DNA of 64,000 nucleotides from a virus: positions 49,888 to 113,887 of IMG/VR virus record IMGVR_UViG_3300033571_025639, one strand, 5' to 3'. Shown here one piece after another: positions 1-64,000 of this stretch (position 1 is the stretch's first letter; every line of letters starts with the position of its first letter). Below the pieces are notes generated by a model, which saw nothing but the letters and a program-made list of their open reading frames with translations, made no database searches and was not told where the DNA came from. The position numbers were made by a program, and so were the translations under genes.

Positions 1-2285
1 TTTACAAATACTGTACTACCGCTAATTGCTCCAAGAGGACTACAAGTATAATAAATTCCACCCTGACTATGAAATGCTAATCTATCAATATGGGGATTGA
101 AAGCAGCTGCTGGATAAGATCTTTTAAAGTATAGTGTTCCATCTACTATGCTTCTAGCCGGTCTATCTCCAGTAATATTGCCACCCTCGCTATTATTATA
201 GAATCTCGCTAATTGCTCATCACACCAACTAAGATTTCCATTATAGTTTTTACAGATATTATCACTATCGACAATGGATAACTTATAAGTACTATCGCTA
301 CCACAAACAGTGCAGCTTCCTGTGTTACTGGCAGAGCTAATTCTAGGATAGTTATCTTGATAAACAGAACATCCGCTATTATAAATTATTTCTTTAATTA
401 AACTATTATTTAGATAGGCCGACGCTGTTTTTGCCGACTTTGTTTTAGTCATAGTATTACCAGAACAACTTGCGTTATATCTAGTGTATGTATCAGTTAC
501 AGTACTAAAATTAATATTACCTAATGAAAATGCTTGATTATATACAAAAGATTTACGACTAATATTATCTAGACACTCTGTAGTTGGTAAGCAAGAAGAG
601 TTGTCACGAAATATTGTTTCGTCTTTATTTAAGACCACGTCGAATTCTAAATCAACCAAACACTGATTTTTAATATTATTTTTGAGCCTTATATTAGTAG
701 TCTGATTTGGAGAACACCATAAATAAGCTCCATACTTATCTGCTAAAGTATTTACTAGATCTTCTTTGTTGCTAATAAAATTAAGTTTAGATACTGATCC
801 TATTGGACTCGTAGTCATATCTTTATTAAAACCAGAAATTTGAAGATATGAATTAATAGTATATTTATATGAACTATTTCTTTTATGTAAATCTAATGTT
901 ATATTATCATATTGTGGAGCAGTACTTAATAAGGCGGCTAAATCAAATCTTTGCTTTATTGTCATATTTCCACTATCCATGACGTTAGCTTTTTCTATTT
1001 TATCATATAGCTCTATAAATCTATCATAAATATTGCTGGAAATATAAGTAAAATGAGAACCACTTGGAATTACTCCGGTCACAGAATTATTCTTTAATAC
1101 CTTGAGCCCTGATGGACATGGCTTTATACTCATACTACTATCATAAGCCACAGTTAAAGGTTCTGGACCATCATTAGTGGCAAAAAAAACATCTCCAGGA
1201 GATATATATAAATCAACATTTTTAATCGGCCTAGCATCTCCTGATGCTTGTATTACATTTCCCGATCCTGATAAGGCCACATTAAAATATCTATACCAGC
1301 ACAATACTCCAGAACTATAATTCCATTTCCAATGAGATCCTATCCTATCATTATGTATAAAGATATTATCATACGTATTTTTAGAAAACCCATAAGGAGG
1401 AGTAAAATCAGATACTGATGGCAATAATTTATCTTTAGTTAATGTTACTCTAGTTTGATCAATATCTCCTATTAATCCTGAGAATATTGGATAGTATGGA
1501 TGTATGCCAGTCGTTGTTGGGTTGATTTGGGTTAGAATAAAGTTTCCACAAGTTCTACTAGTATTAAGAGATTTATTATAAGATTTATTATGTTGATCTA
1601 TATTAATATGCTGAGAAGTCATCTCGTCATATGGTATTTCTGATATTGTTTCTTTTAATACCCAATCAATGAATAGTGGTGGACAAGTTTCAAAACTCTG
1701 TAATCTATCAGCAGGTAGTGTCACAAAACTTTCAAATCCTAGTCCTGGATTATTTGTGGCAGGAAATTGTTTTGTATATTTATGATCGTGGAAGGATGTT
1801 AAATAATTTTGATTAATAACTGGTATTTTTGGTAAGTAATCATCTATTTTCATCCTGGTGTCGCAAGCTCCATTACAACAATCAGCAATAATATTAGCGG
1901 GCACTAAACCATTATCTGACTGCAATTGCCTAGTATTCCCATCGCTGTCTCTTAGTTGCCATGATGTGGTGTATCCCGACGGAGACAACATTGAACAATA
2001 TTCACAATTAACTGTTGGATCTGATTCTATTTCAGAATAATCTTTGGTGGTATCTGGAACACAGTTAAGTGGATCAAAAGATTTTTGAACTTGACTATTC
2101 GCCCTTATTAAAGGATCAACATAAACAGTATTTGATAAATTAGATCCAATAATAATTGGCATCCATTGACCACTAATAGCAGGATCAAAAGCTGGTATTA
2201 ATCCACTTAATCTAGATAAATTAATATTTACTTGATTATAGTCTATATCAAATAAAAATGGTTTTTTATATATGCTACATCCCAT
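1..2285 (-). CDS. Cys-rich tail/baseplate protein, C-terminus cut by window edge
   Basis: The reading frame opens with ATG at 2285-2283, two bases after the stop of the hub-like gene, and stays open for about 761 codons to base 1, so its end lies outside the window. A weak AGGT element sits about 8 bases upstream. I do not recognise the family. The protein begins MGCSIYKKPFLFDIDYNQ and has many cysteines in close pairs: C94/C97 (CEYC), a DCCNGAC group near residues 135-141, and a later CTVC pair. These could form zinc sites or disulfides. No signal peptide, membrane segment or catalytic motif is evident. Its place directly after the hub-like protein suggests a tail-tip or baseplate component. 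This role is inferred from position; the open frame itself is certain. Confidence 0.8.
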   Translation of the reverse strand, partial: MGCSIYKKPFLFDIDYNQVNINLSRLSGLIPAFDPAISGQWMPIIIGSNLSNTVYVDPLIRANSQVQKSFDPLNCVPDTTKDYSEIESDPTVNCEYCSMLSPSGYTTSWQLRDSDGNTRQLQSDNGLVPANIIADCCNGACDTRMKIDDYLPKIPVINQNYLTSFHDHKYTKQFPATNNPGLGFESFVTLPADRLQSFETCPPLFIDWVLKETISEIPYDEMTSQHINIDQHNKSYNKSLNTSRTCGNFILTQINPTTTGIHPYYPIFSGLIGDIDQTRVTLTKDKLLPSVSDFTPPYGFSKNTYDNIFIHNDRIGSHWKWNYSSGVLCWYRYFNVALSGSGNVIQASGDARPIKNVDLYISPGDVFFATNDGPEPLTVAYDSSMSIKPCPSGLKVLKNNSVTGVIPSGSHFTYISSNIYDRFIELYDKIEKANVMDSGNMTIKQRFDLAALLSTAPQYDNITLDLHKRNSSYKYTINSYLQISGFNKDMTTSPIGSVSKLNFISNKEDLVNTLADKYGAYLWCSPNQTTNIRLKNNIKNQCLVDLEFDVVLNKDETIFRDNSSCLPTTECLDNISRKSFVYNQAFSLGNINFSTVTDTYTRYNASCSGNTMTKTKSAKTASAYLNNSLIKEIIYNSGCSVYQDNYPRISSASNTGSCTVCGSDSTYKLSIVDSDNICKNYNGNLSWCDEQLARFYNNSEGGNITGDRPARSIVDGTLYFKRSYPAAAFNPHIDRLAFHSQGGIYYTCSPLGAISGSTVFV

Positions 2286-2287
2286 AA

Positions 2288-5200
2288 TTAAGACCTAACT
2301 GATTGTAATATCCAATCTGTGCCCATAAAAATGAATAATCCAATGTCTCCATTTGCTACATTAAAACTTAACGGATTTTTATATGCGCTACTATATTTAG
2401 TATTTTTAGAATCATTAAGCTTATATATCTCTGCTGCTGTTGCATTTTGTATAATACCGGAAGTAACATATGGTCGATTATAAATTGGTTCATAAAATCC
2501 ATTATCACTATCGTATTTACAATATATTTGAGCTCCTCTTGGGGCTGGACTAATTCCTAATGAATCTTTAACATAAACTAATTTCCTTAATCCACTTGGT
2601 AATACATCGTTTGAGGAGTCTTCAACCATTACTCCTCTGATGGGCGTGTCGGCTATTAAATCAGTTTCTATTTTAATCCAAACTGGTTTATAATTAGCTC
2701 CAACGGTCCATAATCTTGCTTTTTCGTCCCATCGCAAATCAATTGGTCCTACTGGCCATGTTCCTGGTAGTTGACCCCAACCCTTATAGAAAGTATTCTC
2801 TTTGTAGGGTTTTGTCCATGTTCCATCTACTTTTTGAGTTTGATTTCTATATATTAGTCCTGTGGTAGCAGATCCTTCTGTAACCCCCAATACAGTGTTT
2901 CCATTTTGTATTAGTGGTTCACCAGAAGCGTTTGGTACAGGATAGCCTTCTAGGTCATAACCCCAAGCATGAACCATAAGAGGACCACGCAAACCAAAAA
3001 ATCTTACATTATTATCCGGAATAACTCCAGGATCTAAATTATTTGTGGAGCAATACTCTGAATAGTTTAAGTCATAGTCTAGAAAATTTTTATTAGGATT
3101 AGCTGAATACGCTGGTTTTAAAGAATTGCCTTCTTGTGGTATAATTTTTCCGTATCCAACCACATCAATAGAATGAGCTGTAAAGTCTCTGGTTTGTCTA
3201 TTTTGAAAACAGCTAAATTCACCAGTACTCATTAATATGGGATTTAATGTTGTTCCATTAATTACTGGATTTCCACTCAGTCCACTCTGTCTTAAGCTAT
3301 TTACTAATTGTAAATCATCTCCACTAGCTATCACATAAGGAGGGGTTGTCTCTTTAGGTGATGCACTTATAAAAGCTCTTTTCTTTTTATCTTCTAATAG
3401 TTCACAAAAAGTACAGTCTTTAGTAACTGAAGTTACAGAATTTTTCATAGCCGATAGCGAACTAGGTAAATTAGTTGGCGTTATATTTAAATAAGTATAA
3501 GTAAAAGTGCCTCTTCCTTGGCAAACTGGACATCGTTCTCTGGTATATTTACTAATATTATATGTAGTACCATATAATGTTGGAAAAAATGATATTGGAG
3601 ATAATAGTCCATCCAAACTCATAATAGATTTACGATCATAATCTCCATCAAGCTCTCTGGGTAATTCTTGAATATCCTGTACTCCAACATTAGCAAGATA
3701 TTTTATCATATTTAGAGGATCATATGTGACTGATCCTCCTATCGGTAATTGAAACCAATCTGGCCCAAACTTTAAATCATTAAAACTATTTAATATAGAA
3801 CTATTAGGATTAATTTGACTATATGCAGCCCCAGCTAATACTTCCAAAGGACTCCATCTTAACGGCTTAGGAGTATCTCCATTACTGCCATTACTAGAAA
3901 ACATATTTTCTTTAATAGAAGATTGTGAGGCATTCATTGCTGTGGTGAATTGTTTTTTGCGTTTGAACGATTCTTGACCAAGAGCCTTAATTCGTTCGGA
4001 ATTTTCTTTATTAAAAAATCCAAGTTTACGAGTATAGGTTCTCATGGTATAATTAGTCGTTATACCATTTTCTCCTATGTTTACATTGAGACTAGTTATA
4101 ACAGGACCACTCAAACTTCCTGCGGACAATGAGAGTATGTCTCCTAGTCCATACTCTGTTCCATCATTTGCCGTTAACACAAATCCCGCAACTGATATGC
4201 TTCCTTCTTCAGCTATTTGTTGATAAGTAACATCATCTTTAATTTTACTCATAATAGACGCATCTAGATTATCTATTCCTCCATAAGTCCATGGTACATA
4301 ATCTGGGAGTTCGTCTATTTTACATCCACCAACAAGATTATTAACAAGATTGGTACTATTAGCAACGTCACTCCCATTAAAAATTATGTTATCAATTAAT
4401 CCAGGATGATTGATCCATGGTCCGTATGTAGACCTATTATAGGTTATTGGAATAGCAGCAAAAAATGGGCACGTTGCTTTTTTATTAATAGGAGCATTTT
4501 GTGCTGAAGTATTAATAGATATGCCTCCCCCATCTTCAATAACACCTGCATTCAACATCCAATTAAAAATATAAGCTGATGCGTCATTCGCGCTTGTAGG
4601 TCCTCTTCTTATTTCAGAACCATTGCCATATCCTTGAGGTCTACTCATTCCTCTTTTTATAACACATATAGCATCGTGTAGTTGAGTAAATAATAAAGAT
4701 TCATCAGTATCATTTTTACCACCACCTAATAAAATTGGTTCATCTAAAGATATAATAGCGCGAGGATCGTATCTATCGCCTCCTATGTTTATAAATACAA
4801 CTTGTTTATTTACTGAGGCTTTAACATACATTTTATATACCCAATCGTTCGGTATGCCAATACCGTGAGAAGTTTTAAGACTTCCATAATTAGTACTCCC
4901 CACTACATTAGTTATTTGCCTAGGGCTGGTATATGGAATATATACATAGTCTGATGGTTTAAGACTATGTTGTAATGGAAAATAAAAACCATTACTATCT
5001 GGAATTCCCCATCTAGCTTTTGTAAATGCGTGTCCGTTTGCGTCTAACCAATCAACAGGATTAATGTTCGATTGCATCCATAGATCCTTGGTAGCTAATT
5101 CTCCACAAGCATTAAAACCAAGAATTGGTTGAATTAATCCGTCATCATTTGTGAATAAGTCGCATATTGTGGATCCAACAGATATTGTATCATCAATTAC

Positions 5201-7747
5201 ATTTCCTTCTTCTTCCCATGCTCCTTCGGTAGATATTTCCCAATCTGAAAATATTCTTCCGCCACCAGCATAAGCATAATTACCATTTTTTAATTTTAGA
5301 TCTCCTTCTCTATAATATCTCATTCTTGGGACACGAACCATGAATGTTTTGCCATAGTGTTCGCTAGCAACCTTATTAAAAAAGTCATAAACATTTTGTA
5401 AATCAGCATATAAATTTTTGGTATATGTGCTGGAGTGTTCTAATTTGATAGCATATGGCCTTGGATCAACAGTTTGTGTTTTAGGCGCTGATTTTGCTGC
5501 TATATTCCAATTAATAATACTTAAACCAGCTAAGAAATTATCTTTAGAAGCATAGTAGGGATATTTACTTTTAAATACAGTATACATTAGATCAGCAATA
5601 TCTGTGTTAAATAAGCTATCAAAACAATAGGAAAACCATACTTCAAAACCACCTAAAGCAGCTCGTAGTTCGTTCTCTAATACAACAAAATCACCAGTAG
5701 ATTCATATGCGGAAGTTAATATTGTCGTAATATCATTATTTCTAAAAATTACTTGTAATTGTCCAAGATTTTGATCCCAAAATACTTTTCTTGGTTCTTT
5801 TGAGCTTACAGTATCTTGTTCTTCTTCATAAGGCTTTCCGTGTGTGCCAAAATATGGACATATAACATCTTTATATAGTGCATAACTAATTCTAGTAGCA
5901 CTAGGTGTATTTATGGCATTAGGACCAGGACCTAGATTATCTACAGGAAAATAATTTCCTCTTAAAAAAGATAATGAATCACTACCCATTGTTTCTCTAC
6001 TATTAAAAATAGTTAAGTCATTTACCTGGCCAACACTAGCTCCCGCAGTGTCTATTGTAACTTGATTCTTTCTGGTACTACCAGCATCTGGCACTCTAGA
6101 ATAATTACCATATCTAGTAGATACTGGCATAAAAGATCCAGCTCCGTTGTTAGCATACGGATCATAGACTGCGGTATTTTGTCTTAGTGATAAATGCATA
6201 GAAGCAGCTTGATATAGTCTTTTTTGTTTACCTCCTATGTACATTGTTCTAGTATCTTTGTCTGTAAAACTTTGTCCATATGAATAATTAGTAATTTTTA
6301 ATGGAGGATTAGCATTTAATAAACTATTAATTAGATTTTTAATAATGTCCTTGCTTGGTTGAATCCTTTTACTAACAACTTTAAGTTTAATAATTCCAGA
6401 ATAGTTTGAACTATTGGATTTTTCAAAATCAACAAAATAATCAAAACCAGCACCATCACATATTCTTTGAATAAAATCTCCAAGAGATATATTGGTTTCT
6501 GGTATGTATAAGTCATTTGGTGGTATTGGTAGTTCGCTTATGTCTAACTTAAATAAACTACGATAAATTCCATCATTTGCAAGAATATTTGGACAAAGTC
6601 CACAATCTGCTAGTGTAACTCTTGGTGCAAGTGGGCTATCTCCGCCACCAACTACCGTGGATGAAACATTAACAAAAGAACCGTCGTTAGCAACAACGTG
6701 TTTACCAACAATGCATCCATATGGAGAATATCTATTTTTGTTTGGACTATTTGCGCATAATAGTTGTTGAATAGCGTAATAAATTTGTAGTGCAGATACG
6801 CCTTCGCTAGTTTTGGCAGCATTTCCAAAACTTCCTCCTAAAGACTCATCTTCTAAATATCCAAAAACATTAATAACATTTGGTAAATTTCCTCTTTTAA
6901 TACTACCATTAAAACCTCCAACACTACTTAAGCTTGGTACGGCCACAGTATCAGTGATTATTGTAGAAATAGATCCTGTATAATTATTAATAATTAATTG
7001 AACACCATTTAATAAACTAGCATAACTACGAATCTCCACCTCATAAAGAGGAGTACCGCCCTGTCCACCAGTAGTTTTCCAGCTATGCACATAACCACCA
7101 TACTCAACACCATCAGAAAACTTAAAATAAACCGGGGTACCAATTATATCATAGCCTGTACGGACCTCGACTTCCTTACCGTCTTCTATCCTAGTTTTTT
7201 TTAATGCAAGAAAACCAGGATCAGGATCCGTCCACTGTATTGGCCGAGTTGTACCGGGCTTGGTTGACCATATGAGTTTACCAATATCTCTATCGGTTGG
7301 TAATCCTTCTTGTTCAGAAAACTGAGTTTCTAATTGTTGACTAATGTCCTTATGTAAATTTCCATATCTGTCTCTTGATGGAGAACTTTCATTTAAATTT
7401 TTACTATATGACGTTTTAATATTGCCAGTATCAGTTGTTATAGTAAAAGTATTATCATTATTATAACTATTAGGCATTTCTAGTGCGCTAGAGCGAATAT
7501 TATCAATATTATTGATACCCACATCAGCCGCATTGAATGTTCTAACTTGCTGTTTTAATGGGGCATAAATAGCATTTAGTGGATGATAAGCGTTGTCTTC
7601 TACTAAACTTACTGTCACGCTACTTTGGTCTGAGCCCCATCCCAGATTCATAGTAAAATTAGTTATACTACATCCAAGAAAAAGAGTTTGTTTATATGGA
7701 CCAACTTCCCTATAAGATCCACCACATGTTTTTGTTGTTGCGGGCAT
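2288..7747 (-). CDS. Large tail hub / baseplate-like protein (1819 aa)
   Basis: A very large virion protein downstream of the tape measure and the distal tail protein, the usual place of the central hub or tail-tip protein. The N-terminal 300 residues contain a beta-rich stretch (around VYFKFSDGVEYGGYVHSW, then YEVEIRSYASLL) that resembles hub domains of the gp27/gp44 type; this is pattern recognition, not a search result. Around residues 1406-1448 there are two paired-cysteine knuckles, C1406-P-V-C1409 followed by QGRG, and C1445-T-F-C1448, spaced like a zinc ribbon or the CxxCxGxG motif of DnaJ. The rest is rich in Asn, Gly, Ser and Tyr with no recognisable lysozyme or peptidase motif. An AGGA ribosome site sits about 8 bases before the ATG. 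Ten bases separate it from the preceding gene. Confidence 0.75.
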   Translation of the reverse strand: MPATTKTCGGSYREVGPYKQTLFLGCSITNFTMNLGWGSDQSSVTVSLVEDNAYHPLNAIYAPLKQQVRTFNAADVGINNIDNIRSSALEMPNSYNNDNTFTITTDTGNIKTSYSKNLNESSPSRDRYGNLHKDISQQLETQFSEQEGLPTDRDIGKLIWSTKPGTTRPIQWTDPDPGFLALKKTRIEDGKEVEVRTGYDIIGTPVYFKFSDGVEYGGYVHSWKTTGGQGGTPLYEVEIRSYASLLNGVQLIINNYTGSISTIITDTVAVPSLSSVGGFNGSIKRGNLPNVINVFGYLEDESLGGSFGNAAKTSEGVSALQIYYAIQQLLCANSPNKNRYSPYGCIVGKHVVANDGSFVNVSSTVVGGGDSPLAPRVTLADCGLCPNILANDGIYRSLFKLDISELPIPPNDLYIPETNISLGDFIQRICDGAGFDYFVDFEKSNSSNYSGIIKLKVVSKRIQPSKDIIKNLINSLLNANPPLKITNYSYGQSFTDKDTRTMYIGGKQKRLYQAASMHLSLRQNTAVYDPYANNGAGSFMPVSTRYGNYSRVPDAGSTRKNQVTIDTAGASVGQVNDLTIFNSRETMGSDSLSFLRGNYFPVDNLGPGPNAINTPSATRISYALYKDVICPYFGTHGKPYEEEQDTVSSKEPRKVFWDQNLGQLQVIFRNNDITTILTSAYESTGDFVVLENELRAALGGFEVWFSYCFDSLFNTDIADLMYTVFKSKYPYYASKDNFLAGLSIINWNIAAKSAPKTQTVDPRPYAIKLEHSSTYTKNLYADLQNVYDFFNKVASEHYGKTFMVRVPRMRYYREGDLKLKNGNYAYAGGGRIFSDWEISTEGAWEEEGNVIDDTISVGSTICDLFTNDDGLIQPILGFNACGELATKDLWMQSNINPVDWLDANGHAFTKARWGIPDSNGFYFPLQHSLKPSDYVYIPYTSPRQITNVVGSTNYGSLKTSHGIGIPNDWVYKMYVKASVNKQVVFINIGGDRYDPRAIISLDEPILLGGGKNDTDESLLFTQLHDAICVIKRGMSRPQGYGNGSEIRRGPTSANDASAYIFNWMLNAGVIEDGGGISINTSAQNAPINKKATCPFFAAIPITYNRSTYGPWINHPGLIDNIIFNGSDVANSTNLVNNLVGGCKIDELPDYVPWTYGGIDNLDASIMSKIKDDVTYQQIAEEGSISVAGFVLTANDGTEYGLGDILSLSAGSLSGPVITSLNVNIGENGITTNYTMRTYTRKLGFFNKENSERIKALGQESFKRKKQFTTAMNASQSSIKENMFSSNGSNGDTPKPLRWSPLEVLAGAAYSQINPNSSILNSFNDLKFGPDWFQLPIGGSVTYDPLNMIKYLANVGVQDIQELPRELDGDYDRKSIMSLDGLLSPISFFPTLYGTTYNISKYTRERCPVCQGRGTFTYTYLNITPTNLPSSLSAMKNSVTSVTKDCTFCELLEDKKKRAFISASPKETTPPYVIASGDDLQLVNSLRQSGLSGNPVINGTTLNPILMSTGEFSCFQNRQTRDFTAHSIDVVGYGKIIPQEGNSLKPAYSANPNKNFLDYDLNYSEYCSTNNLDPGVIPDNNVRFFGLRGPLMVHAWGYDLEGYPVPNASGEPLIQNGNTVLGVTEGSATTGLIYRNQTQKVDGTWTKPYKENTFYKGWGQLPGTWPVGPIDLRWDEKARLWTVGANYKPVWIKIETDLIADTPIRGVMVEDSSNDVLPSGLRKLVYVKDSLGISPAPRGAQIYCKYDSDNGFYEPIYNRPYVTSGIIQNATAAEIYKLNDSKNTKYSSAYKNPLSFNVANGDIGLFIFMGTDWILQSVRS

Positions 7748-7756
7748 ATTTTTTTC

Positions 7757-9421
7757 CTATGTAATGCATTGGGTCCATTCCCAAGTTTTTTCTTTAGTTA
7801 ATCTTCCTTCTGTAATATTCCATGCTGCGGTATCACTTTTCACATATGATTTAATACCACCTTGATTAGTAGCATTATTTGGCATTAAATTTTCTGGGTT
7901 AAATGATTCAATTAGTCCTGTAATTTGTGAATATTGTTCATTTTTAAATTTTAAATCCCTAAGAGCTGAAGGTCTAGGAAAAACCACTTCAAAAGAAACT
8001 CGTCTTTGTGATGATGTAACAGTTCCGAGATCTTGTAAAATAGGACCAAGTTTTCTGCCAAGAACAAAAATTGAAGCTACTAATGGTGTGGCAAAAGTAT
8101 CATCTACTGTTAGATTCTCACTAATTGAGCCAGCAATATAGTTCAATGGTCTATTATTATAAGACCATGAATAAGTAATGCTACCTTCTGCAGGATTAAA
8201 TCCTTCAGTAACAGACACTGGAATAGGATTTAGAGCATTCTCAGACCTATTAAAAGTAGCATTAAAAGCAAATGGAGCATTTGACCCGGCCCCGTATGAT
8301 GCATAATTTCCAGTAACGGCCAAAGCTTGAACTCTTTGGTATAGAACATTTTTAATTCCACTATATCCGCTAATAGCATTATAAAATTTAGTACCACCAG
8401 AAATTTGAGCAACCTGGGCGTGATTTGTTAGTGATCCACTCAAGCTTCCACTTATGAATGGGGATCCAGTGTTAGAGTATGGCACTCCACTATTAAATAG
8501 TTCCAATCCCTTAATTGTTCCATTAATTTGCACAGTACGCAACATGCTATTGTCTAATGAACTTTCAATAGTAAAGCTTTCAGTAAATGGTTTAAATACT
8601 CCACCTGTTCCTGATGGTATACCTAACCAATTATCTGTAATCCTATAACTTCCTTCTGTGTCGCTAACATTAATACTTCTTACAAAATTAAACAATAATA
8701 ATCCAGTAATAATTCCACTATAGGTTGGACTCAATGGTAAGTGATAGTTTACCCAGTCTTTAGCGTTTGAAACAGCCGTCTTGAAGCCTGTGGTAGCTAC
8801 ATTTCCACCACTACCGCTAACAGGAATAAATTTACCAACAGCACCAATAGTTCTACTGATTCTATAAAATGGATAATTATCTCCTTGCTCAAAACTTAAT
8901 GTGTTTCCAAAACCCAATAATTTCATATTTGTTCGTAGATTATTATTATTAACATAAGAAAATTCATCAAGAGTTTCTATGTTCCAGTCGTCTTGAGCGC
9001 TACTAACATAAAAAATACCGCTTCCTGTATGAGCTACTTCGGATTGTAAGTCAATATTATAATCAATAGTGGTTGTCCAGTTATCTTCGGTTCTACTAGC
9101 ATTATATCTAGTAACTTTTATGCCACTGAATACAGTTTTAGTACCAATAGGATTATCACCACTTCCACACCCAACAGTAAAGTCATTTCCATCGAAACTA
9201 AAAGCTTTTCTAAGACCACTCTCAAGAGTTAATAAATGATCAAATCCTTTATTACCACTACCAGTATAAATTTTACCTTCTAAAGATATAGTAGCAGTAG
9301 ATCCTATCTGCCTACCTCCTCCGTCTCTTTGATAATCTTGGGAAATGCTAATAAATGGTATAGGATAGCCACTGTTTGCCTCAAACTTAAATGGTCCATA
9401 TCTCATGTACGAAGCGGACAT
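7757..9421 (-). CDS. Distal tail / tail-tip structural protein (554 aa)
   Basis: A beta-rich protein with no membrane segment or catalytic motif. It starts MSASYMRYGPFKFEAN, with AGGAAT about 6 bases before the ATG, and lies between the beta-solenoid protein and the large hub-like gene. In tailed phages, genes shortly after the tape measure normally encode the distal tail protein and hub, and the size and beta-strand character fit that. The C-terminal part contains RRVSFEVVFPRP, then a segment ending WEWTQCIT. I recall similar proteins from uncultured aquatic phages without a defined function. Distal tail or tail-tip structural protein is therefore a positional assignment; a fibre-attachment protein is the main alternative. 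Confidence 0.6.
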   Translation of the reverse strand: MSASYMRYGPFKFEANSGYPIPFISISQDYQRDGGGRQIGSTATISLEGKIYTGSGNKGFDHLLTLESGLRKAFSFDGNDFTVGCGSGDNPIGTKTVFSGIKVTRYNASRTEDNWTTTIDYNIDLQSEVAHTGSGIFYVSSAQDDWNIETLDEFSYVNNNNLRTNMKLLGFGNTLSFEQGDNYPFYRISRTIGAVGKFIPVSGSGGNVATTGFKTAVSNAKDWVNYHLPLSPTYSGIITGLLLFNFVRSINVSDTEGSYRITDNWLGIPSGTGGVFKPFTESFTIESSLDNSMLRTVQINGTIKGLELFNSGVPYSNTGSPFISGSLSGSLTNHAQVAQISGGTKFYNAISGYSGIKNVLYQRVQALAVTGNYASYGAGSNAPFAFNATFNRSENALNPIPVSVTEGFNPAEGSITYSWSYNNRPLNYIAGSISENLTVDDTFATPLVASIFVLGRKLGPILQDLGTVTSSQRRVSFEVVFPRPSALRDLKFKNEQYSQITGLIESFNPENLMPNNATNQGGIKSYVKSDTAAWNITEGRLTKEKTWEWTQCIT

Positions 9422-9449
9422 AATATAATTCCTAAATTATTTTAAAGTC

Positions 9450-12400
9450 TTAAGTATTTCCGAATAGATTGTATGATGCCGGATAATTTAACTGATTAAT
9501 TTGAGCGGTGGCGCTCCATAATGTTGTTTGTCCAGCAACTCCTGTAGCTACGATACTAAGTCTTGGGATTGTTGTCTGATCGGCAGTATCAAGTCTTGTA
9601 GCTATACCCATACCAGCCGGAAGACCAGCACTATATGTAGTTATAGTTTCATTTCCTAGTTTAGTAAATATGCTACCATCTGAGGATCTTAAAATAGCTC
9701 CCTCAATAGTGATGCCAGCTCCTGATCTAGGCCCAACTCCGCTGACTGATGTGCCACTTTGCCATATTGCTGATACAAGTATTTTATAGTTCCATACATT
9801 ATCATATAAATCACTATTACCAGTATTTAATAATAAACTAATCGTGTTATCTCTGCCATGTGTTGTAGCGTTATTTTTTGCCCAGTCTGTAGTTAATTCC
9901 ACAATAGTGCTACCCAATGTTCTACATCTTAAATAATACTGTGCAAATTGAGACGATCCATCGTATACGGTATTTGTATCTAGAAAAGAACTTGATGCAA
10001 AAGCATGTGTGTGGTATGTGTATCCCATTTTGGCTTTATGACCAAACTCAATACCATTTAGTGTTTTTAACTGATTAGTAACACTTGGAGATTGATCGAT
10101 CTTAATACCACTTGCTAGGTTCCAACTGTTTCCATTAAATATTAAAAACCCACCATTCTCTATAGCATTATTTGATCTGTCTTTATCTGAAAATTTAATA
10201 TCCACTCTGAAAGCATTGTCTTGTCCAAGAGATGTTGTTTCGGTTGCTAGTGGATAGAAACCAGAGAATTGTGTATTTAAATCCAATAGACTTGAGAATA
10301 CATTGCCTCCACCATCAACTCTTAAATATAGTCCGGATACAGTACTGCCCTCACCCAGCCTTAATGAATTAGTCCATGTTTTACCTCTAACATATAATGA
10401 ATTACCAGATGCATTAGTATCTGTACTCGAAGAGTTGATAATAACAACACCAGTACTAGCAACATGAAAACCCCTTCTTTGGCTTCCTGGGGTTTGTCCT
10501 GATACTAATACAGAAAAATTATTACCTAATCCAAGATTATTAAATACTGTATCAATATTTCTATTAGAACTCAATAAAATATTGTATCTTGTATCAAAAT
10601 TACCACCAGACGCTGTTATTTCATCATATGTTACTACTCCGGTAGAGCCCATAGCTAATATAGACTGATTATTAAACCATCTGTAGCTAGTATCTCCAGT
10701 AGCCCATGAATTACCATTAGAAAATAATACGCTATAAGCTCTAGAGTTATAAGCATTTAATTTACCAGAATTATCAACATATAAGAATGTTCCAGTTAAA
10801 CTTACTGGCAGAATCATTCCTCCGCTTACTGAGAAATTACCAAAATTACCAGAATTACCACTAACATTATAAAAGTCAATTCTATTTTTGCTAAAGTTTG
10901 TTTCTAGTAAAGTCTTGGCAAAGTCTGTTCCTCCACTTCCTCTGACTCTCATGCCATAAATATTGCCTTCGTCATTAACTAATAATCCTGAAGAAGTAAT
11001 ATAAAAACCATTGTTGCCATCAAGATTAAAACCCATTGTTGACGTGGTTGGATTATATTGTATTTGATTAATTCCGCTAGCAACTTTATTATTTACCCTA
11101 TACATTAATCCATTATCAGTTCCTGATATTCTAACAGGGAGCTGCCATGTTCCGTAACCATTAGTATTAGTAGTTAATACATATTGATCTGGTGCAGAAA
11201 AACCTACTCTTATAGTGTCCGTGCTGGTTAAGCCACTAACAGAAAGATCGGCTGTTGGACTGTTTGTATTTATTCCGAAGTAATTGTTATTTAAATCAAC
11301 ATTAACAATTGAAGTATTATCGTTACTAGATTTAATAATGAAATTATCTTGGAAAGCCCCAGAATTGAACACCATTTTTTCATTATCTAGAATAATTTTA
11401 TTTCTATTATTAGTACCTAGATATAATGTATTATTAGCAACTCCACTAATACCGTATCCTATAACTATGTTTTTTACGCCAGACACAGTATTATTATTGC
11501 CAACTACAATACCACTACTAAATATATAGTTATTATTAGATCCAACTATAATATTATCAGAACCATAGGTAGGATTGGTTTCTGGTCCACCAATTCCACC
11601 ACCCTGCTGATATGGCATGATTAAGCCACTAATAGCACTGGCTGGAGGATTGTTGTCGTCAAAAGCATTATTGATAGAATAATAACCGTTGCTATTATCT
11701 ATACTAATAGAATTAGTAAATGTGATAGTTGTTAAGGTATTCAAACTATCTTCAACTATATCTAATATTTCTCGAATAAAAGTATTTGTGGCTGACGGAG
11801 GATTTTGAATGTAAATTAATACAGTATCTCCTATATTATATTTATTAGACACATTGAGAGATGGCACAGTAACCGTGAAGGTTGTTTGGCTATCTGTTGT
11901 AAATTGATGTCTAATTGATCCAACTGTGTTATTTTTACCGTAAATTATATTATTGATTCCGTGAGTTTTATTCGCTGTTCCAACTATTATACCACTAGAT
12001 ACAGCAGCATTATAACCGATCACAATATTCCCACTACCAAAAACATCCATCTTGCTATTGGCCGTGTTCAACACCACAGATTCTTGTCCAATAACAGAAA
12101 TTTTACTTCCTAGAGTTCCTATTTTATCTCCCACAATAAAATTAGAATTACCAATATTATATGTGTTAGACGAATTTTTAAGATTATTATATGATCCTAA
12201 TATATTAGCATTTGATCCTGATATTGAATTTTTATTTCCAAGTAAAATATCGCTATTTCCATTGGTAATAATATTATTTATGCCAGCTAATATAGAATTA
12301 TTAACTGATCCGGATGTTCTTCTCGGTGTTCCAGAAACTGAACCAGCAGAGTCTATGTAGACCCCTGTTTGGTTATTCAATACTCCCAGTACTAAATTAT

Positions 12401-13775
12401 TATTACTAATAGCTGGTACAGCGTTGGTGCTTCCTAGAACTAGGTTATTTGCCACTGTGCCACTAAGATTATTAGTATTACCAATAATCAATGATCCTGT
12501 AATATCTTTAGTAGTATTAGCTTGTCCTACCAAAAGTAGACTGCTTGGATTGCCACTAGATAGATTATTATTAATACCAACCAAAATACTATCTTGTAAA
12601 CCACTTTGAATACTGTTGCCTAATCCAACGATAACGCTTCTATAGGAATCTTGACTTGTAATATTATTTCCAATAAAAATACCACTATTAACATTAATGA
12701 CTGATTGATTAGAACCAATAAGTATTAAGCTATTACCAGAAACATTATCTGAACTTCCATATACAACAGTATTAGTTCCAGTAAGATTAACGTAAGATCC
12801 AACAATACTATTATTATTACCAGATAAATTATTTACATTACCAATATAAATATTATAGTTGCCAGTATTATTAATATATGAGCCTAAAACTATTCCTGAT
12901 ATCCCGGAGGACATGGCATTTTGAGTTAATCCAACAGTATAGCTTGTAAGTAGTTCGTTATTTCCTCCTATCAATACGTTGTATGATCCAGATAGCTGGT
13001 TACTATTTCCAATGAGTATGTTGGATGTTCCAGATAAAGAGAGTCTATCTCCTAGCACCACATTATTATTGCCTAGTATATCTGCATTATTTACAAGGGC
13101 TAAAATTTTAAGACCATTAACATCATTTAAATTACCTATTAAAATACCACTAGTAGATAATCCACTATTATAGGATCCGATATTAGTAAATCCAACACCA
13201 GTTATGGCATTCCTACTACCAATAACTTCATAATTGTATCCGGAAATTTGATTTCTTCCACCAAGAATAACGTTTTGTAAATTAGCTGTAAAAACTGGCT
13301 TATTAATTCCTGTTTCATCAACTGTGAAAATAAGCTCGCCACTAGTAAATCCAGTAACTGGATCTAATATTCGTGACATTATTTGAGCATATGCTATTTC
13401 TCCATAGTTCGTATCTCGTCCAGCAAGATTAATTATGGCAGGATAGCTTCCACTTTGAGGGGCTGTTTGAGGATTGTGTACTAATAAAAGAGTAACACCC
13501 GTGGGACAATTAGTTATACTCTCAATAATCAGACCATCTTTAGAACACGGGGCCACAACATGGAGCACAGCATCAGGAAGTCCCGTACCAATTCCTAAAC
13601 GCCCAGCCGAAGCATCAAAATAAACTAAGCTGTTGTTGCCAGTACCAAGAATACTAAAATCAATGTTTTGCTTATTAGCATTAAAAGAAGTATTTATTCC
13701 TACAGTATTAGATAAAGTAATATCTGGAGTGAGGCCAGAACCAATATATAATATTCCAGAAATTGTTTCATTCAT
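9450..13775 (-). CDS. Tail fibre-like protein with long YadA-like beta-solenoid (1441 aa)
   Basis: Probably a trimeric fibre or tail-tip appendage. The N-terminus has a motif common at the start of phage fibre and endosialidase-chaperone proteins (GRLGIGTGLPDAVLHV, about residues 58-73). About thirty short repeats with the core N-x-(I/L/V)-(L/I/V)-G-(S/N) follow, each roughly 13-16 residues, covering about residues 162-615, with a further block near 737-792. This pattern is typical of YadA-head/left-handed beta-roll solenoids. The C-terminal 400 residues are non-repetitive, with a GHKAKMGYTYHTHAF segment and a beta-rich end (NVWNYKILVSAIWQSG), likely the trimeric tip or foot. It lies directly after the tape measure. 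A poor AAAGGT ribosome site is about 11 bases upstream. Receptor binding is inferred; the repeats are seen directly. Confidence 0.75.
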   Translation of the reverse strand: MNETISGILYIGSGLTPDITLSNTVGINTSFNANKQNIDFSILGTGNNSLVYFDASAGRLGIGTGLPDAVLHVVAPCSKDGLIIESITNCPTGVTLLLVHNPQTAPQSGSYPAIINLAGRDTNYGEIAYAQIMSRILDPVTGFTSGELIFTVDETGINKPVFTANLQNVILGGRNQISGYNYEVIGSRNAITGVGFTNIGSYNSGLSTSGILIGNLNDVNGLKILALVNNADILGNNNVVLGDRLSLSGTSNILIGNSNQLSGSYNVLIGGNNELLTSYTVGLTQNAMSSGISGIVLGSYINNTGNYNIYIGNVNNLSGNNNSIVGSYVNLTGTNTVVYGSSDNVSGNSLILIGSNQSVINVNSGIFIGNNITSQDSYRSVIVGLGNSIQSGLQDSILVGINNNLSSGNPSSLLLVGQANTTKDITGSLIIGNTNNLSGTVANNLVLGSTNAVPAISNNNLVLGVLNNQTGVYIDSAGSVSGTPRRTSGSVNNSILAGINNIITNGNSDILLGNKNSISGSNANILGSYNNLKNSSNTYNIGNSNFIVGDKIGTLGSKISVIGQESVVLNTANSKMDVFGSGNIVIGYNAAVSSGIIVGTANKTHGINNIIYGKNNTVGSIRHQFTTDSQTTFTVTVPSLNVSNKYNIGDTVLIYIQNPPSATNTFIREILDIVEDSLNTLTTITFTNSISIDNSNGYYSINNAFDDNNPPASAISGLIMPYQQGGGIGGPETNPTYGSDNIIVGSNNNYIFSSGIVVGNNNTVSGVKNIVIGYGISGVANNTLYLGTNNRNKIILDNEKMVFNSGAFQDNFIIKSSNDNTSIVNVDLNNNYFGINTNSPTADLSVSGLTSTDTIRVGFSAPDQYVLTTNTNGYGTWQLPVRISGTDNGLMYRVNNKVASGINQIQYNPTTSTMGFNLDGNNGFYITSSGLLVNDEGNIYGMRVRGSGGTDFAKTLLETNFSKNRIDFYNVSGNSGNFGNFSVSGGMILPVSLTGTFLYVDNSGKLNAYNSRAYSVLFSNGNSWATGDTSYRWFNNQSILAMGSTGVVTYDEITASGGNFDTRYNILLSSNRNIDTVFNNLGLGNNFSVLVSGQTPGSQRRGFHVASTGVVIINSSSTDTNASGNSLYVRGKTWTNSLRLGEGSTVSGLYLRVDGGGNVFSSLLDLNTQFSGFYPLATETTSLGQDNAFRVDIKFSDKDRSNNAIENGGFLIFNGNSWNLASGIKIDQSPSVTNQLKTLNGIEFGHKAKMGYTYHTHAFASSSFLDTNTVYDGSSQFAQYYLRCRTLGSTIVELTTDWAKNNATTHGRDNTISLLLNTGNSDLYDNVWNYKILVSAIWQSGTSVSGVGPRSGAGITIEGAILRSSDGSIFTKLGNETITTYSAGLPAGMGIATRLDTADQTTIPRLSIVATGVAGQTTLWSATAQINQLNYPASYNLFGNT
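11930..13290 (-). repeat. Protein-level beta-solenoid repeats in the 1441-aa fibre
   Basis: About thirty degenerate repeats of roughly 13-16 residues with an I/V-x-I-G-(N/S) core (for example SNILIGNSNQLSG, YNVLIGGNNEL, GSLIIGNTNNLSG). DNA copies have diverged, so this is an old, selected protein repeat and not a recent tandem expansion. A second short block lies at about 11400-11565. Confidence 0.85.
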
Positions 13776-13793
13776 TATATTATACCTTTAATA

Positions 13794-14108
13794 TTAAGCT
13801 ATATATTGAACACGATCAATAGAACCTTCTATACTATTGTTTAATGTATTATTAACATTATTTAGTGCAGCATTTACCTGACTAACAACATATCTCTGTA
13901 AGCCTTCCTCCATACCCTTAAATACGCTAGCTGAAGCTCCAAATTCTACTACCACAGTATGAGTTCCTTGCATATTAATAATTGGATTAATTGATTGTAA
14001 TTGACCGATAAATGCTTCAAATTTTGTGGTAAACTTGCTTAATCCATCAAAATTCAAACTGGTACTTTCACTTCTATTATTGTTAGATACACCACCACCG
14101 CCACCGGC
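13794..14108 (-). other. Tape measure C-terminal domain
   Basis: The last ~100 residues (7630-7733) follow the final linker and resemble ordinary tape-measure ends that bind the hub or distal tail protein. They are helical and then Asn-rich (VVSQVNAALNNVNNTLNNSI). This supports the gene being intact to its end. Confidence 0.7.
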
Positions 14109-17100
14109 TTCTGATGTTGCTTGACCTCCGGTGTAGAGATAGTTAACTGCACCGACCTGACCACCATTAGCATATCTATTATTATTAATAGCTCTTAATA
14201 AGGGTAGATTAGCTTGAGTTGCCGAGCGATTGACCACAAATTCGCCCGGAGTTAACATTGCTGGCACAGTGTCAGTTCCCCTGGGACTATAAGGAATCAT
14301 CATTCCATTATTAGCATAAATAATACCTCCAGCACTATCGGGTACCGCATCAACAACGTTTGTGTTCGACGGAGCAGCTTGGCTCTTAAATTGAAGTTGA
14401 TCATTAACTCTTAATATGTTCCAAGCTTGATCAAGATTTTGAGCTGCTATTGAACCAGCTTGTAATTGTTTTTGTAAAATAAATAATATGGGTCTATTTT
14501 TTATCTGTCTGCCTTTACCTGCTGGATATTGGTCTAATATATCTAATCCTTCTTGTGCATTAGCTGTCATATTATTTAGAACTTTGAATGTCTCAAGATC
14601 AGTATCAAATAATGCTTTAGCTTTTGAGGCTTTAGCATCACCAGCTAGATCTTCCCATTTACTTCGTCGTTCTTTAACAATATCTTCTACTTTTAATTCA
14701 TCTCGTATTGCATTTGGATTAAAAAGTTCGAACCTTTCTGGGTTTTCTTCAACTTCTTTTGAGAGCTTAGTATATAAAGACATGAATGGACTACTATTAT
14801 TTTTATAATATTGAAGTTCTGCTTGTCTGTCCTTTGCTTTTTTATCTTTTTCTGCTTTATTTTGTTCCATTGTCTGTTTATCTGCATCTGAAGATTTTCC
14901 CTGTACTGCGGGAACTTCGGCTGGTACGGTAGCTTCGTTTTCTCCGGATATTTCTCTTTCTTTGACCGGAACTTTAACACCTACAAGATCATCACTAGCA
15001 TTCCCATTATTTTGCTTTTGTTGTTGCATAGCTCCTTCTATAACTGCTTCAGCACGAGCTCCTCTTAATCCCGGATAATTTTCACCAAACCACGATTCTG
15101 CATCATCAGAACCTGACTCTAAATAATCTCGAATATATTTATTTTCTAAATTACCTAATTTAACTTTATCTTTTATACCCTCCTTCACACCTTGTGCTTT
15201 CATCTCTTCTATTTTTTGAATAAGTCCTTCAAGCCTTGGTTGTTTTATGCCGGGTAGATTATTTGTAAACCATTCTTCAGCATTTTCTGCTCCTGATAAT
15301 AGAAAATCATTTATATATTTATTATCAAGATTAGTTCTGCTCTTTTCATCTTTCATTCTTTCTTCTTGTAGTCTTTGTTTTCTTTCAACATTTTTATTAT
15401 TAGCTTCATCCCATGTTGGATCACTTCCTCTAAGATTTTTTAATTTCTTTTCCTGCTCATCTGTTCTCTTTTTAGGATCAATTCCAGCTAAAGCAATTCG
15501 CGTATTTTTCTCTCTTCTTGCAACATTATCATCACTATACCAGCCGGTTTCTGTCCTAAGTTTTTCTAAGCGACCCTGCTGCTCTTCGGTTCTATTTTTA
15601 GGATCAATTCCAGCTAAAGCCATGCGCTCTCTTTTCTTTCTGTTCATTTCTTTTTCATCATTAGGCAGGCCAGCTCCTACAACAGCACCCTCTTGAGCAT
15701 ATAATATTCCACCCTTACTCATATATTTTTGTCCATTATTAATAGCATGTAATAATGGAAGATGTTGTTCGGTGGCTTTAGCATTAACCACAAACTCACC
15801 CGGAGTTAACATTGCGGGAACGGTGTCAGTTCCACGAGGTTGATAGTTTACTAATGTTCCTGTTGATGCATATATAACTCCACCATTAGCTTTTGTGACT
15901 ATAGGCTTACCCTTATAGTATACTCTTGGTTCATTAGCGTCAAATGGCTTAGTGGGATTTAGGGGATCCTCTTTGACGGGTATCTCAAAAGGGTTAGGTT
16001 TTTCTTGTTCTTTTACTAAAGGCCAACTTCTCTTTCTAAGCTCTTCAGTAAGTCTTGGAAATCTTGGTAATTTAATATTGTATTCTTTATTTATTCTGTG
16101 AGTATACGGCTTGCCATTTGCTTTTACTATCGCTTGTTCTATTAGTTTCTTAGCTTTCTCAGAGTTTCTACCTAAAACTTCTTCCATCTGTTCTGGAGTT
16201 GGATCAGGTGGAAGGCCTAGGAAGCCCAATGCTTTGATTTCTTCATCTTTTATTTTTTTGGTATATTCTTCTTCAAGTTTTTCTTTTCTTCTAGTGTCTA
16301 ATTTGGTAAGAGGACCGGGCATTCCCCCATCAGCAGCATAAACTACTCCACCCTTATTAAAGCCCATAACTTTCATCATAGCTCTTAATGCTGACTCTCC
16401 TCCGTGTTTATTAAAAAGAGGCTTATCCATAACTTGTAACATTACTGGAAATATTTCGTCTTTTTTCTTACCCATTAAGCTATGTCCAGGATAAGTGTTG
16501 ATTGCTTGGTATTCAGGATCCTTAGCCATTTTAAGAACAAAACTTCTTACAGCAGATGGTAATGTTGCTATTTTACCATCCCCACCGCCTGTAAGTTGTG
16601 ATTGTTTGTCAGGTGGTAATGCTCCTTGAATAGTGTGACCCAGTTCATGATCTACTAACCCTCTACTTATTAAAGGTTTATTAAAAACTATGTTACCAGT
16701 AGTTCTTTCAGTTCTACCCAAATCTCCATCACCCACAGGTGTCATTCCAGTATCTCCAACTCTCATAGTAGCATTTTTATATCTAGCTCCAGTAAGAATC
16801 TTGTTTAATGCTGCTCTGCCTTTGTCTCCAGAAGTATATTTTAATAATTTGTGTCCTAAAGTTTTTTTAGCGTCTTCCCTTTCGAATCGATTTTCTATAT
16901 TGACCATAGTATCTCTTCGACCAAGAGCTTCCTGAAAAGCAGGACTATTAACGTAATCTTTGTTAGACAGGCCAGTCTCAAGAGGTGTTGGAGAGTCGCC
17001 AAGGAATGGCTTGGCAAGAGATAGGTACTCGTACATTCTCCTAGGACTTGATTTACCTCTTTCGATAGCCAAATCAGTAAGAACTTCTGATACTGCGTTG

Positions 17101-20100
17101 TTTTCTCGACGAACAGGCGGCGGCATAGCTGGGCCCTGAATAGGCTTAACATTCCTTCGACCAAGAGAATTTAGAAAAGCAGCAATCTCATTTTCGCTTG
17201 CGCGAACTGGAGGTACACTAATGTGTCCGCCGTCCTGACGTTTTCTTCCGGCTAATGCATCAATATAACTCCACTTTTTGAGCATCTTTTCGCTCGGGAC
17301 AGGTCTACGTCTGCCATCTCGTAGAAACATCATCTGCTGTGCAAGGGCCGATTTTTGAGGAGCATCGCCTATGCCGCTCTTACGTCCTTCACGAATCCGC
17401 TCGACCATAGCGTTAAGGTTAGCCTCATGTCTCAGTGCGTTATCTCGTTTCGTCAGACCGCGCTTAAATATATCGGTAAACTTCTCCTCCGACATAGCAG
17501 CAAATCGTGCAGCTTTAGCATCAGTCATGGAATCCCGAAAGTCCTTCTGAATGCTAGCGTCTAGTGTTGACATTCCACCATCACTAAGATAATTAATTAA
17601 CCCACCATTGCTGCTATTAATAGTTTGCAGTAAGGGTAAATTAGCTCGTGTTGCAGAGCGATTAACAACAAATTCTCCAGGAGTTAACATAGCCGGAACA
17701 GTATCAGTTCCTCTGGGAGAATATGGCATTAATTGACCATTACTAGCATATACAATTCCACCACTATTAAAAAGATTAGCCGCATTTGTAGCTTCATTGT
17801 TTAGATTTTTAACTTGATTTTTTCCTAAGGCTCCCCTAAAATTTGATCCATTAAACAAATCATATATAACTGCAATAATTTTTTTAGTATTTCCTAAAGC
17901 ATCGAGTTTTTGTGAATATAATAAATCTTTCATACTATTTAGAGTTTGAAGAAGAATATTATTATCACTATCTATTTTATTAAATCTATTATCATTATCA
18001 AGATCAGGAATAGTATTATTCTTTAAATTAGGATTAATCCTAGAAGAACTATTAGAATTTTTATTTTTAGTATTAGTTGTCATAGAGCTTAATACAGATC
18101 TTGCTACAGATAGAATCTCCCGATTACCACCAGCAATACCTTCGCTAAGATTTTCTGTATTTTGTGAAGTTTTATCAACTTTGCTAAGTCTATAAGCTGT
18201 TTCTCTAGTATATCGAATTTTTTCTTGTTCAGTCCTAAAATCAGAAGATGTTTTAGCACTCTTTTGTGGACTTGGGACTCCAACCTGTGCTCCATCTGCT
18301 AGATAAACTATTCCACCATTACTATATCCAGGAGCACTGCCTTCGTTAATAGAGTGTAGTAGTGGAAGATTTCGAGCTGTGGCTCTAGCATTAACTACGA
18401 ACTCTCCTGGAGTTAACATGGCAGGAACGGTGTCTGTGCCTCTGGGTTGATAAGGAATTAGCATTCCATTACTAGCATAAATTACTTTTTTGCGAGTTGA
18501 TCCATTATTGACCTTTTTGTAAAAATCATTCTCTTGCTCTTCGGTTGGTTTTGATAAACGACCGTCTTCGCCGAAAGGTATAAGGGTATTATACATGTCA
18601 ATATGACCAGCAAGTGTTGGATCAGGCACATCGTAATAATCTTTATATTTGCCTCGCCATAGCTTGGTGTAAACTCTATCTTCAAAATAACTTTCTGGAA
18701 CAGATAGTCCTCTTAAAGTTTTTTTTGTTAAGTCTTTTTTATATTTTCTTCTATCTCTTGCTTTTGTTATTAATTTTTCCGCTTCTTCACTCCTTTGTTG
18801 ATCTTCTGCCATCTCTTTAGAATTAAGTTCATTTTTTAATCTATATGTTTTCTCTAAAGAGTCTAGATTACTATAATTAGAAGAAGATAATTTATAATCC
18901 TGCCATATAGTTTCAAATACATCTGCTTTATTAATTGTTGCCCAGCCAGATTTATCAAGTGTATTATCATAATTAATGTTAGCGTTATGCAAAATATCCT
19001 GAGGGCGAGTGAGATCTTTAGTGTATGCTTTATTCACTAATCTTGGAAACAAATAAGGATCTTGTTTAATTTTAATTCTCAAATAATCAAGTTCTTCTTC
19101 AGCTTTGACGAAAAGACCCCAATCTCTGTTGTTTTGATCAGATGCTAGATCAGCTAGAATTTGTCTTTTTTGTGTAGGTTCTGAAATTCCTTCAAGTTTT
19201 TTTATGCGTGGAGATGCTATATTTTCCTCTAAGTATTCTGAAGCCTTAGTAAAAGAATCGGGATATAATTTCTGAAAATCTTCTTTAAATAATGATTTAA
19301 CTGATGAGATAATAGCTTTATCTATCTTATCATAGGCCAATTTCTGAGAGCCACGACGATCTCTTTGTGTTCCTAGTGTGTCTCCTAATTCTTTTCCTTC
19401 TCTCTCTGTGTCTATATCAGCATATCGTAATGGTTTACCAACCATGTTTGGGAATTCTGCTGGATCTATAAAACCATTCTTCTTGTTAACATCTATTTTA
19501 TCAAATAATATTTTTCTTTCAGCTGTCTCAACTTTAAAGCTCTTAGCTTTAGGATCTCGTGAGCCTAAGAATCGTCTATTGTACTCTGTAAAAGAAATTT
19601 TCCCATCTTTATTATCATCCCATAGATCAAGATCACGAATAGCCGACCTTCCGCGACCATTGGCCATCCTGGCTCTATTTTTTCTTTCTGTGCGTTCAGC
19701 AGAAGTTTCTTTTCCGTTTGGTCCAGATCCAGGGATTGCGGCATCTTTTACCGGTTCAATCAATCTATCGTGCATAATTCCAAGTTTAAATTGTCCTGGT
19801 CTTGCTACGTTATCTTCTCTTCCTCGAAAATTTTCAGGAGTTCTGGTCTGATCTTTATATACTGTATTACTATCTACTCTAGCCATATCTCCATATGCAG
19901 TTTTTCTGACTGAAGCATCAGATCCAGAAAATAATGCTCTAGCCTTGATAAGATTATTAATACCTTGAATTCTAGCAGACTGAGCTAGCAAAGAATAAAT
20001 AAGAGACTTACCCTTGCTTCGTTTGGTTTCTCCCTCCATTCCGATCATAAAAGCTTCGGGACCATTCTTAATAAGGTTTTTAACAGTATCAATAAGAGTA

Positions 20101-23100
20101 CTAGCATCAGCAACTTTATCTCCGGGAGGTAATTCAATGCCAAGAAGTTCAAGTCTAGACGACTCCTGTCCTGTTAAATCACTTGCTTTACGAGCTGGTA
20201 ACAGTTCTTGAATTTTTTCAGCGGTACTTTTAGCTAACTCAGTGTTTTCTAGCCAAGATACTAAATTTTCCGTATCTGGAGTTTTTTGCTTAGTAAGAAT
20301 ATCTTTTACAACACTGGCAACATTGATATCATCAAAATTTCTATCAAGATAAGGACGCATTGGCGTTTGTGACTGCTGGATATACTGTTCCAGAACTTGT
20401 TGTGACTTTAATCTATTTTTTTCTTGTTGTCTCTCTTTTTTCCATTGACTTACCACAATATTTAGTAAAGCTGCAGGAGACTCATAATGATTTCTATTTT
20501 TAAATTCTGGATTATTATTCTCTCCCGCGGGCTTTTGATCAGAAAGAATATCTCTTAGATTTTCTAGATCAGGAGTTAAATTTTTAACAACTCTTGCAGC
20601 AGATGATTTTGCCTTGAGCTTGGCTTTTGTTGTTCTCCATTTAACAAGATCTTTTGGTTGAAAATCACCACCAACATCAGGATCTATTAGTCCTAAAATT
20701 CCATCAGTTTTAGATAGATGGGTTGTAAAATCAAACCCACTAAGACGATTATCTTTATTATAGTCTCTATATTTAAATCCTTTAACAAAATCATATGATA
20801 AATCTTGAAGACTTCTTAAATCAGTAGCTTCTCTTATTTGAGTTAAGGCCTTATAAAAAGAAGCGTCGCTAAAGAAGCGCATACTATTGGCGTCAAAACT
20901 TAAATTATTTAATGAGGTTAACCAATCGGGCATCTTTGTCTCTAAAGTTAGATAATCATATATGCCAGAATTAATCCTATATTTTTTACCAAGATCATCA
21001 CCCTTCTCAAGAGTTCTATCTCCTGTTAATGGATTCATTGATCTATGAGAAATTCCTCCTTCACTAAGATAAGCTACTCCACCCTTACTTAATCCTTTAA
21101 CTCCTCCATTATTAATAGATCTTAGTAGAGGTAAATTCTGAGCAGTTGACTTGGCATTAACAACAAATTCTCCCGGTGTTAACATGGCTGGGACAGTATC
21201 TGTACCACGAGGTTGAAAATTTACAAACTGACCTTCTGAAGCATAAATCATGCCTCCATTAGCCTTAAAGGTTGGAATCGTCGCATTTGCCATCATTTTT
21301 TCAGTAAAGTAATTAATATCTGGAATATCTCCATAAGTGGAGCTTAATCCAAGGTCTCTATTAGCAACAGATGCTTTGTTTCTCAGATCAACACCTTCTG
21401 GAGTTGATAGCGACGTTATTAATTTAATAGTTCTGGTTTTAGGATCAGATCCTTGATCAAAGAATGAGTCTTGACCTGGCCATTTATTTTCTCCACCATA
21501 CCAACTTCTTAAAATCTTTAGATTGCTGGTAATAAATGCTAATGTTCTAGGATCATAATAGGACATGCCTGAGCTATCTCGACCAATAGAGATATCATAA
21601 CCTAATTTATTAATTAATGTAGTTCTAGTATTTGTATTAGCAAATTCATTGTAGGGATTTAATCCTAATGAGACAAGATCATTATAGTCTTTTGGAACTT
21701 GGTCTTTAAAGTCTTGATATTGTATTGATCCATCAGCTCCGATAGAAGCAATTTTTGTTCCTTTTAATTGTCCCGCTATTTGTGATTTAAAGTCTTCGCT
21801 TAATTGACGACTGGCGGCTTGTTGGAATGCCATACCCATACCCAATGAACGAAATGCAGTTTCAAAGTTCCCTTCTGCACCATTAGTCACAGATTGAAGA
21901 AATCTAGTATTGCCACTAGCAATGCCATCAAAAGCACTATAGGCACCACTTAATAGAAGATAAGATTCTTTCATATTTTGATATTGTTGAGGACTATTAG
22001 CCATGTTAGATAATTGACTAACATCTGTTGCAGCTTCGTTGAATACTCCGGCAATATATCTTGATGCTTCAGTAGCATCCAAATCATTTCTTACGGGCCT
22101 TCCTCCTACTCCAGGAAGTCCTCTTATGTCATTGAATAGCCAGCCATTAGCGAATCCGGGAATTTTTCTTCGTCCAAAAAGTGATAATGCCCCTCTGGTT
22201 ATTTTGGGGAAATTTTGGACAAGATTAGTTAAAGGTGTTGATCTTGATTGAGCATTAACAACTGTCTGACCGCTCTCCTTGGCTTTATTTTTCCTAGCTT
22301 CCAAAAGTTGCGGTATAATATCACTTAAAAAATCACCAATTGGAATATCAACTTTACCAATAGGATTATTATTTGCAAATACATTAATATTATCATTTAC
22401 TCCGTCTGGCCTATTGCTGCTCTTCAAATAAGATTCTAGATCTATACTAGCCGTAGTATTCCTAATTTTAGCTATAATATCATCTTGGTTCAAAGGGGCG
22501 TTTGGATTATTAATAGAAGTAATAAGATTTTGAATATTGGGATCATTAACTAAATTTAATGGATTAAATATATCAGTTTCTAATAATTCAGCATTTCCTT
22601 TAAAATAAGAATGAGTATTATTATCTAAATTTTTAAATGGATTTTTTGATGTTCCACCAGATTGTATTAGATATACAAATTTATTACTATCAGGTAAAAA
22701 TTCTCTGTTTCCAACAGCATCAATATTAAATCCTAAATCGTCTTGTTTACCAGATCCATTATATCTTGGACCCCTATACTTTAAATAACTCATCTCATAA
22801 GGAATATTCACACCACCAATTGGTGTTGGAAGTTTTATTGTGTACGTTGCACTTTTTGGTCCAACCAACTCTTGTGAAAATCCAAATTTTTTGCCAGTTA
22901 AAGTTTCTTTTCTATCTTTGTCTATTTCAGCTTTTATTGATGTTAAGAATAGTGATGGGTCTGTGTCTCCTATCCATGGAAATTCTTTTTGTTGTTTCAT
23001 ACTATTAGTATCGTCTAATATTCCAATATCCATAGGAATATTTCCAGCCCAAGCTGGTTCTTGTTTAGCTCTTCCACTAAATGCTAGCTGTATTTTCTTA

Positions 23101-26100
23101 AATTGTGACGCATTACGGAAAGTATCAATATCACGAATACTATTCAGTTTATTTATAATATCTTGATTATATTTCTTTTTAAGTAAATATAGCGTTGATA
23201 TATTTTCGCTAGCTCCCAAACCATCAAAATCCAAACTAGAATCATTAGCTCCAAAAATTTCCATAGATGATCTATCATTATAGATATTACTTAATTTTTC
23301 AGCAGTTCTAGCAACTGATAAATTTTCAGATCCTTTTTCAAAGGTTGCCTTTGTTGGATCAATTGCAAAATCTAATGATTTTTGGAATGTTATTCTGTTT
23401 TCATTATATTTTTCTTTTAATGAAGAAGCATTTTTTTGTATCCATTCAGCGCCATTAGCTGAATAACTTTCTGGCGGCACAAATGTATCACCACCACCAG
23501 ATTTTATAGCAATACCCTTACTTGATGCATTAGTACTCACTATAGAATAAGATCTACCCAAACTACCACCCAGTCCAGCACCTCCAGCAGTACCAGCAGC
23601 TGCAATAGCTAAACCTAATGGTATTCCGGCACCTAATGTGCCGATTGAAATAGCCGCTGCCGATAAACCCGCCAAAGCTCCTACTCCGATACTAGCATTA
23701 GACAATATTCCATAAATTTTTAAAATATCTTTAGTATCATCATCTGATGAAAAAGCGGATGGCTTAAATTCTTTATTTGTAGATAATATAAGACCAATTG
23801 GTTCAGATGTTTGGCTAGTTGGCTTATACGGATCACCACCAACAGCAGATGGAGGATTTCCGTTAAAACTTCCTTCCGTATTCCATAAATTAGCTCTTAA
23901 AGTATTATTATTAAATTCTATTAATTTTTCTCTATAAAATTTATTATAATCTTTTCTACTAACATGATCTTCGTTAAATGTATTGCTATTAGTAGCATTA
24001 GATAATACAGCACCAAGTTGACCCATTTCGTTAACGTCAAAACGAGGATTGCTATTATCATATGCATAACCATTGGAAACCATTACTATGTTTGGAGCAC
24101 TACCTGCCATGATAGCACTGTCTGAGTTAGCCTTAATACTACTCTTACCAGAATCATAAAAATCTGCTTCTGGTGCTCCTGCCTGAGATCTTATGGTTGT
24201 TCTGGGACCTTTATAAACATACTTAATTAATGCTGTATTTAGATCATTCTTAACAAATTTTGGATCCAAATATTTTTCTTTTGTACTTTCTAAATTTTCA
24301 GTATCTTTAAATTCGTTTTTGGTTAAGTTAGACACATAGCCACCGGAAGCATAATACCTAACGGATCCACCGCCACTATACTTTTTACTATTAATAGCAT
24401 TTAATAGTGGTAGATTAGCCTGTGTTGCTGCTCTATTAACCACAAATTCTCCAGGTGTTAACATTGCTGGAACAGTATCTGTTCCTTGAGGAGCAAAATC
24501 AATACCCATGCCAGCAGCAGCATAAATTACTCCTCCGGATGCTTTACCAACAGGAGGATTTGGATTTTTTGGTATTTTAGCATTAATTTCAGAAACATGA
24601 TTATTAAGATCTTTGAGTTGAGCACTATCGAAGCTTAACACTGTACCTTTAAGAGCATCAACTAAAGCCTTAGCCGATTTATTAGCAAGCTGATTTGATA
24701 AAGTTTCATCCATTCGTGCTAATGATTGATTAGCTAGTGATTGTAAATTATTGGCTTGTTTATATTCTTGAATCGCTGATTGTGTTGCTGGATCAGCTTG
24801 TGGATTTCTTAAAGTATTAAGAACTTGCTGGAATATTGGAGAAACACCCACCCCAGATTCTTGCAACATGCTTTGTAATACATCGGCTTTTATGCTATTT
24901 CCTTGTTGAGAATTACCTAAAAACGGCAATATATCTTGTAGAGCACCAAGGGTCTCTTTTCTGTCATTAGCAAATGCTGCTTGAGCAGCTTTCATAGCTT
25001 CAAATCCAGAGGCACCCTGATCTATTGCTTCTCTATAGGCTTTTTGAGCACTTTGTGAATCTCTAATATCATTAATTTGTCCTCTCATATTATTATTTAG
25101 TCTAGCAAAAGCACCATTCAAAGAATTGAGTTCTTCTGGTGTACTTGTTACTAGTTTTTCAATAAAACTAACTCTTCCAGACTGTTTTTGTTGTGCTTGT
25201 TCTATTTTATCCATAGCTTCAGCGGCAACATCTGTACTTTCAGCCAACATTTTTAATGCTTCTATATTTTGTCTTAATGCTGTATTAGTACTAACCATCT
25301 CTGTTTTGAATTTAATAACATCCTCAGCTCCTGTTGCACCTCTAGCGCCAGCAGCATTAGATGCGACTTCTAGTGATTCACGTCTAGTATTTAACGAAAA
25401 AATATTATTTTCAATATCAGTAATATTGGTAGATCCACCAGTAAGAGCAGATACTTTTGCGTCTCTTATAGTTTTTGCATTAGTTGAGTTATTGGTTTGT
25501 CCTAATGCTTTATTTAAATTAAGAGTTGCAGATAATTGAATATCTTGAGATTTTATTAATCTACTATTTCTACTAACTTGTAGATCTGTAATTTTATTAA
25601 TATTATCGCTATACATATTAAGTGCATTTTGATAATTTTCTAATGCTTTTACGGCAATGTCTTGAGCTTGTTTTGCGGTATCTACAACTTTACTTAGTGA
25701 ACCTAGTTTATTATTTAGATCAGCAAAATCAATTTTATTATCACCTTCTGTTCGCAATCCTTCTAATGCTTTAGATACTTCTTTACTTAGTTGATCTGAT
25801 AGATCTGGTGGTAATGATAATCCTTCTAAAGCACTTTTAACTTCACGATCAACTTTAGTAGCCAGTACTTCGTTATTTATTCCTGGTCTTTCTCTTAAAT
25901 TTTTATTAAGTGTTGACATTACTGTTGATTCTATAGTTTCGCCAACTCCTAATAATCCTTTCATTACTTTAGCATCAGCACCAAATAATGATGCAGCATC
26001 TCCTCTTGCTTTTTCAACCTCTGGCTCAGAATAAGCTCTTTGGTTTTGCAAAATATTTGCTGTTGCTATCTGCGACTTGCCAGTTTGAGCTTGTCCAGTA

Positions 26101-29100
26101 AGTGCCGAGGATAAAAGGTCAATATCATTTGTCATTTGACTAAGAGAGAAGCTAGCTTTGCCAATAGCTTGCTCCATATTAGCAAACATTCTTGTAAACG
26201 AACGACTGAAAGTATTAGTTGTATTCTCTAGATCTTTTTGTGCCAGAGCATTTTGTGTTGCTGCAATTTTTTTCCTTACCTCAGACTCAGCGTATGCTTG
26301 CATAACGCTAGCTTTCCTAGATTCTCTTTCTTTTTCTTCGATACCGATCATATTTTCTATGGTAAGTATTTCTTGTTCTGTAGCAGCATTTGATCGAGCT
26401 ATTGCTTCTCTATGTAGCTTCCATTCAGCACTATTTTCACTTACTAATTCATTAATATCTGTTCCACTTTTAACTTTACTCTCAAGTAATTGCATTGTAG
26501 CATTAGCAGTATCAGCAAAAGCCTTTGAATTGGCTTGAGCTTCTGCTGGTATAAGTCTTTGAGTACTAGATTGTGTTGCTTGAGCTGCGGCTTCAGATGG
26601 ATTAGTAAAATTACCACCTAACATTTGTCCATATGACGTAGTACGCATGTAGGCTATTGTTCCTTCTTTCTCCAAAATTTTTGACCTCGCAGCTGCTCCT
26701 TGATTACCTTTATTTTCGAAAAAGAAAGCATCGAACATATTAACCCAAAATGCTTTTGCCGTATTTCTATCTATTGATAGACTATTTTTAACTTGATGAG
26801 TAGCGTCTAATAAATTCTTAGTAATTTCTTCTTGCAGTTTTATATTTTTAAGATCTGTACCAAGTTTTTCCAAACCTTTGGATACTTTTTCCAAACTTTC
26901 AGCCGCTTTGTTTGTTGCTAATTTTTTCTCAAATTCAATTGAAGCATTACGAGCATCCATAAAAGCTTGTCCAGCAGCTAGTGCCGCTGTAGTTAAGAGA
27001 GAAATTGGGCCTAGCAATCGAGTCATTGATGGAAACATTTCCATTATATTACTACCGATCATGGTACCAGTAGCCAACATATTTGTACCACCCTGCAAAC
27101 CAGCAGATAACTGAGCATTAGAAGAACTAGTCTCTGGATTAATCTGTTGTGCAATTAGTGAACCTGCCATTTGTAGACCAAAAGCCATGCCGATGCCTCT
27201 GGTAACACCACTTCCTGCGCCGCCTCCGGGACCAGCTGCTCCGGCAGCCATGGCGGTGGCTCGTGCAGTATTGGCTCTATCTCTTGCTTCTTGTTCGGCC
27301 ATGCGCAATGCTTGAGCACTTAATCTGCGCATCGCATTTCTATCGCCAGACACACCTCGCTCCGCGGCCAACTGTTGTCTGATTTGAGCGGCTCTCTGCG
27401 GTATATATGTCATGTCCATTTGAGCTAAAGTATTACGATCCTTCATACTCTGTTGAATATATCTTTGAGCATCATCTCCGGTTAAACCAACAGCACCAAG
27501 GTTGACTCGTCCACCAGTCACTTGAGTAGTTGCTTGTTCGTAAGATTGTCTATTAATTCTTCCTGCTCGTCTTTGTAGTCTTTCTTCAACTTGCTCATCA
27601 GAATATCTTCTTACTGTTGCTCCTCTACGAGTTCTAGTTTGAGATGCTAGTCTATTCCTCTCTGTTTCTGTCATTTGTTGACGTAATATATCAGCTCTAA
27701 AGTCTATTTTTTGTAAGTCTTGTCCACCTAAACTACCTAAAGAAGCTCTAGCTCCACCCGGAGTATCTACAGATGCTCTTCTTGCTCTAATATCTCGGTC
27801 GGCTTGTTGTCTAATGTTTCTTAACATACTTTCGGCAGCAGCTATCTGTTGAGCAGAGGCTCCTGCTATTCTGGCTCGTCTAATATCGGCTTCTGTGGCT
27901 TGAATAGCTTGAGCGTAGGTTGCCTGAGTTCCTCTTTGCATAAGTCTTGCGGTATCTCCTGATGTGACACCAAGATCTTGTAATACTGTTGCTAGTTGTC
28001 CTAATTGCTCATTAACAGTATTAACTACTCCAACAACTCTTTGAGCTTCAGCATCATTCATTCCACCAAGATTCGGCCTAGCTGCTGGTGGTGGATTTAA
28101 TAATCCTCCGATAAATAATCTTTGAACAGCTCCGCCAGTTGCAAACTCTTGAGTGCTAACTGGACCACCAACAGAACCACCATTCCTAAGTCCCAAAGCC
28201 TTAGTTGCTTTTTCTCTAATAATAAAACTACCAACCGGCAAATTAGCAGGAATACTATCACTAGTGCCAGTTCCTGGCCCCTTAATTACACTAATACCAC
28301 CACTAGCAAAACGACTCATGCCATTACGGTCTGCTTTATTCATTTGTGCTAATTTACCGTATCCTATTGCTCTTGCTGTTTCTGGTGGAACATAGGCTTC
28401 TCCATTACTAACTAGTGCCGGCACAGTATCCGAGGAATGTCCACCACCAGCAAATTGAGCCATGCCACCAACGGCATATTTTCTTCTTTTAATTCCAGCC
28501 CCACCCAATAGTTCTGTTAATGTAGAATCTAATATTGATTGTAATCTATCGTCTAATCGTGGAAGATTTTCGATTAAAGTTGTTAAAAATTCTTCTTTGC
28601 CGCTATCTTCCATTCTATCAATAACTTCTTGAGTAGTTCCAAACTTTGGCCCTCCCTGAAGCAAGGCTTGGTTGATCTTGGGATTAATTGGCCTATACTC
28701 TCTGGCTCTTCTGGTAGTTCTAGCTTGCATATTCAACGCAGAGAGATCTTTTGTCATATCCACAGAAACAGGAGTAGCATCTCTAGAAGAATCACCCAGA
28801 GTACGGTAATAATTTGAAAGCATTTGATCCATAGATCTTGACTTATAACTCCTACCATATACAACATCAGCACTAGAATATCCACCATTTGCTGTCAAAG
28901 CATCAAAAGCATCAGCTAAATCATTATTATCTCCAGAAAATAAAGATGACACTCTGCTTCTATATCTATTAAAACTATCTGCTGATTTTGTTCTTAGTCC
29001 TTGAAATAGCTGATGTGTCATTTCATGATACAGTACGTCGTTCTTAGTGTCGCTAGAGTATCCCATAGAGGAAGCAAAACTTAAGGTTCCTCGACCAGTA

Positions 29101-32100
29101 GTTGCGGAAATGGCTTGTTGCTCAGACAAAACCGACTTTTCTGCTGCAGATTTGACCTTTGATAATTCGAATGATCTCTTTTTTAAGCTGTCTAACTCAC
29201 CATTAGCTTTCTGATATGCATTACTATCAAAAGAGAAACTACCGTCATCAAAAGTTTCAGTCGGTGTTTTGGTAATCTTCTTAATTTCTTTTTCTTTTGT
29301 TTCTATTAATTTTTTTAATCCATAAGCTTCTTGTTTTTGTTTTTCTCCATACCCAGATTTAGATAGATCATAACCTTCATACGGCCTAACTCCAGTTGCA
29401 TCTCTTTGGAATTGAGCAGAGCCGTACCCGGATAGACCTCCTCCTCTTTTGCTTGCTCCGAAATCTAGTTGTAATGGTAGAGCAACAGTTAAATCTTCTT
29501 GTGGCAATCCTACAAACTTAGCAAAATCTGACATTCTATCAAAGAGCGTATCGCGACTAATTTTTTCTTTGAATGATGCTGTAAATCTAGCCTTATCAAA
29601 TGGTTGCTGAAAAGATTGTTTAACTTTATCATCATCAACCATTATTCTTTCATTTTTAGGATATTTATCCCATGCTAATTTAGCTCTTAAGTTTTCTTCA
29701 GCTGTTTGTTGGTCTTTAGCATAGGCCTTTGATATGCTAGGGGGAAATATAGTTTCTCCGGTTCCAAAAACTTCTTTTGGTTTTCTGGTTTTAGTTGCCG
29801 CTCCACCGGCCATAAATTTTTGAACCATTCCACCACGGTTTAACATTTTTACAGCCCAATCCATATTGAGCGATTCAAGAATGTTACCACCCTCCTCACT
29901 GTTGTCGTTAGCCTCTATATTTTTTACTTTAAATTTAGAATTTCTTGGTAGAATATATTCTACTTCTATATCATAATCGTCAGCATAATTTTCATCAGCT
30001 CTACCTTTGCCCAAAGAATCAGCAATGAGTCTCTGATTTGTTTTTCTTATTTTTGATTTGTCTCTGTTAATCGTATCTGTCTTGGCTCTCTCTGGATTTA
30101 ATCCTTTGGCTTTTTTATTCGTTTCTATTGTCATCATGCCTGTTCTTGCAAAGCTTTCTGCTGTAGCTGGCACCTCTGAAGTAGACAAGAAAGAAGGGAT
30201 GCTAACAGTTTTTCCAACTAGTTTTTTTGTATCTTCTAGTTTATTAACTTTTACGCCAGCTGATTCTATAAATAATTTTTGCTTACTAGCTCCTATGCCA
30301 CTGTATAATTTTTCTGGTAATGAAAATTGCATCGCAGCATCTAATGATCCAACAAAAGAAGATAGTGGCTTATCTACTGCTGGACCAAGCTTTTTCCTCT
30401 CTGTTTTATTCAAACCTGACGTATCGGCTAATGACTGACTCAAGTCATCTTTCTTGCCAAGAGCAGTATTAATAGCTGAATCTAAGCCTATTGCCTGATA
30501 TGCTCTAACGGCATCTAACATATCGCTAATGCTATAGCCTTTATTAGCAGCTAGCCTTTGAGAATCTTTTCCCTTTAGTTTTTTAACTTTGTCGATATAT
30601 TCAATATCTTTTTCTAGAGAACCCACAGACACATCAATATATTCTCTATTCGGAGCGAAACTAACTATGCTTTTTGGTCCAACCTTATCCATATTCTGTT
30701 GTTTATTTCCCGGTCCCAAATTTCCCTTATATGCTTTATTTAGTGCTTGTTTAACAACACCATCATAATTTCCTGTTATATCATATATTTGATTTTCTTC
30801 AATTAACGACTTAAGATAGTCAGAAATGCCAGATGGAGCTTTGGGTAAAACTATTTCTTTTTTGGTCTTTTCTTTTTTTTGCGGAGTTTTGCTAGCTAAA
30901 AACTCTTTGATAGAAGATATTCTTTCTTTAACTTCTCTGATTCCAGCATCTTCCATGAAAGGGGCTGATTTACTAAATGTACTAACTGGAACCTTTCTTT
31001 GAAAACCAAATAAGTCCAATGTAGAATCGAGCAAAACTAGTTCTTTATTAAGGTCTTTTGGTGACTGCTGCTGCATTCTTTTAACCCAGCCACCATCAAT
31101 AAATCTTTGGATCAAACCACCACTATTTTTAGCTTGTGCTACTCCACCAGCCATAAAGCTTTGAACAGCTCCGCCATTATTAAAGCCTTTCACATTTTTA
31201 AGATATGTAACAATATTATCTTTTATGGTTGATGGACCAGCTAGTGTTCTCTTAACATCAGTTGGTATATTAGGAGGTAGTTTTGGTTCGAATTTTTGTG
31301 AGACTCTACCAAGACCAGTCATAAAATCAAATCCTCTACCCTTTGGAGATCCTACTGCCCCTAATCTTCTTATAAATGCTTCTAATAAACTACCTTTAAG
31401 TGATTCTATATCTTCTAATGATTGTGTATCTTCTTTTAGCTTTTTAACTCCTCTATATCTATAAACATCAATTCCTTCATCGGCTCTTTTCCTAGCAACA
31501 GATGTATTTCTTTTGTCGTCATCAACGAAAATAGATCCTGGAGTTAGTTCTGCCGCTTTAAGTTTTGCAATATCCGATCCTGAAACGTTTGGTCCACCAA
31601 ATCCTTTGAACTGGCCAGCTTGTATTGGCAAACCTTTGCTAGTTAACCATGTTTGAATTAAAGGAAGTGTAGCTTTTGGTCTTGCTGTTATTACTCGTAT
31701 GTTTTTTAATAGTTCTGGTTTTTTAGCTACTAAAGACGCTAACTGACGACCTAGTACACTTAGTTTAGCTTTACCCAGAGCCTCGGTCACTTTGGCAGTA
31801 TCCGAAAATTCACTAAATCTTGGTTGCTTCGGATCTGCTAAAATTTTATCAGCACCAAAAGCTAATGTTCTATCAAAATCTAGTGCTAGTTCTCTACCAG
31901 ACTCAAATCCTCCCAATATCATTCCAACTCTTTTCTTTTGAGCAGTCATCTCTGATCGTTTTTCTTTTTGAGCTTGTTGCATTGGTATAGTGCCAATAGC
32001 TTTATCAAAACTAGCATCTATGCTACTAGCTCTTTTTTGATTTTTATATATTCCACTATAAATACTGACTGTATGTTGTTTAGTTGGATCTTTTAATCTA

Positions 32101-35100
32101 TTATCTTGTATAGTTTGAGTTACTGGTTGGGCTGCAAATGCACTTCCAAATAGTCCAGCAGCACCAAATACTAATCCTTTAGCTGTTGCTTTATTTCGTT
32201 TTCTTGTCTCGCTAGCTTCTGCTTTCTTTGCTAATGAGGTTTTTTCTTTTGTAAATTCTGCTAGAATAGCAGCTTTACTTGCTGCTTGTTGTGGTGTGGG
32301 TTTGGTTGTTTTTAAAGCGGTATATACATCTGTTGCTCTAATACCTCCAACAGCAGCTGCTCTCTCTATGCCCAAGAGTTTAATAATGTCTCCGGTTGAA
32401 GCTTTGACTGCTGGAGTTGCTGTGCCTCCTTCTTCAAATCTTTGAGTAGCCCCACCAGAAGATCTTCCCAGTCTCTCAATTTTAGGAAGCATTCTAGCGG
32501 CTCTTCGTCCTAAAATCGCTTCGTCTCTATCTCTCTGTTCCCTTAGATACTTAACTCTTTCTGCAACATCGAGTGGCGTTTTTGCAGTAACACGAGCTGG
32601 TAGCGTTGATAGTTCAGCAAGTGTTGATGAGTATCTTCCTGCTCTTCCTCTTCCTTTCTGGGCATTTTCTTCTATTCTTTTAAGAATAGCATCTAATAGT
32701 TTTGGTCTTTTTTGTATCGTCGCCATATAAGGCTTTAAATAAGCTATTCCTTCTGGAGTCAGAAGTTTTTTCATAGCTTCAACATCATTGCTCATAATGG
32801 CTGCTCTAGCAGCAGTACCGCTAATTCCGTCTCTGGCTATTTGTATTGACTTATAGCCCAGAGAGAGATTTCTACTCACAGCAGCGTCTGTTTTATCATC
32901 CCCCATATATGCAACATTACCATCGCCTTTTGGAACAATATAGGAGTCTTCTTGTCCTTCAATCTTAAAGGCCTTAGGAAAAACTCCTGGAGCAATTCCT
33001 TTTGGCGCAGCTGAGATGTTGAATCCTTTTGATCCTAAGACTGCTTGAGCCATTCCTACTGCTGATGGCCCAGTAGATGATGTTTGAGGCAAAATTGCTG
33101 TTCTTTCTTTCTGGTCATCTCTATTAAAAGGATCTATAGGAGTATTTCCAGAAATATATATCACAGTGTCTTCTGGACTAATTTTACTTTTCTTAGCCCC
33201 TTGCATAATTGCTTCGACATGACCAGCTGTGGTTGGTCTTAAAGCTCCTTGAAAGACTGCTGTTTTTTTCGGAGTTCTTACATTTGGAGCACCAATTCTT
33301 TTACCAGTTGCAACATCGGTTGTTATAACCCTTTTGGGATCAACCCCAGAAACTTCAGAAGCTGCTAACCATGCTTCATCTATGCCGGTATCAACGGGTG
33401 CGCTCTTAGTAGCTCCTGGTTTGCGCTTAAATAGTCCGTAGTTACGTCCAGATGGATCAGGTATTCCGGATTCTGATCGTCTGTCTCTATCATCTCTTCT
33501 AACTAAAATTGCATCTTGACTAGCTTTAGATCTACTAGAAAGATTTCGTATTCTATCAGACGCTATTAAAGAAGCAGCATTTCTAGGACCCAATACTGAA
33601 GTTGTATCAATAACTTCATCTAGTCCTTCTAAGTCACTAGGAACTCGTATGGCTTTTCTAGTTGTCTTGCGGAGTCTAGCATTATCTGCTTCTTGAGATC
33701 TTGAACCCCCGTAAGCTGCTGTAGTTTTACCACTTGCGGCAACCCCAAAAACGGTTCTTAGTCTGCCTATAGCTCCAGACTTTCTTCTTTCCGCTACTAG
33801 ATTCGACATATAAACTTTATATTCATCGAGCTTAGCAATGCCCATCATTTTCATTTGAGCAGCAACGATTGGATCTTCTTTCCAGTCATCAGAATCAATA
33901 ATTCCAATAGTACGAGTACGACTAACTGGTTTTACTTCTCCACCAATGGGAAATCTCTGAATAGATCCACCAAGATTTCTTCTGCGAGATATTGCTAGTT
34001 CTGTAGCTTTATCATAAGCTCTTTCTTCTCTTCTTCGAATATTTCTTGGATTTTGACTTAATCCAGTTAATTTTTGAGTAGATTCCTGTCTGTCTTGGGT
34101 TCCTTTACGATCCCCTCTCGCTATCCTTTTCCAGACAATATCTGCTCTATTTTCTAAATATAGTTGTTTATCTGCTGATAATAGAGGCCAAAAATTATTA
34201 GGAATATTTTTAAGATCTGAATCTTTTACTAATGGTTTCTTAGGAATTTTTTTTGTAATAGTATTAGCAAAAATTTGGGACGTAATACCATATGCCAGAT
34301 CCGATAACTTTATTCTATCCAACGATCTTCTACTGCTTTTTTCTAAATGACCAGACAATAAAACTTTCGGATGACTTATCATCCAAGCAGCAAGTTTAGA
34401 TGAAATAGTCCCTGAGCCAGAAGACTTCAATGCTTGGTTTGTTAATGTTGGTAAACTAAGTAGTATTGGAGATTTTTGTGATATTCCAATTTCATCAATA
34501 ATACTTTGTAATTGTTTATTGCTTGCTTCAGATATATCTGGTATCTTAAATTGTTTTTGCGCAACATCAAGACTGGGTGTAAGTTTACTGGATCTAGTGG
34601 GGGTATCTCTTGAGATACTTGAGCCTTTAGCCCTGACCTTTCTATTTAAATATTCTCTAAATTGAGCTGGGGTTAGTGGGGTGCTATTTCCGAAATGGGC
34701 CAGGTCTGTCTTACCTGGATACTCTTTCCATGATTCAAGGGCATTATCTGGTGGTTTTTTCTTATTTTTAGATTTTACACTTTTTACTATTCCTGATTGA
34801 TTAGTAGGATTTCTTTGGTTAAATCTTTGTATATCTGATGAATATCTATTCACAGAGGAACTAGGAGTAATTCCTCCGCTATTCCTATTCAAAGAGTGTA
34901 AATTACTAACCCCAATATTTTGTACAGCGCTCTTTCTCATGACAAACTCGCCAGGAGTTAACTTTGCAGAAACAGTGTCTCCATTACCAAAACCAGTAAC
35001 ATATCCACCAGCAGCAAAATGTCGAATTGGACCACCCTCAGAGGCTCTTTGTGTCGGCGCTCCTCTAAATCCTCTTCCAAAACCACCAGCAAACTGAGTA

Positions 35101-36995
35101 ATAGCCTGAGCACCTCTAAGTGCTGCAAATAATCCAACGAGAGGAATCAAGCCTTTAGCAGCATCTGCGACCTTTATTAAAGCGCTAGCTAAATCTAATC
35201 CAACTTTAACTATATTTTGGAAACTATCAGTATTACCAACACTTCTAATTAATGCTAAAAATTCTTGTCTAACTTTTGCTATTTGAATAGCCAATGCCAT
35301 CTGACCCTTAGCAGCATCATCGGCTAGAGATCCTTGTCCTTGCTGGGCGATTTTTAAAGCTTCTTGTGCCGTAGAAAATTGTTGAATAAGTGGTAATACT
35401 TTACCAATCTGTCGAAATCCACCAAGTTCTTCAACTATCTGAGAAAATTTAAGATCTCTGGGATCTAATCTGGATAATCCTTCGCTTAATCTTTGAACGG
35501 CAACATATGGTCCAACGAATTTACCTTCTAAATCAGTTAATGTTACTCCAAATTCTTTTAGAGCTTCAATAGTATCTCCTCTCTGAATTCTAGTAAAAAT
35601 TGTTCTTAATCCAGTTGCAATAGTCTCAGCGCTTTCACGAGTTGTGGCTCGTATACTAGTAAATACAGCAATGAATTCATTTAAAGCTTCTGTTCCTTCA
35701 CTAACTCCTCTACTAGAAGCAGCAAATACACCGCCGGTACGCTGAATTGCGGTAATAATATCGCTAGCTTCTACGGCGAATTTAGCGGCAACGGAGTTGA
35801 TAGATCCTAGAGCACCCTCAAGTTGTGAGGTAGTAATGCCAAACTGTCTCATTAAAGCAATAGATCCTTCTACAGTTTGATTCATATCATCAAAGGATGG
35901 AGCCAAAGCACTAAGAGCTAATGCTTTAAGTGCTCTTTCAGTATCTCTGGCTGTTAGTCCGGCCTGAGCCAAAGTAACAGTAGCTGTTGTTAGCTCATTT
36001 GATGAGACACCAAAAGAGGTTGATAAATCATTAACTGTTTTTGTAATATTTGCTAGATTCACTTTTGTATCACCAGTAACCTGGCTAATTCTAGTTAATT
36101 GAAGATCATAGTCTATAAAAGCACTAATGCCATTTTTAATAGCGTTTGTGATACCATAAATAACACTAGTTACTGCGCTAAAAGCAGCAAAACGCCTGAC
36201 AGCCAAACCAGCTTGTCTTCCAAAGTTTTCAATTTCATTACCCGCTAGACCTACATTATTAGCGGCAGTTCTAGCGGCATTACCAGCATTTCCTAAATTA
36301 ATATTTATATTTCCTAGGTTAACTCTACTAGCAGCCCCCATAGCCGCTGTTAATGATGCAATAGAAGCTGCTGCGCTAGAAGCGGAGGTTGCCGTTTGTA
36401 CCAATACTCCATTCAAAGTTCTTAAATTTGCGGTATATGTTCCAATACCTCTTAATGAGGCTGCATTAATTCCAACATTAACAGTTGCGTTAATAGAACC
36501 TAGTTGTCTACGAATATTTGACGCTACTTGTCTTATGGATGCTGCTGAAGCATTAATATTAACACTAGCATTTATATTGCCTAGTTGTCGTCTTATTGCT
36601 GAAGATGCTTGTCTAATAGAGGATGTTGACGCATTTACTGTCACATTAGTACTGATATTTTTAAATTGAGATCTTATATTTGCTGCTGATCTTCTAATTG
36701 ATGAAGCGTCTGCTTTTACTTGAACATCTGAGGTTATTGTGCCGAGCCTTTGTCTAATATCTCTAGATAGATTTCTGACTGAGCCAGCATTAACTCTTAC
36801 ATTTATTTCTGCCGATAAATTACCAATCTGTCTTCTTATGTCATTTGCAATAGCTCTCACAGAAGCACGATTAACTGTAGGACTAACATTAACACTAACT
36901 GATCCTACCTGTCTTTTAATATCAGCAACAACCGTTCTAATATTAGACGGTCCTCTTAAATTAATTTCTGCGGTTAAATTAAATCCTTTGGCCAT
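13794..36995 (-). CDS. Giant modular tape measure protein (7733 aa)
   Basis: Sets tail length and is normally expelled through the tail during infection. The start is fixed by AAGGA about 8 bases before the ATG at 36995. Residues 12-210 carry about seven 27-residue repeats; residues 270-640 match the conserved tape-measure core (DLQLTRISQVTGDTKVNLAN onward, like the PhageMin_Tail/TP901 type). The long middle (2975-4148) is helical with hydrophobic segments. The last 100 residues form a usual tape-measure end. Between these lie modules with enzyme signatures: P-loop (1084-1091), nucleotidylyltransferase (1250-1397), HAD (1706-1827), ADP-ribosyltransferase-like (2230-2346), HExxH peptidases (2657-2661, 6783-6787) and EF-hands (about 5411-5846), separated by glycine-rich linkers. 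At about 0.15 nm per residue a fully extended helix would be about 1.16 micrometres, but the globular inserts make the real tail shorter than that. The length far exceeds ordinary tape measures. Confidence 0.96.
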   Translation of the reverse strand: MAKGFNLTAEINLRGPSNIRTVVADIKRQVGSVSVNVSPTVNRASVRAIANDIRRQIGNLSAEINVRVNAGSVRNLSRDIRQRLGTITSDVQVKADASSIRRSAANIRSQFKNISTNVTVNASTSSIRQASSAIRRQLGNINASVNINASAASIRQVASNIRRQLGSINATVNVGINAASLRGIGTYTANLRTLNGVLVQTATSASSAAASIASLTAAMGAASRVNLGNININLGNAGNAARTAANNVGLAGNEIENFGRQAGLAVRRFAAFSAVTSVIYGITNAIKNGISAFIDYDLQLTRISQVTGDTKVNLANITKTVNDLSTSFGVSSNELTTATVTLAQAGLTARDTERALKALALSALAPSFDDMNQTVEGSIALMRQFGITTSQLEGALGSINSVAAKFAVEASDIITAIQRTGGVFAASSRGVSEGTEALNEFIAVFTSIRATTRESAETIATGLRTIFTRIQRGDTIEALKEFGVTLTDLEGKFVGPYVAVQRLSEGLSRLDPRDLKFSQIVEELGGFRQIGKVLPLIQQFSTAQEALKIAQQGQGSLADDAAKGQMALAIQIAKVRQEFLALIRSVGNTDSFQNIVKVGLDLASALIKVADAAKGLIPLVGLFAALRGAQAITQFAGGFGRGFRGAPTQRASEGGPIRHFAAGGYVTGFGNGDTVSAKLTPGEFVMRKSAVQNIGVSNLHSLNRNSGGITPSSSVNRYSSDIQRFNQRNPTNQSGIVKSVKSKNKKKPPDNALESWKEYPGKTDLAHFGNSTPLTPAQFREYLNRKVRAKGSSISRDTPTRSSKLTPSLDVAQKQFKIPDISEASNKQLQSIIDEIGISQKSPILLSLPTLTNQALKSSGSGTISSKLAAWMISHPKVLLSGHLEKSSRRSLDRIKLSDLAYGITSQIFANTITKKIPKKPLVKDSDLKNIPNNFWPLLSADKQLYLENRADIVWKRIARGDRKGTQDRQESTQKLTGLSQNPRNIRRREERAYDKATELAISRRRNLGGSIQRFPIGGEVKPVSRTRTIGIIDSDDWKEDPIVAAQMKMMGIAKLDEYKVYMSNLVAERRKSGAIGRLRTVFGVAASGKTTAAYGGSRSQEADNARLRKTTRKAIRVPSDLEGLDEVIDTTSVLGPRNAASLIASDRIRNLSSRSKASQDAILVRRDDRDRRSESGIPDPSGRNYGLFKRKPGATKSAPVDTGIDEAWLAASEVSGVDPKRVITTDVATGKRIGAPNVRTPKKTAVFQGALRPTTAGHVEAIMQGAKKSKISPEDTVIYISGNTPIDPFNRDDQKERTAILPQTSSTGPSAVGMAQAVLGSKGFNISAAPKGIAPGVFPKAFKIEGQEDSYIVPKGDGNVAYMGDDKTDAAVSRNLSLGYKSIQIARDGISGTAARAAIMSNDVEAMKKLLTPEGIAYLKPYMATIQKRPKLLDAILKRIEENAQKGRGRAGRYSSTLAELSTLPARVTAKTPLDVAERVKYLREQRDRDEAILGRRAARMLPKIERLGRSSGGATQRFEEGGTATPAVKASTGDIIKLLGIERAAAVGGIRATDVYTALKTTKPTPQQAASKAAILAEFTKEKTSLAKKAEASETRKRNKATAKGLVFGAAGLFGSAFAAQPVTQTIQDNRLKDPTKQHTVSIYSGIYKNQKRASSIDASFDKAIGTIPMQQAQKEKRSEMTAQKKRVGMILGGFESGRELALDFDRTLAFGADKILADPKQPRFSEFSDTAKVTEALGKAKLSVLGRQLASLVAKKPELLKNIRVITARPKATLPLIQTWLTSKGLPIQAGQFKGFGGPNVSGSDIAKLKAAELTPGSIFVDDDKRNTSVARKRADEGIDVYRYRGVKKLKEDTQSLEDIESLKGSLLEAFIRRLGAVGSPKGRGFDFMTGLGRVSQKFEPKLPPNIPTDVKRTLAGPSTIKDNIVTYLKNVKGFNNGGAVQSFMAGGVAQAKNSGGLIQRFIDGGWVKRMQQQSPKDLNKELVLLDSTLDLFGFQRKVPVSTFSKSAPFMEDAGIREVKERISSIKEFLASKTPQKKEKTKKEIVLPKAPSGISDYLKSLIEENQIYDITGNYDGVVKQALNKAYKGNLGPGNKQQNMDKVGPKSIVSFAPNREYIDVSVGSLEKDIEYIDKVKKLKGKDSQRLAANKGYSISDMLDAVRAYQAIGLDSAINTALGKKDDLSQSLADTSGLNKTERKKLGPAVDKPLSSFVGSLDAAMQFSLPEKLYSGIGASKQKLFIESAGVKVNKLEDTKKLVGKTVSIPSFLSTSEVPATAESFARTGMMTIETNKKAKGLNPERAKTDTINRDKSKIRKTNQRLIADSLGKGRADENYADDYDIEVEYILPRNSKFKVKNIEANDNSEEGGNILESLNMDWAVKMLNRGGMVQKFMAGGAATKTRKPKEVFGTGETIFPPSISKAYAKDQQTAEENLRAKLAWDKYPKNERIMVDDDKVKQSFQQPFDKARFTASFKEKISRDTLFDRMSDFAKFVGLPQEDLTVALPLQLDFGASKRGGGLSGYGSAQFQRDATGVRPYEGYDLSKSGYGEKQKQEAYGLKKLIETKEKEIKKITKTPTETFDDGSFSFDSNAYQKANGELDSLKKRSFELSKVKSAAEKSVLSEQQAISATTGRGTLSFASSMGYSSDTKNDVLYHEMTHQLFQGLRTKSADSFNRYRSRVSSLFSGDNNDLADAFDALTANGGYSSADVVYGRSYKSRSMDQMLSNYYRTLGDSSRDATPVSVDMTKDLSALNMQARTTRRAREYRPINPKINQALLQGGPKFGTTQEVIDRMEDSGKEEFLTTLIENLPRLDDRLQSILDSTLTELLGGAGIKRRKYAVGGMAQFAGGGHSSDTVPALVSNGEAYVPPETARAIGYGKLAQMNKADRNGMSRFASGGISVIKGPGTGTSDSIPANLPVGSFIIREKATKALGLRNGGSVGGPVSTQEFATGGAVQRLFIGGLLNPPPAARPNLGGMNDAEAQRVVGVVNTVNEQLGQLATVLQDLGVTSGDTARLMQRGTQATYAQAIQATEADIRRARIAGASAQQIAAAESMLRNIRQQADRDIRARRASVDTPGGARASLGSLGGQDLQKIDFRADILRQQMTETERNRLASQTRTRRGATVRRYSDEQVEERLQRRAGRINRQSYEQATTQVTGGRVNLGAVGLTGDDAQRYIQQSMKDRNTLAQMDMTYIPQRAAQIRQQLAAERGVSGDRNAMRRLSAQALRMAEQEARDRANTARATAMAAGAAGPGGGAGSGVTRGIGMAFGLQMAGSLIAQQINPETSSSNAQLSAGLQGGTNMLATGTMIGSNIMEMFPSMTRLLGPISLLTTAALAAGQAFMDARNASIEFEKKLATNKAAESLEKVSKGLEKLGTDLKNIKLQEEITKNLLDATHQVKNSLSIDRNTAKAFWVNMFDAFFFENKGNQGAAARSKILEKEGTIAYMRTTSYGQMLGGNFTNPSEAAAQATQSSTQRLIPAEAQANSKAFADTANATMQLLESKVKSGTDINELVSENSAEWKLHREAIARSNAATEQEILTIENMIGIEEKERESRKASVMQAYAESEVRKKIAATQNALAQKDLENTTNTFSRSFTRMFANMEQAIGKASFSLSQMTNDIDLLSSALTGQAQTGKSQIATANILQNQRAYSEPEVEKARGDAASLFGADAKVMKGLLGVGETIESTVMSTLNKNLRERPGINNEVLATKVDREVKSALEGLSLPPDLSDQLSKEVSKALEGLRTEGDNKIDFADLNNKLGSLSKVVDTAKQAQDIAVKALENYQNALNMYSDNINKITDLQVSRNSRLIKSQDIQLSATLNLNKALGQTNNSTNAKTIRDAKVSALTGGSTNITDIENNIFSLNTRRESLEVASNAAGARGATGAEDVIKFKTEMVSTNTALRQNIEALKMLAESTDVAAEAMDKIEQAQQKQSGRVSFIEKLVTSTPEELNSLNGAFARLNNNMRGQINDIRDSQSAQKAYREAIDQGASGFEAMKAAQAAFANDRKETLGALQDILPFLGNSQQGNSIKADVLQSMLQESGVGVSPIFQQVLNTLRNPQADPATQSAIQEYKQANNLQSLANQSLARMDETLSNQLANKSAKALVDALKGTVLSFDSAQLKDLNNHVSEINAKIPKNPNPPVGKASGGVIYAAAGMGIDFAPQGTDTVPAMLTPGEFVVNRAATQANLPLLNAINSKKYSGGGSVRYYASGGYVSNLTKNEFKDTENLESTKEKYLDPKFVKNDLNTALIKYVYKGPRTTIRSQAGAPEADFYDSGKSSIKANSDSAIMAGSAPNIVMVSNGYAYDNSNPRFDVNEMGQLGAVLSNATNSNTFNEDHVSRKDYNKFYREKLIEFNNNTLRANLWNTEGSFNGNPPSAVGGDPYKPTSQTSEPIGLILSTNKEFKPSAFSSDDDTKDILKIYGILSNASIGVGALAGLSAAAISIGTLGAGIPLGLAIAAAGTAGGAGLGGSLGRSYSIVSTNASSKGIAIKSGGGDTFVPPESYSANGAEWIQKNASSLKEKYNENRITFQKSLDFAIDPTKATFEKGSENLSVARTAEKLSNIYNDRSSMEIFGANDSSLDFDGLGASENISTLYLLKKKYNQDIINKLNSIRDIDTFRNASQFKKIQLAFSGRAKQEPAWAGNIPMDIGILDDTNSMKQQKEFPWIGDTDPSLFLTSIKAEIDKDRKETLTGKKFGFSQELVGPKSATYTIKLPTPIGGVNIPYEMSYLKYRGPRYNGSGKQDDLGFNIDAVGNREFLPDSNKFVYLIQSGGTSKNPFKNLDNNTHSYFKGNAELLETDIFNPLNLVNDPNIQNLITSINNPNAPLNQDDIIAKIRNTTASIDLESYLKSSNRPDGVNDNINVFANNNPIGKVDIPIGDFLSDIIPQLLEARKNKAKESGQTVVNAQSRSTPLTNLVQNFPKITRGALSLFGRRKIPGFANGWLFNDIRGLPGVGGRPVRNDLDATEASRYIAGVFNEAATDVSQLSNMANSPQQYQNMKESYLLLSGAYSAFDGIASGNTRFLQSVTNGAEGNFETAFRSLGMGMAFQQAASRQLSEDFKSQIAGQLKGTKIASIGADGSIQYQDFKDQVPKDYNDLVSLGLNPYNEFANTNTRTTLINKLGYDISIGRDSSGMSYYDPRTLAFITSNLKILRSWYGGENKWPGQDSFFDQGSDPKTRTIKLITSLSTPEGVDLRNKASVANRDLGLSSTYGDIPDINYFTEKMMANATIPTFKANGGMIYASEGQFVNFQPRGTDTVPAMLTPGEFVVNAKSTAQNLPLLRSINNGGVKGLSKGGVAYLSEGGISHRSMNPLTGDRTLEKGDDLGKKYRINSGIYDYLTLETKMPDWLTSLNNLSFDANSMRFFSDASFYKALTQIREATDLRSLQDLSYDFVKGFKYRDYNKDNRLSGFDFTTHLSKTDGILGLIDPDVGGDFQPKDLVKWRTTKAKLKAKSSAARVVKNLTPDLENLRDILSDQKPAGENNNPEFKNRNHYESPAALLNIVVSQWKKERQQEKNRLKSQQVLEQYIQQSQTPMRPYLDRNFDDINVASVVKDILTKQKTPDTENLVSWLENTELAKSTAEKIQELLPARKASDLTGQESSRLELLGIELPPGDKVADASTLIDTVKNLIKNGPEAFMIGMEGETKRSKGKSLIYSLLAQSARIQGINNLIKARALFSGSDASVRKTAYGDMARVDSNTVYKDQTRTPENFRGREDNVARPGQFKLGIMHDRLIEPVKDAAIPGSGPNGKETSAERTERKNRARMANGRGRSAIRDLDLWDDNKDGKISFTEYNRRFLGSRDPKAKSFKVETAERKILFDKIDVNKKNGFIDPAEFPNMVGKPLRYADIDTEREGKELGDTLGTQRDRRGSQKLAYDKIDKAIISSVKSLFKEDFQKLYPDSFTKASEYLEENIASPRIKKLEGISEPTQKRQILADLASDQNNRDWGLFVKAEEELDYLRIKIKQDPYLFPRLVNKAYTKDLTRPQDILHNANINYDNTLDKSGWATINKADVFETIWQDYKLSSSNYSNLDSLEKTYRLKNELNSKEMAEDQQRSEEAEKLITKARDRRKYKKDLTKKTLRGLSVPESYFEDRVYTKLWRGKYKDYYDVPDPTLAGHIDMYNTLIPFGEDGRLSKPTEEQENDFYKKVNNGSTRKKVIYASNGMLIPYQPRGTDTVPAMLTPGEFVVNARATARNLPLLHSINEGSAPGYSNGGIVYLADGAQVGVPSPQKSAKTSSDFRTEQEKIRYTRETAYRLSKVDKTSQNTENLSEGIAGGNREILSVARSVLSSMTTNTKNKNSNSSSRINPNLKNNTIPDLDNDNRFNKIDSDNNILLQTLNSMKDLLYSQKLDALGNTKKIIAVIYDLFNGSNFRGALGKNQVKNLNNEATNAANLFNSGGIVYASNGQLMPYSPRGTDTVPAMLTPGEFVVNRSATRANLPLLQTINSSNGGLINYLSDGGMSTLDASIQKDFRDSMTDAKAARFAAMSEEKFTDIFKRGLTKRDNALRHEANLNAMVERIREGRKSGIGDAPQKSALAQQMMFLRDGRRRPVPSEKMLKKWSYIDALAGRKRQDGGHISVPPVRASENEIAAFLNSLGRRNVKPIQGPAMPPPVRRENNAVSEVLTDLAIERGKSSPRRMYEYLSLAKPFLGDSPTPLETGLSNKDYVNSPAFQEALGRRDTMVNIENRFEREDAKKTLGHKLLKYTSGDKGRAALNKILTGARYKNATMRVGDTGMTPVGDGDLGRTERTTGNIVFNKPLISRGLVDHELGHTIQGALPPDKQSQLTGGGDGKIATLPSAVRSFVLKMAKDPEYQAINTYPGHSLMGKKKDEIFPVMLQVMDKPLFNKHGGESALRAMMKVMGFNKGGVVYAADGGMPGPLTKLDTRRKEKLEEEYTKKIKDEEIKALGFLGLPPDPTPEQMEEVLGRNSEKAKKLIEQAIVKANGKPYTHRINKEYNIKLPRFPRLTEELRKRSWPLVKEQEKPNPFEIPVKEDPLNPTKPFDANEPRVYYKGKPIVTKANGGVIYASTGTLVNYQPRGTDTVPAMLTPGEFVVNAKATEQHLPLLHAINNGQKYMSKGGILYAQEGAVVGAGLPNDEKEMNRKKRERMALAGIDPKNRTEEQQGRLEKLRTETGWYSDDNVARREKNTRIALAGIDPKKRTDEQEKKLKNLRGSDPTWDEANNKNVERKQRLQEERMKDEKSRTNLDNKYINDFLLSGAENAEEWFTNNLPGIKQPRLEGLIQKIEEMKAQGVKEGIKDKVKLGNLENKYIRDYLESGSDDAESWFGENYPGLRGARAEAVIEGAMQQQKQNNGNASDDLVGVKVPVKEREISGENEATVPAEVPAVQGKSSDADKQTMEQNKAEKDKKAKDRQAELQYYKNNSSPFMSLYTKLSKEVEENPERFELFNPNAIRDELKVEDIVKERRSKWEDLAGDAKASKAKALFDTDLETFKVLNNMTANAQEGLDILDQYPAGKGRQIKNRPILFILQKQLQAGSIAAQNLDQAWNILRVNDQLQFKSQAAPSNTNVVDAVPDSAGGIIYANNGMMIPYSPRGTDTVPAMLTPGEFVVNRSATQANLPLLRAINNNRYANGGQVGAVNYLYTGGQATSEAGGGGGVSNNNRSESTSLNFDGLSKFTTKFEAFIGQLQSINPIINMQGTHTVVVEFGASASVFKGMEEGLQRYVVSQVNAALNNVNNTLNNSIEGSIDRVQYIA
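14229..14285 (-). repeat. Tape measure linker core, copy 6
   Basis: Encodes the same 19 residues at 7571-7589, followed by RSATQANLPLLRAINNNRY and a GG bracket. It precedes the C-terminal domain. Confidence 0.92.
15040..15660 (-). repeat. Two duplicated helical motifs inside tape measure module M
   Basis: Module M (residues about 7103-7555) contains two pairs of repeats. One is MALAGIDPKNRTEEQQGRL versus IALAGIDPKKRTDEQEKKL. The other is LDNKYINDFLLSGAENAEEW versus LENKYIRDYLESGSDDAESW. Protein similarity is high, so each arose by internal duplication. Confidence 0.8.
15783..15839 (-). repeat. Tape measure linker core, copy 5
   Basis: Encodes the same 19 residues at 7053-7071, followed by AKATEQHLPLLHAINNGQ. 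It precedes the duplicated helical module. Confidence 0.92.
15891..16310 (-). other. Tape measure module L, short, unknown function
   Basis: Residues about 6896-7035, preceded by the bracket KGGVVYAADGGMPGP. It is charged and helical with a Pro-rich end (EKPNPFEIPVKEDPLNPTKP). No known domain was recognised. Confidence 0.5.
16371..17558 (-). other. Tape measure module K: HExxH metallopeptidase-like domain 2
   Basis: Residues about 6480-6875. The zinc signature H6783-E-L-G-H6787 lies in ISRGLVDHELGHTIQGAL. KKDEIFPVML downstream offers a possible third acidic ligand. The sequence is unrelated by eye to the first HExxH module, suggesting separate acquisition. The first half (MSEEKFTDIFKRGL...) is helical and Arg-rich. 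The DNA here, about 16970-17560, looks visibly richer in G+C and CpG than its surroundings. Confidence 0.68.
17661..17717 (-). repeat. Tape measure linker core, copy 4
   Basis: Encodes the same 19 residues at 6427-6445, followed by RSATRANLPLLQTINSSNGG. It precedes the second HExxH module. Confidence 0.92.
17766..18269 (-). other. Tape measure module J, short, unknown function
   Basis: Residues about 6243-6410 between two PRGTDTV linkers. It is polar and helical (TEQEKIRYTRETAYRLSKVD), with an Asn/Ser-rich middle. No motif was recognised. Confidence 0.5.
18390..18446 (-). repeat. Tape measure linker core, copy 3
   Basis: Encodes the same 19 residues at 6184-6202, followed by ARATARNLPLLHSINEG. 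It ends the EF-hand module. Confidence 0.92.
18492..21041 (-). other. Tape measure module I: EF-hand-like calcium-binding region
   Basis: Residues about 5319-6168. Canonical-looking EF loops include DYNKDNRLSGFD (5411-5422) and DDNKDGKISFTE (5793-5804). A second, slightly irregular loop follows the latter (FDKIDVNKKNGFIDPAEF, about 5831-5848), giving an EF-hand pair. A further degenerate loop (YDNTLDKSGWATINKADVF) lies later. Calcium binding is likely at least for 5793-5804. A calcium-triggered change on entry or exit from the tail is speculation. Confidence 0.7.
21156..21212 (-). repeat. Tape measure linker core, copy 2
   Basis: Encodes PRGTDTVPAMLTPGEFVVN at residues 5262-5280, followed by AKSTAQNLPLLRSINNGG. 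It separates the Gly-zipper module from the EF-hand module. Confidence 0.92.
21273..24329 (-). other. Tape measure module H, Gly-zipper membrane segment, unknown function
   Basis: Residues about 4223-5241, between two full PRGTDTV-type linkers. A Gly/Ala-rich hydrophobic stretch (about 4434-4478, LSAAAISIGTLGAGIPLGLA) looks like a glycine-zipper membrane segment. The rest is Asn/Lys-rich and mixed helix/strand. No catalytic motif was recognised. Confidence 0.6.
24435..24491 (-). repeat. Tape measure linker core, copy 1 (PQG variant)
   Basis: Encodes the 19-residue linker core at residues 4169-4187, with Gln in place of Arg at position 2. It is preceded by GGVIYAAAGM and followed by RAATQANLPLLNAIN and a GG bracket. 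Confidence 0.92.
24552..28073 (-). other. Tape measure long helical region with membrane segments
   Basis: Residues about 2975-4148, almost entirely predicted helix, rich in Ala, Gln, Arg and Lys with coiled-coil spacing. Two hydrophobic segments, GMAFGLQMAGSLIAQQI (about 3265-3284) and LLGPISLLTTAALAAGQAFM (about 3324-3346), resemble the tape-measure segments thought to enter the host membrane. This is the main length-measuring part by appearance. Confidence 0.75.
28075..28490 (-). repeat. Two divergent linkers in tandem in the tape measure
   Basis: Residues about 2836-2974 hold two diverged linker units, SSDTVPALVSNGEAYVPP and TSDSIPANLPVGSFIIREKA, flanked by GG brackets (AVGGMAQFAGGG; GGAVQRLFIGG). 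A third diverged unit, DTVSAKLTPGEFVMRK, lies near 34900-35000. Confidence 0.8.
28491..29777 (-). other. Tape measure module F: HExxH metallopeptidase-like domain 1
   Basis: Residues about 2407-2835. A zinc-metallopeptidase signature, H2657-E-M-T-H2661, lies in a hydrophobic context (DVLYHEMTHQLFQGL), as in zincin active-site helices. The region before it is helical and basic; possible third ligands downstream include acidic residues in DLADAFDALTANGG. It could be a peptidoglycan- or protein-cleaving enzyme or a self-processing protease; the family is not recognised. Confidence 0.65.
29850..31073 (-). other. Tape measure module E: ADP-ribosyltransferase-like domain
   Basis: Residues about 1975-2382, between the paired GGAVQSF/GGLIQRF brackets and GGMVQKFMAGG. 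It shows the order of an R-S-E ADP-ribosyltransferase of the exoenzyme type. EKLYSGIG (about 2228-2235) sits where LYRG is expected, then FLSTS with S2271-T-S2273, then E2344-V-E2346 followed by YILPRNSKFKV, very like the (E/Q)xE...LPRGSKFKV end of that family. The usual first Arg is Ser (S2232) here. The fold call is fairly firm; activity is doubtful unless another Arg substitutes. Confidence 0.72.
31191..32393 (-). other. Tape measure module D: HAD-superfamily phosphatase-like domain
   Basis: Residues about 1535-1935. HAD motif I is D1706-F-D1708-R-T-L; motif II is VITARP at 1768-1773 with T1770; the acidic motif IV is FVDDDKRN with D1825-D1827; a Lys for motif III is plausible in the KAAEL stretch between them. 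Order and spacing are those of a small HAD phosphatase. A hydrophobic stretch (GLVFGAAGLFGSAFAA, about 1604-1621) precedes it. All catalytic acidic residues are kept, so activity is plausible. Confidence 0.78.
32481..33923 (-). other. Tape measure module C: P-loop plus nucleotidylyltransferase-like domains
   Basis: Residues about 1025-1505, bracketed by GGSIQRFPIGG and GGATQRFEEGG. The first half has a Walker A motif, GVAASGKT, at residues 1084-1091, and several acidic pairs that could serve as Walker B. The second half begins AVFQGALRPTTAGHVEAI with H1259, a good match to the GxFxPxTxGH signature of cytidylyl/adenylyltransferases. It continues to GISGTAAR at residues 1390-1397, which fits the ISxTxxR motif that closes the active site in that superfamily. 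The two together resemble NadR-like kinase-adenylyltransferase pairings or nucleic-acid end-processing enzymes. Motifs are seen directly; substrate and activity are not known. Confidence 0.75.
33987..34868 (-). other. Tape measure module B, function unknown
   Basis: Residues about 710-1003, between the first divergent TPGEFV linker and the GGSIQRFPIGG bracket. It is basic and helix-rich (TPAQFREYLNRKVRAKGSS; SHPKVLLSGHLEKSSRR) with no motif I recognise. Its boundaries match those of the other cargo-like modules. Confidence 0.6.
35076..36188 (-). other. Canonical tape measure core domain
   Basis: Tape measure residues about 270-640 form the conserved phage tape-measure domain found near the N-terminus of many siphophage proteins. 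It runs from ISQVTGDTKVNLANITKTV through LTTATVTLAQAGLTARDTER to a hydrophobic end (LIPLVGLFAALRGAQA). This region anchors the identification of the whole gene. Confidence 0.9.
36366..36962 (-). repeat. Seven ~27-residue repeats at tape measure N-terminus
   Basis: Tape measure residues about 12-210 repeat the pattern (S/A)-(I/V)-R-x2-A-x2-IR-(R/Q)-Q-(L/I)-G-x-(I/L)-x-A-x-(V/I)-N-V, for example SSIRQASSAIRRQLGNINAS and ASIRQVASNIRRQLGSINAT. Helix and strand-like parts alternate. The role is unknown; binding to tail initiator or chaperone proteins is one possibility. Confidence 0.85.
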
Positions 36996-37015
36996 ATAAA
37001 TTATCCTTTATGTTC

Positions 37016-37055
37016 AAAAAAAGAACACCATGCTGCGGAGTAGCAACATGGTGCT
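37016..37055 (-). terminator. Intrinsic-terminator-like hairpin before the tape measure gene
   Basis: On the minus strand a 13-bp stem (11 Watson-Crick pairs plus two G-U) with a 6-base loop occupies 37055-37024 (AGCACCATGTTGC / GCAGCATGGTGTT). It is followed by one C and seven T (37022-37016). This is a textbook rho-independent terminator. The tape measure ATG is only 20 bases further on, leaving no room for a promoter, so it may act as an attenuator limiting read-through into the 23-kb gene. Confidence 0.85.
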
Positions 37056-37086
37056 CAAGTGTGAAAACTTTAACAAAGAATTATCG

Positions 37087-37971
37087 TCAACTAGCTGGAT
37101 TAGTTTCTGGTGCTGCTGCTTCTGTAGTTGTGGTAGTAGTAGCATCATTTGGTTTAGTTTCTTCTGGTTTAGTCTCTTCTAAAACTACAGGTTTTCCATC
37201 ATCATCAAGGAATGGCTCTGTTTCAACAACATAATCGCCTTCCTTGTCCACTCTGGCACCATACTTATCAACAAAGTTACCCTGTTCATCAATAAATCTG
37301 CCATTGTCGTCTATTAGTCTACCATCAGCATCAACCAAGCGACCCTTTTTATCAATTAAGCGAAGCTTCTCATCCACAAACTTATACTTTTGTAAAAACT
37401 TGTTTTCTGGAAGTGTCTTCTCAAAATTGTTATCCAATCCGTAAATCATGCTGGCCAATTTTTGAGCACCTAGCAGAGCAACAGGGTCATCTGCTCTATT
37501 TAGATACTCTTCCAAATTCTTAAAATAAGGCTCATTACTATCTCTATACACCACACAAGCAGATACTAAATAATTAAATCTAGCATTATCAGCTTGACCT
37601 TCGGCACTATGATTATCAAGAGATGTTCTAACACTAATTAGTTCTCGTATCTCAGAACGAATTTCTTTCATCTTAAGGGCCAAATTTCTAGCTTCGGTAA
37701 TGCTGAAACCACCCTTAGCCAATCTCTTTTCTCCATCAAGAAGTTCTTGTTGCAGCGTAGTGAACTTGGCCTGTTTCTCCCTGTCCCATAATCCTTGTTC
37801 TTCTAAAAGATCATCCATCTTGGCTCTGACGATACTCTTGCTTTTAATAGCGTCCGTGAAAGCTTGATTATAAGCCTTCTGTGCCTCTCTCTGATCATTT
37901 AATGATGGTGATCTAACAACAAAGTGCTTCTCTGTACCACCGACTACTGTGCTAAAATTTTCAGTCTTCAT
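37087..37971 (-). CDS. Tail assembly protein with 7-residue D-G repeats (294 aa)
   Basis: Lies between the small chaperone-position genes and the tape measure, where tail assembly chaperones are normally encoded. Residues 1-200 are helical and charged (SLNDQREAQKAYNQAFTDAI; ITEARNLALKMKEIRSEI). Residues 204-245 consist of six 7-residue repeats of the form (R/N)-(L/F)-(I/V)-D-x-x-G, and the tail is a disordered Thr/Glu/Pro-rich stretch ending in AAAPETNPAS. The start has AAGGAT about 8 bases upstream, overlapping the end of the preceding gene. The Asp-Gly periodicity could form a small beta-helix or calcium-binding spiral. I recall comparable repeats in aquatic phage proteins without a proven role. 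Chaperone is assigned by position and helical character. Confidence 0.62.
   Translation of the reverse strand: MKTENFSTVVGGTEKHFVVRSPSLNDQREAQKAYNQAFTDAIKSKSIVRAKMDDLLEEQGLWDREKQAKFTTLQQELLDGEKRLAKGGFSITEARNLALKMKEIRSEIRELISVRTSLDNHSAEGQADNARFNYLVSACVVYRDSNEPYFKNLEEYLNRADDPVALLGAQKLASMIYGLDNNFEKTLPENKFLQKYKFVDEKLRLIDKKGRLVDADGRLIDDNGRFIDEQGNFVDKYGARVDKEGDYVVETEPFLDDDGKPVVLEETKPEETKPNDATTTTTTEAAAPETNPAS
37237..37362 (-). repeat. Six 7-residue Asp/Gly repeats in the 294-aa protein
   Basis: Consecutive units RLIDKKG, RLVDADG, RLIDDNG, RFIDEQG, NFVDKYG and ARVDKEG. The invariant D4 and G7 with hydrophobic positions 2-3 suggest a tight, regular structure. Confidence 0.9.
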
Positions 37972-37972
37972 A

Positions 37973-38296
37973 TTAATTATCCTTCCTGTTTTTGTTATTT
38001 TCTGGAATTACTCTAAAGTTATAATGATATTTATTCTTAAATAAACCACCATATTCATAGAAGTCATCTGCAACTTCTCTCATTTGTTTATTTCCATGAT
38101 TCAGGATCTCGTTCCTGGTAAACTCCCATATATCAGCAAAATTTTCTTCTTGTGGAGTTAATTCACCATCTTTATCCTGTCCCCATAAAAATCCAAAATG
38201 ACGTTCCATGCGGGCCAGAGCGCCAATCATTGTTGTTTGTATTCTTCTCTTCATATAGAATTGTAATCTATCTGGATTATACATGTCATTATCCAT
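37973..38296 (-). CDS. Small tail-assembly-position protein (107 aa)
   Basis: A short, helix-rich protein (DRLQFYMKRRIQTTMIGALA; ERHFGFLWGQ) with no known catalytic motif. An AGAGGA ribosome site overlaps the last codons of the preceding gene and the ATG follows that stop by two bases. A second in-frame Met at residue 5 is a less likely start. It sits in the block of small genes between the tail tube protein and the tape measure, so a chaperone or minor tail role is likely. I recall similar proteins in uncultured aquatic phages. No stronger statement is possible. Confidence 0.55.
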   Translation of the reverse strand: MDNDMYNPDRLQFYMKRRIQTTMIGALARMERHFGFLWGQDKDGELTPQEENFADIWEFTRNEILNHGNKQMREVADDFYEYGGLFKNKYHYNFRVIPENNKNRKDN

Positions 38297-38298
38297 AT

Positions 38299-39333
38299 TT
38301 ATCCTCTTTCCTGTAATTGCTGCATTAGTCTTTGCTTAACATCCGGTAATTGAGCATCTCTAACTGGTGAAGAACTAGCTTTAACAAAATCTACTTTTTG
38401 TTGTAAAGTAGCTAATGATCTTTCCGTATTAAGTCCCAATACATCCTGTGCCTGTTCTTTACTTCCAGCCATCAAGAATACTTCATTTGCGTTTTTCATA
38501 TTTCCAGTCAGTATACTATCTACACCCTTTTCTTTCTTTTGTCTTTCATTTTCTTGTTTTTGTACCAACATCCATCCATCTAAAGCATCATCGTCTTCAA
38601 CGATATCATCTTTAGGACACTCTGGATGTTCGTATATCTTATCATACATGCAAGAAATATTAATCAAGCTTTTTTGTTCTTCTGACCACTCTTTAACTGG
38701 TTCATTTAAAACATTACTCTTATTATTATTCCAATAATTTCTCCAATAATCACTACGAGCTATACTTTTGTATGTTTCTAAATTTATCATATTTTTAGAT
38801 ATTATCATAATTAACTGATTAAATAATCCAGAATCTATTTCATTATTTTCAAATAATAACTTTTGAGACTCAAAATCGTAGAGAGTATGACTAATAATAA
38901 ATTCATGTCTAATATTATCACAATAATGTTCTAGTGTTAAAAAATCTAAAGAGTGTTTTTTGTTATATATACTATCTATACTATCTTTTAGGTCTTTGAT
39001 TTTTTGTTTGATTTTATTTTTTTTGACATTATCAAAATACTGCTGATAAAGATTAATTTTAGTTTTTTCTAGGTTTTTTTCTAGCTTAGATAAAGAATCT
39101 TTATAGTTAGCAGACAGAAGCTGTAAGTCAAATAATAAAAACTCAATATCTTCTAAAAACCAAAAATTGTTATATATATTATCTTGATATGTTGATTCAT
39201 ATAGCAAATCAGCATTCATCTTTAAAGATAACGAAGGTTTCCTAAGCTCATATGATTTGTTATCATAAACAAATATTTGTTTACCAGATAATATCCTATG
39301 AACTAATGATTCGTTTTTCCTTTGATCATTCAC
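38299..39333 (-). CDS. Probable tail assembly chaperone, GTG start (344 aa)
   Basis: Starts at GTG (39333-39331), overlapping the stop of the small gene upstream by four bases (GTGA), which implies coupled translation. The nearby ATG at 39329 is in another frame. The protein is Lys/Asn/Leu-rich, with a long coiled-coil stretch around residues 80-125 (LSKLEKNLEKTKINLYQQYF) and an acidic DDIVEDDDALDGWM segment near residues 240-255. The C-terminal quarter is helical and polar. It lies directly upstream of the other small assembly genes and close after the major tail tube gene, the expected place for a tape-measure chaperone. No -1 frameshift product is evident: the frames run independently to their own stops. 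Confidence 0.65.
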   Translation of the reverse strand: MNDQRKNESLVHRILSGKQIFVYDNKSYELRKPSLSLKMNADLLYESTYQDNIYNNFWFLEDIEFLLFDLQLLSANYKDSLSKLEKNLEKTKINLYQQYFDNVKKNKIKQKIKDLKDSIDSIYNKKHSLDFLTLEHYCDNIRHEFIISHTLYDFESQKLLFENNEIDSGLFNQLIMIISKNMINLETYKSIARSDYWRNYWNNNKSNVLNEPVKEWSEEQKSLINISCMYDKIYEHPECPKDDIVEDDDALDGWMLVQKQENERQKKEKGVDSILTGNMKNANEVFLMAGSKEQAQDVLGLNTERSLATLQQKVDFVKASSSPVRDAQLPDVKQRLMQQLQERG

Positions 39334-39482
39334 ACTTGGTCTTCTCGTAAAATAATAGAAGCCTGCAGATTAGATAGGTCTTTTTCAAGACTGTCTACCT
39401 TTTTTTGCAGGCCTTCTATAATTTTTTGACTTTGTAGCAAGTCTAAGTATAGTTTACCGATTGTTGAAAATATTTCTTCCAT
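39330..39482 (-). CDS. Small coiled-coil protein (50 aa), coupled to next gene
   Basis: A short gene starting ATG at 39482-39480 (MEEIFSTIGKLYLDLL) and ending TGA at 39332-39330. Its last four bases overlap the GTG start of the 344-aa gene as GTGA. The centre (IIEGLQKKVDSLEKDLSNLQ) shows clear heptad spacing for a coiled coil. A GGGGA sequence lies about 8 bases upstream of the ATG, a modest ribosome site. Without it the region 39334-39531 would be an unexplained 198-base gap in an otherwise tight gene block, which supports it being real. The function is unknown; its place between the tail tube and assembly genes suggests a small assembly factor. Confidence 0.72.
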   Translation of the reverse strand: MEEIFSTIGKLYLDLLQSQKIIEGLQKKVDSLEKDLSNLQASIILREDQV

Positions 39483-39531
39483 TTTATAGTCCCCGAGCCA
39501 TAATCTTTTTATATTAAATTAACAGTAACTA

Positions 39532-40590
39532 TTAATAATCAGTTGGAGGAACTGGTAGGCCAGACTCAACAACGTTTGCATATACCTGGCCAACTCCACC
39601 AGTAGGAGCCGTATAGGTGAATTCGCTATATGTTCTATAGCTATATGTAATTGTTGCATTTCCACCGCCAGTATCTCCGCCAGTATAGTTAACTGTGGTA
39701 AGCTTATTCTTCTTACCTAGATCAATAACTGTACCGTCGCAAAGAGCAATCTTGATTTCTTTGTTACTAAGAGCTTTGGGATTGTCGCATGATGTGTTAC
39801 TTGATCCACTAGCTCCAACAAGATCTCCATTATTGGCTGTTACTTCAATTTCTGTTGAAACTTCAACTGGGAACTTGATATAACGATAATAAGGAGTACG
39901 GCTACCAAGTTCGCGAATCTGTTCACGACCAAGATTCATACTGACCTTAACGCTATTGATCTTAGCACCAAGTGGAAGACCTCCGCTAACAGATTGTCGT
40001 TCTAGAGCTACTCCAGCACCTGAGTTGGGTAGTACTGTACCAGCAGTATTCCACAATCCACGACGTAAAATACCAACACCACTTGGAACGTCAACAGCTG
40101 GTTTAGAATTAACACTAACGCCAGTTGTCCATACCTTATCATTGCTAACAATCGTAGCTTCTTCTGTGAAATTGCCTTCTGTTGGGAAGGTATAACTGAT
40201 AGAAGATAGATATGATGGTGCGCATTCTACTACAGCTGTTGCTACGCCTGTGGCCGATGTATTGGTGTCAGGATATAATAATAATTTAACTCCGCAACGA
40301 TTATTGCTTAAAGAAACAAGATCGCCCGTACCCATTGTCATGGCATAGAGAGTGGGCATACCATCAAGAACCTTACTTAGAGTAATTTCCACTTCGGGAA
40401 TTTCTTCATAGTTATCATATAGGTCAATTTGACCAAGCTGATAAATTGGCTCAAGATTAAAATTGGTGTTCATGCCAACACTCTGCAATCCTTGAACAGT
40501 ATCATAGTCAGGATTTAACGTTCGTAGTGTACCACTTGGTCCGTTAATTTGAACAGCTTGACATGCATAGAAAATACGATTGTTGGGCAT
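39532..40590 (-). CDS. Major tail tube protein (352 aa)
   Basis: Likely the subunit that stacks into the tail tube. Evidence: the position two to three genes downstream of the neck proteins and upstream of the chaperone block and tape measure; a mid-sized beta-rich protein; and an N-terminal segment LGQIDLYDNYEEIPEVEITL, followed by SKVLDGMPTLYAM, that matches my memory of tail tube proteins from aquatic phages. The C-terminal part (TITYSYRTYSEFTYTAP) is an extended beta region that may decorate the tube. GGAG lies about 8 bases before the ATG. A tail sheath gene, expected next to it in a myovirus, is not present in the window. Confidence 0.72.
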   Translation of the reverse strand: MPNNRIFYACQAVQINGPSGTLRTLNPDYDTVQGLQSVGMNTNFNLEPIYQLGQIDLYDNYEEIPEVEITLSKVLDGMPTLYAMTMGTGDLVSLSNNRCGVKLLLYPDTNTSATGVATAVVECAPSYLSSISYTFPTEGNFTEEATIVSNDKVWTTGVSVNSKPAVDVPSGVGILRRGLWNTAGTVLPNSGAGVALERQSVSGGLPLGAKINSVKVSMNLGREQIRELGSRTPYYRYIKFPVEVSTEIEVTANNGDLVGASGSSNTSCDNPKALSNKEIKIALCDGTVIDLGKKNKLTTVNYTGGDTGGGNATITYSYRTYSEFTYTAPTGGVGQVYANVVESGLPVPPTDY

Positions 40591-40618
40591 GGGTTAATCT
40601 CCACTATATTAAGAAGAA

Positions 40619-41581
40619 TTAAATGATAACTTCGGTAGTCAACCTTATTGTACACCAATATAAATTTTTATTTTTGCTTTCCATCTCAGAAAAAATAATT
40701 TCTTTAAAGTGGCATTTTTTCCATCTATAATCAGCATTAGTTACTAAGTCATGATAGTTTTTACCATTATTAGTAAGAGATCCACGATAATTTAGTGGAT
40801 TAACTCCACTTTTGACCACTTTTTTAACATCATATAACCAAATTGTTTTTTGTTTCTGTAGTCTAATAATATCAGAAATGGTATTCTTGTCAATTGCATT
40901 TTCTGTAAATACATGCAATAAAATATCTTGGTCTATTAAGAAATCATATGCTCCTAGCTGCCAAGGATGAGAAAAACTACGAGCAATGGGTTCGATAATA
41001 ATGCAGGGCATTTGAACTCTGTGGTTTGATGATAAGCTATAATCTCCTTTGTCCCTTTGATTGATAGCTGGAGCTGGTTCATATGTCATTCCTTGAAGTT
41101 CGGCTAAATAAGGGTCTGTGCTGCTTTTATATATTTGACACCACCTATATGAATATTCTAGCCTAACTGAAGACGATGCTGGGATTGGTTTATTAAATAC
41201 AATATTTCCTAATGGGTAATTTATATGATATGCTACTAACCCGCTTCCAGTAGGCGCTGGATAAAAGCTATTGGATACTCTAACTCCTGAAATATTAATA
41301 GGAGATGATCCGCTATAATATGCTCCAGTTTCCCATACCCATTCTTTTTTAGGACTTTGCCAAACTTGCCCATTTAAATATCCTGGTTGATCTGAAACTT
41401 TTAGATCACTAAAATTACCTCCATATAATCCACTAGTGGGAATATTTACGTTAATAAATCCACCAATATTAAGAAAACCCCAATCAAGAAAACTTTTAAT
41501 ATTTTCTTCAAGCGTGGTTACTAAAGAATTTTGACCTATACTTTCCACATTATTAAATTTAGTATAATCTTCACAACTCAT
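40619..41581 (-). CDS. Putative tail terminator / neck protein (320 aa)
   Basis: Starts at an ATGA overlap with the previous gene (41578-41581) and ends 28 bases before the tail tube start. It is beta-rich, with segments LLHVFTENAIDKNTISDIIR and QKQKTIWLYDVKK and a C-terminal LYWCTIRLTTEVII. There is no signal peptide or enzyme motif. In siphophage gene order the last gene before the tail tube is usually the tail terminator. At 320 residues this is longer than typical terminators, so it might carry an extra domain or be another virion protein. The role rests on gene order only. Confidence 0.5.
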   Translation of the reverse strand: MSCEDYTKFNNVESIGQNSLVTTLEENIKSFLDWGFLNIGGFINVNIPTSGLYGGNFSDLKVSDQPGYLNGQVWQSPKKEWVWETGAYYSGSSPINISGVRVSNSFYPAPTGSGLVAYHINYPLGNIVFNKPIPASSSVRLEYSYRWCQIYKSSTDPYLAELQGMTYEPAPAINQRDKGDYSLSSNHRVQMPCIIIEPIARSFSHPWQLGAYDFLIDQDILLHVFTENAIDKNTISDIIRLQKQKTIWLYDVKKVVKSGVNPLNYRGSLTNNGKNYHDLVTNADYRWKKCHFKEIIFSEMESKNKNLYWCTIRLTTEVII

Positions 41582-42222
41582 ATATTTTTCTCAATTTCTT
41601 TTTGTATAAGGTTGGGAATGGATTGGTCTAGTCTATCTAATGCTCTTGTGACCCAGTTATTCTCTCTTGTTCCAGAAAATTCTGCTGGAACCCTCCAGTT
41701 CTTTTTTGATGGTTTCATGATTGCTAGTCCGGTTCGTGAATAAGGACTTGACCCAACTTGAACTTCATAATTTCTTACTATAATTTTGCCACCGTATAAT
41801 AAAAGCCATTCTAACCATGGTAATCTTAATGATTTTGCATCATCAACAACAAAAGCGTTCTCACTACCCAATACATCTTCATAGCTGTCTTTTATCATAT
41901 TAATACTAAAACCACCAATAATTTTAGATCCGCTTATAGTTACAGGAGAAATTTCTACATAAAAATTACTTGTCCAAATATTAACAATATTATTAACTTT
42001 TTGTGCAGCATCTGGGATACCTAGTTCGTATTGCAAAACTCCTCCAACTAGAGACCCATATTCTGGTTCAGAAACTATAACTTTATATATCTCTTTGGGG
42101 ATTGATTGTTGTAAATTTTTAAGCGATTTATTAAAAGCTTGATCTATGGTATCTCTAATAGATGATAAAATCATGTTTTCTATGTCTGAATTGGATTCCA
42201 ATAACTTCATTTCCAATCTCAT
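41578..42222 (-). CDS. Putative tail completion / neck protein (214 aa)
   Basis: The open frame could begin at a GTG (42234), but the ATG at 42222 is preferred. It overlaps the upstream stop as ATGA and has GGAG six bases before it, giving MRLEMKLLESN. The protein has a helical front, a beta-rich middle, and a conserved-looking end (WRVPAEFSGTRENNW followed by VTRALDRLDQSIPN). Order and size resemble head-tail completion proteins of the HK97 gp10 kind, though sequence support is weak. Translational coupling to both neighbours suggests equimolar neck components. Confidence 0.52.
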   Translation of the reverse strand: MRLEMKLLESNSDIENMILSSIRDTIDQAFNKSLKNLQQSIPKEIYKVIVSEPEYGSLVGGVLQYELGIPDAAQKVNNIVNIWTSNFYVEISPVTISGSKIIGGFSINMIKDSYEDVLGSENAFVVDDAKSLRLPWLEWLLLYGGKIIVRNYEVQVGSSPYSRTGLAIMKPSKKNWRVPAEFSGTRENNWVTRALDRLDQSIPNLIQKEIEKNI

Positions 42223-42749
42223 GCTCTGCTCCACATAGTTATGATATATCTGTTATTTCCAAGACCACATGGTTGGGGATCTCCGGCTATAGCGTATGAA
42301 TAGTCTCCATAGTTCTGTATATTAGTATCCATTGTCATAAATTGAGAATTTTTAAGCTTTGGTAATAATGATATGTTACAGACAGTTTGTACTGATCCAT
42401 CAGGAATATTGATAGCGTCTTTATGGCTCCAATTGAACCAATATTTACTATCAAAAAGAACCGCTAAATAAACGCTTTCGGTTTTTGCTTTGTCTAATAA
42501 TCCGTAACCATTACATACTGGACAGATACTATCTGGAGCAAAGGATCGTGGGCCGGTTCCATTATATTGATTGAGTGATCGTTGAGAAATTGGGTCAAAA
42601 ATACAGTTATTACATAATGACCTACTTGAAGAACCATAATTCAGTGTGCATGGAACTGTAAGGGCATTATCAACCAATAGCGCATCTATTGCCTTATTAA
42701 AAGTATCTTTGAACAATGGAGAAATTAGAGATTCAAAAGGGTTGGCCAT
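42219..42749 (-). CDS. Cys-rich neck protein with zinc-ribbon-like motif (176 aa)
   Basis: The N-terminal half contains C34, then C46-N-N-C49 and C76-P-V-C79 followed by NGYG; the latter resembles the CxxCxGxG zinc knuckle. Two CxxC pairs 30 residues apart are enough to bind one zinc ion. The C-terminal half is beta-rich (PQPCGLGNNRYIITMWS). The start is supported by AGGAAT about 7 bases upstream. It heads the block that leads to the tail tube gene, so a stopper or connector role is plausible. I recall Cys-containing proteins of this type next to neck genes in aquatic phages, but no function. Confidence 0.58.
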   Translation of the reverse strand: MANPFESLISPLFKDTFNKAIDALLVDNALTVPCTLNYGSSSRSLCNNCIFDPISQRSLNQYNGTGPRSFAPDSICPVCNGYGLLDKAKTESVYLAVLFDSKYWFNWSHKDAINIPDGSVQTVCNISLLPKLKNSQFMTMDTNIQNYGDYSYAIAGDPQPCGLGNNRYIITMWSRA

Positions 42750-42798
42750 AATAATATTCCTATTTAAATTAAGTTACTATTAAATACACATTATGCTT

Positions 42799-43737
42799 TT
42801 ACCAACCAGAATGTGGTATTCTATGCCATGAATTAGTTGAAATACAAATATATAAATATGAAGAATCCCAATAAATTTGACCAGCTGCTCCAGAAGTATT
42901 GCTACTGGATATCGTTTTTTTTTCAAAAATATTTTCTAAGCCAAGTAATCCAGAAGCATAGTGATTATGAGTAGATAAAGAATACGACCCTACTGGTTGT
43001 GGAACGTACCCTATAGCATCGGTAATATCTGCAAAATTAAGAATAAGATTCCCAACTCTATTATTTAATGAAGTGACCCCGCTATTACCGCTTGAATAAA
43101 TAGTTACAGTATTTGTATAATCATCAAAGAGTATTGAAGTATAGCCACTACCAATAATTTTTAGATTATCTCCAATATTGTAAGAGATAGTATTATCTCC
43201 TCCATCTCCAATTGATAATGAATGAGAATGCCCACTCAAAGCATAATTCCCACTTCCTTGTTTGTTGTCTAAAATAGTTTGAAGTCCACTAATGTTTGAT
43301 ATGATATGATTGTGATCAACTAAACTAAAATTTCCTGTTCTCTGAGGAATATATCCTAATGCATCAACAACATCATTTCTGCTTAATGAAGCACCACCGC
43401 TACCTAAGCTGCTAATAGTTAGAGTATTTGTATAACCATCATATATCACATCAGTGCCACCAGAACCAACAATATTAAATGGTTCATTTTCTGATAAATT
43501 AATTTCTATTCTTTGTTCAATGCCGTCGTAAATGCCTAAATTAATAGATGGAAAAAATATGGATGATGGATCAACTCTCAAATAATCTAGTTCTGACCAA
43601 ATACCACTACCATCTCCAATTTTTAGTTTATTGGTATCTGTTTCATAGCCAGCTTCGCCTAAAGCTAGTACTGGATTGGTTTCTAGCCAACCAGATGAAT
43701 TTGCTCGTCGTAATCTTATTCTTGTAAAATCACTCAT
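42799..43737 (-). CDS. Tail fibre with Mtd-like N-terminus and HxH motifs (312 aa)
   Basis: Residues 1-55 (RLRRANSSGWLETNPVLALG, then GYETDTNKLKIGDGSGIWSEL) are the short beta domain found at the N-terminus of many phage fibres and of the Bordetella phage tropism determinant. Then two copies of a module ending in (D/N)-x-x-TNT-x-TI-x-S and three copies of a fibre repeat (DVVDALGYIPQ, DITDAIGYVPQ) alternate with His motifs DHNH, GHSH and THNH. HxH motifs in fibres such as T4 gp37 bind metal along the trimer axis. It overlaps the preceding LamG gene by ATGA. Host-binding fibre is a confident class assignment; the receptor is unknown. Confidence 0.78.
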   Translation of the reverse strand: MSDFTRIRLRRANSSGWLETNPVLALGEAGYETDTNKLKIGDGSGIWSELDYLRVDPSSIFFPSINLGIYDGIEQRIEINLSENEPFNIVGSGGTDVIYDGYTNTLTISSLGSGGASLSRNDVVDALGYIPQRTGNFSLVDHNHIISNISGLQTILDNKQGSGNYALSGHSHSLSIGDGGDNTISYNIGDNLKIIGSGYTSILFDDYTNTVTIYSSGNSGVTSLNNRVGNLILNFADITDAIGYVPQPVGSYSLSTHNHYASGLLGLENIFEKKTISSSNTSGAAGQIYWDSSYLYICISTNSWHRIPHSGW

Positions 43738-46100
43738 AGTTTTTTAACTCCAAAAATCAGACCAGTAATTTGTGGTACTGTCCAATTTTGATTAGTTACT
43801 GGATTATGATTTGAATAATATTCTGTTGTTCTATAGGTAGTTTTGTTGACATTTGTGATCGGTCCAATTTCAGCGTAATCGTCTCGTTGAACCTTAAAAG
43901 ACTCTGTAGGAGCATCAAAATTACTAGGATATCGATTAAAATTATACGAAATTCTATAGTTATCCAGATATCCGCCCTTTCCTATAGTTAGTAATCCAGG
44001 AATTGACGCACCATCACCATTACGAGTAAAAGTACTAGTAATATTTCTTAAAGAACAATTATTGGGAATAGTATATAGCTTATTAGTAAAAACTCCAGTA
44101 GTTTCACATGAATTAAGTTCGTTACTTGCATTATTTGGATCATCAAAAATACTATGATCAACTCCTGATACTCCATTCAAATAACAAATTAAGCGATATG
44201 AAGAATCTTTGACCAATGCAACATGATGCCAAACTCCAGTAGTAGCAATTTCTGGAAAATATAGCCTATTGATAGTAGGTCTATTAGCTCCACTATAAAT
44301 TATTCCACTAATATCAAGATCAAAGGTATATTTAAAATTCCCATTATCAGTAGAATTTGGAGGCATTTTAGTCTTATCAAAGAAAGAAATTTTATTGCCA
44401 GAATTAGTAAAATAAACCCATGATTCTATGGTAATTTGGTATTGCTCAATATCGGGATGATCTAAATAAATGTAAGAGTTTGCATTGGGAAAATATAAGC
44501 TGCCGCTACCGAATTTGGATTGATCAAAAGATACTGCTGCTGATCCTGTTGGATATATACTTCTACCATAAGTATTATTATCAATAATAGGATTACTTTC
44601 GCCCCTCAATAGTAAAGACACAGATCCTTCATATGGGTCAGTAACTCCAGATCGAAATACATTAACGTATTTAGTATCCAAATAACTTTTACGGGCATTA
44701 TTATATATTTTCATGCCTCCTATGCCATCACTAAATGTTTCTCTCCATAGAGACGCAGCGTCCGCTGGATTTATAGTAGGAAAATTTAAATTTCTAGGAC
44801 TAAAAGCTACAGCGTCTATATTTCCACTATTAATTGTTTCTATAGAATTAGAATCTCCATCAGACAATAAAAAAGCTTTGCGATGACTAATTTCGACTGT
44901 ATTAAATGGACTTACACCTACCGACACAGTACTATTAGCTGTCCAATCCTTAATACCATCGCTCCTGCCACTATTATCTCTAATTTCATTATTTGCTCCA
45001 GGAACTAATGGAACTATTCTCACAGTCGAACCAAGCCAAAATGCAGGAACATCAGTATCGTCGATAAGAGTAATATCATCTAGTAATAAAGTTTTTCCTC
45101 TCATATAATAATTCATATCCATACCAAATAGTGGCAGCACGACTCCATCATGTCGATAAACTATAAGACCATTCAAAATACTGCTAGAATAAGTACGATT
45201 ATAGAATCTAATATTATCATATTCGAATCCGCTGATTGGCAACTCTAAGCTCCAGTCTTGTCTAGCTATTTCAATATCATTATTAATGAGCGGTAAGTCA
45301 ACACCCTCTGCTCTCATAGATATATAGCTTTGATTAGAATCGGAGTTATCTATTAAGAATTCAGAATGTAGCCATCTTAGAATCGGAATATTTCCTCCTT
45401 TATTAGCTGAGATTATGCGATTATCATTAGTATGACTAGCATTAGTATGAGCAATAACCAATATTGAACTATCAAAGATTTGGCTAATTCTATAATCAGA
45501 TGCTGTACCCTGTAAATTAAGATCAAAAATACCAAGAGTAGTATTATTTTGCTGAATTTCTAGACCCAGGGTAGTTTTTTCTCCAGCTATTTCTAGTAGG
45601 GTTTCTCCTGTAACTTTTACCACATTAACTACTAATCCAGTAGTATTTCCACTACATAGACTAAATAACAAGTGTCTATGAGGATAAGCCGAATAGCTAG
45701 CGTGTTTATTTTCTAGACCAAGTGACCTGAAACCAAAATATGTTTTGTTTCCAGAAGGAGGAGAAAATCCGCTAAGTTGTAAGTATGTTGGATATTCTAC
45801 AGTACTACTTTCAACTTCAATATTTGATAATGCTAAAAATCCTGCTGGAGTACCAAAACCGGGATATGAAGGAATTGTTCCATAAGACGACTCAATGTAG
45901 GATGATGGCAATATACCATTATTAGGAGAACAATAGGAATAGTTTACGCCAATATAATTGCCATTAGGATTGACTGAAGTTGTAGTATATCCTCCAAATG
46001 CATATTTGGGAAATTGTGAAAATTGTGATGACCAATACGCACTATCCAACTTATTAAATGTTGTGCCTCGGTCAAATCCTTCGAAAAATAGTGTGGCCAT
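43734..46100 (-). CDS. LamG/concanavalin-like adhesion protein (788 aa)
   Basis: A fibre-block protein with a C-terminal LamG-like (concanavalin A-like) domain at about residues 487-703. It is recognised by GSGSLYFPNANSYIYLD, ITIESWVYF, a WHHVALVKDSSYRLICYLNG stretch and a final LTIGKGGYLDNYRIS. The N-terminal 480 residues are beta-rich (MATLFFEGFDRGTTFNKLDS) and unrecognised, possibly a second carbohydrate-binding fold. GGAG lies about 7 bases before the ATG, and its stop overlaps the next fibre gene. LamG folds usually bind glycans, so attachment to surface polysaccharide is the likely job. Whether the domain binds or cleaves sugar cannot be told. Confidence 0.75.
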   Translation of the reverse strand: MATLFFEGFDRGTTFNKLDSAYWSSQFSQFPKYAFGGYTTTSVNPNGNYIGVNYSYCSPNNGILPSSYIESSYGTIPSYPGFGTPAGFLALSNIEVESSTVEYPTYLQLSGFSPPSGNKTYFGFRSLGLENKHASYSAYPHRHLLFSLCSGNTTGLVVNVVKVTGETLLEIAGEKTTLGLEIQQNNTTLGIFDLNLQGTASDYRISQIFDSSILVIAHTNASHTNDNRIISANKGGNIPILRWLHSEFLIDNSDSNQSYISMRAEGVDLPLINNDIEIARQDWSLELPISGFEYDNIRFYNRTYSSSILNGLIVYRHDGVVLPLFGMDMNYYMRGKTLLLDDITLIDDTDVPAFWLGSTVRIVPLVPGANNEIRDNSGRSDGIKDWTANSTVSVGVSPFNTVEISHRKAFLLSDGDSNSIETINSGNIDAVAFSPRNLNFPTINPADAASLWRETFSDGIGGMKIYNNARKSYLDTKYVNVFRSGVTDPYEGSVSLLLRGESNPIIDNNTYGRSIYPTGSAAVSFDQSKFGSGSLYFPNANSYIYLDHPDIEQYQITIESWVYFTNSGNKISFFDKTKMPPNSTDNGNFKYTFDLDISGIIYSGANRPTINRLYFPEIATTGVWHHVALVKDSSYRLICYLNGVSGVDHSIFDDPNNASNELNSCETTGVFTNKLYTIPNNCSLRNITSTFTRNGDGASIPGLLTIGKGGYLDNYRISYNFNRYPSNFDAPTESFKVQRDDYAEIGPITNVNKTTYRTTEYYSNHNPVTNQNWTVPQITGLIFGVKKL

Positions 46101-46143
46101 AATTAACTCCAGTGTTTAATATTTAATACCCCGTTAGGATAGT

Positions 46144-47526
46144 CTATGGAACAAAGTGAATAGTTTGAGACTGTATATATGGTTCACAATCGTCGCAGTT
46201 GTATGGTAAAGAATATTCTGATGGAACAAATCTTCCTTTATATTTAGCCATTTTTGTATATATAAATTGGTCAATATATCCAGCAAAACCATCAAGTGAA
46301 GTTCCAGCATCATAGTGAGGAGGCTTAATATCTGACGCAATATAAAAATCGTGATTATCAAGTTTTGGATTGAAGCTTGTAACTTTAGTACCTTTATTAA
46401 TACCATCAACAAATAATCTCATAGTATTATCAGCTCGTGATACTGCAATATGTTTCCATCCTGTAGTAAGAACAATATTAGTAGCAGTGATGCTACTATC
46501 TTCATAGATATATGTTTGAGAACCACTATTATAGTAATCTGTATAAAAATTGAAGTATAAAGTATTATTATATTTTCGCAACTGTACATAGCTATTATTA
46601 TCTGTAAAATATCCTTCTTTATTTTTAATACTAAAAATTGTTCCACTAATATTGTTAGAGGAACCTTTTACAAACATTTCTATGGTAAAATCTCCGCTAG
46701 GAGTCCAATTTATATTTTCATAAGCGCCAACTATAATGTGAGCATACTCGGGAGGATTATCATTATTAAAAGGTTCTCCATACTCTATTCCGTCTGTATA
46801 CAAACTATATCCACCATATTTATAATCGCCCGATGTTATAGATAGTGATCCCCCGGTTGGGACCATCGCCTGCATATTAATATTATTACATGAATAATCC
46901 ACATAGTCACCATCAAAAGGTAGATAAAGAGACATATCACAATAATTAAGCAATAATGCTGAGGGCATAATAGTAACATAGTTTGAAAAATTACCTGTAC
47001 CTACAGCATTCGAGGCTGATACTCTGAATTTATAGTTGGTTAGATTTTCTAGTCCAGTGACAAAAACACTAGTATCTAAAGATATTCCGTCATTATAAAT
47101 ATTCCAAGAAGTGAAGGTTCCTGTAGAATACTCAACAATATAATCTATTAGAGGAGATCTATTAGCATATGGAGCAGTCCATGACAGGGTGGCGGTTCCG
47201 TCGTCTCCGAGCCCTGCTAAGTTTGTTGGAGGTTCTGGAGGGGCTGGAGGAGGATAATAGGTCAAAATATCAACACATAATAAGCTATTTGTTAATTTTT
47301 CTTTAGGAGTAGTATAAGTTAAGATATCCTGAGCCAAATAAGTATGAAACATTTCGGGTTTGACTGTTTGATATGTTAGTATATCTGTACCAATAAACGT
47401 AACCGTGGTTGATTTTGTCGGTATAGTATAACTAAAAATATCTTCACCAAGATATGAATATTTTAATCTGTATATTTCTCTATCGCGAGATGGTATTGGA
47501 TACCCAAAGAATGGTGGTAGTATCAT
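46144..47526 (-). CDS. FN3 + LamG adhesion protein with four short N-terminal repeats (460 aa)
   Basis: The frame has two adjacent ATGs. The second (47526-47524) is favoured because GGAGG lies six bases before it, against only three for the first. Residues about 22-90 are four repeats with a shared (D-I-(F/L)-(S/T)-Y) core: GEDIFSYTIP, GTDILTYQTV, AQDILTYTTP, CVDILTYYPP. A Pro-rich hinge follows, then a fibronectin type III domain at about 93-188 (PPTNLAGLGDDGTATLSW; SASNAVGTGNFSNYV) and a LamG-like domain at about 193-433 (FTIEMFVKGS; GWKHIAVSRADNTMRLFVDG). The repeats may dock the protein to another fibre. An adhesin is the firm reading. Confidence 0.82.
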   Translation of the reverse strand: MILPPFFGYPIPSRDREIYRLKYSYLGEDIFSYTIPTKSTTVTFIGTDILTYQTVKPEMFHTYLAQDILTYTTPKEKLTNSLLCVDILTYYPPPAPPEPPTNLAGLGDDGTATLSWTAPYANRSPLIDYIVEYSTGTFTSWNIYNDGISLDTSVFVTGLENLTNYKFRVSASNAVGTGNFSNYVTIMPSALLLNYCDMSLYLPFDGDYVDYSCNNINMQAMVPTGGSLSITSGDYKYGGYSLYTDGIEYGEPFNNDNPPEYAHIIVGAYENINWTPSGDFTIEMFVKGSSNNISGTIFSIKNKEGYFTDNNSYVQLRKYNNTLYFNFYTDYYNSGSQTYIYEDSSITATNIVLTTGWKHIAVSRADNTMRLFVDGINKGTKVTSFNPKLDNHDFYIASDIKPPHYDAGTSLDGFAGYIDQFIYTKMAKYKGRFVPSEYSLPYNCDDCEPYIQSQTIHFVP

Positions 47527-48677
47527 CATGGTCCTCCATTAGCATCTGTCGTATCTCCTGATAGTATTATAGTATCCGAAGTAGTTTTTACTAATGTAGC
47601 AACAGAGTATCTGCCTACCAATTTATCGTGGCCCATTCTATTAACTAGTTGAGAGCCTGAAAATCTTACTTGTCCAGATCCCATCTGAGCCACCAAGCAA
47701 TTGAAACCTACATTTAGAGAGCCAGTAAAACTAATATTTATAGCTGAAATATTATTATTAAAACTTAATACTTTACCATTATCATTTTGGGTTATTATAT
47801 AGTTATTAGTACTCTGATTATTTAATGAAGCAGAGAATCTTGTTAGGGTGCCGTCTCCAAGCGATTGTGTTCCAGTAAAATTATTTCCGCCTTCCAGTTT
47901 AGCAAATTCAGACGAATCTCTCGTCGCAATATCTCCTAGTCCAAGAGTGAGTCTTTGTGCTTCTGCGTCAGCATCATTTATTAGTATTTTACCAGCTTCC
48001 GTAATGCTTAATAATCCGTATTGATCAACACCTGTTCCATAAATAATAGCTCCAGAATGAACTGATAGATTACCTAGTTTTGTTAATCTAGAACTATAGG
48101 CCTGTATATCACTTCCAATTTCTAGTCCAGTAGTTGATATAATTAAATTATTAAGATCTTGATCATTATATTGTAATGATATCTGCTGACCAGCTACCAA
48201 TAATCCAGCAACTCTATCATCAACATTTTCTGCGAAACTATTAATATCACTAGTATTATGTCGATGTCCTATTAATGAATAACTATTACTAATAATATCT
48301 GAACTAATATTAATCGTATTAGAACCAGCATTGAAAGCAACAGAAGTACCTCCTTGTCCAACAATATTTAATGTTTCGCCGGGTAATATTTCAATGTCTC
48401 CAACCACTAATTTATTTAATCCGCTGCCCGCTGGACCAACTGGACCGATAGCTCCGCTTGGTCCTGGTGGACCAGCTGGTCCGATTTCTCCACGTAATCC
48501 GCTAGGCCCAATAAGTCCTTGCAAACCTCGTTCTACGTAAACAACACTAACTGTATTATCAAAACCATCATTAATATTTACATTTGTAGAAATAACGTTA
48601 TTACTATCAGAACCATCTACTGACTGGTTGATAATTAATACTTTATTTGGCGGTTGTATGATATTAATAGATGCCAT
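47526..48677 (-). CDS. Collagen-like tail fibre with shared N-terminal docking domain (383 aa)
   Basis: Residues 1-50 ([20 protein letters not shown] and a following strand to YVERG) are related to residues 1-48 of the 4061-aa fibre upstream, ending at the same point in both. Eleven Gly-x-y triplets follow ([16 protein letters not shown] among them), a collagen-like trimeric stalk. A module INIVGxGGT...NTINISS also occurs in the 312-aa fibre. A GHRH fibre motif comes next, and the C-terminal 150 residues form a beta-rich tip. No clear ribosome site precedes the ATG, so translation may depend on the large gene upstream, whose stop is 12 bases away. Confidence 0.8.
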
Positions 48678-48689
48678 AATTATAGATTG

Positions 48690-51600
48690 TTAAAGAAGGT
48701 TAATAGTTTTGATATCAAATCCTGTCTCGTCAAAAATCATTAGCTCAAAAGATTCTTCGTTTCTCCAATCAAAATTAGTATTATTTGTTAGGACTATTTG
48801 CCAAGAATCAGTAGATGCATCATAGGTGTCTAACATATTTGGAGCAGATAATTGTCTATTGAAGTTGCATATCTCTCCATTGATCATTACTTCTGGTTTA
48901 TTATTGTAGATAGGCCTTAATCCACCATCAGTATTAAATGTCAGGCTCCAGGATCCGTTATTATTAACAATTCCTGAATCTATAACTGTTTGTGGTAGAT
49001 TAATTTTAAGAGGTTTATTTATATACAGAGGATATAATCTACTATATGTTTTTGGTGTTAGGCTAGTTCCAGAAAAAACAGGCATTCCAGTATTTTCTAC
49101 CGAAATAATCTTGTATGAGTAATCTCGATATAAGCCTGTTGGTGTTCCAGTTATTGAAAATAGCCAGTAACCTTCTTTGGAATAAGTGGGTTCTGCTATG
49201 TTGATTTGATTACTCCATATCCTATTAACTTGAGTAATTCCGGAAACAGCTAAAGATCCACTATAATTTACAGAGTTTGGACCATTAAATGAAACATATA
49301 ATAATGAACTATCTCCTGATGATACTATAGTTTTATAGTTATATGGAGCTATGTTAGAGCATGTTGATATTGATCCTTGAGTTATGTCAACATTTTCTCC
49401 AGTAATAAATGGTATATTTTTATGTTTAATAGTTAAAGTGTTATCATCTATACTTAATAATATACTACGATATGAAATATAAGCTTGACTATTAGTAATT
49501 GCTGGAGAACCACCTCTGTTATACGGGATTCTAATGAATGAACCGCTGAAATTTACAGGTTCCAGTAATAGCGATGTTGGTGGTATGGTGTCTTCAGCAA
49601 AAGTAATTCTAACAGCATCACCTGATGCAAATCCATACGTGTTTGCTCCAATACTAATGTTAATATATTGATTTGTGGGTTGAGTATTTCCTGGATGACT
49701 ATAAGAAAGAGCAATTGGATTATTAATATTTTCGATTTCTTTTGTAATAAACCCTGTGGCGTGAGGGTTGTAACTTAGTGTCGTCCAGTTAGAGTTGTCT
49801 GGTAGCTGATAGTAAGGCACTGGTATGGGGTATTCGTTGAAAGGTATGTATCCTCCAACTAAAATTCCTTCGTATCCAGAAATTGAAACTCCACTTAAGC
49901 ATGATATTTTATTATTAATAATACCGTCTATCATTACTGGTGGGAAGCTATTTTGTGTTATGGTACCGTTCTTGGTTCCTCCTTTGTGGATCCAGAAATA
50001 TTCATTTTGAGCATATCTAAGGGCATTATAGCGATATGTCGGAAATGTTGCGGGATTGTTGTTGAGGAAAAGTGAGAAAACAGTACCATAGGCTTCGCTG
50101 TGATTAAAAGCTATTGCCTGATTACTACCTACTTGAGAATTTTGATAAACAGAATTAGTTAAAAGATTAGTAATTCTATAATTAATAGTAGTATCTCGTT
50201 TATTATCTTGTAGGTCTCTTTGCTCAGCTGTGTTACCATAAGCACATCTACTACCAACATAGTATTGCTGATTATTATATGCAAAAGGAGCTTCGGACGC
50301 TGGAGCTGGGTCAGTTAATTCTACAATTGGAGCTGGTAACAATATGCCACTAATGCGTAAATATCCAGTTTCCCAGCAATTATATGTTTTTACTGTATAG
50401 ATATGATTTGATATACCACTTGTGTATTGGTTGTTTAATTGAACTATATTAAGTCCAGTTAATGAAGCATCAGAGTTACTAAAAATACCAGAAACTGGTA
50501 TAGAAGCAGAATAATCGGGTCTCATTCTACCAAACAGCCCATATCCTGATTCATCTAGAATTTGAAATGATGTCTTATTGGAGAACGAGCCGCATCCGAG
50601 TATAGATTTAGTTGTATTAGAATCTAAAGAGCCATTAAATTTTTGTAGATCATATGTTGGCACATTCTCTACTTTTCTTTCTCTGACTAGTCTTCCGCTG
50701 CCTGTTGTAAAAGTTTGTCCAGGAACTTCTACATAATAGTTTGGAGAAGAGTATTTTAAGGAATAAAAACCATTTTTATTGCCAGTGGGATTATAATCAA
50801 ATTCTAAATATAGATTATTGCCCTCTGAAATATTAGATATTGGTAGTTGTCTTGAAAATTGTAAATAAACCTTATAGTCTAATTCTTCATAGTTGCCTCC
50901 ACTATAGTAGAATTCGCATGTCTGACATTGATTATGAGGTAGTATACTAGTACAATTCAATGAACCAGAATATGCTGGGGGCCAATAAGTAGTAATATTG
51001 GGATAATTTCCTTTGTCGATTGGTCTGGTTCCTTGCGGAGGACTAACCGTTTCTCCTGCGACCATGTTTCTAATAGGAGTATATTTAGGTTTCTCGTCAT
51101 CAAAATATACGGTAAGATTAAGTGGAGAAGGTGGGTTGGCAGATGATATATCTTGAAATGTAAAGATTCTTTGTGTTGATTTATTCCTTGCGTCAAATAC
51201 CTTAAGACCGAACTGCTGGCTATAAAGCGACCCATTAGCAAATGTCGTTGGATTCCCGGTGAAAGTAATAATTCCACTAGACAAGTTGTTCCATGGTGCG
51301 GACGGATTACCTCCAGAGAAAGATATCGCATAACTCAAACCAGGAGGTAATGTTCCACTCACCATCCATCCGGTTATTCCTGTTGGAATAGCACAAGACT
51401 CTCTATTTGTAGGACCAAATATATAAGAAATATTAATTGGTGAATTACATAAGGGAGATAGCTGTATTGGGTTCTGGTCTTGTTGAGAGCCGCTGATCCT
51501 AATGACTGGAGGAGTATGAGAAAACCCGTTGTCTTCTAATGAAGTATACAGAATACTAGCGCCTATTTTATCTGAGGTTAAATAAATATCTTGAATAGTA

Positions 51601-54600
51601 TCTGTATCAATTGCCAAAATAGAAAATGGCTTTATTCCTTCTTGGCCACACAAAGGAAGTCCCTTAAACTTAAAGTTCCAAGATTTATCAATAGGATTCC
51701 ATGTCCTATATTGAAGACATGTATTTTGTTGCTCTAGTCCAATACTAGGATTATATCCAGAACACATAGACGGTAATCCTGACAACAAAATTGTTGGCGG
51801 GAAATTTGGATTTTCAAGACCAAAAATAGTTTTAAATGTTATATCCCACGGAGATCCTTCAACAATTGTATAACTTGGATAAGAAATTCCAGTAATCTTA
51901 ATTGGAAGTCCTCCAATACTAAAGCTATCCAATTCTATGAGACTTAATTTACCAACAGCCTGAATTTTATCAGTAGCTATTCCTTTACATTTTGCAGTTA
52001 TGGTTGAGAACTGGCTGCTAGATAGCGAAGTTCCAGTATTTGAGATATCTATATCAATATCCCACCTATCTACAATAGGCTCTCCAGAATAGGAATACTC
52101 CCAAAGATTAAAATTAGGATCATATTTACGATAGTATCGTGACAAATTAATAGTATTTTCTTTTAAGTTGATAGGGATGGTTACAGAAGGATAAGTATCG
52201 ACATCTGCTTGTTTAATATCAAACGTGTTTTGATATGCTTTATTAGGAACAGAATAAATAGTTGATTGTATATTATCTAAATACTCAGTTTGGGTAAATA
52301 ATAAATTAACAGATCTTGTTGCTACTGACTGAGTATCATCAGCATAAATATTAATAGTTTTAGGACCGATATTATCTGTAACTTTTCCAAAAGTATCTGT
52401 TTTACCAATAGCTTCAACATTCCATCTATAGTTGATAGCATCATATGTGTAGTTCAAAGAATATTCTAATGGTTGATTTTCATATGTTCCTATATTTGGT
52501 AGATTACCTAGTCTTACTGTAGGATGAATATCTGATCTGTGAGATAATATTCCATTAACTAGGTTAAACTGTATTGACCACATCTCTTGCTTATCATAGA
52601 CCAATGGCTGTGTTAATGCTGATGTATTAATTTGAAAATTTTTATATAAAGTCAAGTTAATATTTTTATTGTATGTATATTGCGTCCATGTAATAACAGA
52701 ATTTTCATCAATAACTGGCTGAAATATTGATATTCCTATATTTTTATTAGGATAATATCCAGTATTGCCGGTCAATGCTACAGTTACTTTATATCTATCT
52801 GCTGTGCTATATTCATAGTTTATGGACTCAACTCCATAATAGTTTTGAGCCTCTGCTAGTGTTACTGTTAAACTTGTTTCTTCTTGATTAACAGCTGCTG
52901 GCACATAAAAATAAAAAGAACTAGATTGGGAACTATTGTCTATATTTAAATAAATATTATCATCAAGACCGACAGGATTTAATTGATAAGAAGGAGCATA
53001 CTGAGATGGGCCTAGTATATGTATTTCTCCAGTGCTAGTTGATAAAATATTATCGACACTATCTTTAAGATATAAGACTGGATAATATATTCCAGTAATA
53101 GATCCTGGATATCCATAAATAATCTTAGTTTCATCATTACTCAAATCATTGTCCTCACCTATTGTAAAACTTGAACCAGGAAAACCAGACATTGTAATAG
53201 TATAAGTTTCTGGTAAATATTTGATATCATATACTAATGACCAATTATCTGGTCCATTAGCATAAACATATGATGGTAATGCTTCTCTGATTTGTGGAAT
53301 AAACTGAATATTGATACTTTTACTTACTGTATCAAATCCGGTTTCGTCGCTAACTTTAATAATCATATCTCTATTACTTAGTATTTCTGTAATATCTGTT
53401 ATAATAATATTAATTATCCATATTTTATCAATAGGATTATATATGATATTATCATTGTCAATACTATAATTGGCTATACCAAATATATTTACTCTTGGTG
53501 CAGACTTTGAGAGGCTCTGAGACCATTTTTCTGAACCATTTTTAGTTTGTATTCTTAGATAAACTGGTTTAGAGAACGTATGAGGTATATCTAAAGAGTT
53601 AGATTCTAATATGGAAGAATATGTTTGTCCGTAATCTAATGAGTAATCAAGGCCTATTATTTCTATATTGTTAGGATTTAAATATAGTAGCTGAGTATTT
53701 ATCTGATTATGAAGAGTTGCTGTATAACCACTATATATCGGAAGGCTTGAATTATTTAAATGAATTAGATGCTTCCATCTCTTTGATTGATCATTGTATG
53801 AATTTATTCCAAGAGCAAATAAGCTATTGTCTGTTCCGGATACGTTTATGGAACCATTAGAGACTATAAAATCATTATTTATATTTGGATTTTTATTACT
53901 TTTAAGATTATAGTCACTATCTATTATATAGACTAAACCACTGACGCCAAAATATGCAGCATTGTATGGAATAGTAATTGTAAAATTATACGGGTCAATT
54001 TTATCTGTAATGTAATATGATCCATTTAGTAAGGGAGCGCCATCTGAAAAATCAAAGTAGAATTTTTTATTTGTTCCCCAAGGTCTTATATATCCCTTAT
54101 TGTCGTTTGTGATATTACTAGTTTTACCAATATTGCTTCTATCAATAATATCAGAAATATTATTAAAGTCTGTGTTCTCAAACCCCTTAATGTTTATGCA
54201 GATAGTGCCAGATTGGCATGAGCTAGAGCCTACGCCTATTGTGAATACTCCAGTTTTTGGAGCTGAGACAAAGTTGCCGTCGTTATCCATGGGCCATTCT
54301 GCTGTTGAACCGCCATAAGAATGGTAGTAGATATTATTAAAATATGGAATATTACAAAAACCAGAGCATGATCCGATAAAAGATAGTGATCCAACATTTG
54401 GAAGTTCAGTATCCCAGGCTAGTCCAAAGCTATCAGAGTATCGGTATTGGTTTCTTCTATATAAGTCGTTTCCGTCTTGATTAAGTGGCTCAATATTTTT
54501 AGAGCCATTCATAGCTATGCCACTAAAAAGTGTTTGACTTGCGTTGATGCGTAAAATCTGACAGTATTGACTAATTGAATTTGTGTTAAAGTTATTAGAT

Positions 54601-57600
54601 CCATTAAATGTTGTAATTTTTATTTGATCATCGGCATTAAGATATGCTTTTGGAGTAGAAAGTCCATTGATAATAATAATGTTTCCATTATAGTATGTTC
54701 TATTGTTTTGTTGTCTATTGTATGGTACGCAAAGATTTTGATTTACAGTTATAATTGGTAGGGTATAGAATGAAGATGCTATGCCAGTATCCATAATCCA
54801 ATCAATACTTCTCGATAATGCTATTATTCCAGATGATGCAGAATAGCTGCTGATGTAGATGTATCTATCTGACCATCCAGATAATGATGAATATATTCTT
54901 TGATTCTGATATAGTGATAATCCTGTACTTGTAGTTAATATACTTTGTCCAGAATATACTGTTCCGTTAAATGATATTCCTGAAATAACTGAGTCTACTC
55001 TTACCGGTTGCTGGACACTACCGAGAGAAGAACATCCCAAAATCATATTCCTTTGTAAATTAAATACTTGTGCAGAGTCACAGTCATAAAAAGAATTGTT
55101 TCCACTCACTATAGTTGAGTTAAAATTAAATCCATTTGTTGAATAAGATGCTCTGATTGGTTGCTCAAAATAGTCTGGTTTACTATTTTCTTTTAGGAGA
55201 TAGTTTTGGTTATCATTAATAGTTATTTGATTTCCGGTAATTGCAAGAATGTCAAATAAGTTATTTTTAGGTTTGCGATTACTATTGTTGTTTATACATG
55301 AATCGAACTGAACCGGTATTTGATTTAAGATTTTAGCATTTAGTATTTGATATCCATGATTTTTATCTAGGTTCAATATCATACTGCCTGTAGATGACAG
55401 ACCAGAATCTGGGTACCACGATAAATTATTAACCATAAAAGATGAAGTGCCATCGTATCCGCTAAAAAATGTATGAGCAGTGTCTGTGGGAATGTCTCCT
55501 TGATTAGTGCTAGTATAATTTATAAATATACTATCTTCATTAGATTCTATATTAGTATGCTGATCAGGACTAATAATAATATCATTACATCCGGCTTCAG
55601 TATAAAAAGAAACAATTCCTGTAACGTAATGACCCGTAGATGCTATGTATTGAGAAGTTTCAGAAGAAAATCCTTTAATATATGATTGTGATATAAAAGA
55701 TGGGCATACACCAGACACATACCCACTTGCAAAATACTGAAATCCACTGGGATAATATTCGTCATTAGTAGGTAAAACGCCCGTATAGGTTATTAATCCA
55801 GATCGTGATGTTCCTTGATATCTTGTATCTAAAAGAATTCGCTTACCAATATTATTTATGGTGATAGCTGTATAAGTTATTATTCCAGATAGTGATTCTC
55901 CTTGATATCTTGTGTCTAAAAGAATTCGCTTCCCAATATTATTTACAGTAATAGTCGTATTAATTCCAGTCCCAGTAAAGGGGATATCAAATATAAGAGA
56001 ATTCTCTCCAGTATTAACAACCCTAGCCTCGTCATTCCATTCAGAAAGAGAAGATATAAATCTAACACCGGAGATATATTGTAGATCTGGGGGTGTTATA
56101 CCAGAAATGACATACGATCCACTGCTTACATATCCGGTAATCTCTACTACAGATTCTAAAATTCCAGTAACTGAAGCTAATGATAGACCGCTAGTTGTCG
56201 ATAATGGCATTCCGACAATGAGAGTATTGAGGTCGCCAAGTACTGAAGTACACTCACTTATTATATTACTATTATTAATCAGTACTCCGCTAAATTTATT
56301 TGAAGCAGAATCCTGGTTTCCGCTAAAAACTATTCTATCAAATGTGATAAAATTCTGACCAGTATTAGCGACTCTCGATTGATTATTCCATTCAGAAAGA
56401 GAAGACACAAACCTAATACCGGAAATATATTGTAGGTCTGGAAATGTCATACTAGCAACACAAAGACGATTTGATCCACTACTTGTATATCCATTGATTT
56501 CTACTAGAGAATTTAAAATTCCCGTAATCGTAGCTGATGATAAACCGTTCGTTGCAGACAAAGACATTCCCGTATAGATAGTATCTAGCCTACCCAGCAA
56601 GGTGGTTGTAGGATAGTACAGACTAAATGAAGCACATTCACTTATTATATTGCTATTATTAATTAACACTCCACTGAAACTATTAGACGCAGTTTCAAAT
56701 CTGAGATGAGGTGAATAGCCACCAGCCGTATCAAATTTTCCTATAACCGATCCTGATGGCATATTTTCTGATATAGTGACTGCAGATAGGTTAAGATTTG
56801 TTATTTTTAATGGACTATCGTCATCAATTGACTGGATACTATAATTAAAAATATTTAAACCAGATTCATTAATATGTATATCAAAAATATCATATGCTGC
56901 TAGGACACTGTTATAAAAAACATTCACTTTTAGAGACAAAACACCAGTATCTGATAGAGACGGAGTTCCGCTAAATATTCTCTGTCCACCATTAAAACTA
57001 AGCCACGATGGTAATCCAGAATTATTGCTTAAACATCCAGAATAAGACTTGGATCCGGCAAAAGTTTCGTCACTGAAAGTCCCTGTGGGAACCATAAAGA
57101 CCCAGGGTTCATCAACTGTCAAATATTGATCATCTATAGGGTTCATTAAAAATGGACTTTCATCCACATTTAATATTCCAATCGTAAATCGTTTTTCTAA
57201 AAATTGTGAAGACCTGTCGGTTGTTCTGACTCTAACGGTATAAGCAGACTTTGCTTCAAAATTAAACGATTCTCTAGCAACTAAATAGTCTCCACTAATA
57301 GCGAAAGAAGCATTATCAGCATCTCCATAGCCGCAAACCAAAGAATATGAGAATGGTGTAGAAGGGAGTGTTATATTTTCTAAATATTTATTGTATATAC
57401 TAAGAGTGCTAGTACCATCTTCGGACGGATATTGAGTATAGATACCATCATATTTTTTGAATCTAGTGGCCGATTTAGCGTATGTACCATTAAAACTTCT
57501 TTTATTATGTAATGTTAGTAGTCCTGAATTCAACGAACCAGGAGCTACCTTAACAGGTGTTCCGCTAAAGTTTTGTGGTACTCCAGTAATTTTAAACGCT

Positions 57601-60600
57601 ATTGTGGGTTGACCGCAATATGTTGCTGGATATGCCCCAGATATTCTGGTTAGTGCTTGTTGCCCATAACCATCGATATTCACATATAGTTTTGAGCACG
57701 AACTTAGATAATGATCTGTGTATGAGTTGAAAGTTAAAACAGATGGACTATTGACACTAGAAGAATTAAATGTTCCGGTAAAAGGAACATTGAAAGTAAC
57801 GCTTCCGCTAGTGAGCGCAACGATGATTCCTGTCTGTTCTGCTATAGTAGGGTATAATGACTCGTATGGTCTAAATCTAACTTTCATACCAGTATGTAAT
57901 ATGGTCATCGCATTGAGTGGCATATTATACATATCAGGTGAATTTGTATATAGATATCCTCCAGAAATTATTATAGAGCCAGAGCTATCTATAAGTGATT
58001 TACTATTAGGATCTATGACTATTTCGTCTCCTGTTAGATACCCACTTGCAAAATTTTCACTAACTCTAAAATGATCTTGATCAATAATATCTAAAACTGT
58101 ATATTGTTTTGAGATTGGATTATGAAATAATCCCGATGAAAAAGTTAAGCTAGCTAAACATCCTGTTGTCATGCCGTGATTATACGAAGTAACTTTAATT
58201 CTATAGTCATTAGAATTTTGTAAGAATGATCCACTAAATACTGGTTTTTCTATAGTAAGTATAGTATTTCCATCATTAGTTTTTACATAGCTACCAGTAG
58301 AGCTAATGAATTCTGGTATATATTTATATATTGAATCAATATTTTGTGCTGACACGCCAAAGGATTTGACTGGAGGAGCAGTTACTTCTAGGTTTTGAAT
58401 AATAGTATTATCTGCCAGCTTATAGTGATAATAGTGTCTTCTCTGTTGTGAGTCGTTATATATCTCTTTTTTAGCATGATTTTTAAGAGATGAAGTAACA
58501 TTCACAGTTTGGGCTGGATTAGAAGGGTTTCTGAAAGTTGTATTCTTGATGATTCCACTATCAAAAACTACTAGAGCCGCACCTGTACCTGCTGCTTTGT
58601 TCATTAGAACTTCTAAAGAATAAGCAATTGTTTTATCTTTTGGTAAAATAATACTAGGACTCATATCTGTCCAGCTACCATTTGTTTCTGAACTATTGAG
58701 ACCTAATGCTATAGTTGAATATTGTCCTTGAGTTATAGTTTGTCCGTTATCAAATTCAGCAAAAGCACCAAAGCTTAATTGATTTTCACTCCATGTATAT
58801 CCATAATTACCGGCTGCTATTGATTTATTTTTAAGTGTTTTAGAACCATAGTTTAAGGCAACGCTATTATTACCAGAAACAATATTATTTGTTCCCACAG
58901 CTAAGCTATTATTATTAAATACTTTATTACTAGTACCAATAGCTGCTGAGCTATTAACTAAAAATGAACCACTATTTGATGATCCTATGTGTAAACTAGC
59001 ATTATTTTCTATAATAATTGCAGTATCATCTGCTTTTTGTCTTATGATAGAATCACTAATTGTTCTACTAGGATCGCTAGTGCGATTATCAAACCGGGGT
59101 ATATAGTCAGGTGTCCCATCTAAATTATCAAACTCAACTTTTTCATACGTGAACAATCCTGTCATATTACCAGCATCAGTGAAATAATCTGAATTACGAC
59201 CATGCAATAAGTCAACATTAAGATTTTCAACCATCCTACTATTATTTCCAACGTTAATTGGAGCATTTGACTGTCCAGCGATAGGGGTGATAACTATCTG
59301 ATCTCGAATTTGAATTCCATTAACAAATGTTTTAACCCCACTAATAACCTGGTTATCAGTTCTGCTAACATAAAGAGTATCTGCTTTTCCTCTTAATAAT
59401 ATTACATTAATATCTCCGCTAACATTGTTGCTGATATAAATTGCATTTTGATCACCTCCATCAACATCTCCTATGAAGCCGTTTTCACCTCCACTAATTT
59501 CTCCACCACTACTACTAATATTTGTGATTAGCTTTAATTCTCTATCAGCTGGATAAAATGCTAATATTCCAGTTTTTGGGATAAATCCACCATACAAAAA
59601 TGTGAATCCTCTAGGATCACTAGGAAGTATGGATGCTGAATTTGTTCCTATAGTTGGAAGATTATCTCTTATAGTTAAATCATCTCCATTAAGATTCACG
59701 TCACCATTTACTGTAAATGATCCATTGATAGTATCTCCAGTTGTGCTAACAGGACGATATCCTAAAGAATATACAATATCTCCATAGTTCATATTATCGC
59801 CAAGAGCGACCATGCCTCTATCATTAACATAAACTTTAGTATAAGTTCCTGGCTCAACTGAAGATGGTACAATATTAAGATTTATAAATCCAGTTAGATT
59901 TCCTGCATTTGTAAAATATGAACTATTATTACCATCTAATAAATCTGCATCTAAACCTGAATCTTGTCCATCATTACCAGGATGCCAAGGAGTATATCCA
60001 AGAATACTAATAATATCAGATTGAGTTAAATTAGTCCCAGATACTACTCTGCCTTTATCGTCCGTAATGATCTTAGAGTAAGTGCCTGGTGTTCCGGTAA
60101 CAGATAATGAGATAGAATTATTCTCAACCAGTATGTCTGATGATCCACCAATATTAAGAACAACTGAACCACTGGGCAGAGTTAAAGATCCTCCTCCTGT
60201 TAATCCTGATCCTGCCACTATATCTATTGTTGTTCCACTTAATAAGATTCTTCCAGTAGCCAATGGAAAAGATGTAATTTTAAAGCCATCATAGTATAAT
60301 AATCTATTGCTATTAAAGGTTTGATTATTAGTTCCACCCTTATCTATTGGAACAACTCCGGTAATATTACCGATACTAAGTTCAACCTTGCGAACAATAG
60401 TGTCGTCTACAACTATTTGATTATATTCATTAATAGCAAGTCCACCACCAGCATTAATTCCTAAAGTAACTGTATTATCTACTAGCTCTCTATATAATCC
60501 AGAGCCACTAAAAACGCCAGTAACAGCGTTAGCATTAGAACTATTCAATAAATCTTCGAAAGTATAGTTAGAACTGGATAATTTATTTCCATCATAATAA

Positions 60601-60875
60601 ATAATATTTCCGCTACTAAACGAAGTATTATTTGTTCCTCCGCTATTAATAGGTAAAATCTCAAAAGATACTCCGTCTTGCCCTGCTGGTCCAGCCGGAC
60701 CTTGTGCTCCAGTATCTCCCTGCGGACCTTTCTCTATGGAAACTAGATTTAATCTATTGAATCTAGTATCAGATATGATTACATTGGTGGTTATAACACT
60801 TTCTGGGTCTCTTTCTTGTGTTATGACCAGATATTTTAATGGCTGAATTTCTTCTTCTACTCTTACTATGCTCAT
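48690..60875 (-). CDS. Giant multidomain tail fibre (4061 aa)
   Basis: An exceptionally long adhesin. In order: an N-terminal docking domain (1-48); six collagen-like triplets (GDTGAQGPAGPAGQ, about 48-66); fibre repeats with LLDG/LLHG (about 305, 548); a YadA-like stretch (about 632-710, NNSLAVGTNNIVSGNNS); a cadherin-like domain (about 1172-1255, FEAKSAYTVRVRTTDRSSQ) followed by a dystroglycan-type Ig segment; duplicated 117-residue units (about 1395-1638) and 29-residue units (about 1640-1705); then, to the end, at least four Ig-like domains with a W-x-(I/L)-x-F ... GLP pattern. The start overlaps the upstream gene by ATGA. No enzyme motif was seen. Such domain sets suit a long flexible host-binding fibre; surface polysaccharide or protein receptors are both possible. 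Confidence 0.85.
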   Translation of the reverse strand: MSIVRVEEEIQPLKYLVITQERDPESVITTNVIISDTRFNRLNLVSIEKGPQGDTGAQGPAGPAGQDGVSFEILPINSGGTNNTSFSSGNIIYYDGNKLSSSNYTFEDLLNSSNANAVTGVFSGSGLYRELVDNTVTLGINAGGGLAINEYNQIVVDDTIVRKVELSIGNITGVVPIDKGGTNNQTFNSNRLLYYDGFKITSFPLATGRILLSGTTIDIVAGSGLTGGGSLTLPSGSVVLNIGGSSDILVENNSISLSVTGTPGTYSKIITDDKGRVVSGTNLTQSDIISILGYTPWHPGNDGQDSGLDADLLDGNNSSYFTNAGNLTGFINLNIVPSSVEPGTYTKVYVNDRGMVALGDNMNYGDIVYSLGYRPVSTTGDTINGSFTVNGDVNLNGDDLTIRDNLPTIGTNSASILPSDPRGFTFLYGGFIPKTGILAFYPADRELKLITNISSSGGEISGGENGFIGDVDGGDQNAIYISNNVSGDINVILLRGKADTLYVSRTDNQVISGVKTFVNGIQIRDQIVITPIAGQSNAPINVGNNSRMVENLNVDLLHGRNSDYFTDAGNMTGLFTYEKVEFDNLDGTPDYIPRFDNRTSDPSRTISDSIIRQKADDTAIIIENNASLHIGSSNSGSFLVNSSAAIGTSNKVFNNNSLAVGTNNIVSGNNSVALNYGSKTLKNKSIAAGNYGYTWSENQLSFGAFAEFDNGQTITQGQYSTIALGLNSSETNGSWTDMSPSIILPKDKTIAYSLEVLMNKAAGTGAALVVFDSGIIKNTTFRNPSNPAQTVNVTSSLKNHAKKEIYNDSQQRRHYYHYKLADNTIIQNLEVTAPPVKSFGVSAQNIDSIYKYIPEFISSTGSYVKTNDGNTILTIEKPVFSGSFLQNSNDYRIKVTSYNHGMTTGCLASLTFSSGLFHNPISKQYTVLDIIDQDHFRVSENFASGYLTGDEIVIDPNSKSLIDSSGSIIISGGYLYTNSPDMYNMPLNAMTILHTGMKVRFRPYESLYPTIAEQTGIIVALTSGSVTFNVPFTGTFNSSSVNSPSVLTFNSYTDHYLSSCSKLYVNIDGYGQQALTRISGAYPATYCGQPTIAFKITGVPQNFSGTPVKVAPGSLNSGLLTLHNKRSFNGTYAKSATRFKKYDGIYTQYPSEDGTSTLSIYNKYLENITLPSTPFSYSLVCGYGDADNASFAISGDYLVARESFNFEAKSAYTVRVRTTDRSSQFLEKRFTIGILNVDESPFLMNPIDDQYLTVDEPWVFMVPTGTFSDETFAGSKSYSGCLSNNSGLPSWLSFNGGQRIFSGTPSLSDTGVLSLKVNVFYNSVLAAYDIFDIHINESGLNIFNYSIQSIDDDSPLKITNLNLSAVTISENMPSGSVIGKFDTAGGYSPHLRFETASNSFSGVLINNSNIISECASFSLYYPTTTLLGRLDTIYTGMSLSATNGLSSATITGILNSLVEINGYTSSGSNRLCVASMTFPDLQYISGIRFVSSLSEWNNQSRVANTGQNFITFDRIVFSGNQDSASNKFSGVLINNSNIISECTSVLGDLNTLIVGMPLSTTSGLSLASVTGILESVVEITGYVSSGSYVISGITPPDLQYISGVRFISSLSEWNDEARVVNTGENSLIFDIPFTGTGINTTITVNNIGKRILLDTRYQGESLSGIITYTAITINNIGKRILLDTRYQGTSRSGLITYTGVLPTNDEYYPSGFQYFASGYVSGVCPSFISQSYIKGFSSETSQYIASTGHYVTGIVSFYTEAGCNDIIISPDQHTNIESNEDSIFINYTSTNQGDIPTDTAHTFFSGYDGTSSFMVNNLSWYPDSGLSSTGSMILNLDKNHGYQILNAKILNQIPVQFDSCINNNSNRKPKNNLFDILAITGNQITINDNQNYLLKENSKPDYFEQPIRASYSTNGFNFNSTIVSGNNSFYDCDSAQVFNLQRNMILGCSSLGSVQQPVRVDSVISGISFNGTVYSGQSILTTSTGLSLYQNQRIYSSLSGWSDRYIYISSYSASSGIIALSRSIDWIMDTGIASSFYTLPIITVNQNLCVPYNRQQNNRTYYNGNIIIINGLSTPKAYLNADDQIKITTFNGSNNFNTNSISQYCQILRINASQTLFSGIAMNGSKNIEPLNQDGNDLYRRNQYRYSDSFGLAWDTELPNVGSLSFIGSCSGFCNIPYFNNIYYHSYGGSTAEWPMDNDGNFVSAPKTGVFTIGVGSSSCQSGTICINIKGFENTDFNNISDIIDRSNIGKTSNITNDNKGYIRPWGTNKKFYFDFSDGAPLLNGSYYITDKIDPYNFTITIPYNAAYFGVSGLVYIIDSDYNLKSNKNPNINNDFIVSNGSINVSGTDNSLFALGINSYNDQSKRWKHLIHLNNSSLPIYSGYTATLHNQINTQLLYLNPNNIEIIGLDYSLDYGQTYSSILESNSLDIPHTFSKPVYLRIQTKNGSEKWSQSLSKSAPRVNIFGIANYSIDNDNIIYNPIDKIWIINIIITDITEILSNRDMIIKVSDETGFDTVSKSINIQFIPQIREALPSYVYANGPDNWSLVYDIKYLPETYTITMSGFPGSSFTIGEDNDLSNDETKIIYGYPGSITGIYYPVLYLKDSVDNILSTSTGEIHILGPSQYAPSYQLNPVGLDDNIYLNIDNSSQSSSFYFYVPAAVNQEETSLTVTLAEAQNYYGVESINYEYSTADRYKVTVALTGNTGYYPNKNIGISIFQPVIDENSVITWTQYTYNKNINLTLYKNFQINTSALTQPLVYDKQEMWSIQFNLVNGILSHRSDIHPTVRLGNLPNIGTYENQPLEYSLNYTYDAINYRWNVEAIGKTDTFGKVTDNIGPKTINIYADDTQSVATRSVNLLFTQTEYLDNIQSTIYSVPNKAYQNTFDIKQADVDTYPSVTIPINLKENTINLSRYYRKYDPNFNLWEYSYSGEPIVDRWDIDIDISNTGTSLSSSQFSTITAKCKGIATDKIQAVGKLSLIELDSFSIGGLPIKITGISYPSYTIVEGSPWDITFKTIFGLENPNFPPTILLSGLPSMCSGYNPSIGLEQQNTCLQYRTWNPIDKSWNFKFKGLPLCGQEGIKPFSILAIDTDTIQDIYLTSDKIGASILYTSLEDNGFSHTPPVIRISGSQQDQNPIQLSPLCNSPINISYIFGPTNRESCAIPTGITGWMVSGTLPPGLSYAISFSGGNPSAPWNNLSSGIITFTGNPTTFANGSLYSQQFGLKVFDARNKSTQRIFTFQDISSANPPSPLNLTVYFDDEKPKYTPIRNMVAGETVSPPQGTRPIDKGNYPNITTYWPPAYSGSLNCTSILPHNQCQTCEFYYSGGNYEELDYKVYLQFSRQLPISNISEGNNLYLEFDYNPTGNKNGFYSLKYSSPNYYVEVPGQTFTTGSGRLVRERKVENVPTYDLQKFNGSLDSNTTKSILGCGSFSNKTSFQILDESGYGLFGRMRPDYSASIPVSGIFSNSDASLTGLNIVQLNNQYTSGISNHIYTVKTYNCWETGYLRISGILLPAPIVELTDPAPASEAPFAYNNQQYYVGSRCAYGNTAEQRDLQDNKRDTTINYRITNLLTNSVYQNSQVGSNQAIAFNHSEAYGTVFSLFLNNNPATFPTYRYNALRYAQNEYFWIHKGGTKNGTITQNSFPPVMIDGIINNKISCLSGVSISGYEGILVGGYIPFNEYPIPVPYYQLPDNSNWTTLSYNPHATGFITKEIENINNPIALSYSHPGNTQPTNQYINISIGANTYGFASGDAVRITFAEDTIPPTSLLLEPVNFSGSFIRIPYNRGGSPAITNSQAYISYRSILLSIDDNTLTIKHKNIPFITGENVDITQGSISTCSNIAPYNYKTIVSSGDSSLLYVSFNGPNSVNYSGSLAVSGITQVNRIWSNQINIAEPTYSKEGYWLFSITGTPTGLYRDYSYKIISVENTGMPVFSGTSLTPKTYSRLYPLYINKPLKINLPQTVIDSGIVNNNGSWSLTFNTDGGLRPIYNNKPEVMINGEICNFNRQLSAPNMLDTYDASTDSWQIVLTNNTNFDWRNEESFELMIFDETGFDIKTINLL
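55785..55960 (-). repeat. Two tandem 87-bp repeats in the giant fibre
   Basis: Units offset by exactly 87 bases, each encoding ITINNIGKRILLDTRYQG and a following (S/T)xxSGxITYT. DNA identity is high, so this is a recent in-frame duplication of 29 residues. The aligned start of CTTGATATCT is at 55814 and 55901. Confidence 0.9.
55970..56690 (-). repeat. Two tandem ~117-residue repeats in the giant fibre
   Basis: Both units start FSGVLINNSNIISEC and end DLQYISG(I/V)RF(V/I)SSLSEWN plus an NTG strand. The aligned end points are 351 bases apart; the upstream unit carries about 11 extra residues near its start. Similarity holds at DNA level in patches. It is probably a beta domain duplicated in place. 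Confidence 0.88.
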
Positions 60876-61315
60876 GAGCTACACGTTCCACAATCATTCT
60901 GTACATTGCTATCACAACCAAAAACATCATCCCCTGGCACATTTCTTGAAATTAATCCTATATTTCCTTGAAGAATACGAAATATTTTTTTACCACCACC
61001 AGTATATAAATCATTAGGTTCTTGTAATTCAAAATCATATCTAGCAGATCCGAAGGAGTAGATAGCAGTTTGAGATGCTGGTATTTTTAGTATGATCTTA
61101 CCGATCTTAGGATCAATAGTGAACTCATATTCTGCTGTTCTATTATTTGTTGAGAAAGTTCTTATGTTTGGTTGTGGTGCTTGGTCCTCTATCCATCTTA
61201 TTCTAGCACACCAATTAGTAATATCTATTGGAATATTTTGATCATCTCTATATTCAAAAGCAATTACAAATGCTGTGCCTTTTTCTATAGTAAAATTATA
61301 GTCAGCTGCTGGCAT
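60872..61315 (-). CDS. Beta-rich virion protein with Cys-rich C-terminus (147 aa)
   Basis: A small protein of Ig-like appearance: strands in ITNWCARIRWIEDQ, AEYEFTIDPKIGKIIL and a closing SARYDFELQEPNDLYTGGGK. It ends with several cysteines (DNVFGC-type spacing, then NDCGTCSS). I recall the same design (LQEPN(D/E)LYTGGG(K/R)) in uncultured aquatic phage proteins of unknown role. Its stop overlaps the giant fibre start by ATGA, so the two are probably made together; it could cap, attach or chaperone that fibre. AAGGA lies about 9 bases before the ATG. Confidence 0.6.
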   Translation of the reverse strand: MPAADYNFTIEKGTAFVIAFEYRDDQNIPIDITNWCARIRWIEDQAPQPNIRTFSTNNRTAEYEFTIDPKIGKIILKIPASQTAIYSFGSARYDFELQEPNDLYTGGGKKIFRILQGNIGLISRNVPGDDVFGCDSNVQNDCGTCSS

Positions 61316-61330
61316 GTTAATAGTCCTTGT

Positions 61331-61846
61331 TTATGAATAGAAAAATCTTGATCGATAGTCGTAATTCTGTATGTATCGTGGATCAAACTTATTGCCAACA
61401 AATGGGCTAAATACCGCCCTAATAGCCGTTGCTTCTTTAACGTCCCAGTGAGAAGTTAGTTCTTCGTATGCTGCACACGGGCCTTGCTCTATAATCATTT
61501 TAAGTCCAGCTAAACTACCGCCAACACTTAAACTAATCGGTCCTAGGGCAGCCCTGATGCCTTCCATAGCAGCTCTGGTTCTTAAGTTGCTTTGGTCAAT
61601 AATGCAGGCGGTTTTCAAAGAAACTAGGCTAATGAAGATGCTGTCATCTAGTGTTGTTGGGTCTGGGGTGATTTGTGGGGTTACTACATTAACAGAATAT
61701 TTATTATCTAATGATACGTCAAATTGGACATATTTAGCAGATACTGTGATAGCCTGTAGTAGTCTCTCGTCGCTAAAAACTGGAGTTTCAGAATAATCGT
61801 CAATTAAAGTGCGTACAATAATTGGAATTTCAATAGACCAGCTCAT
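61331..61846 (-). CDS. Putative head-tail connector/adaptor protein (171 aa)
   Basis: A helical protein starting MSWSIEIPIIVRTLIDDYSE and continuing SDERLLQAITVSAKYVQFDV, the front-helix pattern of gp6-type head-tail connector proteins. A middle segment, RAAMEGIRAALGPISLSVGG, and a closing FVGNKFDPRYIQNYDYR are what I remember from aquatic phage proteins of this place in the genome. AAGGA lies about 7 bases upstream. If correct, the connector is separated from the rest of the neck genes by the 18-kb fibre block. Baseplate or fibre-attachment protein is the alternative. Confidence 0.5.
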   Translation of the reverse strand: MSWSIEIPIIVRTLIDDYSETPVFSDERLLQAITVSAKYVQFDVSLDNKYSVNVVTPQITPDPTTLDDSIFISLVSLKTACIIDQSNLRTRAAMEGIRAALGPISLSVGGSLAGLKMIIEQGPCAAYEELTSHWDVKEATAIRAVFSPFVGNKFDPRYIQNYDYRSRFFYS

Positions 61847-61906
61847 AATTTGATCCTTTTATGGGTATTTGTGGCTGTTCTTTAATACACCCAACCACCA
61901 CTTAAA

Positions 61907-62200
61907 TTAGCGAGGAATTACACTATTATTCGGTGGTCTAGAAAACATTAATCCCTGTAAAATTATAGATGGATTATTTCCAAGAATTTCTAAAACTCTA
62001 TCCTCTATTTGTTTTTGAGTATAGTCACCAATAACGTCGTATTCTTGATCTTTCCATAAAACTAATGGAGTTAGATATGGGTCTATATGACACAGCACAG
62101 TTTTTTTAGAATTATGATCAACCACAATAAGATCCAGATGATCAATTTCCTGTATCGCCCCGACGTGGTTTGTGATAGTGATTTTATTAATTAGTTCCAT
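61907..62200 (-). CDS. Hypothetical small virion-block protein (97 aa)
   Basis: A short acidic protein, beta-rich at the front (MELINKITITNHVGAIQEID) with a helical QKQIEDRVLEILGNNPS part. I do not recognise it. A strong AAGGAG site lies about 7 bases before the ATG. It stands alone between two 60-base gaps, both with good ribosome sites and no clear promoter. The context suggests a late gene; no function can be given. Confidence 0.7.
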   Translation of the reverse strand: MELINKITITNHVGAIQEIDHLDLIVVDHNSKKTVLCHIDPYLTPLVLWKDQEYDVIGDYTQKQIEDRVLEILGNNPSIILQGLMFSRPPNNSVIPR

Positions 62201-62260
62201 AATAGAGCTCCTTGTGACGATATATACACTTTGTACAAATAAATAGTGAGAGGTGTTTAA

Positions 62261-62578
62261 TTATATGACTGATGTTTCTACCCATAAGCCAGTATTTTCA
62301 TCCAAAGTGTATCCTTCGCCGGGATAAGGTGGAACAAAAGCGCCCTCTGGAAAATTTATGTCTTCACGGAAAATGTAACCTACACCAGCATAATTTTTCC
62401 TATATGGTATTTCTCCATTTATATGTACTCCCTTTATAGTATTATATGATGTACGCTTGCAAACTTGATTTCTAATATTGGAATAGTAAATCTCCCAATC
62501 AAAATCTAAAGATTCATTATTTCCAACAATAACTTCTGTTACCACATTATTTTCATCTAAAAAAGCGTAGTGTGCCAT
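62261..62578 (-). CDS. Small conserved phage protein of the RKNYAGxGY type (105 aa)
   Basis: Starts MAHYAFLDENNVVTEVIVGN and contains YRKNYAGVGYIF and a closing PPYPGEGYTLDENTGLWVE. I remember this arrangement (AH(F/Y)AxLDENNxV ... RKNYAGIGYxxD ... AFIPPxP) as a small conserved protein common in cyanophages and other marine phages, usually close to fibre or structural genes, with no proven role. The match is to memory, not to a search. The ATG follows the preceding stop by one base. Confidence 0.75.
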   Translation of the reverse strand: MAHYAFLDENNVVTEVIVGNNESLDFDWEIYYSNIRNQVCKRTSYNTIKGVHINGEIPYRKNYAGVGYIFREDINFPEGAFVPPYPGEGYTLDENTGLWVETSVI

Positions 62579-62579
62579 A

Positions 62580-63452
62580 TTAATAAAAACTCACTGTGTC
62601 TGTTCCGGCGGTAATAGTCACTATTCTATCGCTACCAGAAATTGTTGATGAATACGTTAAACCCACGCCAATAATTATATTTAAAGTTGAATTAAATTTT
62701 AAGATTACTACTCCAGACCCTCCAGAGCCTCCAGTAACATTGGTACTACCGCCACCGCCACCACCACCAGTATTTGTGCTTCCAGCACTACCATTAGTTT
62801 GACCTGTTGCCGATCCTCCTCTACCACCGCCCCCAGAGCCACCAACAGCAAAATTGCCAGCGTTTGCTGAACCTCCACCACCACCGCCACCATATGTGGA
62901 GCCTGTGCTTGTAGAAACCTTGCCCGCTCCTCCTGCACCTCCGCGAGTTCCAGCCGCAGTGGCTCCAGCGGCAGCACCAGCGCCGCCTCCTCCACCAGAA
63001 AAACCGGCTGCTGTCCCAACGGTTCCAACGTTGCCCTGACCCACAGACAAGCCGGGACCATTGGTTGCATAGCCGCCACCGCCAGAAGAACCGGGATATC
63101 CCGGTCCATAAAGACCGGCAGTAGCACTAGCTACAACTCGTGTTCCACCAGAACCACCACCAACGCTAATTATATTGGCAAATGTGGATGGTGAGCCAAG
63201 GCTAGCTCTCGTATCCTGTGCTGTACTCGCAGAGCCTCCAGCACCAATAGTAACGCTATAAGCTGTTCCAAGCGTAATAATAACTGCTTGTTCTTGAACA
63301 CCTCCACCTCCTCCACCAGCACCATAAAATCCACCACCGCCACCACCGCCAACAATCAATGCAGTAATACTAGTGGGTGCAGTAACACCATTAATACCAT
63401 ATGGTACTGAGGCTATTGTTGCATTTCCAATAGAATAAATACCTTGATTCAT
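62580..63452 (-). CDS. Glycine-rich fibre/tip protein (290 aa)
   Basis: Gly-rich runs (VGGGGGGGFYGAGGGGGG; YGGGGGGGSANAGNFAVGG) alternate with Ser/Thr/Ala strands, the pattern of phage glycine-rich fibre domains that can form poly-Gly-II sheets, as in the T-even tip adhesin gp38 of phage S16. The last 45 residues (GVGLTYSSTISGSDRIVTIT) are a separate beta domain. The start overlaps the previous stop as TAATG. The stretch is much richer in G+C than its neighbours because of Gly and Ala codons. Receptor-binding tip protein is the likely class; the receptor is unknown. Confidence 0.7.
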   Translation of the reverse strand: MNQGIYSIGNATIASVPYGINGVTAPTSITALIVGGGGGGGFYGAGGGGGGVQEQAVIITLGTAYSVTIGAGGSASTAQDTRASLGSPSTFANIISVGGGSGGTRVVASATAGLYGPGYPGSSGGGGYATNGPGLSVGQGNVGTVGTAAGFSGGGGGAGAAAGATAAGTRGGAGGAGKVSTSTGSTYGGGGGGGSANAGNFAVGGSGGGGRGGSATGQTNGSAGSTNTGGGGGGGSTNVTGGSGGSGVVILKFNSTLNIIIGVGLTYSSTISGSDRIVTITAGTDTVSFY

Positions 63453-63835
63453 TATAGATCTGCCCCAAGTGCTGTAACGTGAGTTGCCTGAGATACTGAC
63501 GTTGTTACTCTAACTGACCAAGAATTGCTCGGTAAAATCAAATTATTATATGTGGTGCTTACTCTAGTTTGTTGAACAGTAGCTGATCCTGTCGCTGCGG
63601 CTACTGTAACTTCATCAAATAGCCAGTAAGTTGTTCCGTCATGTAAAAATATTCTAACAATAGCAGCAGCACTAGTTGCTGCACATTTTACTATTATTTC
63701 TGCTATTCTCGTACCTGTGCTAGATCCTGTTATTAATGTTCCAACATTCGTTGGTGCTGTATAACTAGAATCTGCTGTTGCTATTGAAACTGCTGTCATT
63801 CTTGGAGTGACCGCAAAAACCGGACTAGCTGCCAT
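63452..63835 (-). CDS. Small beta-rich virion protein (127 aa)
   Basis: Rich in Ala, Thr, Val and Ser, with regular strands (RIAEIIVKCAATSAAAIVRI; TYWLFDEVTVAAATGSA) and a closing SWSVRVTTSVSQATHV. It looks like a small jelly-roll or Ig-like decoration or fibre-associated protein. A strong AGGAGA site lies about 6 bases before the ATG. It is coupled by TAATG to the glycine-rich gene. I recall similar short proteins in uncultured phages with no known role. Confidence 0.6.
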   Translation of the reverse strand: MAASPVFAVTPRMTAVSIATADSSYTAPTNVGTLITGSSTGTRIAEIIVKCAATSAAAIVRIFLHDGTTYWLFDEVTVAAATGSATVQQTRVSTTYNNLILPSNSWSVRVTTSVSQATHVTALGADL

Positions 63836-63844
63836 AATATTCTC

Positions 63845-64000
63845 CTATCTGAAATTAGACCACAAGTAAAGATTACTACTATTTATTATATTAAGAGTGT
63901 TGGTTGGTGTCAAATTATTAGAACCAACTGTAAGATTATTAGTAAATGATCCGCTAGGAGCAGTTAATGGCCCACTAACATTAGTATTAACTCCACTAAC
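63845..64000 (-). CDS. C-terminal end of a fibre-like protein (51 codons visible)
   Basis: The frame is open from base 64000 and ends at TAG (63847-63845). The visible residues (GVNTNVSGPLTAPSGSFTNN and a final NSSNLYLWSNFR) follow the fibre-like pattern of short Gly/Asn/Thr strands, matching the style of the window's other fibre genes. The start lies outside the window, so length and domains cannot be given. Confidence 0.75.
   Translation of the reverse strand, partial: VSGVNTNVSGPLTAPSGSFTNNLTVGSNNLTPTNTLNIINSSNLYLWSNFR

Follow-up and report, generated by a model that had tools for sequence, protein, structure and literature searches.

Phages and conjugative elements encode polyvalent proteins, which are very large, combine several unrelated enzyme domains, including ADP-ribosyltransferases (ARTs) and metallopeptidases, and have been suggested to accompany the DNA into the host (Iyer et al. 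2017, PMC5512222). The same source describes phage T4 Alt as a virion-borne, injected ADP-ribosyltransferase. Effectors of contractile injection systems (CIS) such as Tme and Sle1 are related to tape measures; their C-terminal domain is enzymatic or variable, and they are ejected via a tail-like tube (PMC11126660, PMC13277306). The protein described here resembles the former in its enzyme types and the latter in joining a tape-measure-like body to exchangeable domains. It differs from polyvalent proteins in that its joints recur along the chain and the tape measure protein (TMP) is itself the carrier; PMC5512222 nowhere uses the word "tape" in its main text. Whereas Tme and Sle1 are encoded by bacterial genes, serve injection systems without viral DNA and bear their functional domain at the C-terminus, the present protein belongs to a phage and has two cassettes with ten inter-joint modules. 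DUF4157 has no match in it, and the sheath family PF04984 was missing from all 9 records searched, although these may not be complete. ArdC-N and LPD are typical domains of polyvalent proteins; neither these nor other polyvalent-associated domains were detected with one library, Pfam, in 10 segments of this protein and 89 segments of its relatives.

The gene lies in a 64,000-nucleotide stretch of viral DNA, hereafter the window, and the source phage is a member of a family of giant uncultured phages. A single unbroken frame of 7,733 aa at 13794–36995 (minus strand) encodes the TMP, identified by PF10145 (1e-24) and TIGR01760 (2.6e-25), both above cut-off. The extent given in a preliminary description of this DNA, 14229–35045, falls inside the frame and is too short. 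Several of the 10 neighbouring proteins in the tail cluster match tail fibre or baseplate PHROGs, and 5 match none. The protein is laid out as an N-core, cassette 1, a central segment of about 1,190 aa ("coil"), cassette 2 and a C-tail, of which the following form the frame for the cassettes.

35046–36995, minus strand: N-core (tape measure domain), aa 1–650; PF10145 and TIGR01760; a single cluster across 28 of 28 TMPs
24546–28103, minus strand: central segment, scaffold, aa 2965–4150; clusters in 27 of 28 TMPs; "coil" is a label given by eye
13797–14180, minus strand: C-tail, scaffold, aa 7606–7733; 21 of 28 TMPs in the C-tail cluster

Across the 28 TMPs, the core ends at residues 506–644 and the central segment measures 1179 ± 164 aa (range 604–1540), whereas cassette 1 spans 208–2,306 aa and cassette 2 389–4,729 aa. 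The N-core and the central segment are the conserved scaffold rather than cargo.

Two types of joint separate the modules: GG-x-hQxF-xx-GG brackets in cassette 1, and six DTVPAMLTPGEFVVN linkers, five of them exact, in cassette 2.

34884–35045, minus strand: linker at the core end (GDTVSAKLTPGEFVM), aa 651–704; linker HMM, E 6.6e-14
33939–33971, minus strand: bracket GGSIQRFPIGG, aa 1009–1019; bracket pattern
32424–32456, minus strand: bracket GGATQRFEEGG, aa 1514–1524; within the low-confidence model stretch 508–527
31089–31175, minus strand: double bracket GGAVQSFMAGG / GGLIQRFIDGG, aa 1941–1969; both identical to the letter in the relative L063
29802–29834, minus strand: bracket GGMVQKFMAGG, aa 2388–2398; boundary of exchange with L063
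28104–28478, minus strand: two diverged linkers and a bracket upstream of the central segment, aa 2840–2964; linker HMM and bracket pattern
24387–24545, minus strand: linker C1 (PQGTDTVPAMLTPGEFVVN), aa 4151–4203; linker HMM
21108–21266, minus strand: linker C2, aa 5244–5296; linker HMM
18342–18497, minus strand: linker C3, aa 6167–6218; linker HMM
17613–17771, minus strand: linker C4, aa 6409–6461; linker HMM
15735–15896, minus strand: linker C5, aa 7034–7087; linker HMM
14181–14336, minus strand: linker C6, aa 7554–7605; linker HMM

The six core linkers lie where the preliminary description had placed them (14229, 15783, 17661, 18390, 21156 and 24435), and its three diverged copies were located near residues 673, 2857 and 2908. 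The core reads PRGTDTVPAMLTPGEFVVN exactly in five of the six, while the copy at 24435 reads PQGTD. At the DNA level they are 76–90% identical over 51 bp, and these differences exclude an assembly artefact. Brackets occur 10 times in the window TMP and 116 times across the 28 TMPs, where shuffled residues would give 1.5. The joint types differ in position: 78 of the 116 brackets lie upstream of the coil, and strong linkers occur only at the coil end or after it. Linkers show neither positional orthology nor homogenisation inside one protein (similarity 0.804 within, 0.802 between). Ordinary tape measures (PF10145/TIGR01760) share single elements of this design; SPbeta yomI has the N-core, and Nodularia phage kac65v162 has one TPGEFV-type linker. 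The earlier claim that the linker is single in such proteins agrees with 24 isolate records, duplicates included, each matched in one place at E 1e-3, a threshold that more diverged second copies may escape.

Cassette 1 holds several disparate enzyme-type domains, assigned by fold or motif as a nucleotidyltransferase fold, HAD-like, ART-like and HExxH.

33972–34883, minus strand: first module, aa 705–1008; without a Pfam family and without a relative segment in the 27 other TMPs
32457–33938, minus strand: P-loop and nucleotidyltransferase module, aa 1020–1513; model confident except residues 165–193, fold match, motifs invariant
31176–32423, minus strand: HAD-like phosphatase module, aa 1525–1940; DFDRTL at about 1706, motif positions invariant
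29835–31088, minus strand: ADP-ribosyltransferase-like (ART-like) module, aa 1970–2387; PF03496 at 9.1e-7, DNA 90.6% identical in L063 up to the brackets
28479–29801, minus strand: HExxH metallopeptidase-like module, aa 2399–2839; HEMTH at 2657, no family above cut-off

The structure predicted for residues 1005–1960 (mean pLDDT 76.9) consists of alpha/beta domains and not of coiled coil alone, the outcome that would have spoken against the folded modules proposed earlier. Eight stretches of this model fall below a pLDDT of 50; three cover brackets, two of these three at the ends of the chain, and the other five fall within modules, so the model argues weakly for flexibility at the joints. The nucleotidyltransferase part of the predicted structure matches NadD 5vir with a Z of 15.3 and an rmsd of 2.8 over 160 aa. 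Phosphopantetheine adenylyltransferases (CoaD) tie with it at a Z of 14.9, so the fold match does not single out a substrate. NadM is the best Foldseek match among the 50 listed, which also include 4xru, a polynucleotide kinase complex for which the listing gives no aligned region. The HxGH nucleotidyltransferase superfamily is marked by the motifs GH and ISxTxxR, and H240, S373, T375 and R378 are invariant in 10 aligned rows. The module shares the fold of NadR, NadM and NadD; NadR also has a P-loop domain in the same chain (PMC9503650), which is N-terminal here. The nicotinamide phosphoribosyltransferase family PF04095 is absent from all 9 large records, weakening an NAD-salvage reading.

HAD phosphatases carry the motifs DxDxT, Ser/Thr, Lys and DD. 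In the HAD-like module, which has neither a Pfam nor an NCBIfam match, D-x-D-x-T, Lys and DD are invariant in 9 rows, [T/S]ARP is also present, and the HAD chains 1u7p and 2go7 appear in the Foldseek list. The ART-like module scores 28.8 bits against PF03496 (cut-off 23.4). This family exceeds the cut-off in 5 of 23 records, one of them from the phage of the window itself and two nearly identical to each other, and all 7 matches fall within the TMP frame. STS or STT is found in 12 of 14 copies and an ExE-like motif in 13 of 14, the last one being doubtful. The strand 1 position at which R-S-E transferases carry their catalytic Arg, judged by motif, is occupied by Ser, Thr or Ala in the 11 of 14 copies that show the LYxG-type pattern; the other 3 lack this pattern. 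With the triad Arg replaced, ART catalysis is uncertain and the module is therefore named "ART-like"; in the second model, the ART part is poor (chain mean pLDDT 48.4). T4 Alt is packaged in the head, whereas this domain is a TMP module without the triad Arg; the ARTs of polyvalent proteins, for their part, belong to the HYD2 clade (PMC5512222) and not to PF03496. In the metallopeptidase-like module, H-E-H is invariant in 5 of 5 rows, and the pLDDT blocks are mostly 65–89, with dips.

Cassette 2 consists of five modules, mostly without family assignment, between the six linkers.

21267–24338, minus strand: module 1, aa 4220–5243; related segment right behind the coil in 7 TMPs including the window's
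18498–21077, minus strand: module 2, EF-hand-like, aa 5307–6166; related segments in L011 and L025
17772–18341, minus strand: module 3, aa 6219–6408; tied to one L014 segment, only at a looser threshold
15897–17612, minus strand: module 4, aa 6462–7033; HELGH at 6783, no family above cut-off
14337–15734, minus strand: module 5, aa 7088–7553; C-terminal part with weak relatives in L010, L011, L014 and L025

The EF-hand match of module 2 is below cut-off in the window and stronger in some relatives, and most cassette 2 modules have no known relatives in Pfam, window and relative segments included. The label "enzyme-like" given to the modules in the preliminary description thus holds for four modules of cassette 1, while cassette 2 offers only HExxH and EF-hand-like motifs.

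Module order, DNA identity, dS and match ends show that related phages swap modules at the joints, a possibility raised earlier. In a set of 63 non-redundant TMPs, whichever two of the four enzyme-like modules are compared (six pairs), either one can precede the other. Every module whose place could be assigned, 89 of 89, sits after the core and ahead of the coil, and a further 12 belong to ORFs in which the coil has no match. None of the four is present in 10 of the 63 TMPs, indicating that none is essential. Of 117 loci found by a module alone, the N-core occurs in the same ORF in 111 and the N-core or linkers in 116, in pattern-based scans that could have overlooked standalone copies. Searched by tblastn at E 1e-3, 50,697 phage records gave no match to the nucleotidyltransferase, HAD and ART plus metallopeptidase modules. 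Over aa 1956–2398, an interval that ends at brackets, the DNA of the ART-like module shares 90.6% identity with L063; there the module has other neighbours and another order, and the core is 71% identical. Accordingly, dS between the window and L063 is 0.28 for this module and 1.58 for the core. Other pairs, chosen for high similarity, give module versus core values of 0.20 versus 1.03 (HAD-MP), 0.71 versus 1.31 (NT-HAD), 0.41 versus 1.69 (HAD), and 0.67 (NTase) and 0.48 (HAD) versus 1.09. Twelve non-core matches surpass the core by more than 4 points, and 20 of their 48 ends lie near joints, against a null of 4.7 ± 2.0 (0 of 2000 trials); for all 133 matches, the figure is 159 of 532 against 53.8 ± 6.6. 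From phage to phage, modules come and go, change order and are traded, with brackets and linkers as the boundaries. Purifying selection acts on those tested (dN/dS, or omega, 0.11–0.25 in seven comparisons), and their catalytic motifs are intact, the ART arginine excepted.

We consider it probable that the TMP has been turned into a modular cargo carrier, with a constant scaffold and two exchangeable cassettes whose modules would be delivered at infection. Carriage in the tail and delivery are what we infer from this architecture. The joints would be flexible seams, and the linkers may serve for docking or threading and also as recombination sites that yield an in-frame product. Against delivery stands that folded domains of 150–400 aa should not fit the tail lumen beside other copies; unfolded threading would be required. 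The modules would be threaded through the tail together with the TMP and take up their fold in the envelope or cytoplasm of the host, acting ahead of phage gene expression. There, the ART-like, nucleotidyltransferase/P-loop and HAD-like modules may modify host macromolecules or nucleotides, and the metallopeptidase-like modules may cut host proteins or free other modules from the polyprotein.

Alternatively, the modules might act in the virion or envelope, crossing the envelope or processing tail proteins, with nothing entering the cytoplasm. Such a role would suit the frequency of HExxH motifs (12 in 28 TMPs versus 0.1 in shuffles, none within core or coil), the envelope-degrading annotations of some isolate TMPs, e.g. 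"transglycosylase" for the SPbeta-like yomI, and the match of phrog_971, labelled endolysin, to linker stretches of the window (1.3e-14). We regard it as unlikely, because the nucleotidyltransferase, P-loop and HAD folds target nucleotides and phosphates, an activity expected within cells, and because no lysozyme or peptidoglycan hydrolase Pfam family was found in the 10 window and 89 relative segments, a scan that excluded 16 join-spanning segments and 9 others. Excision during assembly, after which the modules would serve another site such as the capsid or the producing cell, could be effected by the metallopeptidase-like modules of the same chain, and autoprocessing by such domains is proposed for polyvalent proteins (PMC5512222); yet the cassette 1 metallopeptidase module occurs in 17 of 63 TMPs and other modules occur without it, making this quite unlikely. 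It is very unlikely that the modules are spacers in a chain measuring tail length as a whole, inserted domains lengthening the tail. TMP length usually tracks tail length (PMC11126660), and total length varies threefold here (2,435–7,794 aa), but core and coil differ little in length against highly variable cassettes, and the folded modules are globular, keep catalytic motifs and are selectively maintained. That recombination at repeated linkers imports passenger domains doing little is highly improbable. The linkers' lack of positional orthology and of homogenisation is what free recombination would produce, though strong constraint would as well; the low omega, the invariant catalytic positions and the recurrence of four module families across many TMPs oppose it.

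We give roughly even chances to a broader proposal, that the TMP of these large phages is a general reloadable injection vehicle: enzyme modules from a shared library would be exchanged at standard joints within two fixed bays, and each infection would bring in a chosen set of effectors and counter-defence enzymes through the tail before phage genes are read. A large survey of mosaicism reported that genuine recent mosaicism in tape measures was not confirmed (PMC10684548), whereas TMP mosaicism is visible here at the DNA level, with defined joints and dS far below that of the core. The joints allow effector modules to be listed by sequence, the inter-linker segments, several without known relatives, being candidate injected proteins. 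If true, phages would deliver proteins by way of the tail tape measure in addition to those that are packaged in the head and injected, and the carrier would represent a natural phage analogue of the tape-measure-derived CIS effectors.

The tape measure protein (TMP) of the window is encoded in a single frame (13794-36995, (-) strand; 7,733 aa), and its first 650 aa match the tape measure families PF10145 (1e-24) and TIGR01760 (2.6e-25). Clustering of the segments between joints across 28 TMPs revealed a scaffold in three parts, comprising an N-core conserved in 28/28 proteins, a central segment, named 'coil' by eye, in 27/28, and a C-tail in 21/28. For this set, 26 of 53 loci were read as full proteins and the related locus L063 was added from another search; the other 27 loci were omitted by eye as the same phage (L008), incomplete contigs or near-copies. 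The N-core extends to 532 ± 41 aa (range 506-644), and the length of the central segment is 1,179 ± 164 aa (range 604-1,540). The modules between N-core and coil (cassette 1) occupy 208-2,306 aa, and the stretch after the coil, which holds the modules of cassette 2, 389-4,729 aa. Cassette 1 of the window contains, in order, an unknown module, a P-loop plus nucleotidyltransferase module, a HAD-like phosphatase module, an ADP-ribosyltransferase (ART)-like module and an HExxH metallopeptidase-like module.

The preliminary description had pictured a string of enzyme-like modules set off by brackets (GG-x-hQxF-xx-GG) and by six core linkers of the TPGEFV type. All six linkers were confirmed, five exactly and one with PQGTD. 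A linker profile search detected nine linkers in the window TMP and at least one match in each of the 28 TMPs read, partly by construction, since the profile was made from 98 seeds in those same proteins. Among isolate phages, all 24 records that carry the linker have it at a single place. The two joints differ in use: 75 of the 80 strong (class C) linkers follow the coil match, 5 lie within 90 aa of its end and none precede it, whereas the 116 brackets are distributed as 78 before the coil, 6 inside and 32 after. Chance repeats can be dismissed, as residue shuffling of the 28 TMPs yields 1.5 brackets against the 116 observed. An assembly artefact is likewise rejected, because the linker copies differ in DNA and other contigs share the architecture. 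The linkers of one protein showed no homogenisation, the likeness of class C linkers being 0.804 within and 0.802 between proteins (80 copies, 22 TMPs); these linkers show no positional orthology across TMPs.

The structure predicted for aa 1005-1960 (mean pLDDT 76.9) consists of alpha/beta domains. Eight stretches fall below pLDDT 50, three of which cover bracket sites (two being chain ends) and five of which lie inside modules. The nucleotidyltransferase model matches NadD (Z 15.3, rmsd 2.8, 160 aa) and, equally well, phosphopantetheine adenylyltransferase (Z 14.9). The motifs are conserved throughout the aligned rows: Walker A Gly-Lys, the His of GH and S-x-T-x-x-R in the nucleotidyltransferase module (10/10), D-x-D-x-T, Lys and DD in the HAD-like module (9/9), and HExxH in the metallopeptidase-like module (5/5). 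Neither Pfam nor NCBIfam gave anything above cut-off for these three modules. The ART-like module exceeds the Pfam cut-off; its copies carry an STS-type motif (12/14) and an ExE-like motif (13/14), and no catalytic Arg of the ART triad was found at the expected position. A second model, over the ART-like and metallopeptidase-like modules, has a mean pLDDT of 48.4, with the metallopeptidase blocks mostly at 65-89 with dips, and its fold search returned no useful match for either module. Since the ART part is poorly predicted, this assignment is sequence-based; the profile match to Vis is weak (E 0.025). At 12734-15481 of the related locus L011, the 7,794-aa TMP of a relative has two separate ART-like modules, both above the PF03496 cut-off.

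Cassette 2 of the window contains a HELGH motif and EF-hand-like motifs and is otherwise without families. HExxH occurs 12 times over the 28 TMPs, against 0.1 in shuffles, with seven copies in cassette 1 and five in cassette 2. Of the 98 segments from relatives that fall inside one locus, 89 went through alignment and scanning (one shortened) and 9 were omitted, and the Pfam scan omitted 16 segments spanning a join of two loci; the 89 gave one weak match in PADLOC and two weak TMP matches in PHROGs. All seven module comparisons made indicate purifying selection (omega 0.11-0.25).

Scans with modules only found 28, 32 and 57 loci. These 117 module loci count the window's own phage as well as contigs matched by more than one query; the N-core lies in the same ORF in 111 of them and the N-core or linkers in 116. 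For the four enzyme-like modules of cassette 1, tblastn against isolate phages gave no match. After omission of 11/145 ORFs without the de-duplication motif, 63 non-redundant TMPs display 22 architecture strings, five of them without a coil match. Ten of the 63 have none of the four modules. Module frequencies in this set are biased by the partial use of module queries in collecting it, modules may be missed in the many ORFs that end at a locus edge, and several of the ART-like matches are weak, scoring 52-67 bits. Each of the six module pairs is found in both orders, the ratio ranging from 14:1 for nucleotidyltransferase/HAD to 7:6 for nucleotidyltransferase/metallopeptidase. Some minority orders (HAD before nucleotidyltransferase, metallopeptidase before ART) are represented by only one ORF. 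In coil-bearing ORFs, 89/89 module matches lie between core and coil, and therefore cassette 1 has its own module library; 12 further matches come from ORFs that lack a coil match.

Modules have been exchanged between phages, and individual modules are closer between some phages than their cores. The ART-like module of the window shares 90.6% DNA identity with that of L063 over aa 1956-2398, a match that starts 3 aa before one bracket and ends at the next; the module follows the HAD module in the window and precedes the P-loop/nucleotidyltransferase in L063. Its dS is 0.28 versus 1.58 for the core. Comparable contrasts between pairs of TMPs, picked for high similarity and with core dS above 1 near saturation, were obtained for HAD-metallopeptidase (L032/L043, 0.20 versus 1.03), nucleotidyltransferase-HAD (L046/L063, 0.71 versus 1.31), HAD (L009/L011, 0.41 versus 1.69), HAD and nucleotidyltransferase (window/L010, 0.48 and 0.67 versus 1.09) and cassette 2 (window/L011, 0.57 versus 1.46). 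Twelve non-core matches exceed core similarity by more than 4 points, and 20 of their 48 ends are no more than 12 aa from a joint, compared with 4.7 ± 2.0 on random placement (20 in 0/2,000 trials); by eye, three or more of the other ends resemble decayed brackets. Over all 133 matches, 159/532 ends are near a joint versus 53.8 ± 6.6 at random. These matches are interdependent, some fall inside the coil, and alignment ends may be drawn to conserved joints as such. The dS contrast is free of this joint attraction.

The window belongs to a 113,887 bp virus record, and the same phage is also present as a 228,972-bp record with a 100% identical TMP N-core. The TMP gene lies in a tail gene cluster, where some of the neighbouring proteins have matches to tail fibre and baseplate PHROGs. 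The surrounding genes are as follows.

9450-13775 (-): 1,441-aa protein downstream of the TMP, with many short Gly-Asn repeats, (I/V)G..N..SG in form, which by eye resemble adhesin head repeats
37087-38296 (-): two small ORFs immediately preceding the TMP, the larger without a PHROG match
42799-43737 (-): Mtd_N-domain protein (PF18454, 1.5e-11)
43734-47529 (-): pair of proteins carrying lectin-like Laminin_G_3 domains
46144-47529 (-): the one of these two that also has fn3 and matches to baseplate wedge PHROGs
48690-60875 (-): second giant protein (4,061 aa); a collagen-like stretch lies close to its start and, by eye, it also has long beta-repeat-like sequence; probably an adhesin or tail fibre

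Directly upstream of a tape measure gene one expects tail assembly chaperones, and Mtd_N domains are found in receptor-binding proteins diversified by retroelements. A diversity-generating retroelement behind the Mtd_N protein was rejected, the reverse transcriptase family PF00078 being unmatched in 5/5 large records. The phage is probably a siphovirus, because the sheath family PF04984 has no match in 9/9 large relatives' records, which may be incomplete, and because its terminase has distant relatives (23-25% identity) in phages such as Slash, Stahl and MaeS; a contractile tail is disfavoured by the same nine records. The N-core relatives L199-L204 lie on six MAG contigs assigned to bacterial genomes from several unrelated groups; they are probably misbinned phage contigs and point to no consistent host. 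The window contains no tRNA.

The preliminary description supposed that the tail carries cargo for delivery. The modules would ride in the TMP and be delivered together with it at infection, as we infer from their enzymatic types, their near-absence outside TMPs and the precedent of Tme and Sle1. Against delivery stand the ART-like module without its Arg and the narrow tail lumen, through which the modules would have to pass unfolded. An NAD theme (NAD salvage) common to the cargo is attractive, combining a NadR-like pairing with ART, yet it is not supported, as the fold match is substrate-neutral (NadD and CoaD tie) and a NadV-type family is absent from 9/9 records.

The tape-measure-like effectors Tme and Sle1, from contractile injection systems, have been studied experimentally (PMC11126660, PMC13277306). 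The multi-enzyme idea is common to this TMP and to polyvalent proteins, but the word 'tape' does not appear in the main text of that paper (PMC5512222). A mosaicism survey reports sequence mosaicism in tape measures, of which recent cases could not be confirmed (PMC10684548). The arrangement seen here was undescribed in the titles and abstract openings listed from the open-licence literature.
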